DNA from: Oscillospiraceae bacterium
GTDB taxonomy: Bacteria > Bacillota > Clostridia > Oscillospirales > Oscillospiraceae
NCBI GenBank assembly: GCA_902802045.1
Contig: CADCKQ010000006.1
Span: forward strand, 1-64,000
Length of the DNA stretch: 64,000 nt
Direction: 5' to 3'
Within the stretch, counting starts at the first letter, position 1; every line of letters starts with the position of its first letter. Both the position numbers and the translations under genes were made by a program. Below, one piece after another: positions 1 through 64,000 of the stretch. The notes under the pieces are model-generated. The model made no database searches, had not been told where the DNA came from, and worked only from the letters and a program-made list of their open reading frames with translations.

Positions 1-60
1 CTGGTCACGTCCATGGGACTGAAAATGCTGATCGGCGGTCTCTTGCTTTTGCGGGGATAA
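1..60 (+). CDS. C-terminal tail of an unidentified protein (partial)
   Basis: An open frame enters from the left edge and stops with TAA at 58-60, giving 19 residues rich in Leu, Met, Ile and Gly and ending LLLLRG. The composition fits the last membrane segment of an integral membrane protein. It lies 34 bp upstream of the tetR-like gene on the same strand. It is too short to assign a family, and it could be a chance open frame at the edge of the window. Confidence 0.3.
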   Translation: MVTSMGLKMLIGGLLLLRG

Positions 61-94
61 TTCGTTATACTTTTTCCGAAAGCGAGGGATCCAT

Positions 95-676
95 ATGCCG
101 TTGATCGTCGATAAAGAGGCCGTTCGCAAAGAAATCCTGATGGCCTTTGAGCGCTGTATTGAAAAGAAACCCATGACGAAGATCACCCTGCGGGATATTG
201 CGGAGGAAGCAGGGATGTCGCATCCCAAGCTCCTGCACTATTTTGAGAGCCGGGACGATCTGGTGGTCAGCTATCTGCGCTATACCAAGGACTATATGAC
301 CGAGAAATGCAAGATCTGGTTTGCAACGCATCCGCGCGCGGACTATGAGAGCAACCTCGCCTACATGAACGCTTTCATGGCCTATGTTGCCAAGGGCGAT
401 CCCGAGGAGAAGCGCCCCAACGCCACCACGCAGACCTACGTGCTGGCTCACTACAGCGACGTAGTCGCGGATCTGGTCAAGGGGGAGTTTCGCGAGTGGC
501 GCGAGACCATGGAGCAGTGCCTCGTGGCGATCTATGGCCCGGAGGTCGGGCACCGTGAGGCTGAGGCCATGATGATCCTCATTGCCGGTACCTTCATCTG
601 CAACTACAACGGCGCGCTGACCGGCGAGATCAGCGACAATATCATCGGATATCTGGGTAATTTAACACTTTCATAA
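95..676 (+). CDS. TetR/AcrR-family transcriptional regulator
   Basis: A protein of 193 residues with the usual TetR layout: an N-terminal helix-turn-helix (about residues 28-55, including ITLRDIAEEAGM, then the family-typical HYFESRDDL) and a helical ligand-binding and dimerisation domain. Such proteins are cytoplasmic dimeric repressors released by a small molecule. It ends 13 bp before a metallo-hydrolase gene, so the two are probably co-transcribed and the hydrolase may be its target or alter its ligand. The pair looks richer in GC than the genes from 12 kb onward, which suggests a different origin. The ligand cannot be deduced. The start ATG follows GAAAGCGAGGG, an acceptable ribosome site. 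Confidence 0.85.
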   Translation: MPLIVDKEAVRKEILMAFERCIEKKPMTKITLRDIAEEAGMSHPKLLHYFESRDDLVVSYLRYTKDYMTEKCKIWFATHPRADYESNLAYMNAFMAYVAKGDPEEKRPNATTQTYVLAHYSDVVADLVKGEFREWRETMEQCLVAIYGPEVGHREAEAMMILIAGTFICNYNGALTGEISDNIIGYLGNLTLS

Positions 677-689
677 AAAGGATGATTCC

Positions 690-1526
690 ATGAAGATTCA
701 CGTGCTGCAGTGCGGAAGCATCCGCGTCGATTCGACCGTTCCCTTTGGCAAGCGACTCGATCTGATCGAAGCGGCAAAGCAGCTCACTGCGGCGGATAAG
801 AACCGAATCACGCTCCCCGTTTTTACCTATCTGATCGAGCACCCGAAGGGACTGATTCTTGTGGATACCGGCTGGTGCCGGGAGATAAGTCCAGACGGCG
901 TATACGATCCCAAGGCGGCAGCCGCAGTTCTCCCGTCTCAAATGGTGGCGCTCTTTCATCCCTTTGTACCGAAAGGGATGGCAATTCACGAGCAGCTGGC
1001 GGGTATGGGCATTCAGCCACAGGATCTGGACTATGTGCTGCTGACGCACCTTGACGTCGATCATGTGTCGGGTCTCCGACATGTGAGCGGAGCAAAGCAC
1101 ATTGTTCTGCCGGAATACGAGTACTACTGGTCCTGCCGCACTGTGTACAAGATCCGGCAGCCGCAGGATCTGTGGATCCAATACCCCATGGAGCGCCCGT
1201 TCTATCGGGGCTCGTCTCTCGGGCCGAATCATTGGGTCATCGATCTGTTCGGGGATGAGAGCATTCAGCTGGTCAATGTGCCCGGTCATACGGAAGGTCA
1301 GGCGGCGGTTGTGATCCGAAACGGCAAACGCTTTGCCCTTCTGACGGCGGACGCAGCCTTCTCTCCGCACAACTGGCAGGAGATGATCGTACCGGGCTAC
1401 GGCTTCGCCCGGGATTTTCAGAGGAAGAGCCTCCGCTGGATCGCGGACATGGCCGCAGACCCGGGCTGCGTAGCCGTGCTGTGCAGCCACGACCCGGATG
1501 TCAATCCGGGGGTAATTGTCTTATAA
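690..1526 (+). CDS. Metallo-beta-lactamase-fold hydrolase (AHL-lactonase-like)
   Basis: A 278-residue MBL-fold protein. The metal motif is THLDVDHVSG near residues 117-126, a variant of HxHxDH in which the second His is Asp, as in many proteins annotated as N-acyl-homoserine-lactonase family. Downstream ligand motifs are PGHTEGQ and a C-terminal SHDP. The family hydrolyses lactones, thioesters or similar esters in the cytoplasm; the substrate here is unknown. It lies 13 bp after the TetR gene with its own AAAAGGATG ribosome site. Calling it a quorum-quenching lactonase would go beyond what can be seen. Confidence 0.8.
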   Translation: MKIHVLQCGSIRVDSTVPFGKRLDLIEAAKQLTAADKNRITLPVFTYLIEHPKGLILVDTGWCREISPDGVYDPKAAAAVLPSQMVALFHPFVPKGMAIHEQLAGMGIQPQDLDYVLLTHLDVDHVSGLRHVSGAKHIVLPEYEYYWSCRTVYKIRQPQDLWIQYPMERPFYRGSSLGPNHWVIDLFGDESIQLVNVPGHTEGQAAVVIRNGKRFALLTADAAFSPHNWQEMIVPGYGFARDFQRKSLRWIADMAADPGCVAVLCSHDPDVNPGVIVL

Positions 1527-1572
1527 TATTTAGGAAAAATGAGTAGACTCCACACAACATACAGACTGGTCT

Positions 1573-1601
1573 CCGATTTTGATGATTTTGTTCAAAATCG
1601 G
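1573..1601 (+). terminator. Hairpin downstream of the metallo-hydrolase gene
   Basis: A 10-bp inverted repeat (CCGATTTTGA with TCAAAATCGG) with a 9-nt loop lies 47 bp after the hydrolase stop. Only TTT follows, so it is at best a weak intrinsic terminator. Confidence 0.35.
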
Positions 1602-1615
1602 TTTCCGCACTATTA

Positions 1616-1641
1616 TGGCGGAGAGCGAGGGATTCGAACCC
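1616..1641 (-). other. 3' fragment of a tRNA-Ser gene (possible attachment-site remnant)
   Basis: Read on the minus strand, this is the T-arm (GGGTTCGAATCCC) followed by GCTCTCC, G and an encoded CCA, which is the 3' end of a typical bacterial serine tRNA. The D-arm, anticodon arm and variable arm are absent, because the upstream side holds a terminator-like hairpin instead. The fragment cannot be a functional tRNA. Such 3' fragments are left when an integrative element inserts into the 3' end of a tRNA gene. The intact tRNA-Ser is not in this window. Confidence 0.6.
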
Positions 1642-1660
1642 TGAGATATATACATCAGAC

Positions 1661-1694
1661 AGGCACTTCGTTTAATACGAAGTGCCTGCTTTTT
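1661..1694 (+). terminator. Strong intrinsic terminator
   Basis: A perfect 11-bp stem (AGGCACTTCGT with ACGAAGTGCCT) with a 5-nt loop TTAAT is followed by GCTTTTT. No gene ends directly before it, so it may be left over from a lost gene or may serve the tetR-hydrolase unit. Confidence 0.75.
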
Positions 1695-1698
1695 ACGC

Positions 1699-1904
1699 GT
1701 CACGCGTGACAGGAGAGCTGAAAATCAGAAAGTATTGATTTAACTGGATTCGTGACACGTGTGACGCGAGTGACGCGTATCTGAATACACCTCAAAAGTG
1801 CATTTAAGGCATATATCAATTTTCCCGTCACACGTGTCACACGTGTCACAGGCATTGAAACCACTAGAGTTCTTCCGTCATGATTTCTATTGCTCGTGAC
1901 ACGT
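1699..1904. repeat. Iteron-like array of 9-bp GTGACACGT units
   Basis: The unit GTGACRCGW occurs three times head to tail at 1752-1778, nearly three times in the opposite orientation at 1826-1849, and once at 1896-1904. A related perfect 12-bp palindrome GTCACGCGTGAC lies at 1699-1710. The 9-bp period creates a VTRVTRVT-type peptide on the minus strand with no other gene-like character. Arrays like this resemble binding sites of a replication initiator or recombinase. The adjoining stretches 1527-1572 and 1905-2005 hold nothing recognisable. Confidence 0.6.
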
Positions 1905-2005
1905 ATTTTGTATTCTTCCAAAAGACGGTCTGCATTCTTCAGAATATGTTTGACTCCCCCCTTTCGACCGGGAGTGACGTCAGCCGATCGTAACAGACAA
2001 CTTTT

Positions 2006-2419
2006 TTACTGATTTTTCTGCTCTATTATGTCCTTGAGAGTTACGCCGTCCAGGTAATCGCTGATGATCCTGTCGAGCTCCGTCCAGACCGGAAGCGTCT
2101 CGCATTTTTCTTTGCGCGGGCAGAGGTTCTCGTCCGTGGAGAGGCATTTTACCGGGGCAAGGCTTCCCTCCGTAGCGCGGAGGATCTCTCCGAGAGAGTA
2201 TTCTCCGACAGGTCTCGAGAGCCTGTAGCCGCCGCTCTTGCCGCGCGCCGTATCGAGCATCCCCGCCGCTATGAGCTGAGGCATCAGCTGCTCGACATAT
2301 TTAAGCGAGATATCCTGCCTCCAGGCTATATCCTTCAAAGAAACGAAGCCCTCATCCGCGTGCTCCGCAAGGTCCAGAAGCAGTCTCAGCGCGTATCTGC
2401 CGCGTGTAGAAATAACCAT
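2006..2419 (-). CDS. Rrf2-family regulator of the suf operon (IscR/SufR-like)
   Basis: A 137-residue protein starting MVISTRGRYALRL, the canonical Rrf2 N-terminus with a winged helix-turn-helix. A longer frame exists upstream, but the family start is the ATG at 2417-2419. Three cysteines spaced C-x7-C-x5-C (about residues 92-106) match the region where IscR-type proteins bind a [2Fe-2S] cluster. It is the last gene of sufCBDSU, 8 bp after sufU, so it probably senses Fe-S status and represses its own operon. A palindrome at the sufC promoter (7063-7075) is a candidate site. The alternative, a CymR-type cysteine regulator, fits less well because of the cysteine triad. Confidence 0.88.
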   Translation of the reverse strand: MVISTRGRYALRLLLDLAEHADEGFVSLKDIAWRQDISLKYVEQLMPQLIAAGMLDTARGKSGGYRLSRPVGEYSLGEILRATEGSLAPVKCLSTDENLCPRKEKCETLPVWTELDRIISDYLDGVTLKDIIEQKNQ

Positions 2420-2427
2420 GGTGTTTT

Positions 2428-2868
2428 TTAAGCCTCCGATTCGATAAGCTTCGGGTCTATCAGGCTCTCCATCGTATGCCAGCCGAGCACTGCGCATTTC
2501 ACCCTCGCAGGCATGTGCGAGATGTCTATGAGCGCTCCGGCCTCCTCCAGCTCATCAAGCTCACTCTCGCTGACGGAGCCTTTGATCATGCGGAGAAAGA
2601 GCTCCGACAGATGCAGGGCCTCCTCCTTCTTTTTTCCGATGATGAGATCCAGCATCATATCCGCCGAAGCCTGCGAGATCGCGCAGCCGTCGCCCGTGAA
2701 AGCCCCGTCTTTTATTATACCGTCTTCTATGTATAAAAAAAGTGTGATGTCGTCGCCGCAGCTCGGGTTTACCCCGCGAAGCTCCATGTTCGCGCCAGGA
2801 AGATCATGCTTGTGCGCGGGGCGCAGGTTGTGGTCGTTTACGATCTCCCTGTAGAAGCTATTCTGCAT
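2428..2868 (-). CDS. sufU: SufU, zinc-dependent sulfurtransferase partner of SufS
   Basis: A 146-residue SufU/IscU-like protein. The three conserved cysteines are Cys37 (NPSCGD), Cys62 (GDGCAIS) and Cys125 (RVKCAVLGW), with Asp39 completing the SufU zinc site. In Firmicutes SufU accepts the persulfide from SufS and passes sulfur to the SufBCD scaffold, rather than acting as a scaffold itself. Its start overlaps the 3' end of sufS by 11 bp, so translation is coupled. Length and motifs are normal. Confidence 0.93.
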   Translation of the reverse strand: MQNSFYREIVNDHNLRPAHKHDLPGANMELRGVNPSCGDDITLFLYIEDGIIKDGAFTGDGCAISQASADMMLDLIIGKKKEEALHLSELFLRMIKGSVSESELDELEEAGALIDISHMPARVKCAVLGWHTMESLIDPKLIESEA

Positions 2869-4075
2869 AACCCATTCTCCCCCTTACCGTTTTGAGGCTC
2901 TCCTCAAGGCGCAGGATCTCCTCCTCCGTATTGTAGAACATAAGGCTTACCCTGGCAGTGGAGGGCGTGTTCAGGAACTTCATGAGAGGCTGTGCGCAGT
3001 GATGCCCGGCGCGGATGCATATCCTGTCGGCATTCATGATCTCGGCTATGTCGTGCGGGTGGACGCCGTCTATGGTGAAGGTGAAGATCCCGTTGTGAAG
3101 GGAGGCCTCCCGCGGACCGAGGAGATTTAAATGCGGCACGGACTTTAAGGCTTCAAAGGCGATATTTCCAAGATACTGCTCTCTGGCCTCGATGTTTTCC
3201 CGGCCTATTTTGTTGTAGTAGTCTATCGCAGCCGCGAGGCCGACGGCTCCGCCGGCGTTTACGGTCCCCGCTTCAAATTTGTGCGGAAGCTCCGCCCATG
3301 TGGCGCCTTCCCTCGTCACGTACTCGATCATCTCTCCGCCCGTCAGGAACGGAGGCATCTCTTCGAGCAGTTTCTCTCTGCCGTACAGGACGCCTATACC
3401 CATCGGTCCGCACATCTTGTGCCCGGAAAACGCCAGAAAATCGACACCGAGCGCCTGCACGTCTACCCTGAAATGCGGGACGCTCTGGGCTCCGTCGCAG
3501 ACGAACAGAGCGCCGAGCTTATGTGCTTTTTCCGCGAACTTCTTTATGTCGTTTCGGACTCCCAGGACATTGGATACCTGGGTCATCGCGACGATCTTCG
3601 TCTTTTCGCCGACTGCAGCGTCGAATGCCTCGTCGGTGATAAGACCCTCTTCGTCACATTCTATGAACCTGAGCAGCGCTCCGGAGCGTTTCGCAGTCAT
3701 CTGCCATGGGATCAGATCGCTGTGGTGTTCCATTATCGTTATGGCTATCTCATCTCCGGGGCACAGGCGCTCCGTCAGACAGAAAGCGGCCAGGTTAAGG
3801 CTCTCGGAGGCGTTTCTGGTGAATATGATCTCTTTTGTGCTTTTAGCGTTTATAAAGCTTCTTACCGCTTCTCTCGAATCCTCATAGGCATCCGTCGCCG
3901 CCTGGGAGAGGTCGTAGAGACCTCTCAGAGGATTGGCGTTCGATTCCTCGTAATATTTCCGCATCGCGTCCAGAACGCAACATGGCTTCTGTGCGGTCGC
4001 GGAGCTGTCCAGATAACAAAGCGACGGGTCGCTTACGAGCAGGGGGAAATCTTTTCTTACGTCATTCCAGTTCAT
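2858..4075 (-). CDS. sufS: SufS, group II cysteine desulfurase
   Basis: A 405-residue fold-type I PLP enzyme that removes sulfur from L-cysteine as an enzyme persulfide. Lys220 in SGHKMCGP is the expected PLP lysine, and Cys360 in RAGHHCAQP is the group II catalytic cysteine. Conserved blocks such as YLDSSATAQKP and the C-terminal RVSLMFYNTEEEI fit the SufS/CsdA family. It sits between sufD (1 bp gap) and sufU (overlap), the order expected for Firmicutes SUF operons. It is distinct from the second, NifS/IscS-type desulfurase at 7710-8852. Confidence 0.95.
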   Translation of the reverse strand: MNWNDVRKDFPLLVSDPSLCYLDSSATAQKPCCVLDAMRKYYEESNANPLRGLYDLSQAATDAYEDSREAVRSFINAKSTKEIIFTRNASESLNLAAFCLTERLCPGDEIAITIMEHHSDLIPWQMTAKRSGALLRFIECDEEGLITDEAFDAAVGEKTKIVAMTQVSNVLGVRNDIKKFAEKAHKLGALFVCDGAQSVPHFRVDVQALGVDFLAFSGHKMCGPMGIGVLYGREKLLEEMPPFLTGGEMIEYVTREGATWAELPHKFEAGTVNAGGAVGLAAAIDYYNKIGRENIEAREQYLGNIAFEALKSVPHLNLLGPREASLHNGIFTFTIDGVHPHDIAEIMNADRICIRAGHHCAQPLMKFLNTPSTARVSLMFYNTEEEILRLEESLKTVRGRMGYAE

Positions 4076-4076
4076 G

Positions 4077-4877
4077 TCAGTCCTCTTTCAGAAGGGCGGC
4101 TCTCAGCTGCCCGTCGGGTATTCTCCGGATTATCGCGTCAACTCTGGCCTTGGCCATGAGCTCCGTGGCAGAAGCGTTGTCTATTCCGCGCGACTGCAGG
4201 TAAAACAGCAGATCCTCGTCGAGCCGGCCAATGCTCGCCCCGTGGTTTCCGACCACATCTTCCTCGGAGCACAGGATCACGGGTACGCTTCTGTTGCGGA
4301 CGGTATCGTCTATGAGGAGCACGTCCTCAGTCTCATTTCCGACGGCTCCGGCACAGCCGCGGCGCAGATCTATGGTTCCGCGCAGAAGCTTGGATGCCCT
4401 GTCGAAGAGGACGCCAGAGGCGCGGATCAGACTCTCGGTCTTCTTCCCCGTATGTATGGCCTCGCAGTTCATATCCATGAGCTCCTCGCCTTCCAGACGG
4501 TAGCCGATGTTCGCTTCGAAGCGGCTGCCCGCTCCCGCGAGCGTCACGCTGCAGTTGTCGTATGTGGCCCTGCCGCCCAAGATCACGCGGTACCACTCGA
4601 AAACGGCGTCTTTGCCGCAGGTGACCTGTATGTCGTTCACCGCGCGGCTTTCCTCCTCCGCGTAACGGACCTGGATGAGGCGGAATACGGCGTTGTCCTC
4701 AAGCTCCGCTTTCAGCCTTACCGCTTCGTTCAGGATCAGGATCTTTTCGTCACCGCAGGCGATAGCGAGCCGCTTCTCCGGAGCGCTCTCCCCGGCCAGG
4801 AGATGCGTGCCGTTTACATGAAGCCAGCCGAAGGTCTTCGCGAGCGGCGTATTAACCGTTACAGTCTTTTCCGTCAT
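4077..4877 (-). CDS. sufD: SufD-like Fe-S scaffold subunit
   Basis: A 266-residue SufB/SufD-family protein, shorter than the usual SufD of about 400 residues because most of the N-terminal region is missing; the beta-helix core and C-terminal helical part remain (NHGASIGRLDEDLLFYLQSRG). SufD pairs with SufB and SufC2 in the scaffold that builds [4Fe-4S] clusters and helps in iron acquisition. The start overlaps the sufB stop by 1 bp (TGATG), implying coupled translation. Compact SufD proteins are common in anaerobic Clostridia, so the size need not mean decay. Confidence 0.88.
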   Translation of the reverse strand: MTEKTVTVNTPLAKTFGWLHVNGTHLLAGESAPEKRLAIACGDEKILILNEAVRLKAELEDNAVFRLIQVRYAEEESRAVNDIQVTCGKDAVFEWYRVILGGRATYDNCSVTLAGAGSRFEANIGYRLEGEELMDMNCEAIHTGKKTESLIRASGVLFDRASKLLRGTIDLRRGCAGAVGNETEDVLLIDDTVRNRSVPVILCSEEDVVGNHGASIGRLDEDLLFYLQSRGIDNASATELMAKARVDAIIRRIPDGQLRAALLKED

Positions 4878-6289
4878 CAGCCGATCGCCCCCTTCATCTC
4901 TATTCTTATAAGATTGTTCATCTCAACGGCGTACTCCAGCGGCAGCTCCTTGCTGACATTGTCCGCAAAGCCGCTGACTATCAGCGCTCTGGCCTCGTCC
5001 TCGCTCAGGCCGCGGCTCATCAGATAGAACACGGCGTCATCCGAGATACGGCCTATCCTCGCCTCATGGCCTATGTCCGCTTTTGCCGTTCTTATGTCCA
5101 TCGCGGGAATCGTATCCGAGCGCGAGATATCGTCCACCATAAGCGACTGGCAGGAGACGGAGGATCTGCTGTTTACAGCCTTTGGCTCCACGACTATGGC
5201 GCTGCGGAATGTGCTTATGCCGCCGTCCTTGGAAATGGAGCGCGTGTTGACATAGCTCGTCGTGTCAGGCGCGCCATGCACTACCTTGCATCCGGTATCC
5301 AGATTCTGGCCCGCGCCCGCGAAGGTGACGCCCGTGAATTCGCTTCTTGCTCCGGCACCCTTCAGAACGCTCATGGGGTACAGGTAGCTTACGTGCGAGC
5401 CGAAGGAGCCGCTTATCCACTCGATCTTGCCGCCTTCCTCAACTCTTGCCCGTTTGGTGTTCAGGTTATACATGTTCTTCGACCAGTTTTCGATGGTCGA
5501 ATATCTGAGTTTGGCGTTTTTCCCCACATAGAGCTCCACACAGCCCGCATGCAGGTTAGCGACGTTGTATTTGGGGGCCGAGCAGCCCTCTATGAAGTGA
5601 AGGTCCGCGCCCTCGTCGACGATTATCAGCGTGTGTTCGAATTGCCCCGCTCCCGGCGCGTTCAGTCTGAAATAGGACTGGAGCGGTATCTCCACCGAGA
5701 TCCCGGGCGGCACATAGACAAAGGAACCTCCGGACCAGACCGCTCCGTGGAGGGCGGCGAATTTGTGGTCCGTCGGGGGAACGAGATGCATGAATCTTTC
5801 ACGTATCATATCCGCGTATTCGCCGTGAAGCGCGCTCTCGATATCCGTATACACCACGCCCATGGCCGCAACCTCCTTACGGACATTGTGATACACGAGC
5901 TCGCTGTCGTACTGCGCTCCGACGCCCGCAAGCGAAGTACGCTCCGCCTGAGGGATCCCGAGGCGCTCGAAGGTGTCCTTTATGTCGTCTGGGACATCCT
6001 CCCAGCGGGTGTTCATGCGCTCGGCGTTGGGGCGGACATAGGTCACGATGTTGTCCATGTCGAGGCCTTCTATCGAGGGCCCCCAGTCAGGCATCGGGGT
6101 GCGTTCGAAGATCTCAAGTGACTTGAGGCGGAAATCGCGCATCCAGTCCGGGTCTTTCTTCTCGGCTGAGATCTCTTTTATGATCTCCGGAGTCAGGCCG
6201 CTTCTCACCCTGTATGCGTCATTTTCCTCAAAACGGAAATCGTAAAAGGCGCGTTTTACGTCCTCTATATGAGTCTTGGTCTCACTCAA
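4877..6289 (-). CDS. sufB: SufB, Fe-S cluster scaffold
   Basis: A 470-residue protein, normal for SufB. Seen are the N-terminal RSGLTPEIIKEISAEKKDPDWM block and the conserved GCSAPKYNVANLHAGCVE, TSYVNTRSISK and CQSLMVDDISRSDTIP blocks, with a C-terminal GHEARIGRISDD helix region. It forms the SufBC2D complex on which clusters are assembled. The ATG overlaps the sufC stop by 4 bp. Confidence 0.96.
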   Translation of the reverse strand: MSETKTHIEDVKRAFYDFRFEENDAYRVRSGLTPEIIKEISAEKKDPDWMRDFRLKSLEIFERTPMPDWGPSIEGLDMDNIVTYVRPNAERMNTRWEDVPDDIKDTFERLGIPQAERTSLAGVGAQYDSELVYHNVRKEVAAMGVVYTDIESALHGEYADMIRERFMHLVPPTDHKFAALHGAVWSGGSFVYVPPGISVEIPLQSYFRLNAPGAGQFEHTLIIVDEGADLHFIEGCSAPKYNVANLHAGCVELYVGKNAKLRYSTIENWSKNMYNLNTKRARVEEGGKIEWISGSFGSHVSYLYPMSVLKGAGARSEFTGVTFAGAGQNLDTGCKVVHGAPDTTSYVNTRSISKDGGISTFRSAIVVEPKAVNSRSSVSCQSLMVDDISRSDTIPAMDIRTAKADIGHEARIGRISDDAVFYLMSRGLSEDEARALIVSGFADNVSKELPLEYAVEMNNLIRIEMKGAIG

Positions 6290-7038
6290 GCGATCGCCTC
6301 CTCAAATGCGGAAAAACCGTTCTCCTCTATCTCCTTTATGAGCTCCGCGCCGCCTTCTTTCACAATCCTGCCGTTGACGAGCACATGCACCTTATCGACA
6401 TGAAGAGCGTCCAGGATCGCCGCGTTGTGCGTGATCACAAGAAGAGACGCCTCCTGGTCCTTCTGAAACTCTTTTATTCCTCGGGAGACGGTCTTTACGG
6501 CGTCGACATCGAGGCCCGAGTCCGTCTCGTCAAGAATTGCCAGCGACGGTTTGAGCAGTAAAAGCTGGAGTATCTCAGCCTTCTTTTTCTCGCCGCCGGA
6601 GAATCCGACGTTCAGGTCGCGCTCCGCGTAGCTGTGCTCCATCTGGAGCGTATCCAGCGTCGCGCGGACCTGCTTGCGGAAATCCCAGAGACGGAGCTTT
6701 GTCCCGCTGCGCTGTTCGATCGCGCTCCGCATAAAATTCTCAAGGGAGATCCCGGGTATCTCTATCGGATTCTGGAAAGACATGAAAAGCCCGCTTGCAG
6801 CCCTTTCATTTACGCTCTTCTCCAGAAGATCCTCGCCGTGAAACCTTACCTCTCCGCCCGTGACCGTATATTGCGGATTTCCCATCAGAGCGTTGCCGAG
6901 AGTGGACTTGCCCGCTCCGTTAGGCCCCATCAAAACGTGTGTTTCGCCGGGACCTATGCTTATATCCACGCCGTGAAGTATCTCTGAATCTTCGACCGAG
7001 ACACGCAGATCTTTAACTGTCAGCATATCTGCCGCCAT
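6286..7038 (-). CDS. sufC: SufC, ABC-type ATPase of the SUF scaffold
   Basis: A 250-residue soluble ABC ATPase with Walker A GPNGAGKST, signature SGGEKKKAEI and Walker B ending LAILDETDSGLD, the SufC hallmark. ATP hydrolysis remodels SufB-SufD for cluster assembly. It is the first gene of a six-gene operon. The start ATG follows GAGGAGG with good spacing; the next in-frame ATG (residue 5) is a less likely alternative. Promoter and operator candidates lie directly upstream. Confidence 0.96.
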   Translation of the reverse strand: MAADMLTVKDLRVSVEDSEILHGVDISIGPGETHVLMGPNGAGKSTLGNALMGNPQYTVTGGEVRFHGEDLLEKSVNERAASGLFMSFQNPIEIPGISLENFMRSAIEQRSGTKLRLWDFRKQVRATLDTLQMEHSYAERDLNVGFSGGEKKKAEILQLLLLKPSLAILDETDSGLDVDAVKTVSRGIKEFQKDQEASLLVITHNAAILDALHVDKVHVLVNGRIVKEGGAELIKEIEENGFSAFEEAIA

Positions 7039-7062
7039 ACATTTTCCTCCTCGCTTAATCCC

Positions 7063-7084
7063 TACTTATTTAGTATGAATTATA
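7063..7084 (-). promoter_or_regulatory. suf operon -10 box with overlapping palindrome (candidate Rrf2 operator)
   Basis: On the minus strand a TATAAT box (7084 to 7079) is followed after 3 bp by TACTAAATAAGTA, whose arms TACT/AGTA are inverted around a 5-bp centre (7075 to 7063). The palindrome falls on the expected transcription start of sufC, a good place for repression by the Rrf2 protein encoded at the end of the operon. No good -35 box was found. Confidence 0.5.
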
Positions 7085-7096
7085 TATAACATAAAG

Positions 7097-7135
7097 TCCC
7101 GGATAATGCAACATTATTCTGCTGCCTGTCCGGGA
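7097..7135 (-). terminator. Hairpin between truncated mnmA and sufC
   Basis: TCCCGGA and TCCGGGA form the base of a branched hairpin that also contains TAATG/CATTA. It lies 24-62 bp after the mnmA stop and could end the MOSC-xdhC-desulfurase operon. The T-tract after it is weak. Confidence 0.45.
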
Positions 7136-7158
7136 TATGGAAAAGTGTTATATCGATC

Positions 7159-7689
7159 TTAGCGTCTCTGTATGATGCCTCCGCCGAGCGGAAACAGGGT
7201 GTGGGGCAGCGTCTCCTGAGTAAGGTTATAGAGCACATAGCTCTGGTCCTTTTCGGGATCGAGGGCTTTATACAGGTGCCAGCCTTTTTCGTCGTGTATT
7301 ATGCGTGCGTAATGCCCGGTAACGACCGCCTCGCAACCGAGCTGCCAGGCGTATTCCTGGAGCAGTTCGAATTTCATGTACCGGTTGCACGCGATACAGG
7401 GATTCGGCGTCAGCCCGCGGGCATAGCTCTCCGCGAAAGGGACTATGACCTGCTCCCGGAACTGTTGCGTAAAATTGCATACATGATGTGTTATCCCGAG
7501 ATGCAGCGCTACACTGTAGGCATCCTGAATATCCGTCAGTGAGCAGCAGGTCTTCGCGGATGAGATGCCGGCATCGGCATTGTCAAACAGCTTCATCGTT
7601 ACACCGATACATTCGTATCCCGCCTGCAGGGTAAGCCATGCGGCGACGCTGCTGTCGACCCCGCCGCTCATCGCGATCAGGGCTTTCAT
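7159..7689 (-). pseudogene. mnmA: mnmA, N-terminal half only (tRNA 2-thiouridylase, truncated)
   Basis: The 177-residue product matches the N-terminal adenylation domain of MnmA: AMSGGVDSSVAAWL (PP-loop), NPCIACN with the first catalytic cysteine, TGHYARI and DQSYVLYNLTQ. It stops after FPLG with the unrelated tail GGIIQRR. The normal protein has about 360 residues; the second catalytic cysteine and the tRNA-binding C-terminal half are gone. Only about 120 bp separate the stop from sufC, so a frameshift cannot account for the loss; a deletion is needed. It follows a cysteine desulfurase gene, the usual sulfur donor for MnmA. The ATG at 7687-7689 is preferred over an upstream TTG. It is a pseudogene or a reduced variant, with a full copy expected elsewhere. 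Confidence 0.75.
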
Positions 7690-7709
7690 ATTAACAGACT
7701 CATATCCGC

Positions 7710-8852
7710 TCAACGCTTTACCGTCTCCACCGCTTTTTCGATCCTTGCCACAAGCTCCCGCGCCTCTTCTTCGGTATTGTATCTGCCGAGCGAAATGCGG
7801 AGTGCCCCCTGCGCAAGCCCGTGAGGCAGGCCGATGGCGCGAAGGACATGACTAGGCTCCGTATTGCCTGAGGTGCAGGCAGACCCTGAAGAAGCGGCGA
7901 CTCCCAGCGAATCGAGCTCCATCACGAGGGACTGCCCGTCAGTTCCCTCAAACGAGAAATTGACTGTTCCCGGAAGACTGCCGACAATATCTCCGTTTAT
8001 CTTCGACCCCCGTATACGGGAAAGGCCGCAGATCAGGATATCCTTCATTTCCTGAAGCTGCTGCGCTTTTGTTTCTCTCTCTTCACACGCTATCCGGTAG
8101 GCCTCCGCCATTCCGACTATGAGCGCGGTGTTCTCGGTGCCCGGCCTTCTGGTCTTTTCCTGTTTCCCCCCGTGCATCAGATTGAGGGGCGCTTTTCCCC
8201 TTCTGCAATACAGCAGGCCTATGCCCTTAGGGCCGTAAAATTTATGTGCAGACATCGAGAGCAAGTCTATATTCAGGGCATCGACATCGATTGGGAGAAT
8301 GCCTGCGGCCTGGACCGCGTCCGTGTGGAAAGCAACTCCGTACTCACGGCAGATCTCCCCTATCTCCTTTACCGGCTGTATCGTTCCGATCTCATTGTTT
8401 GCAAACATCACGGAGACAAGCGCTGTTTCGGGCCTTATAAGCGCCTTGACCGATTCGGGGCCGATCCTCCCTTTCCTGTCAGCGGACGCGTAGCTTACGG
8501 AAAAGCCCTCTTTTTCAAGAGCTTCCGCCGTGTGAAGGACCGCATGATGTTCGATGCCATCCGTTATGAGATGAGTTTTTCCCTCCGGGGCTGTCCTTTT
8601 CAGCGTTCCGGCCAACGCCCAGTTGTCGCTCTCGGTTCCGCCCGAAGTAAAATATATCTCCCCGGGCTCGCAGCCTAACAGCTCCGCGATGGTGCTCCTG
8701 CTCTTTTCTATCGCCCTTCTCGCTTCACGGCCGGCTCTGTAAAGCCCGGACGCGTTGCCGTAGCAGTCGGTGAGCCAGGGATTCATGGCTTCGAGGACTT
8801 CAGGCGCGAGACTTGTGGTCGCGGCATTATCCGCATAGATATAATCCGTCAT
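7710..8852 (-). CDS. Cysteine desulfurase, NifS/IscS group I
   Basis: A 380-residue PLP enzyme of the NifS/IscS type: YADNAATTSLAPEVLEAM start, TSGGTESDNWAL, Lys204 in SAHKFYGPKG and the mobile catalytic loop with Cys326 in SSGSACTSG. It supplies persulfide sulfur. Its start overlaps xdhC by 4 bp (ATGA) and it is followed by truncated mnmA. Two roles are therefore possible: sulfur for tRNA thiolation, as in YrvO-MnmA pairs, or sulfuration of the molybdenum cofactor together with XdhC and the MOSC protein. With mnmA broken, the second role is favoured. Confidence 0.93.
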   Translation of the reverse strand: MTDYIYADNAATTSLAPEVLEAMNPWLTDCYGNASGLYRAGREARRAIEKSRSTIAELLGCEPGEIYFTSGGTESDNWALAGTLKRTAPEGKTHLITDGIEHHAVLHTAEALEKEGFSVSYASADRKGRIGPESVKALIRPETALVSVMFANNEIGTIQPVKEIGEICREYGVAFHTDAVQAAGILPIDVDALNIDLLSMSAHKFYGPKGIGLLYCRRGKAPLNLMHGGKQEKTRRPGTENTALIVGMAEAYRIACEERETKAQQLQEMKDILICGLSRIRGSKINGDIVGSLPGTVNFSFEGTDGQSLVMELDSLGVAASSGSACTSGNTEPSHVLRAIGLPHGLAQGALRISLGRYNTEEEARELVARIEKAVETVKR

Positions 8853-9886
8853 ATTCCGCTCCCGCTTCCGTCCTCAAGCAGGACCAGCATGGTCCCTCCG
8901 CACACCATTCCCTCGCTCTCAGCGACTTCCCCGCGAAGATCTATGAATATCGTTTTGTATCTGCCGGTTCCTATGATATCTACGGCTTCCCTGATCACTT
9001 CTCCCTCGCTGCAGCCTCCGCCGATGCTTCCGGTCACTCTTCCGCTCCTGTCCACGGACATCTTTGCTCCAGCCTCCCTCGGAGTCGAGCCCTTTGTTTC
9101 CAGAACTGTAGCTACGGCTTTAGGCTCGTCGTTTTCCGCGAGATGATCTATTATGTCCGTATCGAGGTCCGACGCATTCAGGAACCTCTCCGGATTTGAG
9201 TTGTACTCGGGCTTTCTCCTGTATGCGATCACCTCGGCTACGATAGCGATCGCGATCTCCTCAGGAGTCAGCGCGCCTATGTCGAGCCCGATCGGCGTGC
9301 TTATCCTTTTTATGTATTCTTCGCTGTAGCCCTCTTTTACCAGCATCTCGAGAAGTCCCCTCACGCGTCTCCTCGACCCTATCTGTCCCAGATACGCGGG
9401 CTGGACTCCCGGAAGTATCGCTCTCAGGCAGTCCGCGTCGTGGACGTGGCCTCTTGTGATTATTACCACATAATCGTATGAGTTGATCCCGAGGCTCTTT
9501 ATCGCTTCCGGAAAAGTATCGCAGATGACCTGCTTTGCCTTCGGAAAGCGGGTCTCATTCGCAAACGCCGGCCTGTCGTCCGCCACATATACGTCGAAGC
9601 CGCAGTCCGCGGCAAACGAGCACACGGGGACCGCTATATGCCCCGCGCCGAGCACTATGAGCCTGCCTTTGGGAAGCACCGGCTCAGTAAAGACAAAACC
9701 GTTTTCTTTTTTCTCGAAAAGAGGCCTGATGCCCTGCTTTGAATCCGGAGCGATTGCGCCGATGCCTTCCTGAACTGTTCTGGTCAGATCGGTCCCTATC
9801 GTCCCCTCGCTATCTTTGAATACAGTGACAACAGACATGTTTCTGCCTTCGGCAAGAGCGATTTTTAATTCCCTGTATACATTCAT
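8849..9886 (-). CDS. XdhC/CoxI-family molybdenum hydroxylase maturation factor
   Basis: A 345-residue protein with a Rossmann domain first (VLGAGHIAVPV near residue 78, DDRPAFANETRFP, IGSRRRV, PIGLDIGALTPEEIA) and the XdhC_CoxI block at the C-terminus (ETKGSTPREAGAKM, GSIGGGCSE, EGMVCGGTM). This order is the reverse of classical XdhC but is known in Clostridia. XdhC-type proteins bind molybdenum cofactor and assist its sulfuration and insertion into xanthine-dehydrogenase-like enzymes. It lies between a MOSC gene (18 bp upstream) and a cysteine desulfurase (4-bp overlap). No molybdenum hydroxylase is in the window. Confidence 0.88.
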   Translation of the reverse strand: MNVYRELKIALAEGRNMSVVTVFKDSEGTIGTDLTRTVQEGIGAIAPDSKQGIRPLFEKKENGFVFTEPVLPKGRLIVLGAGHIAVPVCSFAADCGFDVYVADDRPAFANETRFPKAKQVICDTFPEAIKSLGINSYDYVVIITRGHVHDADCLRAILPGVQPAYLGQIGSRRRVRGLLEMLVKEGYSEEYIKRISTPIGLDIGALTPEEIAIAIVAEVIAYRRKPEYNSNPERFLNASDLDTDIIDHLAENDEPKAVATVLETKGSTPREAGAKMSVDRSGRVTGSIGGGCSEGEVIREAVDIIGTGRYKTIFIDLRGEVAESEGMVCGGTMLVLLEDGSGSGI

Positions 9887-9904
9887 TTTCTTCTGGCCCC
9901 CAAA

Positions 9905-10351
9905 TTACAGGATTACTTCCACCGTATCGCCCGCTTTTGCTTCTCCTTCTTCCGATACGCTTACGAAAATGCCTTCTCTGGGCATCACACAGTCTCCCGC
10001 CTGTTTGCGGATCGCGCAGTCCTGATGGCATTCTTTCCCGATCTGGGTCACCTCGCAGACGGCTGTCCCGATCTTCAGTTTCGTCCCGACGGGCAGTTTG
10101 TACAGGCATATCCCCTCGCACAGGATATTCTCCGCAAATGCCCCCGGGTAGAGCCTTACACTGATCTTTTCCTGAAGATTGTCAACGCTCTCCTGCCCGA
10201 GGAGGCTTACCATTCTGTGCCAGTCCCCCGCGTGCGCGTCGCCGGGGATCCCGAGGTGCGGCACAAGCCTTATGCTTTCTACCGCGTGTTTCTGTTCGCC
10301 CTTTTTCCCGCTGATACAGACCGCCTTAATTTTACCGTGCAGCGTTTCCAT
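9905..10351 (-). CDS. MOSC-domain protein (molybdenum cofactor sulfurase C-terminal-like)
   Basis: A 148-residue stand-alone MOSC domain with GIPGDAHAGDWHRMVSLLG, GAFAENILCEG, LPVGTKLKIG and the conserved cysteine motif GKECHQDCAI. MOSC domains bind molybdenum cofactor or carry sulfur to it. It is the first gene of the MOSC-xdhC-desulfurase unit and has an AGGAGGAATC ribosome site. The expected role is handling or sulfuration of the cofactor for molybdenum hydroxylases encoded elsewhere. Confidence 0.87.
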   Translation of the reverse strand: METLHGKIKAVCISGKKGEQKHAVESIRLVPHLGIPGDAHAGDWHRMVSLLGQESVDNLQEKISVRLYPGAFAENILCEGICLYKLPVGTKLKIGTAVCEVTQIGKECHQDCAIRKQAGDCVMPREGIFVSVSEEGEAKAGDTVEVIL

Positions 10352-10455
10352 GTTCGATTCCTCCTGAATGTATCTTTTTTATCTTCTTTCGGTGATTCGT
10401 TGTGCAGTTTCAGGCAGGTAAATATATTTAAATACTGTTTAAATATGTTTATACA

Positions 10456-10485
10456 TCAAAAAAGGTGGCCGAATCGATATCGGCC
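10456..10485 (-). terminator. Intrinsic terminator after the second rrf2 gene
   Basis: On the minus strand the stem GGCCGA/TCGGCC with a 7-nt loop is followed by ACCTTTTTTGAT. It lies about 25 bp downstream of the rrf2 stop at 10511. Confidence 0.75.
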
Positions 10486-10510
10486 GCTCTTTCGGTCAGA
10501 TGATGTGCTG

Positions 10511-10927
10511 TCAGCAGTCCTCTTCGCAGCGGACAAGATCCTGAAGGGTGTATTTCTTCAGATAACCGCTGACGACTTCATTCAGTCCGCTCCAGAGCGG
10601 AAGTGTACGGCATATCCCTGCCCTGCTGCAAGGCCTGCTGTCCTCAGCCAGACAGGCGACAGGGGCCAGTTCCCCTTCCATTACCTTGAGAACATCGTAT
10701 ACGCTGATCTGATCCGCGTTCCTTGTAAGACGGTATCCGCCGCCTTTTCCGCGAAGTCCTTCCAGGAAGCCTGCTTTCACCAGATCCTTTACGATCAGCT
10801 CCAGATACTTTTCCGAGATCTCCTGTCTTCCGGCGATATCGATCAGACGTATATTCCCGTCATCCGGGTGTTCGGCAAGATCTGCCAGCATTCTCAGAGC
10901 ATAGCGCCCTCTCGTTGAAATCAGCAT
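10511..10927 (-). CDS. Rrf2-family regulator, divergent from cysE
   Basis: A 138-residue Rrf2 protein starting MLISTRGRYALRML, with helix-turn-helix (GRQEISEKYLELIVKDL) and a wing (RGKGGGYRL). It has the same C-x7-C-x5-C triad as the regulator at 2006-2419 (ACLAEDSRPCSRAGIC), so it may also bind a cluster or sense thiols. It is transcribed away from cysE-cysK and its gene is followed by its own terminator. It is the likely controller of that operon, comparable to CymR, which acts with CysK in Bacillus. The target is inferred from position. Confidence 0.87.
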   Translation of the reverse strand: MLISTRGRYALRMLADLAEHPDDGNIRLIDIAGRQEISEKYLELIVKDLVKAGFLEGLRGKGGGYRLTRNADQISVYDVLKVMEGELAPVACLAEDSRPCSRAGICRTLPLWSGLNEVVSGYLKKYTLQDLVRCEEDC

Positions 10928-11013
10928 CTCATTTTCTCCCTTGGGAAATTCCGGAATCTATATTTAAAGATATTATACCCGTTTGTTAATGGGTTTTCAA
11001 TATTTTTCAATTT

Positions 11014-11046
11014 CCTATTGACAAGCTGGGTAATAGGTGCTAAATT
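11014..11046 (+). promoter_or_regulatory. cysE-cysK promoter with an inverted repeat
   Basis: TTGACA (11018-11023) and TAAATT (11041-11046) are spaced by exactly 17 bp. An inverted repeat CCTATT (11014-11019) / AATAGG (11032-11037) overlaps the -35 box and spacer and is a candidate operator for the divergent Rrf2 regulator. Transcription would start near 11053, leaving a leader of about 245 nt before cysE. Confidence 0.7.
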
Positions 11047-11084
11047 CTCTCCATCGGATCTGAGCATATTTTTCAGAAAGGAAT

Positions 11085-11114
11085 ATGATGCAATGCCAAG
11101 CCGCAACATTATGA
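11085..11114 (+). CDS. Upstream mini-ORF in the cysE leader (9 codons)
   Basis: ATG ATG CAA TGC CAA and further codons encode MMQCQAATL, ending TGA at 11112-11114. AGAAAGG at 11075-11081 is a good ribosome site for the second ATG (11088). The stop overlaps the start of the next leader ORF (ATGA), so translation of this ORF could feed ribosomes into the Cys-Cys leader peptide. It contains one Cys codon. Confidence 0.45.
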   Translation: MMQCQAATL

Positions 11115-11197
11115 AAAAAGCTGCATGTTGTCGGATCAGCTCCCGGACTTTCAATGATGGTCGGGGCATTCGGCGTGCGCTGTTCTGCTCTTTCTGA
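11111..11197 (+). CDS. Cys-Cys leader peptide of the cysE attenuator
   Basis: A 28-codon ORF beginning MKKAACC, with tandem Cys codons TGT TGT at 11126-11131 and a further TGC at 11186-11188; the stop is TGA at 11195-11197. It starts at the stop of the preceding mini-ORF. The ORF runs through the 5' side of the antiterminator stem, so a ribosome that passes the Cys codons would melt that stem, while one stalled at the first Cys codon would leave it free. That is the layout of a classical amino-acid attenuator, here for cysteine, in front of cysteine biosynthesis genes. Confidence 0.55.
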   Translation: MKKAACCRISSRTFNDGRGIRRALFCSF

Positions 11198-11252
11198 ATA
11201 ACAGATTTTCACGACCATTGTCCGGGAGCTTGAATGAGCCCCCGGTTTTTTT
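11138..11252 (+). promoter_or_regulatory. cysE leader attenuator: exclusive antiterminator and terminator
   Basis: AGCTCCCGGAC (11138-11148) is the exact complement of GTCCGGGAGCT (11220-11230), and inside it CAATGATGGTCG (11152-11163) can pair with CGACCATTG (11212-11220). Segment 11222-11230 is also the 5' arm of a terminator, CCGGGAGCT with AGCCCCCGG (11237-11245, one A.C mismatch), loop TGAATG, followed by seven T (11246-11252). The two structures cannot coexist. No T-box sequence (GGTGGNACC type) is present. Confidence 0.65.
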
Positions 11253-11297
11253 GTGTTCGGACCCGAAATGAAAGAATGTAATGAGGAAAACCGTCTG

Positions 11298-11945
11298 ATG
11301 TTTAATGATTTGCGCGAAACCGTCCAGGCATACAAAGACAGAGACCCCGCAGCCCGTTCGACCATGGAGATACTCCTTCTGTATCCGGGTCTCAAAGCTA
11401 CACAGAGCCACAAGGCTGCACACTGGTGCTATGAGCACGATCTCAAATTCCTTGCCAGATTCATCTCACAACGGAGCCGTCATCACACCGGAATAGAGAT
11501 ACACCCGGGTGCAAAGATCGGGAAGAGGCTTGTCATAGACCACGGAATGGGAGTGGTCATCGGCGAAACCGCCGAGATAGGCGACGATTGCCTCCTGTTC
11601 CACGGCGTTACGCTCGGCGGTACAGGCAAGGAATCGGGGAAACGTCACCCGACGATAGGAAACAATGTACTCATAGGCGCCGGAGCAAAGGTTCTCGGAC
11701 CTGTGGTGATCGGAGACGGGAGCAGAGTGGCGGCAAATTCCGCGGTCCTGAAGGATATACCACCGAACTGCACGGCTGTCGGAAGCCCCGCGAGGATCGT
11801 TAAAGTCAACGGAGAAAAAGTCAATTATGTTTCCGATGTGGATCAGATAAACGTCACCGACCCGGTCGAGATGGAGCTTGCTGCGCTCAGAGCGCAGATA
11901 GCGGAGATCTCCGGGCAGAGAGAATCCGACGGCAGCGGGATCTGA
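11298..11945 (+). CDS. cysE: Serine O-acetyltransferase CysE
   Basis: A 215-residue left-handed beta-helix acyltransferase of the hexapeptide type that makes O-acetylserine from serine and acetyl-CoA. The start at 11298 ([21 protein letters not shown]) matches the family start and has AGGAA 9 bp upstream; a GTG at 11253 and an ATG at 11268 would add residues but lack ribosome sites. Conserved blocks are [29 protein letters not shown] and [19 protein letters not shown]. cysK follows after 39 bp. Expression is probably set by the leader attenuator and an upstream operator. Confidence 0.94.
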
Positions 11946-11984
11946 AATAATAATAATTAATACTAAATATAAGGAGAAACTATC

Positions 11985-12923
11985 ATGTCAAAAATATTTA
12001 CAGCAGCCGATCAGCTTATCGGCAACACACCGCTTCTTGAACTCACCAATATCGAAAAAGAACTCGGCCTGAAAGCAAAGATCGCAGCGAAACTCGAGTA
12101 TTTCAATCCGGCAGGCTCCGTAAAGGACAGAATAGCCAAGGCCATGATCGACGACGCGGAAGAAAAAGGTTTGCTTAAGCCCGGCTCCGTTATCATAGAG
12201 CCGACCTCCGGAAATACAGGCATAGGTCTCGCTTCCGTGGCGGCGGCGAGAGGCTACCGCATTATAATCGTCATGCCCGAGACCATGTCCGTCGAGAGGC
12301 GCCAGATAATGAAAGCCTATGGCGCGGAGATAGTCCTGACCGAAGGCTCAAAAGGAATGAAGGGCGCTATAGCCAAAGCGGACGAGCTTGCAGAAGAACT
12401 CCCCGATTCGTTCATACCCGGGCAGTTCGTTAACCCCGCGAACCCCGCGATACACAAAGCCACTACCGGCCCGGAGATCTATGAAGACACGGACGGAGAC
12501 ATAGCAGCTTTTGTAGCCGGCGTGGGAACAGGCGGTACCCTCACCGGCGTTGGTGAGTATCTGAAATCAAAGGATCCCTCTATTAAGGTGGTCGCCGTGG
12601 AGCCTGCAGCTTCTCCCGTGCTCTCGACGGGCGTCGGAGGCTCGCATAAGATCCAGGGCATAGGCGCAGGATTTGTGCCCGATGTGCTCAACACGAAGAT
12701 CTACGACGAGATCATAACCGTTCAGAATGAAGATGCCTTTGCGACCGGGAAGCTCATAGGCAAAAAGGAAGGCGTTTTAGTCGGAATATCTTCCGGAGCC
12801 GCGACCTGGGCAGCCATCGAGCTTGCCAAACGCCCCGAGTTTGAGGGAAAGACTATTGTAGTCCTGCTTCCGGATACCGGCGACAGATATCTCTCAACAG
12901 CGCTTTTCGCGGATCAAACCTGA
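11985..12923 (+). CDS. cysK: Cysteine synthase A (O-acetylserine sulfhydrylase)
   Basis: A 312-residue fold-type II PLP enzyme that converts O-acetylserine and sulfide to cysteine. Lys47 in PAGSVKDR is the PLP lysine; [21 protein letters not shown] and the C-terminal [11 protein letters not shown] are diagnostic. It is second in the operon with cysE, which also fits formation of the CysE-CysK complex. The ribosome site is AAGGAGAAA. A terminator follows 27 bp after the stop. Confidence 0.96.
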
Positions 12924-12950
12924 TCAAGGCTTACAAATCAGTACAAAAGA

Positions 12951-12980
12951 AAAACCTGATTTCTTCAGAAATCAGGTTTT
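12951..12980 (+). terminator. Terminator of cysE-cysK
   Basis: AAAACCTGATTT pairs with AAATCAGGTTTT around CTTCAG. The run of A before and T after makes it usable in both directions, and it also separates the operon from the convergent tRNA genes. Confidence 0.85.
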
Positions 12981-13065
12981 TGGTGGGGGAAGGTGGATTC
13001 GAACCACCGAAGGCATTGCCAGCAGATTTACAGTCTGTCCCCTTTGGCCACTCGGGAATTCCCCC
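12981..13065 (-). tRNA. tRNA-Tyr (GTA)
   Basis: An 85-nt tRNA on the minus strand starting GGGGGAATTCCCGAG, with anticodon GTA (complement at 13029-13031), the long variable arm of bacterial tRNA-Tyr, T-loop GGTTCGAATCC and an encoded CCA. Confidence 0.95.
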
Positions 13066-13080
13066 ATATTCGGTTCGCTG

Positions 13081-13156
13081 TGGAGCTGGTGGACGGATTC
13101 GAACCCCCGACCTGCTGATTACAAATCAGCTGCTCTACCGGCTGAGCTACACCAGC
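13081..13156 (-). tRNA. tRNA-Thr (TGT)
   Basis: A 76-nt tRNA on the minus strand, starting GCTGGTGTAGCTCAG, with anticodon loop TTTGTAA (anticodon TGT), T-arm GGGTTCGAATCC and encoded CCA. It lies 15 bp upstream of tRNA-Tyr and is probably co-transcribed with it. Confidence 0.95.
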
Positions 13157-13219
13157 GCGACCAGCCTTGATATAATAGCAAAGGGGGATTCAAAAGTCAA
13201 CAGATTTTTTTCTTTTATA

Positions 13220-14113
13220 TCAGTTTGTTCCTGTCAGATCGAAGTCCGGTATCATCTCATCCGTGCCCGAGCTGAGCTCCTGCCAGAAGCCGCCGGATAT
13301 CCCCCGCTTTTCCATGTAGATGCGCATATTTAGGTTCGTCTCCGCGTCTATTCTTTCATTTAATTCGGGATATTTTTCAAACTTCCCCATCGGCGTATAC
13401 TGGCTCATGAGCGAGAACAAAACGGCATCCTCCTCAAAGTTCTCAGCCACCCAATCTATACAGTCCATTGTATTCATTTCCCAGCCGGGCATGATAAGAT
13501 GCCGAATAAGCACCCCGGAGAGCAGCATGCCGTTTTTATCCAGCACATAGTTCCCCTTATGCTCATACATCTTCTTTATGGCAGCTGTCGCAATTTCCGG
13601 ATAGTCGGGCGCTGCTGAGTATCTCTTAGCCATCTCCGGCTTCAGATACTTGAGATCGGGCATGTAGACTGAGACATAGGGATCTAAAATCTCAAGAGTT
13701 TCAATACTCTCGTATCCGGAGCTGTTCCAGATCACAGGTATATCCAGGGAAGCCATATCGAGCGCCTCCGCGATGACCCTTGCATAAGGCGTGCCGGTGA
13801 CGAGATTTAAATTATGAACGTTCTTGTCCCGGAGCCTCAGAAAACACTCCGCAAGCTCGGAAGCACTCATCATTTTTCCGACAGGTTCACTGCTTATACT
13901 GATATTCTGGCAGAAGACGCAACTTAAATTGCAACCTGAAAAGAATACGGTCCCCGAGCCTCTCTCACCGCTTATGCAGGGCTCCTCGCCGAAATGCGGA
14001 GCCGCTCTTGCGACGAGCGGCAGTGCCGGACATCCGCAAAAGCCTTCTCCGATATTTTCATCTCTGAACGCTCCGCAGTTTCGCGGGCAGTCATTGCAGA
14101 TAAAGGAATACAT
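13220..14113 (-). CDS. Radical SAM protein, pyruvate formate-lyase-activase-like
   Basis: A 297-residue protein starting MYSFICNDCPRNCG. The cluster motif CNLSCVFCQN (CxxxCxxC) lies near residues 75-84, preceded by a GTVFFSGC strand; an N-terminal cysteine set (CNDCPRNC, CGCP) could bind metal. This is the stand-alone PflA-like family whose target is usually not known. The frame extends upstream to a GTG at 14152, but a TATAAT box sits 7 bp before the chosen ATG and no ribosome site fits, so the mRNA may be leaderless. No glycyl radical enzyme is adjacent. Confidence 0.82.
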   Translation of the reverse strand: MYSFICNDCPRNCGAFRDENIGEGFCGCPALPLVARAAPHFGEEPCISGERGSGTVFFSGCNLSCVFCQNISISSEPVGKMMSASELAECFLRLRDKNVHNLNLVTGTPYARVIAEALDMASLDIPVIWNSSGYESIETLEILDPYVSVYMPDLKYLKPEMAKRYSAAPDYPEIATAAIKKMYEHKGNYVLDKNGMLLSGVLIRHLIMPGWEMNTMDCIDWVAENFEEDAVLFSLMSQYTPMGKFEKYPELNERIDAETNLNMRIYMEKRGISGGFWQELSSGTDEMIPDFDLTGTN

Positions 14114-14174
14114 ACTCCATATTATAGCACAAGATCCCGCGCAATAAAGCACGGGATCTTATCTTATGTCGTTT

Positions 14175-15410
14175 TTATACGTTTTTTTCTGCAGCTGCAA
14201 GCTTCAGACAGACGCAGAATACTTCCATGGCTTTTTCAAGCTCGTCTATCGGCGGGAAGGACGGGGCGATCCTGATAACGCTGTCATCGGGATCGATGCC
14301 GTAGGGATGTGTAGCGCCTGCCGGAGTTACGGCCACGCCCGCCTCCTTGCAGAGCTCTACGGTTCTCTTCGCAAGGCCGGGCTTCGTTCTGACGCAAACA
14401 AAGTAACCTCCCTTCGGCCTTGTCCATGTGGCGATCCCCTCGGGCGCTATTTCCCTGTCCAGCATATCACAGACCATGTCGAATTTGGGCTTCATGATCA
14501 CTGCATGCTTTTTCATATGGGCGATCGTGTTCTCTTTATCTTTGAGGAAGAGCACATGTCTCAGCTGGTTCATCTTGTCTGCGCTTATCATCTGAACGCC
14601 GAGAAGCTTCTTCATATATGCCATGTTCGCTTCACTGCAGGCAAAGCAGCTTATTCCGGCGCCCGGGAAGGTCACTTTTGAAGTGGAAGCAAACTCGAAC
14701 ACCATATCAGCATTGCCGTATTTCTCGCAGAGCGAGAGGATATCCGGCATCTCAACATAGTCTCCGTCAAATTCGTGGACACAGTAGGCATTGTCCCACA
14801 TCAGCAGGAAGTCCTCAGCTGCAGGCTTCATGGAGGCTATGCGCCTGACCGTTTCTTCGGAATATATAATTCCCGCGGGATTGGAATACTTCGGAACATT
14901 CCACATTCCCTTGACCTTCGGGTCTTTTATGAGCTCCTCTACGATATCCATGTCTGGCCCTTTTTCATCCATCGGAACCGATATGAGTTCGAATCCGAAA
15001 CTCTCGGTTATACGGAAATGTCTGTCATACCCCGGGACCGGGCAGAGGAATTTGAGTCCTTCCTGTTTCGCCCAAGGCGAAGAGCTGTGCAGAAGCCCGT
15101 GTGTAAAGGCTTTTGCCACTGTATCATACATGAGCGTGAGGCTCGCGTTCCCGCCGACGAACACCTGCTCCTCTCTGCATCCCAGGATATCGGCAAAGAA
15201 TCTTCTTGCCTCAGGCATGCCGGCAAGCTCGCCGTAGTTGGCAGCATCGACCCCGTTTCTGACCATGTCATCTCTCTGCGTAATGAGCGAAAGCATGGGA
15301 ATAGAAAGCGCGACCTGTTTTGTCTCGGGCTTGCCTCTCATCATATTGAGCTTCAGTCCTTCTGCTTTAAGTTCGTCAAACCTGCTCTTCAGTTCTGCAT
15401 AATCTGCCAT
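14175..15410 (-). CDS. Class I aminotransferase, type Ic (aspartate aminotransferase-like)
   Basis: A 411-residue PLP aminotransferase. Features are LNMMRGKPETKQ, GNASLTLMYDT, KYSNPAGIIYSEETV (PLP-binding Asn), LLMWDNAYCVHEF and the Lys in FASTSKVTFPGAG. This is the pattern of the type Ic aspartate aminotransferase group of Gram-positive bacteria, which transfers the amino group between aspartate and 2-oxoglutarate. It follows hypB by 4 bp. Other substrates such as alanine or aromatic amino acids cannot be excluded. Confidence 0.85.
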   Translation of the reverse strand: MADYAELKSRFDELKAEGLKLNMMRGKPETKQVALSIPMLSLITQRDDMVRNGVDAANYGELAGMPEARRFFADILGCREEQVFVGGNASLTLMYDTVAKAFTHGLLHSSSPWAKQEGLKFLCPVPGYDRHFRITESFGFELISVPMDEKGPDMDIVEELIKDPKVKGMWNVPKYSNPAGIIYSEETVRRIASMKPAAEDFLLMWDNAYCVHEFDGDYVEMPDILSLCEKYGNADMVFEFASTSKVTFPGAGISCFACSEANMAYMKKLLGVQMISADKMNQLRHVLFLKDKENTIAHMKKHAVIMKPKFDMVCDMLDREIAPEGIATWTRPKGGYFVCVRTKPGLAKRTVELCKEAGVAVTPAGATHPYGIDPDDSVIRIAPSFPPIDELEKAMEVFCVCLKLAAAEKNV

Positions 15411-15414
15411 TATT

Positions 15415-16083
15415 TTAAGCCCTCCAAGCCTTTATCTGTTCTCTGAGCCAGTCTGCCCAGGCGTCAATTCCTTCACCGGTGCGTGCACAGATCGGAATTA
15501 TCTGTATATCGGGATTCAGTCTCTTTGCATACTTTGTGCAGTTTTCAATGCTGAAATCAAAATACGGCAGCACATCGATCTTGTTGATCAGGAGTACGTC
15601 ACAGATCGTGAACATCAGCGGATACTTGAGTGGCTTGTCATCGCCCTCAGGAACGGAAAGGATCATGGCATTTTTGGAAGAGCCTGTATCGAACTCTGCC
15701 GGGCACACCAGATTGCCCACGTTTTCGAGAATGCAGAGATCAAGATCGCCTGTATCTATCCCTTCAAGCCCCTGTCTCGTCATTGCGGCATCGAGGTGGC
15801 ACATTCCGCCTGTATGGAGCTGTATGGCTTTGGCTCCGGTCTCGGCTATAGCTGCAGCATCAACATCAGAATCTATATCGGCTTCCATGACTCCGATGCG
15901 CATCTCATCTTTAAGGGCCTCTATGGTGCGTTTCAGAGTGGTTGTCTTGCCGCTTCCTGGAGAAGACATCAGATTAAGGAGAAAGACTTTCTTTTCTTTC
16001 AACTCTCTTCTGAGTTCATCGGCTTCCCTGTCATTGTTTTCAAAAACACTTTTTTTGATCTCGAGTACTCTGTAGTCCTCCAT
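15415..16083 (-). CDS. hypB: HypB-family nickel GTPase
   Basis: A 222-residue SIMIBI GTPase with P-loop SSPGSGKTTT (40-49), EADIDSDVDAAAI, the metal-site CHLDA following HTGGM, ENVGNLVCPAEFDTG and NKIDV. HypB delivers nickel to [NiFe] hydrogenase with HypA and SlyD. It lacks the N-terminal His/Cys-rich extension seen in some homologues. No hypA, hypC-F or hydrogenase gene is near; the gene is followed by an aminotransferase. It may serve a hydrogenase encoded elsewhere or another nickel enzyme. Confidence 0.92.
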   Translation of the reverse strand: MEDYRVLEIKKSVFENNDREADELRRELKEKKVFLLNLMSSPGSGKTTTLKRTIEALKDEMRIGVMEADIDSDVDAAAIAETGAKAIQLHTGGMCHLDAAMTRQGLEGIDTGDLDLCILENVGNLVCPAEFDTGSSKNAMILSVPEGDDKPLKYPLMFTICDVLLINKIDVLPYFDFSIENCTKYAKRLNPDIQIIPICARTGEGIDAWADWLREQIKAWRA

Positions 16084-16129
16084 ATTTCCTCCAAATACAA
16101 ATAAATATCAAATTAACCGTTTCCCGCCT

Positions 16130-16456
16130 TTAAGCCGGTTCGTATGATTTGCTCATTTCGATTCCCGCGGCGTCATATTCGGTATTGACCATCAGAGCGG
16201 GATCTGCCTTGCTTCTCTTTTTTATGACGAGTCCCTGCCCCTGGTTGTTGAAGACCCAGATATAATATCCGGGAAAGGCGGGGTCGGGTTTTCTGAAAGC
16301 TCCCGAAACATTGAGTCGGCAGAATTTTTCCCTACCCTCAGGCGTGTCGAGAAGATCGCCCGGACCGTTGTAGAAAAGCTCGTCTTTTACTGCCCTGTCG
16401 CGAAACTCGTCCCATTCCTCATCGGGTACCCTGTCAACTTCTGAAGGATCTATCAT
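16130..16456 (-). CDS. Conserved-looking small protein of unknown function
   Basis: A 108-residue acidic soluble protein. Visible features are the start MIDPSEVDRVPDEEWDEFRDRAV, a middle PGYYIWVFNNQGQGLVIKKR, which could be a beta-hairpin, and no signal peptide, membrane segment or metal motif. It is 46 bp upstream of hypB on the same strand and has a GAGAGGCAGC ribosome site, so it may head the hypB-aminotransferase unit. The family was not recognised. Confidence 0.6.
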   Translation of the reverse strand: MIDPSEVDRVPDEEWDEFRDRAVKDELFYNGPGDLLDTPEGREKFCRLNVSGAFRKPDPAFPGYYIWVFNNQGQGLVIKKRSKADPALMVNTEYDAAGIEMSKSYEPA

Positions 16457-16582
16457 ATGCTGCCTCTCCGCTTATTCTTTTTCGATATGATAATAGCACA
16501 ATTTGTGTAAATTAACAAGATAAGCGCAGCGGTTCTGTGCGCTTGTCGGGACATTATCTTTCCATAATACAGGTACTGCAGA

Positions 16583-16617
16583 GCAAAAAAATGCGGGAGC
16601 GCTTTAGCGCCCCCGCA
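16583..16617 (-). terminator. Terminator of rpoB-rpoC
   Basis: On the minus strand TGCGGGGGCGC pairs with GCGCTCCCGCA around TAAA (one mismatch), followed by TTTTTTTGC. It lies 19 bp after the rpoC stop. Confidence 0.9.
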
Positions 16618-16635
16618 TAATAACTGTATTTCGGA

Positions 16636-19600
16636 TCAGAGTGCGTTCGTCTTTGCCTTAAGGGCAGAGAGATCCAGGTACTCAGCCTCGGCCGTGAGGC
16701 TTTCATCCGTCTCCTCTTCGAAGTTTCTGTAGTCGGCAAGACCGGTTCCCGCGGGAATAAGCTTACCGATAATGACGTTCTCCTTGAGTCCGACGAGGTG
16801 ATCTATCTTGCCTTTGACCGCGGCATCAGTAAGGACTCTTGTGGTCTCCTGGAATGATGCTGCGGAAAGGAAGCTGTCCGTAGCGAGAGAGGCCTTAGTG
16901 ATACCCATAAGGAGCTGCTTGTAGCTCGCCTTGGTGAGTCCTTCCTCGCCATCGGCGATACGTCTGTCGATCTCTTCGTTAGCGTGCTTTACTGCTGCCA
17001 CGTCAGCCATTGCTCCACTCAGGAATCTGGTCGAGCCTGCATCTTCGACACGGCACTTTCTCATCATCTGACGTACGATAACCTCAATGTGTTTCTCATT
17101 GATATCAACGCCCTGCTGCTGGTAGACCTTGCGGACTTCAGATGTGATGTAGGATCTTACGCCCTGACGCCCGAACTCGTCGTCGTTAACTCCGCGGATC
17201 TCGAGTATCTCGTGCGGATTCAGAGCACCGGAGGTGAGCTCCTGGCCCTTGTCGACGTGGTCGCCCTCATGTACGAGGATACCTGCAGAGTGCGGCACAT
17301 GATGTACGTCAAGATCTCCGCCCTCATCGGGAACGACTGTTACGTCATACATAGCGCCTTTCTTGGCGTCTTCTATCTTTATCGTTCCGGAGCAGGCTGC
17401 AAGATGGGCTTTCTTCTTCGGGTTTCTGGCTTCGAAAAGCTCTTCAACTCTGGGAAGACCCTGTGTGATATCGTCACCTGCTACGCCGCCGGTGTGGAAG
17501 GTACGCATCGTAAGCTGTGTGCCCGGTTCGCCGATGGACTGGGCGGCGATGATTCCGACAGCTTCACCCTTGTGTACGGGGCGTCTGATAGCCAGGTTGA
17601 TGCCATAGCACTTGGCACAGATACCGGTTGCTGCTTCGCAAGTCAGAACAGATCTGACATAGACCTTGTCGATGTGATGTGCTTCCAGAATCTTGGCATC
17701 GTCATCAAGCAGCATGTGATCTGTATCGAAAACCACTTCTCCGGTCTCAGGATCAGTGACCGGCTTTGCAGGGAATCTTCCGGAAATAGCAGCCGCAAGA
17801 GATTTGACCTGCTGGCCTCTGTCGTATATGGCACTGGCCCATACGCCCTCTTTAGTACCGCAGTCTTCTTCGCGGATAATGACATCCTGGCAGACATCGA
17901 CCATTCTTCTTGTCAGATATCCTGAGTCGGCAGTTCTCAGAGCCGTATCAGCCATACCTTTTCTCGCGCCTCTGGTGGAGATGAAGTATTCGAGAACAGA
18001 GAGGCCTTCACGGAAGTTCGATTTGATAGGAATCTCGATAGTTTTACCGGAAGTGTTGGCCATAAGTCCGCGCATACCGGCGAGCTGTCTGATCTGGTTC
18101 ATGGATCCGCGGGCGCCGGAGTCTGCCATCATGAAGATAGGATTGAACTTGTCGAGTGAGCCCGAAAGCGCGTCCGTTACTTCTTTTGTGGTCTTCTCCC
18201 ACTCGGAAACGACGAGTCTGTAACGCTCATCATCCGTGATGTAACCGCGCTTATACTGGCGCTCTATCCCGACGACCTTCTGCTCGGTCTCGCGGATGTA
18301 TTCATTCTTGGCGGAAGGCACTGTCATATCTGCAACAGAGATCGTTATAGCGCCCTTAGTGGAATACTTGTAGCCGAGAGCCTTTATGGAGTCGAGCATT
18401 TCGGCGGAGATCGTGAAGCCGTATTTCTTTATGCATCTGTCGATGATATCGCCCAGCTGCTTCTTGCCGACCTGAAAATCTATTTCGAAATTGAATGCTG
18501 TCTCGGGATTGGTCCTGTCCACATAACCGAGATCCTGGGGAATAGGCTCATTGAATATGATCTTTCCGACAGTCGTATCGATAACTCTGGACACGGGTGT
18601 GCCGTCTACAGTCTTTGTAACGCGCAGTTTGATCGGCTCATGCAGACTCAGTGTGCCGTCCTGGTAGGCCATAATGGCTTCATCACTGTCGCGGTAGGCC
18701 ATGAGCCTTCCTTCGTGCTCAGGATTCTCTCTGACCATTGTGAGGTAATAGGACCCGAGGATCATATCCTGTGTAGGAATGGTGACAGGTTTTCCGTCCT
18801 GCGGTCTTAACAGGTTGTTCGCCGAGAGCATCAGTATTCTCGCCTCAGCCTGCGCCTCTGCGGAGAGAGGAAGATGTATGGCCATCTGGTCTCCGTCGAA
18901 GTCGGCGTTGTATGCAGTACAGACCAGCGGGTGGAGCCTCAAAGCTCTGCCTTCAACGAGAACCGGCTCGAATGCCTGGATACCGAGACGGTGGAGTGTA
19001 GGCGCGCGGTTTAACAGCACAGGGTGCTCTTTGATGACATAATCGAGAGCATCGAAGACTTCGGTCTTCTGCTTGTCGACCATCTTCTTCGCGGATTTGA
19101 TATTGTTGGCTACTCCGTCCTCGACGAGCTTTTTCATGACAAAAGGTCTGAAGAGCTCTATTGCCATCTCCTTCGGAACGCCGCACTGGTAGATCTTGAG
19201 ATCCGGGCCGACGACGATAACGGATCTTCCTGAGTAGTCAACTCTCTTGCCGAGCAGGTTCTGTCTGAATCTTCCCTGTTTGCCCTTGAGCATGTCGGAG
19301 AGAGATTTAAGCGCTCTGCTGTTGGCTCCGGTAACTGCTCTGCCTCTCCTGCCGTTGTCGATGAGAGCGTCTACAGCTTCCTGGAGCATTCTCTTCTCAT
19401 TGCGGACTATGATGTCGGGGGCATGCAGCTCAATGAGCTTCTTGAGGCGGTTATTGCGGTTGATGACTCTTCTGTAGAGATCGTTTAAGTCGGATGTTGC
19501 AAATCTGCCGCCGTCAAGCTGTACCATGGGCCTTATCTCAGGCGGAATTACGGGCAGAACATCTATTATCATCCACTCGGGGCGGTTTCCGCTCAGGCGG

Positions 19601-20244
19601 AAAGCTTCTACGACCTCAAGTCTCTTAACCAGCTTGGCCTTCTTCTGGCCGGAAGCTGTCTCAAGTTCTTCTTTGAGCTCTTCTGAAAGCTTTTCTACAT
19701 CTATCTGCTCAAGGAGTTTTTTGATCGCCTCGGCGCCCATTCCGGCATCGAAGTCGTCCTCATATCTCTCACGCATGTCGCGGTATTCCTGCTCTGTGAG
19801 GATCTGGCACTTCTCAAGCGGAGTATAGCCGGGGTCTGTAACTATATAATTTGCAAAGTAGAGGACCTTTTCGAGCATTCTCGGAGTCATATCGAGCATA
19901 AGTCCGATACGTGAGGGGACACCCTTGAAATACCAGATATGGCTTACAGGAGCTGCGAGATCAATGTGACCCATGCGCTCGCGTCTTACCTTGGATTTCG
20001 TGACTTCGACTCCGCACCTCTCGCAGATCTTGCCCTTGTAGCGGATCTTCTTATACTTTCCGCAATGGCATTCCCAGTCCTTCGTCGGTCCGAAAATACG
20101 CTCACAGAAAAGTCCGTCGCGTTCCGGTTTCAATGTGCGGTAGTTGATGGTCTCAGGCTTTTTGACCTCGCCGTGAGACCAGGACCTGATCATCTCTGGA
20201 GAAGCAAGACCTATTTGAATGGCATCAAATGTTGTGTAGCTCAT
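16636..20244 (-). CDS. rpoC: RNA polymerase subunit beta'
   Basis: A 1202-residue beta' subunit of clostridial length. The N-terminal zinc ribbon ([19 protein letters not shown]), the magnesium-binding [12 protein letters not shown] near residue 450, the rudder and bridge-helix region and the second zinc site ([13 protein letters not shown]) are all present. It starts 3 bp after the rpoB stop, with the ribosome site inside the end of rpoB (GAGGAGGAG). It forms the catalytic core together with beta. Confidence 0.98.
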
Positions 20245-20247
20245 TTA

Positions 20248-23200
20248 TCAATTCTCCTCCTCTGCATAATCATTGTAATCGTCAAGGAGACTGTCTTCAG
20301 ACGGGAAAAAATCGTCCTCCGGGATGTCCTCAATCGAATTTCCGGAATCAAGGAACTCCTGGTCGTCAGCTCTGTACTCCTCCTGGTAGATGGGGTAAAC
20401 ATCATCGTCATCATCGTCTTTAAGTATGACTTCGTTGCCCTGATCATCGAGGATCTTTATATTCAGGCAGAGAGCCTGAAGTTCTTTGACAAGGACCTTG
20501 AAGGATTCGGGTATACCCGGTTCGGGTACATTATTGCCTTTGACTATGGATTCGTATGTCTTGACTCTTCCAACAACATCGTCGGACTTGACGGTCAGTA
20601 TCTCCTGAAGCGTATAGGCAGCACCGTATGCCTCCAATGCCCAGACTTCCATTTCACCGAATCTCTGGCCGCCGAACTGGGCTTTGCCTCCGAGAGGCTG
20701 CTGGGTTACAAGGCTGTAGGGGCCTGTGGACCTTGCGTGTATCTTGTCGTCAACAAGATGGTGGAGTTTCAGGAAGTAAACCCAGCCGACCGTGACGTCA
20801 TTGTCGAACTTCTCTCCGGTGCGTCCGTCGTACATGACGCTCTTTCCGTCCTCGCGAAGTCCTGCTTCTTTAAGGGTATTTCTGATCGTGAGCTCGTTTG
20901 CGCCGTTGAATACCGGAGTCGCGACCTTCCAGCCGAGTGCCTGGGCAGCGTAGCCGAGGTGGACCTCAAGGATCTGACCGATATTCATACGTGAAGGAAC
21001 GCCCAGAGGATTCAGTACTATGTCAAGAGGCGTGCCGTCCGGCATGTATGGCATGTCTTCTCTCGGGAGTATTCTCGAGACAACGCCCTTGTTCCCGTGA
21101 CGACCGGCCATCTTGTCGCCGACGGAGATCTTTCTCTTCTGTGCGACATATACTCTGACTACCTGGTTTACGCCGGGGCTCATCTCATCTCCGTTGCGGC
21201 GAGTGAAGACCTTTACATCGACAACTATTCCGCTCTGTCCGTGCGGGACCTTGAGGGAGGTGTCTCTTACTTCTCTTGCTTTCTCGCCGAAAATGGCTCT
21301 GAGGAGTCTCTCCTCCGCTGTGAGATCCGTCTCGCCCTTAGGAGTGACCTTTCCGACGAGGATGTCGCCGGCAGTGACCTCGGCGCCGATTGCGATAATG
21401 CCGCGCTCATCGAGATACTTGAGAGCATCGTCACCTACGCCCGGAATATCTCTCGTGATCTCCTCGGGTCCGAGCTTTGTATCACGGCTGTCGCACTCGT
21501 ATTCCTCAACGTGGATCGATGTGAACACATCGTCCATTACAAGGCGCTCATTCAGAAGGACTGCATCTTCGTAGTTGTAGCCTTCCCAGTTCATATATCC
21601 TACAAGGATATTCTTGCCGAGTGCAAGCTCTCCGTCCTTTGTGGAAGGACCGTCTGCCAGAACGTCGCCTTTTTTGACCTTGTCTCCGACCTTTACAGCC
21701 GGGCGCTGGTTGATGCACGTGCCCTGGTTCGAACGGGCATACTTGCTGAGCTTATACTCTTTCTCTTCTTTTCTTGTATATTTGACTTTGATAGATCTGG
21801 CGTCGACATATGTAACTTTTCCGTCGCCTTCAGCGAGGATGCATATGCCGGAGTCGACTGCGTTCTTGTGCTCTATGCCTGTGGCAACGATGGGAGCTTC
21901 CGTTGTGAGAAGCGGAACAGCCTGTCTCTGCATGTTTGCACCCATCAGAGCACGGTTTGCGTCATCGTTTTCAAGGAACGGGATCATAGAAGTAGCGACG
22001 GAGACCATCATTCTCGGGCTGACGTCCATGTAGTCGACTTCTTCCCTATTGACACTGACGATATCGTTTCTGTGGCGGCAGGTGATTCTCTTATTGGCAA
22101 GGCAGCCGTTTTCATCCAGAGGCTCGTTTGCCTGGGCCACTATGAAATCGTCTTCCATGTCAGCGGACATGTATTTGACTTCGTCAGTAACCCTGCATGT
22201 GCCTTTTTCAATCTTCCTGTACGGGGTGATGAGGAAGCCGTACTCGTTGACTCTGGCAAATGATGCGAGATAGCTGATAAGACCGATGTTGGGTCCTTCA
22301 GGAGTCTCTATCGGGCACAGACGGCCGTAGTGGCTGTAGTGAACGTCACGGACGTCGAATGAGGCACGCTCTCTGGAGAGACCGCCGGGGCCGAGAGCGG
22401 ACATACGTCTTTTGTGCGTGAGCTCAGAGAGCGGGTTGGTCTGATCCATGAACTGGCTCAGAGGCGAAGATCCGAAGAACTCTTTGACAGGTGCGGAAAT
22501 GAGTCTGATATTGATAAGGCTCTGGGGGGTTACGATCTCCATATCCTGCTGAGTCATTCTGTCTTTGATATTGCGCTCGAGTCTTGCATATCCCTTGCGG
22601 AACTCGTTCTGCAGAAGCTCGCCGACACACTTGACTCTTCTGTTTCCCAGATGGTCAATATCGTCTGCTGTGCCTATTCCGTATGTGAGACCTATAAGGT
22701 AGTTGACCGATGAAAAGATATCGTCTGCTATTATGGTCTTCGGAACGAGAATGTCCTTATTGGCGATTATAGCCTTTTTCAGCTCTTCGCCGCTGTTGTT
22801 CTCGAGAAGATCCTTTAAAACGATCCATCTGACTTTTTCCTTGATACCGCACTCTGCCGGGTCGAAATCGACGAAGTGAGCCATATTTACAGTGCCATTT
22901 GAGAAGATCCTTACTTTGCTCTCTCCGACTTCAAGCACTACAGAGATAACTCCGCACTCATCCATCTTGAGGGCGTCTTCTCTCGAGAGGACTCTGCCCT
23001 CTTCGAAGATGACTTCGCCTGTAGCAGGGTCAGCAACGGGCTCGGCAAGTCTGAAGCCTGCCACTCTCGGGAAGAGTGCCAGCTTCTTGTTATATTTGTA
23101 ACGCCCTACATTGGTGAGGCTGTAACGGTGATTGTCATAGAAAAGGCCTTCCAGACTGCTCTCCGCCATTTCGACATCGGGAGGATCGCCCGGGCGAAGC

Positions 23201-23976
23201 TTTCTGAATATTTCAAGGAGGCACTCGTCACGCGATGTGGTAGTGTCTTTTTCAAGCGTAGCGGTTAGATACGGATTCTCTCCGAAGATCTCGGTCAGCT
23301 TCTCGTTATTTGTGCAACCGACAACTCTGTTATCTACACAGCTGAGCCAGGTACAGGGATTGTCCTCTTTGTATGCACCCATGGCCTTTAAGAACCATGT
23401 CATCGGGATCTTGCGATTTTTGTCTATCTCGACATACATAGCATCCTGCGCATCCGTTCTGTACTCGAGCCATGCGCCATGATACGGGATTATAGTCGTG
23501 TTGTAGATCCTGATAAATGACTTGTCATTCGTTATCTCATAGTATACGCTCGGCGACCTGACTATCTGGCTGACAACAACTCTCTCTGCGCCGTTGATAA
23601 CAAAGGTACCGCTGTCTGTCATGAGCTGGAAATCGCCCATGTATATCTCCTGCTCCTTGATCTCTTCCGTCTCCTTGTTCTCAAGACGGACAGTGACCTT
23701 CAGAGGTGCGGAGTATGAGGCCTTTCTCGCTTTGCATTCCTCAACGGAATACTTCTTGTGCTCCTCGTCGATGTGATAACCGACAAAGCTCAGCACCAGA
23801 TTGCCGGAAAAATCCGTGATAGGCTCCGCTTCAGTAAAGACTTCCTTAAGTCCTTCTTTCAGAAACCACTGGTAGGATTTTTTCTGGATCTCCAGAAGAT
23901 CAGGCATTTCGATGATCTCTTCCGTGCGGGCAAAACTCTTGCGAAGGGTCTTGCCGTAAAGGACATCTTTTGGCAT
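20248..23976 (-). CDS. rpoB: RNA polymerase subunit beta
   Basis: A 1242-residue beta subunit. The rifampicin region reads [34 protein letters not shown], with Ser, Asp and His at the positions typical of sensitive enzymes. The C-terminus carries a very acidic tail after KDDDDDDV, longer than in many homologues. The ATG follows AAGGAGA. The usual rplJL genes are not upstream; instead a 208-bp gap leads to a divergent glycosyltransferase gene, so rpoBC has its own promoter region here. Confidence 0.98.
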
Positions 23977-24039
23977 CTGAACACTCTCCTTGAAATGAAT
24001 TGGACGCCTGATGGCGTTGTTTAAATTTGCGAAGATATA

Positions 24040-24068
24040 TTGATTTTGATTTTATCAACTGCTATAAT
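24040..24068 (+). promoter_or_regulatory. Strong promoter, followed at once by a hairpin
   Basis: TTGATT (24040-24045), 17 bp, TATAAT (24063-24068). Transcription would start near 24075, and about 10 nt later a short hairpin GGGGCA/TGCCTC followed by ATTATTTTTTG (24085-24113) could stop it. The nearest gene on this strand begins at 24185. Confidence 0.55.
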
Positions 24069-24184
24069 GCTTCTGTTGAAGGTGGGGCAGTATTGCCTCA
24101 TTATTTTTTGCACATAGCAAGTTATGATACCTCGGCGGCTTATCAATGTCAAGGAAAATTTGTTAATTTCTATATTTTATATCA

Positions 24185-25399
24185 ATGGATCCAAGAGTTA
24201 TTATATTGCTTGCGGCGGAAGCACTTTTCGCACTCTTCCTGCTTGCACGGCTCAAAACATTAAAGGATATATATCACACGGCTGCGGCAGTTCTGCTTCT
24301 CGCGGCTGCTTTTTATGCCAGAGCGCTCGCACTTCCGTATGAAACGCTGGATTATCAGGATTTTCTGAAAGTCTGGGTTCAGTATTTCCGGGACTGGGAC
24401 GGCTTCAAAGGACTCAGGTTTTCTGTCGGGAACTACAACATCCCTTATCTTTATTTTCTCGCTGCTATATCGTATTCCGGTATTTATGATCTGTTTCTAA
24501 TTAAGCTTTTCAGTATATTTTTCGATGTACTGCTGGCCTTCTCCGCAGCAGGGATCACCGGCCTGTTCTATGATTCACCCACCAGAAAACTGACGGCTTT
24601 TTTCCTGACACTTTTTCTTCCAACCGTTTTTCTCAACGGCTCCCTATGGGGACAGTGTGACAGCGTTTATACCGCTCTCGGTATGCTGGGCGTCTATTAC
24701 GGCTTAAAAAGGAAAAGCGCGTTTAGTGTGATACTGATAACGCTCTCATTTGCCGTAAAACTTCAGGCGGTGTTCATTCTCCCCTTCTATGCTGTCCTGC
24801 TCATGAAAAAATACATAAAGCCTCAGCATATCATGCTGTTTCCTCTGACTTATGCCGTTTCGGTCACTCCTGCGGTGATTGCCGGCCGTCCGTTTATCGA
24901 CACTCTCACGCTGTACTTCAAACAGACAGGTTCTATCGGTGACGGGCTTAACTACAATTCCTCTTCCGTATTTGCAATATTCGATAAACTCACGCCTGAG
25001 GACAACGTATCCGCTGTATTTATTATTATAGCTTTCATCTATATGTTCTCTGTCCTCGTGCCTGCCTTTTTCTCAAGAAAAGAGCTCGGAAGAAAGGACA
25101 TGCTTGTTATTCTGTACCTGCTTGCTGCAGGCATCCCCTTCTTTCTGCCGCATATGCACGACCGTTATTTCTTTGCAGCCGATATCTCAGCACTGATACT
25201 TGCGTTCGTCATTCCGGAGCTTGCGCCTGTTGCTGTTTTAACACAGTTTGCTTCCCTTCTGGGCTATCACGCCTACCTCAAGATGCGCTATCTGATGCCG
25301 ATGAGATACGGAGCTTTCGCCCTTATTGCCTCAATCACGCTGTGTATGATATGGCTTTACAAACGATCCGGTAAAAAAAGCGTTCAGGAAAGTTCCTGA
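24185..25399 (+). CDS. Polytopic membrane glycosyltransferase (GT-C, GT87-like)
   Basis: A 404-residue membrane protein with about ten hydrophobic segments. An early extracytoplasmic loop carries DYQDFLKVWVQ and GNYNIPYLYFL, followed by LNGSLWGQCDSVYTALGMLGVYY and HDRYFFAADI near the C-terminus, features of GT-C enzymes that use polyprenyl-phosphate sugars. The likely role is cell-envelope glycan modification. No ribosome site precedes the ATG; a TATATT box 8 bp upstream suggests a leaderless message. The stop codon lies inside the terminator hairpin. Confidence 0.75.
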   Translation: MDPRVIILLAAEALFALFLLARLKTLKDIYHTAAAVLLLAAAFYARALALPYETLDYQDFLKVWVQYFRDWDGFKGLRFSVGNYNIPYLYFLAAISYSGIYDLFLIKLFSIFFDVLLAFSAAGITGLFYDSPTRKLTAFFLTLFLPTVFLNGSLWGQCDSVYTALGMLGVYYGLKRKSAFSVILITLSFAVKLQAVFILPFYAVLLMKKYIKPQHIMLFPLTYAVSVTPAVIAGRPFIDTLTLYFKQTGSIGDGLNYNSSSVFAIFDKLTPEDNVSAVFIIIAFIYMFSVLVPAFFSRKELGRKDMLVILYLLAAGIPFFLPHMHDRYFFAADISALILAFVIPELAPVAVLTQFASLLGYHAYLKMRYLMPMRYGAFALIASITLCMIWLYKRSGKKSVQESS

Positions 25400-25409
25400 A
25401 CGCTTTTTT
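25373..25409. terminator. Bidirectional terminator between the glycosyltransferase and fprA
   Basis: AAAAAAAGCGTTCAGGAA and TTCCTGAACGCTTTTTT form a near-perfect stem flanked by A and T runs. It serves both convergent genes, and the last codons of the glycosyltransferase gene form part of it. Confidence 0.9.
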
Positions 25410-25418
25410 ATGTCTTTA

Positions 25419-26621
25419 TCAGCCTCTAATGCTTTCTGCAATTGCATCAGCCAGAGCGTCTATCTGTGAGAGCTGGTCCTCCTTAAGAGCACTCAGAAGC
25501 TTGATTCCGTCTCCAATGATCTCCATGTTCTTCATCTTGGAGATCTCTTCTCTCATGAGCTTTCCGCTCGCCGGAGCCCAGGAGCCGTTTTCAATAATAG
25601 CGACTTTCCTGTTCTGCAGGTTGTGGTTCACGATGTCATGAAGAAGATCTTCCATATTGACGAATATGCCGTTGTTGTATGTCGTCGAGGCAAACACCAG
25701 GTGGCTGTATTTGAATGAGTCGGAAAGTATATAGCTTGCCGGAGTGACCGAGGTGTCATACATCTTTACCTTAATACCTCTGTCGCACAGCTTGCAGGCA
25801 AGGATATTCGCAGCATTGGCAGTGTGCCCGTATACACTGGCATAGGCTATCAGAACGCCTTTTTCTTCAGGCTCATATGTGCTCCAGAGCTGGTATTTTT
25901 CAAGGTATCTGCCGAAATCTTGTCTCCAGACATATCCGTGGAGCGGGCATACAAGCTTTATATCAAGACCTGCCGCTTTTTTCAGAGCCATCTGGACCTG
26001 CTGGCCGTATTTGCCGACTATATTAGTGTAATATCTTCTGGCCTCGTTCAGGTCATCGTTGAAGAAATCCGTTTCGTCAGCAAAGAGCCTGCCGTTTAAG
26101 GCTCCGAATGTGCCGAATGCGTCTGCCGAGAAGAGTATCCCATCAGTTTTATCAAATGTGAACATGACCTCCGGCCAGTGGACCATCGGCGCCATGACAA
26201 ATGTGAGCTCATGTCTGCCCGTTGAAAGAGTATCCCCTTCCTTAACCAGCAGAATATCGGAAGAAAAATCGTAATTGAAGAATTGCGTAAGCATCTTTTG
26301 GATCTTAGCATTGCATACGATCTTTACTCCCGGGTGGCATCTGACCAGAAGTTCAACAGTCGCCGCATGGTCAGGCTCCATATGGTCTATGACCAGGTAG
26401 TCGAGTTTTCTTCCTTCGAGAGCGTAGTCCACATTCTCGAGAAACACCTCAAAGACCGCTTTGTCGCAGGTATCGAAAAGAACCGTCTTCTCATCCTGAA
26501 GAAGATAACTGTTGTAGGATACGCCGTCGGGAACCCCGTATACTCCTTCAAAGCACGAGAGCCTTCTGTCGTCTGCTCCAACCCATGTCAGATCGGATGT
26601 TACTTTTCTCGTGCAATGCAT
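25419..26621 (-). CDS. fprA: Flavodiiron protein (A-type flavoprotein, oxygen/NO reductase)
   Basis: A 400-residue protein with an N-terminal metallo-beta-lactamase-like diiron domain (HMEPDHAATV, HWPEVMFTF, DAFGTFG, PLHGYVW) and a C-terminal flavodoxin domain (ASVYGHTANAANIL, ENGSWAPASGK). Flavodiiron proteins reduce oxygen to water, and in some cases NO, in anaerobes. It starts on the last base of the rubrerythrin gene, so the two make one oxygen-defence unit; the rubredoxin domain of that partner could donate electrons. Confidence 0.95.
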   Translation of the reverse strand: MHCTRKVTSDLTWVGADDRRLSCFEGVYGVPDGVSYNSYLLQDEKTVLFDTCDKAVFEVFLENVDYALEGRKLDYLVIDHMEPDHAATVELLVRCHPGVKIVCNAKIQKMLTQFFNYDFSSDILLVKEGDTLSTGRHELTFVMAPMVHWPEVMFTFDKTDGILFSADAFGTFGALNGRLFADETDFFNDDLNEARRYYTNIVGKYGQQVQMALKKAAGLDIKLVCPLHGYVWRQDFGRYLEKYQLWSTYEPEEKGVLIAYASVYGHTANAANILACKLCDRGIKVKMYDTSVTPASYILSDSFKYSHLVFASTTYNNGIFVNMEDLLHDIVNHNLQNRKVAIIENGSWAPASGKLMREEISKMKNMEIIGDGIKLLSALKEDQLSQIDALADAIAESIRG

Positions 26622-27187
26622 TATTTGAAGTACCTCTCCAGAAGTCCTTTTAAGGCCTTCCCATGTCTGGCCTCATCACGAGCCATTTCATGGACCGTAT
26701 CGTGGATGGCATCCAAATTGTACTTCTTGGCAAGCTTTGCAAGATCGGTCTTTCCCTGGGTAGCGCCGTTCTCGGCGTCTACTCTCATCTGCAGATTCTT
26801 CTTCGTGGAGTCGGTCACTACCTCGCCCAGAAGCTCGGCAAACTTGGCAGCATGTTCGGCTTCCTCAAGCCCGGCCTTTTCCCAGTAAAGGCCTATCTCA
26901 GGATAACCCTCGCGGTAAGCGACTCTGCTCATGGCAAGATACATGCCGACCTCAGAACACTCGCCCTGGAAATTGGACCTGAGCCCTTCGATTATCTCAT
27001 CACGAACTTCCTGCGGGACATCATCGCCGAAGACCTTGCCTACACCAACAACATGCTCGGCTGCCCATACCATATCTGCAGCCTGCTCTGTAAATCTGGA
27101 GGCTGGCGCCTTGCATATGGGGCACTTCTCGGGAGGGGCATCCCCCTCATGAACATAACCGCAAACCTGGCAAACCCATTTTTTCAT
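26621..27187 (-). CDS. Reverse rubrerythrin (NADH peroxidase component)
   Basis: A 188-residue protein with the rubredoxin domain first ([23 protein letters not shown], residues 6-28) and the diiron four-helix domain second ([53 protein letters not shown]). This order defines reverse rubrerythrins, which reduce hydrogen peroxide or oxygen in Clostridia and are induced by air. It is followed without a gap by fprA. Confidence 0.94.
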
Positions 27188-27330
27188 TTTTTAAAATCTC
27201 CTTAAATCTAAATTTAAACAAGGTTTATTTTGTTCTGTGTTGTAATTTTAACAGAAAGAAGATGCGATATCAAGCCAAATCCCTGCATCCATATACTTTT
27301 GGCGGAAGCGAAGTATTTGAAAATAAATGC

Positions 27331-27358
27331 TTGACATACATATTATTTTTGTTATAAT
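27331..27358 (+). promoter_or_regulatory. tRNA-Leu promoter
   Basis: TTGACA (27331-27336), 16 bp, TATAAT (27353-27358), both perfect consensus. The start would fall near 27365, leaving a 5' leader of about 70 nt that contains the 12-bp direct repeat CCTTAAATGCGG (27367-27378 and 27404-27415). Confidence 0.85.
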
Positions 27359-27435
27359 TACTTCTGCCTTAAATGCGGCGAGCGCCAGGAGATGCCAGAG
27401 ATACCTTAAATGCGGAAACGGCATCGGCGTGATAT

Positions 27436-27520
27436 GCGAGAGTGCTGGAACAGGTAGACAGGCACGTTTGAGGGGCGTGTGTCAACCGACGTGGGAGTTC
27501 AAGTCTCCTCTCTCGCACCA
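27436..27520 (+). tRNA. tRNA-Leu (GAG)
   Basis: An 85-nt class II tRNA starting GCGAGAGTGCTGGAA and ending with the T-arm GAGTTCAAGTCTC, the acceptor strand and an encoded CCA. The anticodon loop TTGAGGG gives anticodon GAG, which reads CTC and CTT. Confidence 0.93.
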
Positions 27521-27554
27521 AACAGAATCCATCTTATGATGGGTTCTGTTTTTA
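27521..27554 (+). terminator. Terminator of tRNA-Leu
   Basis: AACAGAATCCATC pairs with GATGGGTTCTGTT around TTAT directly after the tRNA, followed by a T run. Confidence 0.9.
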
Positions 27555-27600
27555 TAACCTGTTTGAGATCTGAAGTCAATTCGGCTCTTGAGGAAGCTTC

Positions 27601-27635
27601 TGATTCATTGCAGAGCCTGCTCTGCAGATGAATCA
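27601..27635. repeat. Isolated long inverted repeat
   Basis: TGATTCATTGCAGAGC and GCTCTGCAGATGAATCA pair over nearly their full length with a 2-nt centre. There is no T-tract on either side and it belongs to no gene. It may be a REP-like or miniature element or an RNA processing site; no second copy was noticed in the window. Confidence 0.5.
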
Positions 27636-27657
27636 AAAGTGTAAATCCAAAACATGG

Positions 27658-27693
27658 AAAAGGTCAGGGCAGATTTATCTGCTCTGACCTTTT
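27658..27693. terminator. Bidirectional terminator downstream of rlmA
   Basis: AAAAGGTCAGGGCAGA and TCTGCTCTGACCTTTT form a 16-bp stem around TTTA, placed 5 bp after the rlmA stop on the minus strand. Confidence 0.9.
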
Positions 27694-27697
27694 CATC

Positions 27698-28495
27698 TTA
27701 AACAGGCTTTCTGAATTCACCGATAACAAATTCTGTTTCTGTTTCAAGCCTTTTTATGCCTTCCAATTTATCCCTGTCTTTTTCCGATGTATGGAAATAA
27801 TACGGGGTCATACGGAAAAGCTCTGCAATTACATCTTCCCCCTCAAGAATTGCTTTTGAGGTTATTGTTTTCTTTGATATCTGCTCAAGAACGCATGTCT
27901 CCGGAAACTTTTCGTCATTTTCATAAGGTGTATCGTAAAGCAGCTCCTTGAGACCGTACAGATGCCTCTTACCGGGGATAACGGTAAAAATAACACCTCC
28001 GGGTTTTAAGATCCTGCAGAACTCCTCTTCATTAAATGGAGCAAAGAGATGTATGGCATAATCGATGCTTTCATCAAAAACCGGGATATTTGCCATATTG
28101 GCTACGAAATAGCACGCGCCTCCCCTTTTTGCTGCAAGACGCACCATCTCTTTTGAGATATCAAATCCGTATATCTCCAGACCACTGTTGTTCCCGAGAG
28201 CGGAAGTATAATAGCCTTCTCCGCAACATATATCGAGAAGAATCCCATGTTTATCGCTGAAAACAGCATTCAGTGCATCACGAAGCGGTGAATAATAACC
28301 CCGGTTTAAAAAATCTCTCCTGCTTCTGGCGGAGTATTTATCGTCACCCTTCAGATCACCATTTTTTGAGCTCACAAGAAGGTTGACATAATCTTCTTTA
28401 GCTATATCAAAACTATGCCCATCCGGACATTTGTATTCTCTCTTTTTTCTATCAAGAGCCTTTGAGCACACCGGGCATTTCAGAATGCCATTCAT
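27698..28495 (-). CDS. rlmA: RlmA-type 23S rRNA (guanine-N1)-methyltransferase
   Basis: A 265-residue protein with an N-terminal zinc finger (CPVCSKALDRKKREYKCPDGHSFD) and a SAM-dependent methyltransferase core (ILLDICCGEGYYTSAL, GFDISKEMVRLA, LFAPFNEEEFCRILKPGG). The family methylates G745 or G748 of 23S rRNA; the TlrB branch gives tylosin resistance. The ATG at 28493-28495 has GGAGG 10 bp upstream; a start at 28525 lacks a good site. It is a single-gene unit. Confidence 0.85.
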   Translation of the reverse strand: MNGILKCPVCSKALDRKKREYKCPDGHSFDIAKEDYVNLLVSSKNGDLKGDDKYSARSRRDFLNRGYYSPLRDALNAVFSDKHGILLDICCGEGYYTSALGNNSGLEIYGFDISKEMVRLAAKRGGACYFVANMANIPVFDESIDYAIHLFAPFNEEEFCRILKPGGVIFTVIPGKRHLYGLKELLYDTPYENDEKFPETCVLEQISKKTITSKAILEGEDVIAELFRMTPYYFHTSEKDRDKLEGIKRLETETEFVIGEFRKPV

Positions 28496-28562
28496 TTTTT
28501 CATAGCCTCCGCCCACCGATTCCATATATGAAAGAAAGGATACTCTCCTGTTCTTGCTGATC

Positions 28563-30650
28563 TTAATCTTGGATTATTATTGCAAGGCATTCTTTTCCTG
28601 TAAGTTCTTCTGTTCTTTCATCAGGCTGTCCAAAACCGGCATACAGTGTCCATCTGCCGCTGCCCGGTATACGTTCACCGTTTTCCTTAACAGCTGTAAA
28701 TGCCCTGGGTTCGATAGCAAGATCAATTCTCCTGCTCTCCTTCGCTTCGAGGCTGACACGGCTGAATCCGCACAGGACCGGGTTCACGGGTACATCGGAG
28801 GAAAGCTCGTCTTTTATATACAGCTCTACTACTTCTTCTGCGGCAAAATTGCTTAAGTTTGTAACTGTCACGGATGCAGTCCGGTAATCTGCAGACAGAT
28901 CAGACAATCTCATATCTGCATAACTCAGTCCGAAGCCGAACGGGTAAAGCGGCGTTCCTCTGTAATACCGATAAGTACGGTTGGTCATTGAATAGTCTGT
29001 AAAATCAGGCATTTCCTTAAGAGCTTCATTGTGATAGAAAGTAACCGGAAGCTTGCCTGAAGGAGATGCATTTCCAAACAGGAGCTCAGCAACTGCCTTT
29101 CCTCCCCGGGCACCCGGGTACCATGTAAGCATTACAGCGTCTGCTTTTTCCTGAGCAGAGGAAACATCGACACTGCTGCCTGCCATCAGAAGAACAACTG
29201 TAGGCTTGTTCAATGCCAGTACTGTATCCAGAAGTTTCCGCTGGGGCGGGGGCAGAAGCAGATCTTCTTTATCTCCGGATCCGTACGCATTACCGTCATC
29301 CGGCTCTTCCCCTTCAATCCTTTCATCATATCCCAATACCAGAATAACAGTATCGCTGTTCTCTGCTACGGCTAAAGCTTCTGCCAGCCTGTCATCCGCT
29401 TTTGCAAGAGGTTCGACACGGTCATAAACCAAGTGACAGCCTTCCGAATAAAGAACTCTGCCATTGCCTTCCATAATGTCCTGAATACCTTCAAGTACTG
29501 TTATATAACGTGAAGACGTCCCGTAATAATTGCCTTTCAATGCCCTTCTGCTGTTCGCATTCGGGCCGATAACGCCTATCGTTCCGGCGGCTTTCAAAGG
29601 CAAGATCCCGTTGTTTTTCAAAAGAACGCATGCTTTCAGGGAAGCTTCATGTGCGAGAGAAATGTGCTTTTCGTCCTCGATCACTGTGTACGGAATATCA
29701 TCATACTCCGTTCCATCTCCCATAATTCCGAGCAGATAGCGGGTTGTAAACAGATGAACTGCAGCTTCAGTAATCTGCTCCTCTGTGATCAAGCCCTCCT
29801 TTAAGGATTCCAGGAGATACTGGTAGCTCTCACCGCAATTCAGGTCGCAGCCCATCTTCAGCGCCAGTGAGACAGATTCTTCAGGCCGGGTTGTAACCAT
29901 ATGGCCAGTATGAAAATCTCTTATTGCCCAGCAGTCGGATACGATATGGCCTTTGAATTTCCATTTTCCGCGCAGCGTATCTGAAAGCAATGCTTTACTT
30001 CCGCAGCACGGCTCTCCGTTAGTGCGGTTATAAGCGCCCATTACAGCCTCAACTTCCGCTTTGGTTACCAGATCTTCAAATGCAGGCAGATAAGTCTCCT
30101 CCATATCTTTGGGTGTTGCCACAGCGTTGAAACTGTGTCTTATGCTCTCCGGTCCGCTGTGAACAGCAAAATGCTTGGCACATGCTGCAGTTTTAAGGGT
30201 TTCCCCCTTACCTTGAAGTCCGTGAACATATGCTTGTCCGGTTCTGGATGTCAGGTAGGGATCTTCGCCATATGTCTCGTGACCACGCCCCCATCTGGGA
30301 TCGCGAAAAATATTTATATTCGGAGACCAGAAAGTCAGCCCGTGGTAGATATCCCTGTCTTCCCGTACAGAAACTGCGTTATATTTTGCTCTCCCCTCAG
30401 TGGCAGCCACATCACCCAGTTTTTCAACAAGAGTATCATCGAACATAGCCGCCAGTCCTATGGCCTGAGGGAAGCTTGTCGCAGTGCCGCCTCTGGCGAC
30501 ACCGTGCAACGCTTCATTCCACCAGTTGTATGCAGGGATGCCGAGCCGTTCTACAGCAGGAGAATTGTATCGCAGCTGGCTCGTTTTTTCTTCCAGAGTC
30601 ATTTGTCCGACAAGATCTCTTGCTTTCTCTTCTGCCTTTTTTCTGTCCAT
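28563..30650 (-). CDS. Glycoside hydrolase family 3 (beta-glucosidase/beta-xylosidase)
   Basis: A 695-residue GH3 enzyme with the (beta/alpha)8 domain, the alpha/beta sandwich domain and a C-terminal FnIII-like domain. Asp in KGHIVSDCWAIRDF is the nucleophile position; NWWNEALHGVAR and FSPNINIFRDPRWGRGHETYGEDP-type blocks resemble bacterial beta-xylosidase-like members. There is no signal peptide, so it acts in the cytoplasm on imported oligosaccharides. The start at 30650 follows GGAGGTTAGGT; the upstream 18 codons are unlikely. It is the last gene of the lacI-ABC operon and follows an intercistronic hairpin. Confidence 0.92.
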   Translation of the reverse strand: MDRKKAEEKARDLVGQMTLEEKTSQLRYNSPAVERLGIPAYNWWNEALHGVARGGTATSFPQAIGLAAMFDDTLVEKLGDVAATEGRAKYNAVSVREDRDIYHGLTFWSPNINIFRDPRWGRGHETYGEDPYLTSRTGQAYVHGLQGKGETLKTAACAKHFAVHSGPESIRHSFNAVATPKDMEETYLPAFEDLVTKAEVEAVMGAYNRTNGEPCCGSKALLSDTLRGKWKFKGHIVSDCWAIRDFHTGHMVTTRPEESVSLALKMGCDLNCGESYQYLLESLKEGLITEEQITEAAVHLFTTRYLLGIMGDGTEYDDIPYTVIEDEKHISLAHEASLKACVLLKNNGILPLKAAGTIGVIGPNANSRRALKGNYYGTSSRYITVLEGIQDIMEGNGRVLYSEGCHLVYDRVEPLAKADDRLAEALAVAENSDTVILVLGYDERIEGEEPDDGNAYGSGDKEDLLLPPPQRKLLDTVLALNKPTVVLLMAGSSVDVSSAQEKADAVMLTWYPGARGGKAVAELLFGNASPSGKLPVTFYHNEALKEMPDFTDYSMTNRTYRYYRGTPLYPFGFGLSYADMRLSDLSADYRTASVTVTNLSNFAAEEVVELYIKDELSSDVPVNPVLCGFSRVSLEAKESRRIDLAIEPRAFTAVKENGERIPGSGRWTLYAGFGQPDERTEELTGKECLAIIIQD

Positions 30651-30673
30651 ACCTAACCTCCAAATTGAAATAA

Positions 30674-30715
30674 AAGGGAACCCGCATGGATCACAGAGCT
30701 CCATAGGATCCCCTT
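30674..30715 (-). terminator. Hairpin between the permease gene and GH3
   Basis: On the minus strand AAGGGGATCC pairs fully (with G.T pairs) with GGGTTCCCTT, with an inner ATGGA/TCCAT stem, followed by TTATTT. It could partly terminate the transporter transcript before the GH3 gene or protect its 3' end. Confidence 0.6.
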
Positions 30716-30740
30716 TATCGAAATTTTAACTATACTGAAA

Positions 30741-31574
30741 TCAGCCTTTTATAGCCCCTGCAATGAAACTCTCCTGAATGCGCCTGCTCAGGAAAATATA
30801 CATGAACAACGTTGGGAAAGTAGCAATAACAAGAGCTGCGCCAATTGGTCCCCATGCGGTCGTATACTGTCCGGACAGTGCCTGAACGCCGACCGGCAGA
30901 GTTTTCAGCGCGGATTTGCTGATGAAGATATTTGCGAACATAAGTTCGTTCCAGCACTGAAGAAAAGTATATATGCCGACTGTCGCGACTGCAGGTTTCA
31001 TCAGTGGAACAATTATTCTGAAGAATATGCCCCACACATTACATCCGTCAATACAGGCAGACTCATCCAGTTCACGCGGGATCTCATTCATAAATCCCGT
31101 ACAGACAAGGATTGCCATGGCCAGAGAAAACGCAGCATAAGGTATTATCAGCGCCCAGCGCGTATTCAGAAGATGCATTCTGGACAACGTAACATAGATC
31201 GGAACTATCGAAGCATGAATAGGTATAGTCAGACCAAGCATGAAAAACTTGTTCATAGTTCTTCTGCGTTTCCAGATCATACGCGTCAACGCAAAGGTTG
31301 CCATAAGCGCTACAGCCAAAGTGATCAGAATAGTCGAAACAGCAACTATTCCGCTGTTTAAAAAGTAGCGCCCCATATGGCCGGTTTTCATCGCCTCGGT
31401 GTAGTTTGACCAAAGCCAATGCTGTGGAAGACCCGCAACATTTTTGCCGAATATCTCTTCGTTGTTCTTCAAAGAGAAAGTGAACATCCAGTAGACCGGA
31501 AAAAGGTTTACCAGCATCCACAGTATCAGTCCTACATAGCTTATAATTTTTGTGCTCTTATTAGTGTTCAGCAT
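30741..31574 (-). CDS. CUT1 ABC sugar transporter permease (MalG-like)
   Basis: A 277-residue inner-membrane protein with six predicted membrane segments and the EAA loop (DESACIDGCNVWGIFFRIIVPLMKPA). The start at 31574 is 1 bp after the stop of the previous permease and 9 bp from AAGGAGG; an earlier ATG at 31583 touches that ribosome site. With the adjacent MalF-like protein and the lipoprotein at 32567 it forms an importer that lacks its own ATPase, as is usual in Firmicutes, where a shared MsmK-type ATPase serves several systems. Confidence 0.92.
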   Translation of the reverse strand: MLNTNKSTKIISYVGLILWMLVNLFPVYWMFTFSLKNNEEIFGKNVAGLPQHWLWSNYTEAMKTGHMGRYFLNSGIVAVSTILITLAVALMATFALTRMIWKRRRTMNKFFMLGLTIPIHASIVPIYVTLSRMHLLNTRWALIIPYAAFSLAMAILVCTGFMNEIPRELDESACIDGCNVWGIFFRIIVPLMKPAVATVGIYTFLQCWNELMFANIFISKSALKTLPVGVQALSGQYTTAWGPIGAALVIATFPTLFMYIFLSRRIQESFIAGAIKG

Positions 31575-31575
31575 A

Positions 31576-32454
31576 TCAGGCATCCTCCTTGAATATTGCG
31601 TTGATCAGCAACGCAAATCCGAAACAGAGAATGATCAGCATCACTGCGATCGTACTTCCCATTCCATATCGGTTACGAAGGAAAAGCATACTTATCATCA
31701 ACGTACTTGGAACTTCGGTCGCATGCAAGGGGCCGCCATTGGTAAGAACATAAATAAGGTCAAATGATTTCAGCGACCCTGTGACAGCAAAGATTACGCT
31801 GATACGAAGAATAGGCTTGATATATGGCAGGACAATGAATCGGTTGATCTGCCCGTCCGTCGCTCCATCCAGCATAGCTGCCTCGCGCAATTCGCCGGGA
31901 ACGCTCTTGACACCCGCGTAAAGCAGCAGCATATGATATCCTACGTACTGCCACAGTGTAGGTACGAGCACAGCTCCAAGTGCGGTCTCTTTTTTGCCGA
32001 GCCAGATCCTTGTCCATTTTTCAAGTCCGATACTGCGCAGGAATACGTTTAAAATACCGTAGTCCGGGTTGTAGATCTTCAGCCAGAGCTGGCCGATAAC
32101 GACCGTTGAGATCAGAACGGGCATAAAATAGACCGAGAGGAACATTCTCTCCCCCTTTATACTTTTACCCAGAGTCAATGCGAGCGCAAGAGCAAGCGGA
32201 AGCTGCAGGCCCACAGAAAGAGCTGCGAGCAGCAGAGAATTGCGAAGCGCCTTCATAAAGCCTATGGAGTTGCTGGTGAACAGCTCCTTATAGTTTGCCA
32301 GACCTATGAATGTCTTTGGTCCGATCCCTTTCCAGTCGAAGAGGCTGAAATAGGCAGAGGCGCCGATAGGCGCGATCAGTACTCCGCAGAAGAGGAGCAG
32401 TGCCGGCAGCAGGAAGAGAATGATATGCAGTTTATTGCTGTATTGTTTTTTCAT
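31576..32454 (-). CDS. CUT1 ABC sugar transporter permease (MalF-like)
   Basis: A 292-residue membrane protein with six segments and the EAA motif (REAAMLDGATDGQINRFIVLPYIKP). The start ATG has AAAGGATCTTAAG upstream. It lies between the solute-binding protein gene, from which it is separated by a strong hairpin, and the MalG-like gene. Confidence 0.92.
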   Translation of the reverse strand: MKKQYSNKLHIILFLLPALLLFCGVLIAPIGASAYFSLFDWKGIGPKTFIGLANYKELFTSNSIGFMKALRNSLLLAALSVGLQLPLALALALTLGKSIKGERMFLSVYFMPVLISTVVIGQLWLKIYNPDYGILNVFLRSIGLEKWTRIWLGKKETALGAVLVPTLWQYVGYHMLLLYAGVKSVPGELREAAMLDGATDGQINRFIVLPYIKPILRISVIFAVTGSLKSFDLIYVLTNGGPLHATEVPSTLMISMLFLRNRYGMGSTIAVMLIILCFGFALLINAIFKEDA

Positions 32455-32478
32455 CTTAAGATCCTTTACCTGTTGAAT

Positions 32479-32524
32479 AAGGCGGCTCTCTCAGATGTAT
32501 GAACATTCTGAGGAAAGCCGCCTT
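32479..32524 (-). promoter_or_regulatory. Intercistronic hairpin between binding protein and permease genes
   Basis: AAGGCGGCT/AGCCGCCTT with an inner CTCAGA/TCTGAG stem. There is no T-tract on the minus strand, so it is more likely a 3'-end stabiliser giving a high binding-protein to permease ratio than a full terminator. Confidence 0.6.
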
Positions 32525-32566
32525 TCGGTTTGATCCTTAAATGGATAAACCTGCGGGTCTCAAAAC

Positions 32567-33895
32567 TTATCCGAGGTCATTGGTCAGGCCGGCGACAAAG
32601 TCCTCGCCGTTAATGGCACAGCCATAAACCTGGGAAACATATTCAAGATAGGTGTTTGCAGGATCTGCACTCATAGCAGTGTCACCGAAGAGGACCATGC
32701 CGTCGGATGCAGAAACGATATCGGCAACAGCAGCAACAAGAGGCTTTACGGCGCTGGTATCGTAGTCAGGAGTCCATGCGGGCAGACCGGAACCTGCGAG
32801 GTAACCGTAGTGGCAAATAGCTTTACCGAGTTCGAATGCTGCAGATGCGGCGAGCTCGACATTCTTGGAATATGCGGAGACCGTGAGAGAGTCAGACGGG
32901 CCACCAATAACCTGGCCGTAGGTAGCGCGGTCAGCATTCATTACGGGGAAGAGGGCAGCCTGAGGCTGGAAGAGTTCCTGGTCATTGATCTCACCGCAGT
33001 TCCAGGAGCCGTTCTGATAGAAAGCATACTGGCCGGCTATGAAGTTTGCTTTGACCTGGTCATTTCCGATAGCAGTGCCGTTGGGATCAAAGTATCCCTT
33101 ATTGACCATATCCTGGAAATTGTTGACTGCAACAGCGATATCCGGATCATTCCATGTTGCCTCGCCTTTGAAGATCGCGTTCATGTCTTCAAAACCAATG
33201 GTTTTCTCAATAATGGGCTCAAGATACTCGGTGACACACCATGTGTCTGCAGAAGTAGCTGCGCATCCGAAGGGGATCTTTCCTGCTGCAACGAGTGCAT
33301 CGCAGCAGGCAGTGAGATCTTCGTATGTCTCGGGAACATGATCCCAACCGACTTCAGCAAGCATATCCATATTGGCAAAGAGTGTGACTATATTGTATGT
33401 CAGAGGAACAGCATAGTGTCCGCCGTCATATGTGGAGTTCTGGAGCATGACTTCAGGCAGATCAGCTGCAAACGCCTTATAGGCGTCGTCAAGGCAGTAG
33501 ATGTTACCAGCTTCAACGAAGTCGCCAAGGAACGCACCGGACCAGGTGAAGAAAATGTCAGGCAGAGTCTCAGGATCGCTCATGGCAGCTTTGATCTTTG
33601 TCTTGTAAGAGTTGTTCTCAAATGCTTCCCACTCGATCTTGATATCGGGGTGATTTGCTTCAAATTCTGCTATAGCCTGTTCATAAGCGGGACGGTTTGC
33701 GTCGCTTTCCGTTGCGATGCACCACAAGGTCAGAACAGTCTGATCTGCAGCGGGTTCTGCTGCAGGCTCTGCAGCGGGTTCTGCTGCGGGTTCTGCTGCC
33801 GGAGCAGCGGCCGGAGCCGGTGCTGCAGCCTGTCCGCAGGCGCACAGCGCAAATACCATTATGAGAGCTGTGAGCAATGCGATGAGTTTTTTCAT
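32567..33895 (-). CDS. Extracellular sugar-binding lipoprotein (CUT1)
   Basis: A 442-residue lipoprotein beginning MKKLIALLTALIMVFALCACGQ; the lipobox LCAC gives a lipidated cysteine at about residue 20. A low-complexity linker of alternating APA and PAAE units follows, then a family 1 solute-binding domain (LTLWCIATESDANRPAYEQA, PDIFFTWSGAF). The start has CAGGAGGAATTACA upstream. The neighbouring GH3 and GH94 enzymes suggest beta-glucooligosaccharides such as cellobiose as substrate. Confidence 0.92.
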   Translation of the reverse strand: MKKLIALLTALIMVFALCACGQAAAPAPAAAPAAEPAAEPAAEPAAEPAADQTVLTLWCIATESDANRPAYEQAIAEFEANHPDIKIEWEAFENNSYKTKIKAAMSDPETLPDIFFTWSGAFLGDFVEAGNIYCLDDAYKAFAADLPEVMLQNSTYDGGHYAVPLTYNIVTLFANMDMLAEVGWDHVPETYEDLTACCDALVAAGKIPFGCAATSADTWCVTEYLEPIIEKTIGFEDMNAIFKGEATWNDPDIAVAVNNFQDMVNKGYFDPNGTAIGNDQVKANFIAGQYAFYQNGSWNCGEINDQELFQPQAALFPVMNADRATYGQVIGGPSDSLTVSAYSKNVELAASAAFELGKAICHYGYLAGSGLPAWTPDYDTSAVKPLVAAVADIVSASDGMVLFGDTAMSADPANTYLEYVSQVYGCAINGEDFVAGLTNDLG

Positions 33896-33958
33896 TGTAA
33901 TTCCTCCTGTTTTCTTTCTGTGATAAAGATAAATATATATTTGCGGCAATGCCGCTTA

Positions 33959-34978
33959 TCACCCGAGCTGTGAGATATCCTTTACGGAAGCACCTTCCTG
34001 GATATGTCCCCTGACTATTTCCCTGTCAAGTATAACGCTTTTCGGTTTTTGTATCTGTTCAATAAGTCTTGCAGCCGATCTTCTGCCGAGTTCTGTAGTA
34101 TTCTGCACCCATGTCGTCAATTCGGGTGAAATGATTCGCGAGAGCGGAATACCGTCATATCCTGCAGCCGAAATATCATCCGGAATTCTGAGGCCCGACT
34201 CCCATACAGCATTAATGCCTCCTATACAGGAGTAGTCATCCGGGAATACTATGCAAGTCGGTCTGTCTTTTAATCCAAGCAGCTCTTTGGTTATCGAATA
34301 GCAGGTCTTGGGATCATGGAAGACTCCTTCCCTGACATATTCGTCCGGGATCTTAATCCCGTGTTTTTCGCAGGAGCGGTAGAACCCCGAAAGCCTGTTG
34401 ACCGTGACGCTTGTTTTTTCGCCGTGGATGAAGGCTATTTTTTTATGCCCCTTGCTGATAATGTAATCGGTAAGGGTCTCCATACCGCCCGTATTGTCCG
34501 AAATAATTGAAATATTGCCATTGAATATATGATCTATCGTTACAACCGGGATCTCTGAATTAACAAGCTCTATAATCTGAGGATCAGCAAAATCTGCAGA
34601 GGCGATTATCACCCCGTCCACGCCGCGGTAACGGCAATGCTGAAGATAAGATGTCTCGCGATTACCGATTCCCCGGTTTATGAATGTAATATCATATCCG
34701 TTACTCTCTGCCTCACTTCTGATGGCATCAAGAACTGTGGAGAAAAATTCATGTGCAAGCCCGCCATGCATCGGATCCAAAAACAAAACACCTAAATTGA
34801 ATGTCTTGTTTGTTTTAAGAGCTCTCGCTGCGGAATTGGCTGTATACCCGAGTCTCTCCGCGGTCTCCGCGATCTTCTGTCTGGTTTCCTCGCCTATATC
34901 CTGCTGTCCGTTCAGCGCTTTGCTGACTGTAGCGACCGAAACACCGCACTCGAGCGCAATGTCTTTCATGGATATCAC
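33959..34978 (-). CDS. LacI-family transcriptional repressor
   Basis: A 339-residue regulator with an N-terminal helix-turn-helix (MKDIALECGVSVATVSKALNG), hinge (NSAARALKTNK) and periplasmic-binding-like sensor domain. A GTG at 34976-34978 lies 9 bp from AGGAGG and adds three residues before MKDIA; the ATG at 34969 is 18 bp away, too far. It heads the operon with the binding protein and permeases. The palindrome TAAACGTTTA at 34998-35007, just upstream, and a related site at the GH94 promoter suggest autoregulation and control of both arms. Confidence 0.92.
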   Translation of the reverse strand: MISMKDIALECGVSVATVSKALNGQQDIGEETRQKIAETAERLGYTANSAARALKTNKTFNLGVLFLDPMHGGLAHEFFSTVLDAIRSEAESNGYDITFINRGIGNRETSYLQHCRYRGVDGVIIASADFADPQIIELVNSEIPVVTIDHIFNGNISIISDNTGGMETLTDYIISKGHKKIAFIHGEKTSVTVNRLSGFYRSCEKHGIKIPDEYVREGVFHDPKTCYSITKELLGLKDRPTCIVFPDDYSCIGGINAVWESGLRIPDDISAAGYDGIPLSRIISPELTTWVQNTTELGRRSAARLIEQIQKPKSVILDREIVRGHIQEGASVKDISQLG

Positions 34979-34997
34979 TTCAGCCGGCCTCCTCACT

Positions 34998-35007
34998 TAA
35001 ACGTTTA
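34998..35007. promoter_or_regulatory. LacI-type operator at the lacI promoter
   Basis: A perfect 10-bp palindrome TAAACGTTTA with a central CG, typical of LacI/GalR operators, lies between a probable promoter (TTGAAA-17-TAAATT on the minus strand) and the lacI start. Confidence 0.65.
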
Positions 35008-35230
35008 CGCAAGTCTAATTTAGCTTATTCCTCAATTTTTTTCAAGTATTTTATATTGGAAAATACAATTATTTTTTATTTTTAGTGAATTTGCACAAAT
35101 TGTGCCTGATATTTTTATGCAAAATAGACAATTCTTAAACCGATGTCTAATTATCATCGTTTAATTAGTATATTTTTTTCAGAATCTATCCAAAATCCTA
35201 TTGCTTTTTTCGGAATAATAGTTTAATCTT

Positions 35231-35259
35231 TTGACAAGTTATGTCCTTAATCGTTTAAG
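35231..35259 (+). promoter_or_regulatory. GH94 promoter with LacI-type operator
   Basis: TTGACA at 35231-35236 is a perfect -35 box; the region 17 bp on overlaps the near-palindrome CTTAATCGTTTAAG (35246-35259), which shares the central CG and flanks with the operator at 34998. A weaker relative, ATCGTTTAATTA, lies at about 35157-35168. Confidence 0.6.
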
Positions 35260-35276
35260 CTGCAGGGAGAATGATA

Positions 35277-37715
35277 ATGAAATTCGGCCATTTTGATGAT
35301 TTAAACAAAGAATACGTTATAACTGCCCCGGATACACCTCTTCCCTGGATCAATTACCTCGGAAATGAGGATTTCTTTACCATATTATCCAACACATGCG
35401 GAGGTTACAGCTTCTATCGTGACGCACGTCTGCGCCGTCTGACCCGTTACCGCTACAACAATTGCCCTCTGGATTCCGAAGGCTTTCATATCTATATTAA
35501 GGACGGAGATTTGATCTGGAATCCCGGCTGGCAGCCTGTTAAGACTCCGCTTGATTCTTACTGCTGCCGCCACGGTCTCGGATACTCGGTCATCTCCGGT
35601 GAAAAGAACGGCCTTTCTGCAAAACAGGAGTTTATCGTTCCTATGGGCAATAACTGCCTACTGATGCGTGTGACATGCGAGAATAAGAGCGGTGCTTACA
35701 AAAGCTTTTCTCTTTTTCCTTATTTGGAGTTTTGTCTTTGGGATGCTTTGGACGACTCCTCAAATTTCCAGAGAAATTATTCAACCGGTGAAGTTGAAGT
35801 CTCCGGCAACGCCATTTATCATAAGACTGAATACAGGGAGAGGCGCAATCACTATGCCGTTTTTTGGGCCAACCGTGATCCGGCAGGCTTTGACACTTCG
35901 AGAGATTCTTTCATAGGCACGTACGGCAGCCCTGCAGTTCCTGATGCTGTGATATCCGGATACTGCAGAAATTCTGTGGCTCACGGCTGGCAGCCGATAG
36001 CTGCTCAGCAGTTTGATATCACACTGGGTCCCGGTGAGACAGACAGTCTGATATTTGGCTTGGGATATATAGAAAACTCCGATGATGACAAATGGGAAGA
36101 ACCCGGAATAATTAATAAAACTCAGGCCAAGCAAATGATATCCGAATACGATTCAGTTGAAGCTTTCAGCCGTGCCTTCAATGATCTTCACGATTATTGG
36201 GAAAAGCTGCTTTCGAATTACCGTATCTCTTCTTCGGTTGAGAAGCTGGACCGTATGGTTAATATCTGGAATCAATATCAGTGCATGGTTACTTTTAACA
36301 TGAGCCGGTCTGCGAGCTATTTTGAAAGCGGTATGGGGCGCGGAATGGGATTTCGCGATTCCTGCCAGGATCTGTTCGGCTTTGTTCACATGATACCTGA
36401 GCGGGCCAGAGAGCGTATACTGGATATAGCATCCACCCAACTTCCGGACGGGAGTGCGTACCATCAGTACCAGCCTCTCACAAAGAAAGGAAATCTGGCT
36501 GTGGGGAGCGGCTTCAACGACGATCCTCTGTGGCTCATTGCAGGTACGGACGCATACCTCCGTGAGACGGGGGATTGGAGTATTCTCAACGAATCAGTCG
36601 ATTTTGACAATGACGCCTCGCTTGCGCAGCCCCTGATCGAGCACTTGCGTCGCAGTTTTTCTTTTACGGCATCACATCTCGGTCCGCACGGTCTTCCGCT
36701 GATAGGAAGAGCTGACTGGAACGATTGCCTTAATTTGAACTGTTTTTCCGAACATCCCGGCGAAAGCTTCCAGATCACGGGAGCGAATGAAGGACCTGTA
36801 GCTGAAAGTGTTTTTATTGCCGGAATGTTTGTAAAATACGGCAAGGCATGGGCTGATATTCTGCGCCATATGAAACTGGATTTAGAAGCAGCAGAAGCAG
36901 AAGCTGCTGTCTTAAGCATGGAAAAAACCGTTCTTGAGCACGGTTGGGACGGAGAATGGTTCAGAAGAGCCTATGACGCTTTCGGACATGTTGTCGGAGG
37001 CCGTGACTGTGACGAGGGGCAGATCTTCCTGGAGCCTCAGGGAATGTGCGTAATGGCAGAAATAGGAAAAGACAGCGGAGAAGCGGAAAAAGCTCTGGAG
37101 AGCGTTCAAAAATATCTTGATACAAAATACGGAGTCGTTTTACTCACCCCTGCTTATACACGTTATCGTCTGGAACTTGGTGAGATAAGCAGCTATCCTC
37201 CCGGATATAAGGAAAATGCCGGAATATTCTGCCATAACAACCCTTGGATCACATGCGCCGAAACAGTTCTGGGGCACGGCAACAGGGCATTTGAAACATA
37301 TTCCCGCATTTGCCCGTCTTATACTGAAGATATCAGCGATATCCATCGTACCGAACCGTATGTATACAGTCAGATGATTGCCGGTAAAGACGCTGCCAGT
37401 TTCGGAGAAGCAAAAAACAGCTGGCTTACAGGAACTGCCGCCTGGACTTTTCTCAGTATCAGCCAGGCAATTCTTGGAATTAAGCCTACATTGGACGGGC
37501 TCCTGATCGATCCCTGCATTCCTGCGGACTGCAAAGGATATAGCGTATCGCGCAGATACAGAGGAGCAGTATACAATATAACTGTTAAAAATCCTGCTTC
37601 AGTTGAGCATGGCATAAAGGAAATCCGCTTAAACGGCGATATCTGCCATAACAATCTTTTACCGCTCCTTCCCTCAGGTGAAACCGCCGACGTGCAGGTC
37701 ATCATGGGCGCGTGA
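35277..37715 (+). CDS. Cellobiose phosphorylase (GH94)
   Basis: An 812-residue cytoplasmic GH94 enzyme. [29 protein letters not shown]-type start, [16 protein letters not shown], the catalytic-acid block RADWNDCLN and the C-terminal ([16 protein letters not shown]) match cellobiose phosphorylases, which convert cellobiose and phosphate to glucose-1-phosphate and glucose. The ATG at 35277 has GGGAG 7 bp upstream; the ATG at 35271 is too close. It is divergent from the ABC operon, and both are probably under the same LacI regulator. Other beta-glucan disaccharides remain possible. Confidence 0.92.
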
Positions 37716-37777
37716 TCTCTTTTCCCGGGAAAAAACATTTGCCTTGCAGTACTGACATACAAAAAACGGAAATAACG

Positions 37778-37804
37778 AAACATGCCGGAGACGGCATGTT
37801 TCGC
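37778..37804 (+). terminator. Terminator of the GH94 gene
   Basis: AAACATGCCG pairs with CGGCATGTTT around GAGA, followed by CGCTTTATT; about 63 bp after the stop. Confidence 0.65.
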
Positions 37805-37862
37805 TTTATTATACGGGACAGGATAAGCACATATACTGTCCGTTTTGCCAAAAAGGTGCAAT

Positions 37863-37896
37863 CATCTCCGGTACCGCATATCGGGCACCGGAGATG
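37863..37896 (-). terminator. Hairpin downstream of the second ABC operon
   Basis: CATCTCCGGT/ACCGGAGATG, a 10-bp perfect stem with a 14-nt loop, lies 45 bp after the permease stop on the minus strand. The T-tract CCTTTTT comes 6 nt later than ideal. Confidence 0.55.
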
Positions 37897-37941
37897 TGAA
37901 GATATATTCGATTGCATAAACGGTCGAGAACAGATCCGACC

Positions 37942-38802
37942 TCAGCCTTTGACGGCGCCAGAGGTCATGCCGGAGATGACCTGCTCCTGGAATATAATAT
38001 ATCCGAGAATCGAAGGCACTATCGAAACAACGATCGCAGCATACATGGAGACATAGTCTGTGGAAAACTGATTTGTGAAGTAACGTATGCCGACCTGAAT
38101 GGTACGGAGCTTCTCGGAAGAAACGATCAGATTCGCGAAAACGAATTCGTTCCAGCAGGTCAGGAACTCAAATGTCGCGGCGGTCACTATTCCCGTACGG
38201 GACAGAGGCAGTATCACATGGAAGAATCTGCCCATAAAACCGGCTCCGTCTATATACGCAGCCTCTTCGATCTCCATAGGAATGGAGTCCATAAGACCTT
38301 TTATAAGGAACGTGGACATGGGTATGCCTATTGCAGAGTACAGAAGGATCAGTCCCCCGTAAGTGTTGTAAAGACCGAGCCTGTTGATGATAACGAAGTA
38401 CGGAACCATCAGCGCGTTTAATGGTATGAGAATGCCCGTGGTAAAAAGCGTATAGTAGTTGTCTCTGCCTTTAAAGCGGAATCTGGACATGCAGTACGCG
38501 CTGAGTGAAGCTACGAGGACGTTAAACAGCGTTGCGGCAATGCCCACGAACACCGAGTTCAGAAGCATTCTGCCGAGCCCCGCGACAGTGAGGGCATTTG
38601 TATAGTTCTGCCACTGAGGTGTCTTGGGAAGTGAGAACGGGTTTCCCGCCAGGAATTCACCGTTTGTCTTCAACGATGACATGAACAGCCAGAAAAGCGG
38701 GAAAAGAGCATATACCGTAAAGAATACTATAAGTATCCAGCGGATTATCTGGAGCAAGAGTTCCTTTCCGGTGAGCTTTGCATGAACTTTATTCGTGTTC
38801 AT
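37942..38802 (-). CDS. CUT1 ABC permease (MalG-like) of the sulfoquinovose locus
   Basis: A 286-residue membrane protein with six predicted segments and the EAA loop (EEAAYIDGAGFMGRFFHVILPLSRTG). The start overlaps the upstream permease stop by 4 bp. It is the last gene of the arm that begins with the isomerase at 45222, so the importer may bring in sulfoquinovosyl glycerol or a related glycoside. Confidence 0.9.
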   Translation of the reverse strand: MNTNKVHAKLTGKELLLQIIRWILIVFFTVYALFPLFWLFMSSLKTNGEFLAGNPFSLPKTPQWQNYTNALTVAGLGRMLLNSVFVGIAATLFNVLVASLSAYCMSRFRFKGRDNYYTLFTTGILIPLNALMVPYFVIINRLGLYNTYGGLILLYSAIGIPMSTFLIKGLMDSIPMEIEEAAYIDGAGFMGRFFHVILPLSRTGIVTAATFEFLTCWNEFVFANLIVSSEKLRTIQVGIRYFTNQFSTDYVSMYAAIVVSIVPSILGYIIFQEQVISGMTSGAVKG

Positions 38803-39707
38803 TTCATGCCCCCCTTTCTCTTCTTCACCTGCCTCGTCTCCTGCTTTCCGTTAAAGAGGAGTCTCAGCGAGACAATAAAAATTATTCCGACAATGATCAG
38901 GATCGCTGCCGAGGCCGAGGCCATCCCGTAGTTGGGTTCCTGCAGTTTTTTATACATATACAGGACAATGGTGGACGTCGTATTCGCTGGCTGCCCGTTT
39001 GTAAGCATATACACCTGCTCAAACTGTCTCAAGCCCATGACCGAGGCGAGAGTTACGCAGGTCGCGAGCGAGGTCTTTCTTATCAGCGGGATCGTGATAT
39101 GTATGGCCTGCTGAAATTCTGTCGCGCCATCTATCGTTGCGGCTTCATAGTATGATTCGTCTATAGTCGTGATATCGGCCATCATGATGACCATATAATA
39201 ACCAATATAGAAGACCCAATAGATAAGCACTGCGGGAAAGGCTGTCTCTATAGTACCGAGCCAGTCTCTGGCAAGGTCGCCCCTTCCGAAGAGAGTAAGG
39301 AGTCCGTTTAAAAGACCCGTGTTGGCATTGTATATAGCTCTCCACAGCATGGCAAGCGCGATGCCGGATATGACCTGCGGAAGGAAATACACCGTTCTGA
39401 AAAACTTCCAGCCTTTTGGTTTGCGCGAGAGGATAATAGCCATGACCATGGCGATGGGCACCTGTATAAAACCCGCGACCAGTGCCCAGATAACATTATT
39501 CAGTACGGATCTTAAAAATGCCTTATCTTTGAACAAAAGAGCGAAATTTCTGATTCCTCTGAACTCCGGGTCCGTTATTCCGTTCCATTTGAAGAAGGAA
39601 ACGACGACGACATATACGACCGGTATCACGAAGAACAGAAGCATCATGATAAGGGCGGGAGCCATAAAGGCTATCAGAGGACCTTTATCGTTTCGGGTAA
39701 GCCTCAA
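38799..39707 (-). CDS. CUT1 ABC permease (MalF-like) of the sulfoquinovose locus
   Basis: A 302-residue permease with six segments and the EAA motif (YEAATIDGATEFQQAIHITIPLIRK). The start codon is TTG at 39705-39707, supported by GGAGG 7 bp upstream and the absence of a nearby ATG. It lies after the binding-protein gene, with an intercistronic hairpin between them. Confidence 0.9.
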   Translation of the reverse strand: MRLTRNDKGPLIAFMAPALIMMLLFFVIPVVYVVVVSFFKWNGITDPEFRGIRNFALLFKDKAFLRSVLNNVIWALVAGFIQVPIAMVMAIILSRKPKGWKFFRTVYFLPQVISGIALAMLWRAIYNANTGLLNGLLTLFGRGDLARDWLGTIETAFPAVLIYWVFYIGYYMVIMMADITTIDESYYEAATIDGATEFQQAIHITIPLIRKTSLATCVTLASVMGLRQFEQVYMLTNGQPANTTSTIVLYMYKKLQEPNYGMASASAAILIIVGIIFIVSLRLLFNGKQETRQVKKRKGGMK

Positions 39708-39759
39708 GATATCACCTCCGTTATTGGAAACTCAAAAGCAGCGTCAGAATTTGAAATAA

Positions 39760-39782
39760 GGGAGCGGAATTATTCCGCTCCC
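39760..39782 (-). promoter_or_regulatory. Intercistronic hairpin between binding protein and permease genes
   Basis: GGGAGCGGAA/TTCCGCTCCC, a perfect 10-bp stem with a 3-nt loop and no T-tract, 20 bp after the binding-protein stop. It is at the same position as the hairpin in the other ABC operon (32479-32524). Confidence 0.6.
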
Positions 39783-39801
39783 TGTGAGAAAATGCGGTGT
39801 G

Positions 39802-41130
39802 TTATGCTGCGTTGTCTATTGCAGTCTGGAGCTGGTCCACAAAGCCCTGTGCGTCGACCTGGCCGAGCACCAGAGCAGAGACTGCTGCGGGGAATGCGCT
39901 TTCATAAGCGGGGCCGAAGTTCGCGTCTACAGCCAGAACCGTGAAAGCCGCGTCCTTCTTTATTTCCGCGAATTTCTGGGCAATAACGGTCGTATCCTCA
40001 GACGGCTCGTAGTTTACAAAGAACATCGAGCCTGCGGAAGCGGACCACGTCTGCATACGGTCGGGATCCGTGATGTACTGGAGGAATTTTACAACCGCAG
40101 CTTCCTTGGCGGGATCGTCCTGCTTAGCAGCGAGGATGAAGCTCTGAACTTTGGTTACAAGCCCGCCCTGGCCTTTGCCGCCGACCCATTCGGGGTTGGC
40201 CGCCACGTCACAGACATCAGCGAGAAGGACTCCGTCCTTTGCGTTGTCTTCCTTGTAGAGGTTGCCGATCCACCAGGGTCCGTTGAGGTAGAGTGCCGTA
40301 TCCTGGGCGATCCAGTGACCGTTCACATCGCCTGCACCTGCAGAGATTGCTCCGTCGAAGGTGTAATCATACATTCTCTTAAGAACGTCTGCTGCTTCAA
40401 CGAAAGCGGGGTCGGAGAGGCCGTTTTCAAAAGCTTCCTTGCCACCGATTGCCTGAACAAGAGCCGAGTACCACAGCATCGAGGTCCAGGCGTTCTCTCC
40501 CGCCATCTGGCCGACTGCGTTGTAGCCTGCCGCTTTGATGTCGTCGAACATCTCAAACATCTCGTCCCAGTTTGCGGGGAAGGTCTCCCATCCTGCTTCC
40601 TTGAGGATCTCGACGTTGTAAACTATCGGGAAGATCGCGCTTTCAAAGGGAATAACAGCGGTTACGCCGTCATAGGTATAGCTGTCGAACGTGCCAGTTG
40701 CGAAAGTATCTCTCCAGCCGCCGTCAAGGTAAGGCGTGAAGTCCATGAATTTGCCGGACGCGGTATAGAGCTCTACGTCTGCAGCGGTATCCATCGTGCA
40801 GATATCGGGAACTTCGCCTGCCGTTACAAGAGTTCTTATCTTGTCGCGGTATGCCTGGTAGTCTGTCTGCTCTTCAATAACGACTTTGATCTGTCCTTCA
40901 TTTTCCTTGTTGAAGGAATCTACCATCTCTGCAAAATATGCAGCTTTCGAGTCTGTGCCGACCCAGATGCAGGGGAAGTTGATCGTTATCTCTTTTGCTG
41001 CCTCAGCGGGAGCTGCTTCCTGCGCCGCGGGAGCTGCTTCCTGTGCCGCAGGAGCTGCTGCGGACTGGCCGCAGGCTGCCAGAGCGAAGATCATCGCAAG
41101 AGCGAGAATAAGTGCGAGGAATTTCTTCAT
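39802..41130 (-). CDS. Sugar-binding lipoprotein, candidate sulfoquinovoside receptor
   Basis: A 442-residue lipoprotein with signal MKKFLALILALAMIFALAACG (lipobox LAAC, Cys at residue 20), an AAPAAQE linker and a family 1 solute-binding domain (CIWVGTDSKAAYFAEMVDSFNKE, ALYLNGPWWIGNLY). Its promoter region contains TTTAATTAAA (41196-41205), a motif repeated at the transketolase promoter. Placement next to a GH31 sulfoquinovosidase makes a sulfoquinovosyl glycoside the best guess for the ligand. The sequence alone does not prove it. Confidence 0.88.
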   Translation of the reverse strand: MKKFLALILALAMIFALAACGQSAAAPAAQEAAPAAQEAAPAEAAKEITINFPCIWVGTDSKAAYFAEMVDSFNKENEGQIKVVIEEQTDYQAYRDKIRTLVTAGEVPDICTMDTAADVELYTASGKFMDFTPYLDGGWRDTFATGTFDSYTYDGVTAVIPFESAIFPIVYNVEILKEAGWETFPANWDEMFEMFDDIKAAGYNAVGQMAGENAWTSMLWYSALVQAIGGKEAFENGLSDPAFVEAADVLKRMYDYTFDGAISAGAGDVNGHWIAQDTALYLNGPWWIGNLYKEDNAKDGVLLADVCDVAANPEWVGGKGQGGLVTKVQSFILAAKQDDPAKEAAVVKFLQYITDPDRMQTWSASAGSMFFVNYEPSEDTTVIAQKFAEIKKDAAFTVLAVDANFGPAYESAFPAAVSALVLGQVDAQGFVDQLQTAIDNAA

Positions 41131-41195
41131 TTTGTTTTCTCCTTTTTATTCTATTTAACGGCTTATGCCCTTAAATGCGTCTAATACTTAACAGG

Positions 41196-41221
41196 TTTAA
41201 TTAAAAGAGTTAATTAATTTG
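41196..41221. promoter_or_regulatory. TTTAATTAAA motif upstream of the binding-protein gene
   Basis: TTTAATTAAA at 41196-41205 followed by TTAATTAATTT at 41211-41221. The same 10-bp palindrome occurs at 45402-45411. It is a candidate operator of the ROK regulator encoded at 49758. AT-rich context weakens the case. Confidence 0.35.
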
Positions 41222-41349
41222 TTATAAAAGAACGGGCCAAATCCCTTGGCTGTTATTATAAATAAAAACCTTGAGGAAAACAATTGTTGATAACTTACAA
41301 AAATTTACCTGGATTTTTGGATATTTTGCACAATTATGCAATTCTTCTG

Positions 41350-43233
41350 TCAATTGAAATCGGATGCTATTTGTTCAAACAGTTCTTTGAATGCTGATTC
41401 TTTTCTATAAAAAACCGGTGTTTTGCCCAAGGGAGCCTTGATTCTGATATTTCCCGAAGCGAAGCTTTCTCCGCTCCAGAGATACACCCATTCCCCTTCC
41501 GGAAGCCATAGTGTTCTCTCATTCGCTCCCTCCCTTACGACAGGCGCGACAAGCATATCGTCTCCGAGCAGATAGGAGTAATTGTCCCTCTCCCAGGCTC
41601 TGCTGTCCTCCGAAGCGAAGAAGAGCGGGCGCATGACGGGGACCCCCAGTTCGGAGTTTATCATTACGCATTCCCGAATGTATGGCAGCAGCGCGGTATG
41701 AAGCTTTGAAAGCCTGCCTGCCTTTTTCATAGTATCTTCATCGCTGTAGACCTGGAAATTGCTCTCGGGACGGTTGCCTTCATGGGTGCGCATGATAGGG
41801 GTAAAGGCTGCGAACTCAAGCCACCTCAGAAGGAGTTCTTTCGAGCGTCGGAGGCCGAAAAGCGAGGTGTAGCCGCCCGCGTCGGAGCCGTGAAGGCCGA
41901 AGCCGCTCATTCCCGCCGTAAGGGCTGCGGTGATCACCGAGGGCAGACCGTCGTCGTCGCTCCAGTCGACGCACTGGTCTCCCGCCCAAAGAAATGTCGA
42001 ATACTTTCCGCTGCCGGAAAAGCCGGAGCGCATAAAGAACACGCAGTCACCCAAGAGACCGGCTTCCTCCACCGCCTCCCTGTTGCATTTTGCCCAGAGA
42101 AACGGCCACAGGTTGTGGACCTCAAGACCTGTCCTTCCCCCGGCGCAGACTGCATCCGCAGGAAGATACTCTCCGAAATCCGCCATCCAGCCCTTGAATC
42201 CCATGCCTGCAAGGTTTTCTTTTATGACATTTTTATACCAGGCGAAGGCCTCTTCTGAGCAGAGATCAACCACTCCGCAATCGAACTCGCCGAAATCAAA
42301 AAGATAGTCTTCCCCGGCGGCGTTTTTTACAAAAAATCCGTTTTTCTTTGCCTCATTGAAAAGTGCTCCGCCTTCGACAAGATAGGGATTTATATAGCCA
42401 AGCCATCTTGTGGCGGGATCTGAGGCTATAAGAGTGTCAAGGCCGGGGTACATTTCTTTGTTCCATTTCCAGTCCCACTGGAGACGTTTCCCGAAGGAAG
42501 TGACCCGCTTTCCTTCCCAGTCCTGGATCCACACGGCCGAAACGTCCATTCCTTCGCTCCTGCAATTTTGAAGGAGTTTTGTTACTCTTTCCGTTCCCCC
42601 CTGAACTCCGAGCCAGACGCCTTCCATTGCCCAATCGGGAAGCCGGGGCTGGCGTCCGAGAAGCCCGGTGAGAGAAATAAGCAGCTCCCTGTACGAATCC
42701 GCAAAGCCGAAGACGAACTCGGCTCTGTTTGCCCAGACACATACCTCATGGTAATCGCTGCTTCTGAAGTCGAGCTCGGAGTATTCGGAGTTCATCAGGT
42801 GGAAGAAGTATTTCCCGGAAGAGACAAAGGTTGGCTGGGGGAAGAACGTGGTGTGGTAATCCCCTCCCCCTCCGTCAGATTCATTTGAAAGGCGTGTGAT
42901 CTCGGTTAAGGGATTGCGTCCGACTCCCTGCTCGCGGGTCCATATCGGAAAGAGCCTTCCTCTGAGATCGAGGCAGGAAAACTGCTCCCCGCCTCCGGTA
43001 ACACGTTCTGAAGGTTCTGCCGGTATCCGTATCCATATTCTGTTTATGCTCTTATCCCTGCATGAAAGACTGATTCTTGTGAGTCCTTTATCTTCTGATA
43101 CAGCAACACTTATATCATCGTTACCCGCTTCTTTGCGAAACAGTATTTTATCGGAGATATTGAAATTTCCCCGATACATTGAAATGTTTTCTTTTCCTCT
43201 TCCGATGTAATATCTGATTTCAGATATGTCCAT
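41350..43233 (-). CDS. yihQ: Sulfoquinovosidase (GH31, YihQ-like)
   Basis: A 627-residue GH31 enzyme, cytoplasmic, with no signal peptide. It hydrolyses alpha-sulfoquinovosides such as sulfoquinovosyl glycerol. Compared from memory with E. coli YihQ, the nucleophile is Asp352 (GWMADFGEYLP) and the acid/base Asp419 (WAGDQCVDWS). The five residues that recognise the sulfonate sugar in YihQ (Gln262, Gln288, Arg301, Trp304, Tyr508) are all found at a constant offset: Gln211, Gln237, Arg250, Trp253, Tyr455. This separates it from alpha-glucosidases and xylosidases. The gene follows a DUF624 gene by 15 bp and leads toward an ABC importer. Confidence 0.92.
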   Translation of the reverse strand: MDISEIRYYIGRGKENISMYRGNFNISDKILFRKEAGNDDISVAVSEDKGLTRISLSCRDKSINRIWIRIPAEPSERVTGGGEQFSCLDLRGRLFPIWTREQGVGRNPLTEITRLSNESDGGGGDYHTTFFPQPTFVSSGKYFFHLMNSEYSELDFRSSDYHEVCVWANRAEFVFGFADSYRELLISLTGLLGRQPRLPDWAMEGVWLGVQGGTERVTKLLQNCRSEGMDVSAVWIQDWEGKRVTSFGKRLQWDWKWNKEMYPGLDTLIASDPATRWLGYINPYLVEGGALFNEAKKNGFFVKNAAGEDYLFDFGEFDCGVVDLCSEEAFAWYKNVIKENLAGMGFKGWMADFGEYLPADAVCAGGRTGLEVHNLWPFLWAKCNREAVEEAGLLGDCVFFMRSGFSGSGKYSTFLWAGDQCVDWSDDDGLPSVITAALTAGMSGFGLHGSDAGGYTSLFGLRRSKELLLRWLEFAAFTPIMRTHEGNRPESNFQVYSDEDTMKKAGRLSKLHTALLPYIRECVMINSELGVPVMRPLFFASEDSRAWERDNYSYLLGDDMLVAPVVREGANERTLWLPEGEWVYLWSGESFASGNIRIKAPLGKTPVFYRKESAFKELFEQIASDFN

Positions 43234-43248
43234 AATTATTATTCTTCC

Positions 43249-43875
43249 TTATTCGTTATACCATTTGTCGTCATTTGTATCATCAATGATATCCGTTAGT
43301 TCCTTAAGCCCGGGCTCTATAAGGAAGCTGATGATAATGCAGACAGGTCCCGGCAGTATCGGCAGCAGATATGGCACAAGAAATGCGATAGACGCCGTAA
43401 GAGCCGCCAAAAGAATACAGACTATTGTCTGAGCTATATGTCTTATGCTCATATACAGAGCTGTTTTCCATATCTGCCCAAACCTCAGCGCAATTCTCGA
43501 GATTAAAGGAAACAGCCATGGCAACAGGACAAGAGCGGGAATAGCAAATATTATCGCCACCGCAGAAGACGGTTCGCTGCTTCCCCGCATCTGGCCAAGG
43601 GCAAAAGCATTGGCGATTCCTAACGCGACATATAAAAGAATACACAAATGACATGCCGTCGCCTGCTTGAAATTGGAAGCAAAAGAGGAGAAGAAGCTCT
43701 TTGTCGTTCTTCCCCTTTCATGCCTTATGCATTTGACGACGGTGTAGTAAAAGGCACAGCACGAAGCCCCCGCCGTTATAACAGGCAGGCAGAGGAGGAT
43801 CCAGAGGATCCCCGCCCAGAGCAGATCGATCACTCTGGTCGCGGCTTCATATATTTTCAGGCCTTTTCCCTTCAT
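43249..43875 (-). CDS. DUF624/YesL-family membrane protein
   Basis: A 208-residue membrane protein with about five hydrophobic segments, starting MKGKGLKIYEAATRVIDLLWAG, a family hallmark region, and a short acidic C-terminus. YesL-type proteins accompany CUT1 sugar transport operons in Firmicutes; their function is not established. Here it sits between the isomerase (6 bp) and the sulfoquinovosidase (15 bp), so it belongs to the sulfosugar operon. Confidence 0.8.
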   Translation of the reverse strand: MKGKGLKIYEAATRVIDLLWAGILWILLCLPVITAGASCCAFYYTVVKCIRHERGRTTKSFFSSFASNFKQATACHLCILLYVALGIANAFALGQMRGSSEPSSAVAIIFAIPALVLLPWLFPLISRIALRFGQIWKTALYMSIRHIAQTIVCILLAALTASIAFLVPYLLPILPGPVCIIISFLIEPGLKELTDIIDDTNDDKWYNE

Positions 43876-43881
43876 CGGTCA

Positions 43882-45222
43882 TCAATAAGCGTATACTTCA
43901 AACCCCATCATAAGAGCCAGAGCCTCAAGTTCTTTCGCGAAATGCCCTTTCATTACGACGAAGTGTGGCTCAAACCCGTTCAGTATGCTGTCTTCAACTA
44001 TATCGCGGCTCGGATTTTCCGTTTTCACGACGATTGATGTTCCGATAAACTGCTTCGGTTTGTCGAGAGCTTCACCCTCAGCAATGAAGAAGCGGAATGT
44101 CCCGTCGGGCTGTCTGCCGATACGGAAGATCGTAGCCTCAGGGAAGGCCTCGCAACCGAAGTCCATGGCCGGGCCTATTTTACGGTTCGGATGAACTCCG
44201 ACAACGGCTCCGGTATCTTTTCTTGCAAGGCTGCAGGCTCCGGCTCCGCAATGCCAGTACGTTATGCTGCTCTCTTTCTCGTCGAGGGAGACCGGATCTC
44301 CGAAGAAGACCGGTTCTCCGGACAGCTGCATTCCTATCCACATGGAGAGGGCTCCGTATATGTCCGCTTCACAGGCAGCAGCAACTCCTTGATCATTAAG
44401 CATGCTCAGAACCGTACAGACCGGCGTTCCATAGGCTGTAAAGAAATCCGGCCAGCATCTGGATGCAAGTGCTCCTATACCATGGCTTTTCACGAATTCA
44501 GTATATGCTCTCATAAGTCTTGAGTGATCTGCCACATTCTTAGCGGGTGTCTTTTCAAGACCGCAGGTAACCGATGCCGTCTTATCCGTGAATTCTTTGC
44601 ATTCTTCGTCTGTATAGGATTTTGCCATATCTATAAGTTCTCTTGCCTCAGCAGACTCGAGCTCTACACCGAAAGTGTTCATAAGTTCGCTGTCAAGCGC
44701 CCTGCCGAATCCGAAGCCCTGGGGAGTAAGGCCTATTGCTGCCATTCTGAGCGATTTCATAGCCTTCTTGAGCTTTGCTGCCGAAAGGTACGCCCTGATT
44801 GCTGAAATAACGCTGTCTTCCTCGGGCGCTCCGAAGCACCACATAAAAGGCCTGTCGTTGAAAGCTCTCAGGGCATTTGCCGCACTGTATGCGCCTGTAA
44901 GCGAATTGGACCTGAGTCTTCCGCCGTCAATTACCGGTTCTCTGAGTGTCCAAAGCAGCATCGGAACATTAAAGGTTCTCAGCACTTCGGACATGTATGC
45001 TCCGTTGGCAAACGTTATGTTCTGAAAAACAATAAGATCCGGAGCCTTGTCTTTAAGATATTCCCTCAGTTCTTCGACGGAGAGCAGTATCTTCTCGGGA
45101 CAGGCAATGCCTTCATCCGCCGATTTTAATGTCTTTACGCTTCTCTCAAACTGGTCCTGTGCCGTCTCCATATGGTATGTACCGACTCCTACAGGAACAT
45201 AAACACACTGAAATCCGTTCAT
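43882..45222 (-). CDS. Fucose/arabinose isomerase-like protein, candidate sulfoquinovose isomerase
   Basis: A 446-residue protein related to L-fucose/L-arabinose isomerases (COG2407 type). Visible are ALASRCWPDFFTAYGTPVC, MLNDQGVAAACEADIYGALSMW and HCGAGACSL, blocks that hold the metal-binding acid and His positions in the family. It is the first gene of the leftward arm, divergent from the transketolase operon. In sulfoglycolysis the sugar must first become sulfofructose, and no other hexose isomerase is present, so this is the best candidate. The family identification is fair; the substrate is inferred from context. Confidence 0.75.
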   Translation of the reverse strand: MNGFQCVYVPVGVGTYHMETAQDQFERSVKTLKSADEGIACPEKILLSVEELREYLKDKAPDLIVFQNITFANGAYMSEVLRTFNVPMLLWTLREPVIDGGRLRSNSLTGAYSAANALRAFNDRPFMWCFGAPEEDSVISAIRAYLSAAKLKKAMKSLRMAAIGLTPQGFGFGRALDSELMNTFGVELESAEARELIDMAKSYTDEECKEFTDKTASVTCGLEKTPAKNVADHSRLMRAYTEFVKSHGIGALASRCWPDFFTAYGTPVCTVLSMLNDQGVAAACEADIYGALSMWIGMQLSGEPVFFGDPVSLDEKESSITYWHCGAGACSLARKDTGAVVGVHPNRKIGPAMDFGCEAFPEATIFRIGRQPDGTFRFFIAEGEALDKPKQFIGTSIVVKTENPSRDIVEDSILNGFEPHFVVMKGHFAKELEALALMMGFEVYAY

Positions 45223-45356
45223 ATCTTTGCCTCTTTTTTAATTATTTAATGGATTTAACCAATACAGGCTTCATAATAGTCTTTTGCATTCAAACTGTCA
45301 ACTGTATATTTATTTAACATTCAGAATAAATTCCTTATTTTTCTTGCTTCAGGCAC

Positions 45357-45411
45357 TTGACAACAGCTTTGCAAAAGACTAATATGCATTTGATTAAACC
45401 TTTTAATTAAA
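45357..45411 (+). promoter_or_regulatory. Transketolase operon promoter with downstream palindrome
   Basis: TTGACA (45357-45362), 17 bp, TATAAT-like TAATAT (45380-45385). Transcription would start near 45392; TTTAATTAAA (45402-45411) lies about 10-20 nt downstream of that and next to the AGGAGG ribosome site, well placed for a roadblock repressor. The intergenic region (45223-45427) also contains AT-rich half-sites near 45238-45260 for the divergent arm. Confidence 0.7.
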
Positions 45412-45427
45412 GGAGGATTTTATAACC

Positions 45428-46252
45428 TTGAATACTGATCTCAAAGAAGTATGCAAAGATATCCGCTGCGGAATCCTGACCGCGATCGGACATCTCGGAG
45501 TAGGCCACATAGGCGGCTGCCTTTCAATAGTAGAGTATCTCGCCGTTCTCTATTTCGACGAGATGAACATTGACCCTGAAAACCCCAGAATGCAGGGCAG
45601 GGACAGATTCGTCTGCTCCAAAGGTCATGCCGGCCCCGCCGTCTACGCAACTCTTGCGGAGCGCGGCTATTTCCCCAAGGAGGATCTTCTGACTTTAAAC
45701 CAAGGCGGAACCCATCTTCCCAGCCACTGTGATATGAATCTTACGACCGGAATAGATATGACTGCAGGTTCACTCGGCCAGGGCATTTCCTGCGCAGTTG
45801 GCGCCGCACTCGGTTCCAAGATAGAAAACGACGGAGCAACGGTATACGCCATCGTCGGGGACGGAGAAAGCCAGGAGGGACAGGTCTGGGAAGCTGCAAT
45901 GTTTGCCGCGTCCAAGAAACTCGATAATCTTATCGTTGCCACCGACTACAATAAGCTCCAGATAGACGGAACAGTTGAAGAGGTCAACGGGATCGCGCCT
46001 CTCGACAAAAAGTGGGAAGCTTTCGGCTGGAATGTCATTAATGTTGAAAACGGTAACGATGTTTATCAGGTCAAGGCTGCAGTTGACAAGGCAAAATCAA
46101 ATCGAGGCAGCGGAAAGCCGACAATGATCATTCTGAATACGAAGAAGGGCTGCGGCGTCAAATGGATCGAAGACTTGGGAACCGGCAACCACAATACAAA
46201 TGTTACTGAAGAACAGGCTGCAGCTGCTATAGCAGAGATAAGGGGGAACTGA
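45428..46252 (+). CDS. sqwG: Transketolase N-terminal subunit (candidate sulfofructose transketolase)
   Basis: A 274-residue TPP-binding half of a split transketolase: GHLGVGHIGG, TAGSLGQGISCAVGAALG, and GDGESQEGQVWEAAMFAA to NKLQIDG, the TPP/metal motif. The start is TTG at 45428, 11 bp after AGGAGG. Split transketolases occur in ordinary pentose metabolism, but this pair heads an operon facing a sulfoquinovosidase operon. In the sulfo-TK pathway (SqwGH) the enzyme transfers a C2 unit from sulfofructose to glyceraldehyde-3-phosphate, giving sulfoerythrose and xylulose-5-phosphate, and acts again on sulfoerythrulose to release sulfoacetaldehyde. Confidence 0.82.
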   Translation: MNTDLKEVCKDIRCGILTAIGHLGVGHIGGCLSIVEYLAVLYFDEMNIDPENPRMQGRDRFVCSKGHAGPAVYATLAERGYFPKEDLLTLNQGGTHLPSHCDMNLTTGIDMTAGSLGQGISCAVGAALGSKIENDGATVYAIVGDGESQEGQVWEAAMFAASKKLDNLIVATDYNKLQIDGTVEEVNGIAPLDKKWEAFGWNVINVENGNDVYQVKAAVDKAKSNRGSGKPTMIILNTKKGCGVKWIEDLGTGNHNTNVTEEQAAAAIAEIRGN

Positions 46253-46255
46253 TAT

Positions 46256-47182
46256 ATGGAAATGAGAAAAGCATATGCCGAAGTCATGTCCGAGCTAATG
46301 ACAGAAGACAGGCATGTAGTTATCCTTGACGCAGACCTTGCGAAAGCAAGCGGCACACGGAATCTGTATGAGAGCTTCCCGAACCAGATGTTCGACTGCG
46401 GAGTCGCGGAACAGAATATGGCCTCGATCGCTGCAGGGCTTGCAAGCTACGGTTTCAAACCGTACATAGAGAGCTTCACTCCTTTTGCTACCAGACGCAT
46501 CTGCGATCAGGTCGCCATCTCTATTGCCTATGCGAAAAACAATGTCAAGATAGTCGGAACAGACCCCGGTATCTCTGCAGAGCTCAACGGAGCCACCCAT
46601 ATGAGTATGGAAGATATCGGCGTCATGCGTTCGATTCCAGGCATGGTTATTTTTGAACCGGTCGACGAGGTGCAGCTCAGAGCAGCTTTGCCCGTTATCA
46701 ACGATTACAACGGCGTTGTCTATATACGTCTTTTCCGCAAAGAGCGTCCGCAGGTATTTGAAGAAAGCTATAAGTTCGACCTCTTTAAGGCTGACTTGCT
46801 TAAAGAGGGCAAAGATCTTTCGATCTTTGTCTCCGGTCTTCAGACAGCAGAAGTTCTGGAAGCCGCAAAAAACGAGCTTCTTGCGGAAGGCATCGACGCT
46901 GAAGTTATAAATATCCACACCATCAAGCCGATTGACAGAGAGACGGTAACAGCCTCCGCAAGAAAGACCGGAGCTGTACTTACAGTTGAAAACCACAATG
47001 TTATAGGCGGACTTCACAGCGCAGTTCTCGAGGCCCTCGAAGCTGAAAAAATACCTGCTCTCGCGGTAGGCATTCAGGACAGGTTCGGTGAAGTCGGTAA
47101 ACTCCCTTATCTCACCAAGGCATTGGGGCTTACCAAAGAAAACGTCATAGAGACGGCAAAAAAAGCAGTATCGCTAAAGTAA
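46256..47182 (+). CDS. sqwH: Transketolase C-terminal subunit (candidate sulfofructose transketolase)
   Basis: A 308-residue partner of the preceding protein with the pyrimidine-binding domain (FDCGVAEQNMASIAAGLA, catalytic Glu; GTDPGISAELNGATHMSMEDIGVMRSIP) and the C-terminal domain (SGLQTAEVLEAAKNEL, VENHNVIGGLHSAV). It starts 3 bp after the N-subunit stop with AGGGGG upstream. Together the two form one active transketolase. Assignment to the sulfo-TK route rests on the operon. Confidence 0.82.
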   Translation: MEMRKAYAEVMSELMTEDRHVVILDADLAKASGTRNLYESFPNQMFDCGVAEQNMASIAAGLASYGFKPYIESFTPFATRRICDQVAISIAYAKNNVKIVGTDPGISAELNGATHMSMEDIGVMRSIPGMVIFEPVDEVQLRAALPVINDYNGVVYIRLFRKERPQVFEESYKFDLFKADLLKEGKDLSIFVSGLQTAEVLEAAKNELLAEGIDAEVINIHTIKPIDRETVTASARKTGAVLTVENHNVIGGLHSAVLEALEAEKIPALAVGIQDRFGEVGKLPYLTKALGLTKENVIETAKKAVSLK

Positions 47183-47264
47183 ATATCTTATACAAAATAC
47201 AAATATATTATCTGCCTTCCCCAATTCTGTGAGCAGGCAGATTCAGATAAGAAAGGAATAATAT

Positions 47265-47738
47265 ATGAAAATAGCAATAGGAAGCGACAAATCAGGCTTC
47301 GCTGCCAAGGAAGCCATAAAAGCATATCTTACAGAGGCGGGTATCGAATTCGATGATCTCGGAACAACTGATCTCAATGACGTACATCCCTACTACAGAG
47401 TTGCGTCAGAAGTGGCACCCAAGGTTCAGGACGGCACATATGAAAAGGCTGTTCTGATCTGTGGAACAGGCGCTGGAATGAGCGTTGTTTCAAATAAGTA
47501 TAAAGGTGTCTATGCAGTCGCATGCGAAGGTGTATATTCCGCAAAGATGGCCAGAGCTATAAATAACGCTAATATCCTATGCATGGGCGGCTGGATAGTC
47601 GGCCCTGAGATGGCGATTGAGATGGTCAAGACTTTTTTGACTACCGACTGGTGTCAGGATCTGGAGGATTGGAGAGCGGAGAACATGCATAAGTTCGCTG
47701 CTCAGGTCGATGCAATAGAGGAAAAGATCTATGGTTGA
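47265..47738 (+). CDS. sqwI: RpiB/LacAB-family isomerase, candidate sulfoerythrose isomerase
   Basis: A 157-residue protein of the ribose-5-phosphate isomerase B family: IAIGSDKSGFAAKEAIKAYL, CGTGAGMSVVSNKYKGVYA (catalytic Cys), YSAKMARAINNANILCMGGWIVG. Relative to standard RpiB, GIGMSIAANK is changed to GAGMSVVSNK and the phosphate-binding end differs, as expected if the substrate is a sulfo-tetrose. In the sulfo-TK route SqwI converts 4-deoxy-4-sulfoerythrose to sulfoerythrulose. The gene overlaps the next by 8 bp. An ordinary pentose-phosphate isomerase is the alternative. Confidence 0.75.
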   Translation: MKIAIGSDKSGFAAKEAIKAYLTEAGIEFDDLGTTDLNDVHPYYRVASEVAPKVQDGTYEKAVLICGTGAGMSVVSNKYKGVYAVACEGVYSAKMARAINNANILCMGGWIVGPEMAIEMVKTFLTTDWCQDLEDWRAENMHKFAAQVDAIEEKIYG

Positions 47739-48834
47739 TTCATTTGTCTATTCCCAGCCTGTCAAAATCTACTTTGGAGCGGAAAGCTTTAAAAATCTTG
47801 GAGCGATTCTCGAAGAGCAGGGTCTGCAGAGGGCGGTACTCGTATGCGGACGCCATTTCGGACCTGAAGCGGAAGCGATGAAAGATTCGGATCCCCGATT
47901 TGTTGGAGTTTTCTCGGGTGTTGAGCAAAATCCCAGGCTGTCCGGAGTTGAAACGGTAACCGCGCTTGCACGCGAAACGGGTGCTGACTGCATTGTCGGA
48001 ATAGGCGGCGGCAGTTCGCTTGATACGGCGAAATTCGCGGCAGCTGTAGCTCCGAATGAAGGTAGAGCCTTGGATTATTACAGAGGCGACAGAGCATTTA
48101 ACGCCCACAGCCGTCTTGCAGTAATCGCGGTCCCGACAACTGCTGGGACCGGAAGCGAGGTCACGCAGGTATCTGTCGTAAGCCACGAGACTGAGAAGAA
48201 AACCATCAACAATCCGGCTTTTATGCCGAGAGCTGCTATTGTAGACCCGGTTCTTTCATCTACTGTTCCTCCCCGCACAACAATGAACACTGGCCTTGAC
48301 GCCATGGCGCACGCCCTTGAAGGGTATTGGAGCATAAATCACCAGCCGATAACGGATACTATTGCCAAGGCTGCAGTCAAACTCGTTCTTGAAAATCTTG
48401 AAAAGGCATATAAAGACGGCAGCGATATGGAGGCCAGATCTGCAATGGCTTATGCCGCTCTTCTCGGAGGCATGTCTTTCGCGCTGCCGAAGACTGCCGC
48501 CTGCCATGCCTGCAGTTATCCTCTCTCCGAGGTGTATCATCTGCCCCATGGTGAGGCATGTGCTTTTACTCTCGACAGCTTTGTCAAGATCAATGCTGAT
48601 GATCGCCTTGAGGAACTTGCCCATGCAGTCGGGCTCAGAGATACCGAAGAGCTTGCCGCGAAGATCAGAGAACTTAAGGCTCTCGCAGGGCTCAGATCCA
48701 GGATTTCCGATCTCGGAGAAAATGTCGACCCCGGACTTCTTGCCGAGGCTTGCTCTGTTCATCCTCTGATGAACAACAATCCCGTTAAATTGTCTGTTGC
48801 AGAACTGAAAGAGATGTTTGACGCGCTCAGATGA
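47731..48834 (+). CDS. sqwF: Iron-containing alcohol dehydrogenase, candidate sulfoacetaldehyde reductase
   Basis: A 367-residue group III metal-dependent dehydrogenase with NAD-binding GIGGGSSLDTAK and PTTAGTGSEVTQ, and metal ligands in GLDAMAHALEG, HACSYPLSEVYHLPHGEA. Such enzymes reduce aldehydes with NADH; SarD-type members act on sulfoacetaldehyde. Its position after the transketolase and isomerase genes predicts reduction of sulfoacetaldehyde to isethionate, which also recycles NAD+. The next gene overlaps by 4 bp. Confidence 0.78.
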   Translation: MVDSFVYSQPVKIYFGAESFKNLGAILEEQGLQRAVLVCGRHFGPEAEAMKDSDPRFVGVFSGVEQNPRLSGVETVTALARETGADCIVGIGGGSSLDTAKFAAAVAPNEGRALDYYRGDRAFNAHSRLAVIAVPTTAGTGSEVTQVSVVSHETEKKTINNPAFMPRAAIVDPVLSSTVPPRTTMNTGLDAMAHALEGYWSINHQPITDTIAKAAVKLVLENLEKAYKDGSDMEARSAMAYAALLGGMSFALPKTAACHACSYPLSEVYHLPHGEACAFTLDSFVKINADDRLEELAHAVGLRDTEELAAKIRELKALAGLRSRISDLGENVDPGLLAEACSVHPLMNNNPVKLSVAELKEMFDALR

Positions 48835-49724
48835 GTGCAAATACTAAAAATACCATGATGATCGCCGGGATGGTGATCTCATGGTCAATATACTACGCTG
48901 TTTCTAAAGTAGTGGTCGGGGCAACAGGTTCTGCTTTTCTGGCAGGCTTCCTGCTCCGGTCAGCGGCTTTGGTCTTTCTGACTCTGCAGCTTGCTGCAGA
49001 TAAAAATCTGAAGGAAGTATTCAGACAGGGCAAAACAGCATATATTCTTCTGATTATAGGCGTATTCGGTTTCCTCCTCGATATGTTTGCAAACCTTGGA
49101 TATGCAAAAGGCTCTCTCAGTACCGGAACCGCGCTGCTGAAGACAGATGTCCTTATGGTCAACCTTGCAAGTGTCATCATATACAAGAAAAAGCTCTATT
49201 TGAGCGACTGGATCGGCACATTTATTATGCTGTTCGGAGTCCTGCTTGTACTCGGGATCAGCTTCGGCAGTATTACGTTCAACATTACCGATCTGTTTTT
49301 CATCTTAAGTGCAGTCTGTGTTTCTGCCAACGCATTCATAATCAAGTCCGCACAGGAAAAATACGGCGCAAGTACAGACATGATCTCTTACTATAACAAT
49401 TTCACCGTGCTGGTGCTGTTTTGCATTGCTTCAGCAGTACTGGGTGATTTTGAAGCCCTGAAAACTGTAAATATCCCTTATTTCTGGCCCCTTGTCATTC
49501 TCGGCGGTCTCGGCCAGACCGGAATATATTTCTTCTACTATAGGAATCTGAAAATACATGAAGTATGGCAGGTCAAGCTTTATCTGCTGCTGATGCCTGT
49601 TGTAAGTCTTTTTATAGGCATCTTTTTCCTTGGAGAAGAGATGACGCCCCTCAAAATTGCTGGTATTGCAACAGTGCTCCTCGGCGCTTCCGTTATAGTA
49701 CTCAGAGACAGAATCAACAAATAA
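48831..49724 (+). CDS. EamA/DMT-family transporter, candidate isethionate exporter
   Basis: A 297-residue protein with ten predicted membrane segments in two EamA repeats. Translation is coupled to the dehydrogenase gene (ATGA). No substrate can be read from the sequence. An organism that makes isethionate as an end product needs to export it, and this transporter lies in the same operon, so sulfonate export is a reasonable guess. Confidence 0.75.
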   Translation: MSANTKNTMMIAGMVISWSIYYAVSKVVVGATGSAFLAGFLLRSAALVFLTLQLAADKNLKEVFRQGKTAYILLIIGVFGFLLDMFANLGYAKGSLSTGTALLKTDVLMVNLASVIIYKKKLYLSDWIGTFIMLFGVLLVLGISFGSITFNITDLFFILSAVCVSANAFIIKSAQEKYGASTDMISYYNNFTVLVLFCIASAVLGDFEALKTVNIPYFWPLVILGGLGQTGIYFFYYRNLKIHEVWQVKLYLLLMPVVSLFIGIFFLGEEMTPLKIAGIATVLLGASVIVLRDRINK

Positions 49725-49757
49725 CCTGAAAAATCTTTTCACCGGAGGTGCTGCCAA

Positions 49758-50975
49758 ATGGCTAAACAGGGCGACAATATGACAGATGTGAAACGTGCCA
49801 ACAGGAGTGCGGTTCTGCGTGTTCTGCATGAAAACGGCGATGTTTCGCGAAAAAAGCTGGCAGCCTACATAGGCCTTACTCCGGCAGCCATAACTAAAAT
49901 AACAGGTGAGATGATAGAAGAAGGTCTTCTGCGTGAAGGAGAAGCCGTTTTCAGCGGCGGTGCCGGCAGGCGTGAGATACTCCTGAAGACTGACCCTTTT
50001 TCCCGCTTTGCACTCGGTATTTTCATAAATAAGGGGCTCGCTGTCCTTTCTGCTGTAAACTTGGAAGGAACCGTTGTATTTTCCGAAAATGCGGTTCTGC
50101 CCTCCAATGCTCCTGCAAACGAGACCATAACCACGCTCTGCAATCTGCTTCTTGATCTCAGCGATCAGAATGGTATCCCGCGGGATAAGATCATCGGTAC
50201 AGGTCTTGCTTTGAGAGGACAGGTATCCGATAACGGGAGGATACTCAAAAACAGTTTCGGTGCTCTTAACGAGTATAATTATCCGATAGCAGATGAAGTC
50301 GAGAAACTAACCGGTTTAAAGGTGATTTCCGATAACAATGTCAGATCCCTTTTCTCTGCCCACTTGTTTTTCTCCAAGGATAAAGAAATCAGTTCTCAAT
50401 TTTTTCTCAGATGTGAATACGGCATAGGTGCCGCTCTTTCAGTCGATTTCAGAATCTGGCACGGAGGAAGCGCACAATGCAGCGAGATAGGGCATATCCC
50501 AGTAATAAGAAAAGGCGGAAAGCCCTGTTCCTGCGGTAAGAGCGGGTGTCTTGAGACCGTGGCCTCTCCAAATGCTATCCTTGAAGAAGCTAAAGCAGCA
50601 TTTTCTGAGGATAATACTCCGCTGCTGTATAAACGTATGCTTGGCAGAAGCATTGATGAGATGCGCCTTCAGGACGTTCTGGATTCCGCTGCAGGAGGGG
50701 ACAGCACAACAGCATCAATAGTAGGCAAAGCTGTAACCGCACTCGCCCAAGCTCTAAAATCCGTTATATATATCATCGACCCGGAAAAGATAGTGCTCTA
50801 CGGTCATTTATTTGAGAATGCTTACTTCCTGGATCATTTTATAGCTGAAATGCGGGAAGGCGTCGACAGCGGTCATGATGTAAGTGTAGAAAAGAGCCGC
50901 TGCAACCTCAAACTCGAAGATGCAGCGGCGGGACTTCTGGTTATTCAGAAATTTATAGATGAGGGCGGCCTTTAA
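49758..50975 (+). CDS. ROK-family transcriptional regulator (NagC/XylR type)
   Basis: A 405-residue protein with an N-terminal winged helix (VSRKKLAAYIGLTPAAITKITGEMIEEGLL) and a ROK sugar-kinase-like domain with the zinc motif CSCGKSGCLET near residue 260. The DNA-binding domain marks it as a regulator and not a kinase. It ends the transketolase operon, 33 bp after the transporter, with ribosome site GGAGG. Likely ligands are sulfoquinovose or a pathway intermediate, and candidate sites are the TTTAATTAAA palindromes. Its 3' end overlaps the convergent GPH gene by 4 bp. Confidence 0.88.
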   Translation: MAKQGDNMTDVKRANRSAVLRVLHENGDVSRKKLAAYIGLTPAAITKITGEMIEEGLLREGEAVFSGGAGRREILLKTDPFSRFALGIFINKGLAVLSAVNLEGTVVFSENAVLPSNAPANETITTLCNLLLDLSDQNGIPRDKIIGTGLALRGQVSDNGRILKNSFGALNEYNYPIADEVEKLTGLKVISDNNVRSLFSAHLFFSKDKEISSQFFLRCEYGIGAALSVDFRIWHGGSAQCSEIGHIPVIRKGGKPCSCGKSGCLETVASPNAILEEAKAAFSEDNTPLLYKRMLGRSIDEMRLQDVLDSAAGGDSTTASIVGKAVTALAQALKSVIYIIDPEKIVLYGHLFENAYFLDHFIAEMREGVDSGHDVSVEKSRCNLKLEDAAAGLLVIQKFIDEGGL

Positions 50976-52378
50976 TTTGCAAGGCTGGCCTCTTTTTCTT
51001 CCTGGAGTTTTTCTATACGCTTTTTGTCAAGAGGATACACAAACTTTAAGAGTATAAATACAAGCAGGAACAACACAGCCGGGATCATAACAGAATAATT
51101 ATACATTGTCTTGAGGGCCGAAGCACTGAGGCCCTCAGTTTTTAATTCGCTTCCGTTGTAGCCGATCCTCAGCAGAGGCACATTTATCAGTACAGTTGCA
51201 ACTGTCTGTCCGAGCTTCCTCATGAACGAGTAAAAAGCGTAGCTGGTAGCTTCATCCTTAAGTCCGTATGTTACACGGTTATAATCTATGGCATCTGTCG
51301 CCAGGACCCAAACTAAAAGGAAAAGGAATGCAGTTCCGATACCTGCCATGAGATTCGCAAGCAGGTAAAGCCAAACACTTGTTACTCCCATAAGTGAGAG
51401 GAGGAAAAGGATAATATAGAAGACTGCAGCTATCAGCATGCCAAATGAGCACACCTCTTTGCGCCCAAATTTATTGCCGAGTTTTGTGGCGAAAAACATG
51501 ACAACTGCAACAGGCAAATACTGGCAGACTGTCGGCAGCATCGTAAGTCCCGGTTTTTCAAAATAATAATGAAAAAGATACGTATTGTACCCCTGACCAA
51601 ACATCTGCGCTGCAAGATAGAGCATACTGGCAAGGCATACAGCCATAAAGGGACGGCTTTTCAGGAGAGCTCTTATTACTTCTGAAGAAGCGCCTTTTTT
51701 TGCAGCTTCAGGCTTTGATTCAACACGCTCTTTGGAAAGTCTGTAACAGAGCAGGTAGAAAATGACAGAAAGTGCCGCTATGAGACAGACTCCGATAAAC
51801 ACCTTTTTATAGTCCATCTGCTTCGTTCCGTCAGCCAGAGTAACATAGCAGACAGAAGCCAGCACCATGGCGGGCATTGCGCCAAAAGTTGATCCTATTG
51901 AGCGGAAAACCGAAAGCGAGGATCTCTCTTTGTCATCCGACGTAATTACCTGAGCAAGTGAGCCGTATGGGATATTGATACAGGTATACAGCATTCCGAA
52001 CAGGATATAAGTGATGTATATCCACGCGAGTCTTCCTGCAGGAACCATTCCCCTGACATCCAGGAACATCAGTACCGCGGCCAGAGCGACAGGCAATGAG
52101 AATATCTTAATCCATCTGCGATAGCGCCCATCTTTGCCGACTTTGGCTCTGTCAATTATTCGGCCCCAGATCGGATCATTGATTGCATCCCAAATACGCG
52201 CAATGATAGTCATAATCATTACATGAAGGACACTTATCTCAAGTACGTCAGTGTAATATTTGTTCAGAACGCTCTGTGTCAAACCGAAAACAAGGCATGA
52301 TGCGAGATCACCGAATGCATAACCGATCTTGTCTTTAAGCCTTATCCCGCTCGTTCTGGCAATATTGGATTCTGTCAC
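50972..52378 (-). CDS. GPH-family sugar:cation symporter, candidate sulfosugar importer
   Basis: A 468-residue, twelve-segment major facilitator of the glycoside-pentoside-hexuronide family: YAFGDLASCLVFGL, DAINDPIWGRIIDRAK, RRWIKIFSLPVAL and the C-half LATDAIDYNRVTYGLKDEATSYAFYSFMRKLGQ. The E. coli sulfoglycolysis transporters YihO and YihP belong to this family. The start is GTG at 52376-52378 after GGGGGATATAATTA. It is convergent with the ROK gene and upstream of nothing else in the locus, so it has its own promoter. Confidence 0.86.
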   Translation of the reverse strand: MTESNIARTSGIRLKDKIGYAFGDLASCLVFGLTQSVLNKYYTDVLEISVLHVMIMTIIARIWDAINDPIWGRIIDRAKVGKDGRYRRWIKIFSLPVALAAVLMFLDVRGMVPAGRLAWIYITYILFGMLYTCINIPYGSLAQVITSDDKERSSLSVFRSIGSTFGAMPAMVLASVCYVTLADGTKQMDYKKVFIGVCLIAALSVIFYLLCYRLSKERVESKPEAAKKGASSEVIRALLKSRPFMAVCLASMLYLAAQMFGQGYNTYLFHYYFEKPGLTMLPTVCQYLPVAVVMFFATKLGNKFGRKEVCSFGMLIAAVFYIILFLLSLMGVTSVWLYLLANLMAGIGTAFLFLLVWVLATDAIDYNRVTYGLKDEATSYAFYSFMRKLGQTVATVLINVPLLRIGYNGSELKTEGLSASALKTMYNYSVMIPAVLFLLVFILLKFVYPLDKKRIEKLQEEKEASLAN

Positions 52379-52415
52379 TAATTATATCCCCCGCAACAAC
52401 AGTTTTTTATTGATA

Positions 52416-52967
52416 TCAAATATCTGTGAGTTCTTTCTCCTTGGACACAATTATCTTATCTATTTCCTTAATATAGTCATCAGTCAGCTTCTGAATATCC
52501 TTATCTGCGATCTTGTAGTCATCCTCGGTTATTTCCGACGCTTTCTGCTGTTTTTTCATTTTTTCCATCGCGTCTCTGCGGATATTTCTGATAGCGACTT
52601 TGGACTCTTCCCCATATTTTTTTGTCTGTTTAACAAGGTCTTTTCTTCTCTCTTCCGTAAGAGGAGGAAATACCAAACGGATCATTCTTCCGTCATTCTG
52701 AGGATTGATTCCCAACTCAGACGTCAGTATAGCTTTTTCGATACTCTTGAGTGTAGACGCGTCCCAAGGCTGAATAAGAAGTGATCTTGGATCCGGAGTA
52801 GCAATCGAGGCCATCTGGTTGATGGGAGTCGGAACGCCATAATAATCCACCTGGATTTGATCCAGAACAGATGCATTGGCACGTCCTGCCCTGATCGTGG
52901 CCAGTTGGGATGTCAGTGCGTCACAGGTCTTCTTCATTTTGTTTTCGAATTCAGGATAATCAGACAT
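52416..52967 (-). CDS. frr: Ribosome recycling factor
   Basis: A 183-residue factor of normal length: KTCDALTSQLATIRAGRANASVLDQIQVDYYGVPTPINQMA, NDGRMIRLVFPPLTEERRKDLVKQ and the C-terminal KEKELTDI. It splits post-termination ribosomes with EF-G. It follows pyrH by 43 bp, the common order, while rpsB and tsf are not upstream. Confidence 0.97.
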   Translation of the reverse strand: MSDYPEFENKMKKTCDALTSQLATIRAGRANASVLDQIQVDYYGVPTPINQMASIATPDPRSLLIQPWDASTLKSIEKAILTSELGINPQNDGRMIRLVFPPLTEERRKDLVKQTKKYGEESKVAIRNIRRDAMEKMKKQQKASEITEDDYKIADKDIQKLTDDYIKEIDKIIVSKEKELTDI

Positions 52968-53010
52968 TGAATTTTCCTCCTATATATCTTTTTTATATAT
53001 TATCTTCTTT

Positions 53011-53718
53011 TCACGCATGAACACAGGTGCCTGTCTTCTCACCTGCAAGTACCCTCTTAATATTCCGGGGATCAGCCAGTGCAAAAACTATAACAGGTAT
53101 ATCGTTGTCCATTGCCATCGAGGTAGCTGTTGAATCCATGACTGCAAGTCTCTGTGCCAACACTTCGTCATAGCTGATATCATCATACCTTACAGCATTA
53201 GGATTTTTTACTGGATCATCGTTGTAGACACCATCAACATTCTTGGCAAGTAAAATGGCATCTGCATGTATTTCGGCTGCTCTCAGAGTGGCAGCGGTAT
53301 CCGTCGAAAAGAACGGCATACCGGTACCGCCCGCAAAGAGGACAACATTTCCTTCTTCCAGATACTGTATTGTTTTTTCAGTAGAGTAACGCTCACCTAC
53401 TCCCTGGATATCCACAGATGTCTGGACCTTCACCTTGCATCCGATTTGCCTGAAAACATCGGCTACCGCTAGGCAGTTCATGCAGGTTGCGAGCATTCCC
53501 ATTCGGTCCGCACTGACTCTTTCCACGTTTCCGCCCCCGTCTTTTAAGCCGCGCCAGAAATTCCCGCCTCCGATGACTATACCGACCTGAACTCCTTCTT
53601 CGGTACATTCTTTTATTGCTCTGCAGACATCCTTTACAAAGTTAAAATCAAAGCCCTTCCTGTTAGCTCCGGCAAGAGCCTCCCCGCTTACTTTTAATAA
53701 TACTCTTTTATAATTCAT
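53011..53718 (-). CDS. pyrH: UMP kinase
   Basis: A 235-residue amino-acid-kinase-fold enzyme: RVLLKVSGEALAG, GIVIGGGNFWRGL, MGMLATCMNCLAV, FFSTDTAATLRAAEI. It phosphorylates UMP to UDP. It is followed by frr and preceded by an EamA transporter gene (25 bp) of the capEFG unit. Confidence 0.97.
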   Translation of the reverse strand: MNYKRVLLKVSGEALAGANRKGFDFNFVKDVCRAIKECTEEGVQVGIVIGGGNFWRGLKDGGGNVERVSADRMGMLATCMNCLAVADVFRQIGCKVKVQTSVDIQGVGERYSTEKTIQYLEEGNVVLFAGGTGMPFFSTDTAATLRAAEIHADAILLAKNVDGVYNDDPVKNPNAVRYDDISYDEVLAQRLAVMDSTATSMAMDNDIPVIVFALADPRNIKRVLAGEKTGTCVHA

Positions 53719-53743
53719 AAAGTATCTCCTTCCGGTTTACAGT

Positions 53744-54652
53744 TTATATATCCAGAATTCCAAGAATGATAACTCCCGCTATTACCGTAACAATTGCAGC
53801 ATAATGCTTCTTTGACAGCTTTTCCTTGAGAAACAAGCGGCTCCAAATCACCGATGCTACACAGTAAGAGGAAATAATCGGTGCGGCGAATGCTACATGC
53901 CTCGAATCTGCAAGAGCATAGATATAGAAAAACTGCCCGATCGTTTCAAATACCGCTCCTGTGTATTTCGGAAGTTCAGCTTTGAATATGAATTTCTGCT
54001 TCTTAACCAGCAGAAATACAAAACATACTATACCGACGAGAAAGAATGTAAGCTCATAAGCTGTGTTTGCTGCATCTTCATCAAGCACCTCCAGGACCCT
54101 GCTGTCTGCGAATGTACCGAGAGCGTCCAGAAGGCAGTAAATTATGGGAATTATTAGAGCCAGAGCACTTTTTGCATATTTATGCCCGGATTCGCTCTGT
54201 CGTTCGGCTCTGAGTTCTTCATCTTCGTTGGATTCAACAAAACCCAAGGCAATTACGCCAATGCTTACAAGCGCTACAGCAATGAGCGCGACCGGATGGA
54301 TCTCCGAGAAACCTCCGCCGAGAATGATAGTAAGAATGGCAACAATTGCTCCGCTGCTGTTGCATATAGGAGATGAAACTGAAAGCTCTATATAACGAAG
54401 GCCCAGATAGCCAATAGTCATTGAGAGTATATAAAGAGCCGAGACCGGAAGATATTTTATAAATACTTCTGCAGTAACTTCTACACCACCGATATAAATC
54501 TCATATGCAGCATGAATGCCCATAACGATACCGACAGCCATAGCCATTTTCAGATGGCTGTATTTATCCTTTGCATCCACACAGCCGATCTTTGAAAAGA
54601 GATCGCTCCCACTCCAAGCCAGCAATGCTAATACTGAAAACCAGAACCACAT
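53744..54652 (-). CDS. EamA/DMT-family membrane protein
   Basis: A 302-residue protein with ten predicted membrane segments. GGAGGAAG lies 12 bp before its ATG. It starts 3 bp after the capG stop, so it is probably translated from the same message as the UDP-N-acetylfucosamine genes. EamA proteins include undecaprenyl-linked sugar flippases (ArnE/F-like) as well as metabolite exporters, so a role in envelope glycan transport is possible but unproven. Confidence 0.72.
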   Translation of the reverse strand: MWFWFSVLALLAWSGSDLFSKIGCVDAKDKYSHLKMAMAVGIVMGIHAAYEIYIGGVEVTAEVFIKYLPVSALYILSMTIGYLGLRYIELSVSSPICNSSGAIVAILTIILGGGFSEIHPVALIAVALVSIGVIALGFVESNEDEELRAERQSESGHKYAKSALALIIPIIYCLLDALGTFADSRVLEVLDEDAANTAYELTFFLVGIVCFVFLLVKKQKFIFKAELPKYTGAVFETIGQFFYIYALADSRHVAFAAPIISSYCVASVIWSRLFLKEKLSKKHYAAIVTVIAGVIILGILDI

Positions 54653-54655
54653 GTA

Positions 54656-55837
54656 TTATTGAGTCTTCCTCCAGACAAACTTATTAACTACATAGACATA
54701 CGACTGGATGATCTTTACAACTTTTGAGCTGACATTCACATCGGTATAATCGGGAACAGGTATCCCGAAATCTCCATTATTATGCATTTCTGTCGCAGTT
54801 TCCACAGCTTGCAGGAGCGATTTTTCCGATATTCCGGCTATTATGAAACAGCCCTTATCCAACGCCTCCGGGCGTTCTGTGGACGTCCTGATGCATACTG
54901 CAGGGAACGGTTTTCCTGCAGAGGTCCAATAGCTGCTTTCCTCCGGAAGTGTCCCGCTGTCCGAAACAACACAAAATGCATTCATCTGAAGGAAATTGTA
55001 ATCCAAAAATCCCATCGGCTCATGCATAACAACTCTTTCATCCAGTTTAAAACCGCTGTTTTCCAAACGCTTGCGGCTTCTCGGATGGCAGGAATACAAA
55101 ACCGGCATATCATACTTTTGAGCAAGAGCGTTTACAGCACTAAAAAGTGAGAAAAAGTTCTCATCAGTGTCGATATTTTCCTCTCTGTGTGCAGAAAGAA
55201 GAATGTATTTCCCTTTCTCGAGCCCGAGCTTTTCAAGTATTCTGCTTGATAATATTGCCTCTCTGCTTGATTCCAACACTTCAGCCATGGGAGATCCCGT
55301 CACATAGCATCTTTCTTTTGGCAATCCGCATTCGTGGAGATATTTCCTCGCATGTTCTGAATAAGCCATGTTGACATCTGAAATTATGTCAACTATTCTC
55401 CTGTTGGTTTCTTCCGGCAGGCATTCATCCTTACATCTGTTCCCTGCTTCCATATGAAAAATAGGAACATGCAGTCTTTTTGCGGGGATTGCAGACAGGC
55501 AGGAATTTGTATCACCGAGAATAAGCAGAGCATCCGGCTTTACTTCGCACATAAGTCTGTATGAACAAGCGATAATATTGCCTATCGTCTCTCCCAGATC
55601 TTCTCCGACTGCATCCATGCTCACATCAGGCGGATCAAGCATAAGATCTTTAAAAAAAACACCGTTTAAGTTGTAGTCGTAATTCTGTCCTGTATGTGCA
55701 AGCAGGCAATCGAAGTATTTCCTGCACTTTGAGATAACTGCTGAGAGACGGATAATTTCCGGCCTTGTTCCAATTATAATGAGAAGCTTCAGTGCACCGT
55801 TATTCTTAAATGATATGTCCGAATAGTCGGTTTTCAT
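54656..55837 (-). CDS. capG: UDP-N-acetylglucosamine 2-epimerase-family protein (CapG-like)
   Basis: A 393-residue nonhydrolysing 2-epimerase: IGTRPEIIRLSAVI, HTGQNYDYNLNGVFF, LGDTNSCLSAIPAKRLHVPIFHMEAGNR, SAHREENIDTDENF and SDSGTLPEES. After CapE and CapF it would convert UDP-N-acetyl-L-pneumosamine to UDP-N-acetyl-L-fucosamine. The ATG at 55837 has GAGGAGG 9 bp upstream; the longer frame to 55891 overlaps capF. A plain WecB function is the alternative, but the order capE-capF-capG is specific. Confidence 0.88.
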   Translation of the reverse strand: MKTDYSDISFKNNGALKLLIIIGTRPEIIRLSAVISKCRKYFDCLLAHTGQNYDYNLNGVFFKDLMLDPPDVSMDAVGEDLGETIGNIIACSYRLMCEVKPDALLILGDTNSCLSAIPAKRLHVPIFHMEAGNRCKDECLPEETNRRIVDIISDVNMAYSEHARKYLHECGLPKERCYVTGSPMAEVLESSREAILSSRILEKLGLEKGKYILLSAHREENIDTDENFFSLFSAVNALAQKYDMPVLYSCHPRSRKRLENSGFKLDERVVMHEPMGFLDYNFLQMNAFCVVSDSGTLPEESSYWTSAGKPFPAVCIRTSTERPEALDKGCFIIAGISEKSLLQAVETATEMHNNGDFGIPVPDYTDVNVSSKVVKIIQSYVYVVNKFVWRKTQ

Positions 55838-55841
55838 CTGC

Positions 55842-57011
55842 TCATACCTCCTCATGAAATGTGTCAGGATGTGAAGGATCAAATATCTCATTTGCCCACA
55901 TCAGCGTAACAAGATCTTCACTGTCACTGAGATTGATCAGTTCATGTGTATATCCCGGAATCATATGAACCGCTTCAATTTTCTCCCCTGAAACCTCAAA
56001 TTCCATTATTTCATCCGAGCCTATCCTACGCTCCCGGATAAGGGCTTTGCCGGAGACGACTATAAACAGTTCCCATTTGGAATTATGCCAATGCTGCCCT
56101 TTTGTAACCCCGGGCCTTATAATATTAACAGAAAACTGTCCGGAAGAGACTGTTTTCAAAATTTCCGTAAAACTTCCTCTGGAATCCTTTTTCATATAAA
56201 GAGGATATTTCACTTTACTCTCCGGAAGGTACGAGAGATAGGCAGAATAGAGCTTCTTTTCAAACGATCCGAAAGGCAGTTCAGGTATGATTCCCGTCTG
56301 TGGAACAGCTACAAAGCTGTCAAGAAGATCTGCTATTTTCCCAAGTTTCACCCTGTATATTATCGGAATTGAATAATACTCTCCCGTCCTGTGTCCCTTA
56401 GTCGGATCTTCAAGTATATCAAGGAGTTCTGAAACCACATCATCGATATAGGCAAGCTCGAGTTCTGTCTCCGGATCGTTCACAGTTATAGGATGACCGT
56501 TTGCCTTATTATTGCAGAATGTTGCTACCGCACTGTTATAATTTGGTTTACACCATTTGCCGAAGAGATTTGGGAATCTGTATACAAAAACCTTTGCACC
56601 GGTCTCTTTTTCGTAAGAAAAAAACAGCTTCTCTCCTGCAAGTTTCGATCTCCCGTATTCCGAATCAGTAAATCTTCCCTCAAGTGATGCCTGAATACTG
56701 CTTGAGAGCATGACAGGGCATTTGTTTCCGCATTCCTTTAATACACCGAGAAGAGTATCTGCAAAGCCAAAGTTTCCTTGCATAAATTCAGCAGTATCTT
56801 TCGGCCGATTGACTCCGGCAAGATTGAATACGAAATCTGCTTTGCTGCAAAAATCCCAAAGTTTATCGGCTCCGGTATTCCTTCCATATCTGTATATTTC
56901 CGAAATATGGAGATCCGGCCTTGTTCTGTCATTTCCGTTTTTTAAGTTTTCAAGGGCACAGCAGAGATTTTTGCCCAAAAATCCGTTTGCCCCGGTAACA
57001 AGTATATTCAA
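55842..57011 (-). CDS. capF: CapF: NADPH-dependent reductase with C-terminal cupin
   Basis: A 389-residue two-domain protein: an N-terminal short-chain dehydrogenase (MNILVTGANGFLGKN, FNLAGVNRP, SEYGRSKLAGEK) and from about residue 280 a cupin (GVTKGQHWHNSKWELFIVVSG, HMIPGYTHELINL). This fusion is typical of CapF/WbjC, which performs 3-epimerisation and 4-reduction to give UDP-N-acetyl-L-pneumosamine/talosamine. It overlaps capE by 4 bp and is followed 4 bp later by capG. Confidence 0.93.
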   Translation of the reverse strand: MNILVTGANGFLGKNLCCALENLKNGNDRTRPDLHISEIYRYGRNTGADKLWDFCSKADFVFNLAGVNRPKDTAEFMQGNFGFADTLLGVLKECGNKCPVMLSSSIQASLEGRFTDSEYGRSKLAGEKLFFSYEKETGAKVFVYRFPNLFGKWCKPNYNSAVATFCNNKANGHPITVNDPETELELAYIDDVVSELLDILEDPTKGHRTGEYYSIPIIYRVKLGKIADLLDSFVAVPQTGIIPELPFGSFEKKLYSAYLSYLPESKVKYPLYMKKDSRGSFTEILKTVSSGQFSVNIIRPGVTKGQHWHNSKWELFIVVSGKALIRERRIGSDEIMEFEVSGEKIEAVHMIPGYTHELINLSDSEDLVTLMWANEIFDPSHPDTFHEEV

Positions 57012-58039
57012 AGCTGCTCCCTGATATATTCAAGCTCCATAAGTTTGGCCTTCACCTGCTCAACATTGAGTATTTCTGTGTTGTTTGAATTAAACTCCGA
57101 TAGCTTTGTACGTTCCGTATTTCCGACAGTAAAATAATTATCATAATTCAAATCCCGCTTATCACACGGAACTCTGTAAAATCTTCCCATATCCACGGCT
57201 CTTGAGCATTCTTCATTGGTGAGAAGGGTTTCATACATTTTTTCACCGTGACGGACACCGATAACTTTAATATTATCTTCGCTTCCGCCAAAGAGCTGTG
57301 CAACAGCTTTGGCCTGAGTACCGATAGTACATGCCGGAGATTTCTGAACAAGAATATCTCCTGAAGTTCCGTGCTCAAAAGCGAAAAGGACAAGATCAAC
57401 AGCTTCATCCAGAGACATTATGAATCTTGTCATATTCGGGTCAGTAACGGTTATCGGTTCACCTTTTTTTATCTGATCTATCCACAACGGGATAACGCTT
57501 CCTCTTGAACACATTACATTGCCGTAACGCGTACAGCATATTTTTGTTCGTTCAGGGTCTACAGTTCTTGATTTGGCTACTACCACCTTTTCCATCATAG
57601 CCTTTGACGTTCCCATCGCGTTGACAGGATAAGCGGCTTTGTCCGTAGAAAGACAGATCACTGCTCTTACTCCGGCTTCTATAGCAGCTGAGAGGAGATT
57701 ATCTGTCCCGATGACATTGGTCCTGACGGCTTCCATCGGGAAAAATTCACATGACGGGACCTGTTTTAATGCCGCAGCATGAAATATATAGTCGACCCCG
57801 TATATTGCTCCTTTGATAGAGCTCAAGTCTCTGACATCGCCTATATAGAATTTAATTTTCTCCGCGTACTCCGGATACTTAAGCTGATACTCATGCCGCA
57901 TATCATCCTGTTTTTTTTCATCTCTGGAGAATATTCGGATCTGACCAATATCTGTGGTCAGGAAACGCCTTAATACTGCATTTCCGAAACTCCCGGTGCC
58001 GCCTGTAATGAGAAGAGTTTTATCGGTAAACAGACCCAT
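57008..58039 (-). CDS. capE: CapE: UDP-GlcNAc 4,6-dehydratase / 5-epimerase
   Basis: A 343-residue short-chain dehydrogenase: LLITGGTGSFGNAVL (NAD-binding), HAAALKQVPSCEFFPMEAVRTNVIGT, STDKAAYPVNAMGTSKAMMEK, in which the usual Tyr of YxxxK is replaced by Met as in CapE/WbjB, and RYGNVMCSRGSVIP. It commits UDP-N-acetylglucosamine to UDP-N-acetyl-L-fucosamine for capsule or wall polysaccharide. It heads the capEFG-EamA unit, downstream of the rodA-type gene on the same strand. Confidence 0.93.
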   Translation of the reverse strand: MGLFTDKTLLITGGTGSFGNAVLRRFLTTDIGQIRIFSRDEKKQDDMRHEYQLKYPEYAEKIKFYIGDVRDLSSIKGAIYGVDYIFHAAALKQVPSCEFFPMEAVRTNVIGTDNLLSAAIEAGVRAVICLSTDKAAYPVNAMGTSKAMMEKVVVAKSRTVDPERTKICCTRYGNVMCSRGSVIPLWIDQIKKGEPITVTDPNMTRFIMSLDEAVDLVLFAFEHGTSGDILVQKSPACTIGTQAKAVAQLFGGSEDNIKVIGVRHGEKMYETLLTNEECSRAVDMGRFYRVPCDKRDLNYDNYFTVGNTERTKLSEFNSNNTEILNVEQVKAKLMELEYIREQL

Positions 58040-58136
58040 CTCTTTTCATCCTTTCCAATTATGATCTCGTAAGATTATTCTCTGCCGAGTTTTCCTATAG
58101 ATTCAGAATCACCTGTATGCGCATAAAGGATTATAA

Positions 58137-59288
58137 TCAATATACTATCCTGAACAGCTCGGGCTTTGGCTTGAATTTAATGCCTGATATCAGTCCCGCT
58201 GCAGCAAATGATGTAACCATTGACGATCCTCCATATGAGAAAAACGGGAGCGTGATTCCTATAACAGGTGTTATTCCAATACACATGCCGATATTAATAA
58301 ACGACTGGAAGCAGAAAGATGCTGCAACGCCAAAACATATAAGCATATCAAATGTTCTCGTAGCCTGAAGCCCTACCTTGACGCAGTGAATAACAATTAT
58401 TGCCAGAAGCAGAATAACCACAAGACAGCCTATCATTCCGAATTCTTCTCCGAATACAGAGAAGATAAAGTCTGTATGCTTTCCTGTAAAAGCTGTCGAC
58501 TCCTGTGTGCGTAAGCCGTGCTCAGCAAAAATACCCGTAAGTCTTCCGGATGCAAGTGCCAATCTGCTCTGAGATGTCTGCCATGTGATGCCATACCCTT
58601 CAGGATCTATAGTCTTGTCATAAGGGGCAAGAAGTCTCTGCTGCTGATACGGCTTAAGAAAGAAACTCCAGAGAAGAGGTATCACTGCTGCTACTGCTGC
58701 TCCTGCTATACCAAACCAATATAGTTTGACTCCCAGCATAAACAGCATAACCAGGAATATAAAAAGAAGGATAGACGCAGAGCCGAGATCTGCAGATACA
58801 AAAACGATGAGTCCGAAAACAACAATAAAATGTCCAGCCATCATAACTACAGACCGGAAACTGTTTATGTCGCCGTGCTCCTTGATAAAAGTCATTTGAT
58901 ATGCAGATATTATGATATACAGCACCTTTATAACTTCAGACGGCTGGATACCTATTCCGGCAAATCTGATCCAAGCTTTGTTTCCTGTTCCGTCGTCCTG
59001 TCCGAAAAAAACAAGCAATATGAGGAGGCCGACATTTATCACGCAAAGCCACTGCCAGTTTTCTCCAAGGATATCGGAATCTATAACTGTAAAGAGTACA
59101 AAGGCAGCAACTCCGAGGAATATTGAGAAAATCTGAATAAAAATATATCTTCCAGGGCTTGTATAAGCTGAAACAGCACTGGAAATCATGACCGTACCCA
59201 AAATGGAAGATATAAGACAAACAACAAGCAGAAATACATCTGCCCGCTCAAAATATTTTCTTATATATGGCCGTATTTTCTTGAGCAT
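58137..59288 (-). CDS. rodA: SEDS-family peptidoglycan glycosyltransferase (RodA/FtsW)
   Basis: A 383-residue, ten-segment protein. GTGNKAWIRFAGIGIQPSEVIKVLYII, GYGITWQTSQSRLALASGRLTG, TDFIFSVFGEEFGMIGC and the C-terminal GITLPFFSYGGSSMVTSFAAAGL define the SEDS family, which polymerises lipid II. RodA is favoured because no cell-division genes are near. It is divergent from tsaE, 95 bp away, and 97 bp upstream of capE. Confidence 0.87.
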   Translation of the reverse strand: MLKKIRPYIRKYFERADVFLLVVCLISSILGTVMISSAVSAYTSPGRYIFIQIFSIFLGVAAFVLFTVIDSDILGENWQWLCVINVGLLILLVFFGQDDGTGNKAWIRFAGIGIQPSEVIKVLYIIISAYQMTFIKEHGDINSFRSVVMMAGHFIVVFGLIVFVSADLGSASILLFIFLVMLFMLGVKLYWFGIAGAAVAAVIPLLWSFFLKPYQQQRLLAPYDKTIDPEGYGITWQTSQSRLALASGRLTGIFAEHGLRTQESTAFTGKHTDFIFSVFGEEFGMIGCLVVILLLAIIVIHCVKVGLQATRTFDMLICFGVAASFCFQSFINIGMCIGITPVIGITLPFFSYGGSSMVTSFAAAGLISGIKFKPKPELFRIVY

Positions 59289-59383
59289 GTGTTACCTTTC
59301 ACAAAAATCCTATATACATACAGAGCTGATTTTAGCACATTTCCGCTCTTTACGCAACGCAATAATTGGTTTATAATATGCTC

Positions 59384-59809
59384 ATGTTTAAGGAATACAA
59401 AAGCAGAAACACAGAGGAAACAGAAGCGCTTGGAGAGAGCTTTGCAAAAAGTCTGAGCCCCGGTGCTGTTGTTGCTCTTTATGGCGGACTCGGAGCAGGG
59501 AAAACCGCTTTTGTCAGAGGAATGGCAAGAGGGCTCGGGATTTCCTGCCGCGTCAGCAGCCCCACCTTCACTATAGTCAATGAGTACAAAGGCGAGCGAG
59601 AGCTTGCCCATTTTGATATGTACCGGCTCAATTCTGCCGACGAGCTTTTTGACATCGGCTGGGAAGATTATCTTGCAAGCGGTGCAGTATGTGCTGTAGA
59701 ATGGAGTGAAAACGTAGAAGGCGCTTTTTGGGGAAATGAGATCAAGGTCGAGATAGAACGCCTGAGTGAAAATGAAAGAATAATACGCATATACGAGGCC
59801 AATATATGA
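59384..59809 (+). CDS. tsaE: TsaE, ATPase of the tRNA t6A system
   Basis: A 141-residue P-loop protein starting MFKEYKSRNTEETEALG, with GGLGAGKTAFVRGMARGLG, SPTFTIVNEY, HFDMYRL and EWSENV, all TsaE marks. It stimulates the TsaBDE complex that makes N6-threonylcarbamoyladenosine on tRNA. An ATG at 59378 and a TTG at 59366 are in frame, but TATAAT at 59372-59377 puts the expected transcription start at about 59384, so the message may be leaderless. It overlaps tsaB by 4 bp. Confidence 0.93.
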   Translation: MFKEYKSRNTEETEALGESFAKSLSPGAVVALYGGLGAGKTAFVRGMARGLGISCRVSSPTFTIVNEYKGERELAHFDMYRLNSADELFDIGWEDYLASGAVCAVEWSENVEGAFWGNEIKVEIERLSENERIIRIYEANI

Positions 59810-60510
59810 GGCTTTTATCATTTGAATCATCCGCTAAAACCGCTTCTGTCGCACTGACAAACGGCAACAGGCTCATAGCCCAATACACACAGTCCGGCGG
59901 GCTTACTCACAGTACGACTCTGCTTCCTATGGCAAAAACGCTTCTTTCCGATGCCGGTGTTTCCATTTCAGACGTTGACGCTTTTGCTGTCGCCTGCGGT
60001 CCGGGCTCTTTTACCGGTATACGAATAGGCATATCTACAGTCAAAGGTCTCGCTTTGGCGGCCAATAAGCCCTGTGCCGGAGTTTCCACATTAGAAGCCA
60101 TGGCTTGGCATGGAGTCAGTGCCAGCAGTTTTATATGTCCTGTCATGGACGCCAGACGGAATCAGGTTTACAATGCGCTGTTCCGTACAGATTGCGGAAA
60201 GCCTATTAGAATCTGTAAAGACAGAGCTGTCTCTCTTGAAGAGCTCGCTTCAAATGTTAAAGCGCTCAGTGCTCCGGTTTTTATCGTCGGAGACGGAGCC
60301 GAGATCACTGCAGAGTATTTTGATATAAACGGAATTTCATATATTATGGCCCCGTACAATCTAAGGATGCAAAGCGCCTGGGGCGTTGCAATGGCTTCGC
60401 AGGATGCGAAATTCGGAACCAGTCAGGAATTGCTGCCTGTCTATCTCAGGCTTTCACAGGCCGAGAGAGAAAGGCAGGCCGCCACCAATAAAAAGGAGAA
60501 AACAAAATGA
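59806..60510 (+). CDS. tsaB: TsaB, t6A complex subunit
   Basis: A 234-residue ASKHA-fold protein: [61 protein letters not shown]. It dimerises with TsaD as the scaffold of the t6A enzyme. rimI and tsaD, often next in line, are absent; upp follows instead with a 4-bp overlap. Confidence 0.94.
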
Positions 60511-61136
60511 GCAGAGTATGTGTATTCGATCATCCCCTTATCCAGCACAAACTGTCAATTATGAGAGACAAAAACACCAGCGTAAAAGAATTCAGAGAAT
60601 TGGTCTCAGAAGTTGCTATGCTGATGTGCTATGAAGCGACCCGCGACCTTGTGACCGAGCCTGTTGATGTGGAAACTCCATGCGGGACTGCACACTGCAA
60701 CAGAATTGCGGGCAAAAAAATAGTTATTGTTCCGATTTTAAGAGCGGGACTCGGTATGGTTGACGGTATGGTTAATATGATTCCGAGTGCAAAAGTCGGA
60801 CACATCGGACTTTACAGAGATCCTGCTACGCTTGAGCCGGTCAAGTACTATTTCAAAATGCCTCCTGATGTCTCCGAGAGAGATGCCATCGTTGTTGACC
60901 CCATGCTGGCAACAGGCGGAAGCGCCAGCGCAGCCATAAGCTTTCTCAAAGACGCCGGTGTAAAACGCATTAAGCTTATGAGCATTATAGGAGCTCCTGA
61001 AGGTATCGCCAGAATGCAGAAGGATCACCCGGATGTTGATATCTATGTTGCTGCTGAGGACGACCATCTGAATGAAATCGGATATATAGTTCCCGGACTC
61101 GGAGATGCAGGAGACCGTATCTTCGGAACAAAATAA
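60507..61136 (+). CDS. upp: Uracil phosphoribosyltransferase
   Basis: A 209-residue salvage enzyme making UMP from uracil and [56 protein letters not shown] (PRPP site), [16 protein letters not shown] at the C-terminus. The start overlaps tsaB and the stop shares one base with the next ATG. Confidence 0.97.
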
Positions 61137-62086
61137 TGTCTCCCGTTTTATATCTTGTTATTCCATGTTATAACGAGGAAGCCGTTCTCCCGGTCACCGC
61201 AGGTATTTTTCGGGAGAAGCTTTTATCATTGATCCAAACAGGATCAATATCCGAAAAAAGCCGTGCCGTGTTTATTAACGACGGCTCTTCGGACAGTACC
61301 TGGAGTATAATCAGAGATCTCTCCAAGAACGACGAGATCTTTGAAGGTATTTCACTTTCAAGAAACCGCGGTCACCAAAATGCTCTGTTGGCCGGGCTGA
61401 TGACTGTTAAGGACAGATGCGATATTACAATCAGTTTAGACTGTGACGGACAGGATGATATCTGCGCAGTTGATGAGATGGTTGCCGCATACAATGATGA
61501 GGGATGTGAGATAGTTTATGGCATACGTGGGAGCCGTAAGAGCGACTCTTTTTTCAAAAGATTCAGCGCTGAGAGCTTCTACAGGCTTTTGAATTCAATG
61601 GGTGCCGAGGTCAAATTCAACCACGCAGATTACCGCCTTATCAGCAGCAGGGCTTTGGATGAACTTGAAAAATATGGGGAAGTTAACCTATATTTAAGAG
61701 GACTTGTTCCGATGCTCGGGTTCAAATCAAAAGATGTATTCTATGAAAGGCATGAACGTATTGCCGGTGAAAGTCACTACCCTCTCGGTAAAATGTTGGC
61801 TTTAGCTTTTAACGGAATAACTTCACTGACGGTAAAACCAATAAGGCTCATCACCGGTTTCGGCTTTGCGGTTTCATTTCTGAGTTTCATAGCCATCATT
61901 TGGGCTGTTATCCGTGCTCTTACCGGGCACACGGTAGCCGGTTGGGCCAGCATGACATGTATTATCTGTTTCTTTTGCGGAATAATACTCTTGAGCCTTG
62001 GCGTTATTGGCGAATATATCGGAAAGATCTATCTTGAGACAAAACGAAGGCCTCGATACATAATAGAAGAAAGCACTCTGGATTGA
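61136..62086 (+). CDS. Membrane-anchored GT2 glycosyltransferase (GtrB/DPM1-like)
   Basis: A 316-residue enzyme with a family 2 catalytic domain (VIPCYNEEAVLPV, FINDGSSDSTW, SLSRNRGHQNALLAG, SLDCDGQDD with the acidic metal motif, YGIRGSRKSDSFFKRFSA) and two C-terminal membrane segments, followed by YIGKIYLETKRRPRYI. Such proteins attach a sugar to undecaprenyl phosphate for later envelope decoration. The membrane glycosyltransferase at 24185 could be a downstream user. The stop codon lies in the loop of the terminator. Confidence 0.9.
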   Translation: MSPVLYLVIPCYNEEAVLPVTAGIFREKLLSLIQTGSISEKSRAVFINDGSSDSTWSIIRDLSKNDEIFEGISLSRNRGHQNALLAGLMTVKDRCDITISLDCDGQDDICAVDEMVAAYNDEGCEIVYGIRGSRKSDSFFKRFSAESFYRLLNSMGAEVKFNHADYRLISSRALDELEKYGEVNLYLRGLVPMLGFKSKDVFYERHERIAGESHYPLGKMLALAFNGITSLTVKPIRLITGFGFAVSFLSFIAIIWAVIRALTGHTVAGWASMTCIICFFCGIILLSLGVIGEYIGKIYLETKRRPRYIIEESTLD

Positions 62087-62103
62087 CCAGAGTGCTTTCT
62101 TTT
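62068..62103. terminator. Bidirectional terminator
   Basis: AGAAAGCACTCTGG/CCAGAGTGCTTTCT, a perfect 14-bp stem, loop ATTGA, followed by TTTT. It ends the tsaE-upp-glycosyltransferase operon and the convergent small gene. Confidence 0.92.
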
Positions 62104-62119
62104 ACAATAATCAGAGTTA

Positions 62120-62371
62120 TCAGCCCTTAAGGCCCCTCTCCTGCCTGACCATATCCTCTACGACAATATCATATATCTCTCCGAGGGATCTGCAGTACTC
62201 AAGAACTTTCCACGGTTCATTCGTGTGATAATGGATCTTGATCAGTTCTTCATCTCCAACCGCAAGGAGGCAGTCTCCTTTAAAGTTTTCGACAAAATAA
62301 TCGTTGATCTCATCTTCATCGAGGTTTTCTCCTTCGATAAGCAGCTGTGTATCGTATCTGTACTCTAGCAT
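62120..62371 (-). CDS. Single-domain FakA/DAK-associated protein
   Basis: An 83-residue protein matching the middle domain of FakA-type kinases (family start YRYDTQLLIEGENLDEDEI, then GDCLLAVGDEELIKIHYHTNEPWKVLEYC). In FakA this domain lies between the nucleotide-binding DAK2 domain and the FakB-binding part and carries a metal-binding His pair. Here it stands alone, without a kinase domain, so it cannot phosphorylate fatty acids by itself. A binding or regulatory role is possible. Confidence 0.7.
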   Translation of the reverse strand: MLEYRYDTQLLIEGENLDEDEINDYFVENFKGDCLLAVGDEELIKIHYHTNEPWKVLEYCRSLGEIYDIVVEDMVRQERGLKG

Positions 62372-62395
62372 TTTTACTCTTCTTTCATAATTTTG

Positions 62396-63583
62396 TTATT
62401 CTGAAGTTACTCTTCTTGCGCCATAGAAGCGATCCTTATATGAACCGGTCAGTTCGGTGATAATGACTCCTGTTGTTGAGGAGGATGAATGGATGAACTT
62501 TCCATCCCCTATATATATTCCTGTATGACTGATGTATGAACCTCCGGCGGTAGTTGTGAAAAGCAGAATGTCTCCCGGCTGGATGTCTTCAAATATAATA
62601 CCTGTCCCGTTTTTGGCCATATCATTCGCGGTTCTGTATATCCCATACCCGAAATGATTAAAGCAGTAATATACAAAGCCGCTGCAGTCAAAACCGATGG
62701 CAGGATCTTGCCCGCCCCAACAGTATTTGGAACCGTTTAAGGAAAGAGCAAAATTTGCAATCTCTCTGCCTCCGGCATTTCCAGCGCTTCCGACATACAC
62801 AGGATTGTCAAATGTGATAAGATCGCTGAAAACAAAACCTTCTGCTCCGTCAATGAGACATTTTGTCCAATTGGCAGCTGTTCCGGTAACAACTATCTCT
62901 TTGCCGGTGTTGTATTCTGAGATTATGCCTTCAACAGTGGAAGGTCCTTTTCTGAATCTTACAGAAGTGCCTTTTATATATGCGGTTTTACCATTAACTC
63001 CGGAAACAACATTTATTTCTTCAGATACAGTATTCTGCCCGGTGGCAGAGGACGTCCCGGACTGTGGAGACTTGGAAGACATCTGGTCCGGTTCAGCCGG
63101 CTTTTCATCAGGGACTATGTATTGGGCCAGGATCCACCCCGTCATATTTCCTATCTTTACCCGGTACCAGCCGTCGAGTTCGTCAAGTATCGTAAGCTCC
63201 GTCCCTGTATTGTACTCGGCAATAATGTCGCTCTGGACTGTAGGGCCGTTCCTAAGGCGGATATAGAGGCCGTCGATTACTCCCCTCCTGATGTTCTGAA
63301 GATCGCCTTCTCCGGCTGAACTGATCTTGACAAACTGTGAGTACACATATCCGGTATTCCCACCCTGTGAGATCTGATACCAGTCGCTGTCAGACATGTC
63401 CAAGATGGTGACCTCAGTTCCTTTTGAAAGAAACCTGATTACATCACTATCTGTTCCGGGAGCATTCCTGAACTGAACATCAGAACCGGATATAAATCCT
63501 TTGGTATCGGCACTTGAAACTGTTGAGAAAGTTGAAACAGCAAGCAATACAGCAAGTAATGCAGCTGCCAGTCGCTTCGGCAT
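62396..63583 (-). CDS. Secreted cell-wall hydrolase: three SH3b domains plus NlpC/P60
   Basis: A 395-residue protein with signal peptide (MPKRLAAALLAVLLAVSTFSTVSSA), SH3b domains at about 30-88, 100-156 and 197-256, a Ser/Gln-rich linker (160-190) and a C-terminal NlpC/P60 domain with catalytic Cys300 (GFDCSGF), His353 and His365. It probably cleaves the D-Glu to diamino-acid peptide bond in peptidoglycan. It starts 5 bp after a small gene of unknown function, so the two are co-translated. Confidence 0.93.
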   Translation of the reverse strand: MPKRLAAALLAVLLAVSTFSTVSSADTKGFISGSDVQFRNAPGTDSDVIRFLSKGTEVTILDMSDSDWYQISQGGNTGYVYSQFVKISSAGEGDLQNIRRGVIDGLYIRLRNGPTVQSDIIAEYNTGTELTILDELDGWYRVKIGNMTGWILAQYIVPDEKPAEPDQMSSKSPQSGTSSATGQNTVSEEINVVSGVNGKTAYIKGTSVRFRKGPSTVEGIISEYNTGKEIVVTGTAANWTKCLIDGAEGFVFSDLITFDNPVYVGSAGNAGGREIANFALSLNGSKYCWGGQDPAIGFDCSGFVYYCFNHFGYGIYRTANDMAKNGTGIIFEDIQPGDILLFTTTAGGSYISHTGIYIGDGKFIHSSSSTTGVIITELTGSYKDRFYGARRVTSE

Positions 63584-63588
63584 TGCTC

Positions 63589-63870
63589 TTATCTGTCCGC
63601 CAAGGCTCGCTCCAGCCAGATAGCTCCGACATCCATAGCCTGGTAAAGGCCGTTTTTCTCACTGGACTTTACTATTCTGTCTCTTGACCTGACGTTCGGG
63701 TCTGTACGCTGAAGCTGGACGAATACCTTTGAAGCCACATCCAGATCACCGACTTTCTTTGTCTCGCTTATCTGAATAAAGATAATATACGGGTCCTGCA
63801 TACTGCCGTAATAAATGATATTATCCTTCCTCATAAGAGGACGGCCCTTGTACATCAATGTTTTTCCCAT
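63589..63870 (-). CDS. Small conserved-looking protein of unknown function
   Basis: A 93-residue protein starting MGKTLMYKGRPLMRKDNIIYYG, with an alternating hydrophobic pattern (PYIIFIQISETKK, KVFVQLQRTD) suggesting a beta-rich fold, and a helical C-terminus (QAMDVGAIWLERALAD). The ATG at 63870 has GGAGG 5 bp upstream, so the longer frame is rejected. It sits between a partial gene and the NlpC/P60 gene on the same strand. The family was not recognised. Confidence 0.68.
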   Translation of the reverse strand: MGKTLMYKGRPLMRKDNIIYYGSMQDPYIIFIQISETKKVGDLDVASKVFVQLQRTDPNVRSRDRIVKSSEKNGLYQAMDVGAIWLERALADR

Positions 63871-63883
63871 GTTTACCTCCGCT

Positions 63884-64000
63884 CTATCCGTAATACTGGC
63901 TGTAGTCATCCTGTACCGGATAATAATTGTTGTTATCTGCCTGGTTTTGCAGCGCTTCACGCTCCTGCCTTGCGGCTTCCGCCCACTCTTCTGCCCAGTT
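63884..64000 (-). CDS. C-terminal part of an unidentified protein (partial)
   Basis: An open frame enters from the right edge and ends TAG at 63884-63886. The 38 visible residues are polar and acidic, rich in Glu, Gln, Asn and Tyr (ending QDDYSQYYG), and look like a disordered tail. The ribosome site of the next gene lies just after its stop. No family can be named. Confidence 0.5.
   Translation of the reverse strand, partial: NWAEEWAEAARQEREALQNQADNNNYYPVQDDYSQYYG

Follow-up and report, generated by a model that had tools for sequence, protein, structure and literature searches.

The minus-strand open reading frame at positions 41350–43233 of the window (the whole 64,000-nucleotide stretch of DNA analysed here) very probably encodes a retaining GH31 alpha-sulfoquinovosidase (SQase), and it lies beside a complete gene set for the isethionate-forming variant of the sulfo-transketolase (sulfo-TK) pathway. 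This assignment from sequence comparison is built on the homology, residue identities, clade, fold matches and gene set observed for the window enzyme. Both the enzyme and its locus are of an already known type.

Identity of the GH31 enzyme

The YihQ/SftG-like gene reads from 43233 to 41350 as 627 codons with zero internal stops. It was aligned globally with the full-length YihQ of E. coli MG1655 (678 aa), which gave 322 identities over 625 aligned residues (51.5%). In this alignment, Q262, Q288, R301 and W304 of YihQ correspond to Gln211 (codon at 42601–42603, minus strand, as for all codons below), Gln237 (42523–42525), Arg250 (42484–42486) and Trp253 (42475–42477), at an offset of 51. D405, D472 and Y508 correspond to Asp352 (42178–42180), Asp419 (41977–41979) and Tyr455 (41869–41871), at an offset of 53, the shift being caused by a single 2-residue gap after YihQ position 321. 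An HMMER alignment of the reading frame to PDB 5aed gave the same register. The initial annotation had placed the five QQRWY residues, the two catalytic Asp and both offsets in the same way, and the pairwise alignment puts no other residues at these positions. It had also taken the constant offset as a sign that the match is not due to chance. The homology is indeed far beyond chance (phmmer against YihQ, E 6e-212), but the offset is not independent evidence of this, because it follows from ~50% identity with few gaps and adds nothing beyond the overall homology.

The sulfonate site, generally (Q/K)(Q/E)RWY, thus reads QQRWY at 211/237/250/253/455, and the GH31 catalytic domain (PF01055, 158 bits) carries both catalytic Asp. 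Arg301, Trp304 and Tyr508 of YihQ are the residues that we take to be the sulfonate contacts. Judged from the sequences compared, most of the diagnostic weight of the motif lies in Arg301, because an SQase without both Gln exists and relatives without Arg301 keep both. The former is the Agrobacterium SQase (5ohy), which has KERWY rather than QQRWY, so that both Gln are dispensable for a sulfoquinovosidase. Glu316 (42286–42288), the counterpart of YihQ Glu369, was absent from the initial annotation's list and co-varies with Arg301.

The top PDB matches of the protein were all SQases, namely YihQ, BmSQase (8r56), Eubacterium rectale SftG (6pnr) and the Agrobacterium enzyme, with E-values of 6e-212 (YihQ) and 8e-212 (BmSQase), compared with 2e-55 for the GH31 group ranking next. 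The NCBI YihQ model PRK10426 scored 840 bits (cut-off 553). Maximum-likelihood analysis grouped the protein with its Oscillospiraceae relatives in one clade (100/100) nested within the Arg301 SQases, whose clade (100/96) includes the window protein, YihQ, BmSQase and the KERWY forms; an earlier tree with a distant outgroup was set aside since it joined long branches. A fold search with a predicted model returned only SQase chains as its first 23 matches (TM 0.84–0.86), while other GH31 proteins reached ~0.7. Model confidence was low exactly at the pocket (239–252, 418–445 and 450–462). Models of this enzyme and of a QQQWF protein served for fold matches only, as the pocket is too uncertain in both for contacts to be read from it. 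Clade, fold matches and model score support the reading of this enzyme, by sequence, as a sulfoquinovosidase.

The window enzyme shares with E. coli YihQ (5aed, 5aeg, 5oht) the fold, both catalytic Asp, the five sulfonate-site residues and Glu369, and with BmSQase and SftG the QQRWY motif and the fold. It differs from YihQ in its neighbourhood, which is sulfo-TK rather than sulfo-EMP, and likewise from SftG, whose organism uses the sulfo-transaldolase (sulfo-TAL) pathway (PMC11968277). A further difference from YihQ is an N-terminal domain ~50 residues shorter in the global alignment, in which YihQ residues 1–31, 61–70, 79–85 and 94–96 have no counterpart; the domain is also shorter than that of most relatives. 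This shortening might be read as decay or specialisation of an SQase fold in a strain living on free SQ. Such a history is highly unlikely, given that the N-terminus is the same, and the frame intact, in a 94%-identical sister, and that the catalytic and binding residues are complete. A GH31 alpha-glucosidase or alpha-xylosidase merely resembling YihQ, to which the alpha-glucosidase label still carried by PRK10426 would point, is scarcely credible, since every sulfonate-site residue is kept, non-SQase GH31 matches are ~400 bits or more weaker than SQases (HMMER against PDB), sulfoglycolysis genes stand in the locus, and the one other true GH31 of the genome (L001) is a separate dextranase/alpha-glucosidase-like protein. 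A motif QQRFF read in L001 is unreliable, as identity to the window enzyme is ~25% and gaps fall inside the motif. A third PF01055 match in the genome was rejected as a GH31 protein, being a GH36 alpha-galactosidase.

The sulfo-TK locus and its predicted pathway

The SQase gene is directly preceded, on its own strand, by genes for a DUF624 (MusI-like) membrane protein (43249–43875) and for SqvD/SftI, a FucI-like sulfoquinovose isomerase homologue (43882–45222; NF048012, E 2e-116, 389 bits, below the cut-off of 700). Divergent from these, on the plus strand, profile matches identified the N- and C-terminal transketolase halves SqwG (45428–46252) and SqwH (46256–47182) and the RpiB/LacAB-family isomerase SqwI (47265–47738). 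They are followed by an iron-type alcohol dehydrogenase, SqwF (47731–48834), which by position and family would be a sulfoacetaldehyde reductase, an EamA-family transporter (48831–49724) and a ROK-family regulator (49758–50975; profile match). SqvD, SqwGH, SqwI and SqwF together make up the gene set of the sulfo-TK isethionate variant. The EamA gene overlaps the end of SqwF, adjoins SqwF in relatives too, and is a candidate isethionate exporter gene; no TauE-type exporter is visible in the window locus. Downstream of the SQase gene, an ABC sugar importer is encoded on the minus strand (37942–41130; permeases at 37942–38802 and 38799–39707, binding protein at 39802–41130). It adjoins the SQase in relatives as well and is probably an importer of SQ or SQ-glycerol.

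On the far side of the locus, a GPH-family symporter gene (50972–52378, minus strand), whose homologues in relatives adjoin a Gln301 GH31 gene, is present without this partner. A beta-glucoside-type cluster with a GH3 enzyme, a second ABC importer, a LacI regulator and a GH94 phosphorylase adjoins the locus at 28563–37715. The intervals between SqvD and SqwG in 30 loci share no conserved palindromic operator.

A 94%-identical goat omasum MAG preserves the locus layout, as do more distant relatives, and on the basis of these relatives we infer Ca. Limivicinus as the source of the window. The sulfo-TK pathway with an isethionate ending is known from Clostridium sp. MSTE9 (PMC9594981), and rumen Ca. 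Limivicinus (Oscillospiraceae) has sulfo-TK loci that are transcribed during SQ degradation (PMC13219744). Rumen microcosms and Caproiciproducens KNHs216 have been reported to convert SQ to isethionate (PMC13219744). The loci of Clostridium sp. MSTE9, rumen Ca. Limivicinus, Caproiciproducens and Sphaerochaetaceae share SqvD, SqwGH, SqwI, SqwF and the isethionate variant with the window (PMC9594981, PMC13219744). Compared with these, the window has the EamA gene at the place expected for the exporter, and the DUF4867 (SqvB/SftX family) gene of its genome lies on another contig (G000:C1:366048-366656, L076); in several relatives this gene is inside the locus.

Published work on homologues suggests how the catalytic and transport steps would proceed. 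The substrate would most likely be alpha-sulfoquinovosyl glycerol derived from de-acylated plant sulfolipid and imported by the adjacent ABC transporter. In the SQase, Arg250, Trp253 and Tyr455 would hold the sulfonate, with Asp352 as the nucleophile and Asp419 as the acid/base. SqvD would isomerize the released sulfoquinovose to sulfofructose, which SqwGH would cut twice in two C2-unit transfers, SqwI acting between them. SqwF would then reduce sulfoacetaldehyde to isethionate for export, perhaps through the EamA protein.

A sister clade with Gln at position 301

The search for YihQ-like GH31 proteins covered 102 genomes of the window's genus, together with samples of its family, order and class. 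Among the close YihQ relatives aligned, 59 rows had QQRWY or KERWY, 36 had QQQWF and 10 had QQQWY, and both catalytic Asp were kept in all 105. The Gln301 forms (for example L006:15503-17497, plus strand, which shares a contig with an Arg301 enzyme at 9905-11896; also L046, L047, L050, L054, L055, L145-L154, L158-L164 and L167) occur in the same genus, family and order as the window. They retain both Gln and Trp304; position 301 is Gln in 46/46 and Arg in none, and Tyr508 is lost in 36 (QQQWF). The region around 301 aligns without gaps, as GKRVMWNW in the Arg type and GKQVWWNW in the Gln type. Residue 369 changes along with it: Arg301 is paired with Glu369 in 58 of 59 sequences and with Ala369 in one, whereas Gln301 is paired with Thr369 in 46/46. 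In the maximum-likelihood tree, all Gln301 forms grouped together (99/95), and their clade and the main Arg301 clade are sisters, which means that the change at 301 may have been one event and that the pairing counts are not independent. The only exception to the sister arrangement is the Arg301/Ala369 sequence L111, placed basally with weak support (89/59). As the two clades are sisters and this placement is weak, the change may have gone in either direction. More remote YihQ-like GH31 proteins from two families of the order (f87 and f92; L126-L144) vary in their sulfonate-site residues and often differ at the second catalytic Asp as well. No description of the Gln301 clade was found in the accessible part of the literature.

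By genomic context, the clade occurs among sulfoglycolytic gene sets, although some copies are unlinked. The QQQWY gene comes first in complete sulfo-TAL operons, followed by genes for transaldolase, a 3-sulfolactaldehyde-reductase-like protein, DUF4867, SqvD, a TauE exporter, a ROK regulator and a GPH symporter, and SqvD or transaldolase was present in 8/10 QQQWY stretches. The QQQWF gene stands beside SqvD/SqwGHI in 14/34 stretches, several of which are incomplete, and is directly adjoined by a GPH symporter gene in 22/34. Within the same genus, SqvD was found in all 46 genomes with an Arg301-type match, whether alone (33/33) or along with the Gln301 kind (13/13), and in 13/14 with only the Gln301 kind, compared with 4/39 without a YihQ-like match; three genomes with partial matches were excluded from these counts. 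The difference between Gln301-only and no-match genomes gave a Fisher p of 4e-8, a value that ignores kinship. SqwG is present in 14/14 Gln301-only genomes at 71–82% identity, and their SqvD and SqwG are as close to those of the window as are the homologues from Arg301 loci. In the stretch L155 (G552:C192), an ABC importer resembling that of the window lies between two QQQWF GH31 genes; a separate locus of this genome (L156) encodes a QQRWY enzyme along with SqvD, SqwGH and a transaldolase.

These 14 genomes bear directly on the initial annotation, according to which the motif is a firmer guide to the substrate class of the locus than gene order is. They retain sulfo-TK genes with Gln301 enzymes alone, so the gene order persists where the motif is missing, and the claim does not hold. 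As evidence for an SQase the motif is probably sufficient; on this comparison it is not necessary. The earlier interpretation was right for the window enzyme and overstated as a rule.

What the Gln301 enzymes may do is finely balanced. There is an even case that with them gut Clostridia possess a GH31 sulfoquinovosidase of a second kind, which has Gln301 and Thr369 in place of Arg301 and Glu369, often together with Phe508, and would bind the sulfonate by neutral hydrogen-bond donors. They would then provide the sole GH31 SQase of some sulfo-TK genomes and of several sulfo-TAL operons, and the window's QQRWY enzyme would be their Arg-type counterpart in the same genus. Operon position favours such an SQase with a remodelled neutral site. 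It is also plausible, if somewhat short of an even chance, that the clade consists of alpha-glycosidases for a non-sulfonated sugar that travel with SQ genes, acting for instance on an alpha-glucoside or alpha-galactoside that the linked GPH symporter imports. The complete absence of Arg301 and the frequent loss of Tyr508 would fit such a role, as would the 13 same-genus genomes carrying both GH31 kinds and the linkage of QQQWF genes to GPH symporters more than to SQ genes. It sits less easily with the QQQWY forms that head complete sulfo-TAL operons, with the sulfo-TK genes of the Gln301-only genomes and their closeness to those of Arg301 loci, and with the joint change at 301 and 369, which looks like the remodelling of one pocket. 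The GPH symporters were rejected as a substrate indicator, as they match YihO/YihP no better than other GPH transporters.

Natural variation of the sulfonate site, also in SQ-type gene clusters, is known from an NAD-dependent SQase family. That family is unrelated to GH31, and its contact is a backbone nitrogen. NAD-dependent SQases (SqgA) are rare in published rumen genomes, at 6/5578 (PMC13219744).

Implications for surveys of sulfolipid degradation

What the window enzyme contributes is one more member, with a short N-terminal domain, of an established enzyme class and pathway; otherwise it changes little. Counts of sulfolipid-degrading bacteria rest on the QQRWY motif and on YihQ homology, and the NCBI YihQ model also takes in the sister clade lacking Arg301: sequences of both kinds exceed its cut-off of 553, with scores of 611 and 803, and annotation therefore fails to tell the kinds apart. 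In the published rumen survey, some Ca. Limivicinus had two copies of yihQ, and most rumen amplicons fell on a long branch (PMC13219744). The rumen yihQ amplicon (1201F/1526R), if the primer names are nucleotide positions, spans only about codons 401–508, without residues 301 and 369. Activity of the Gln301 clade on SQ would make the accepted rule for sulfonate recognition incomplete; inactivity would mean that some yihQ counts contain non-SQases. Should the Gln301 enzymes indeed be SQases, part of the yihQ in rumen surveys could be of the Gln301 kind.
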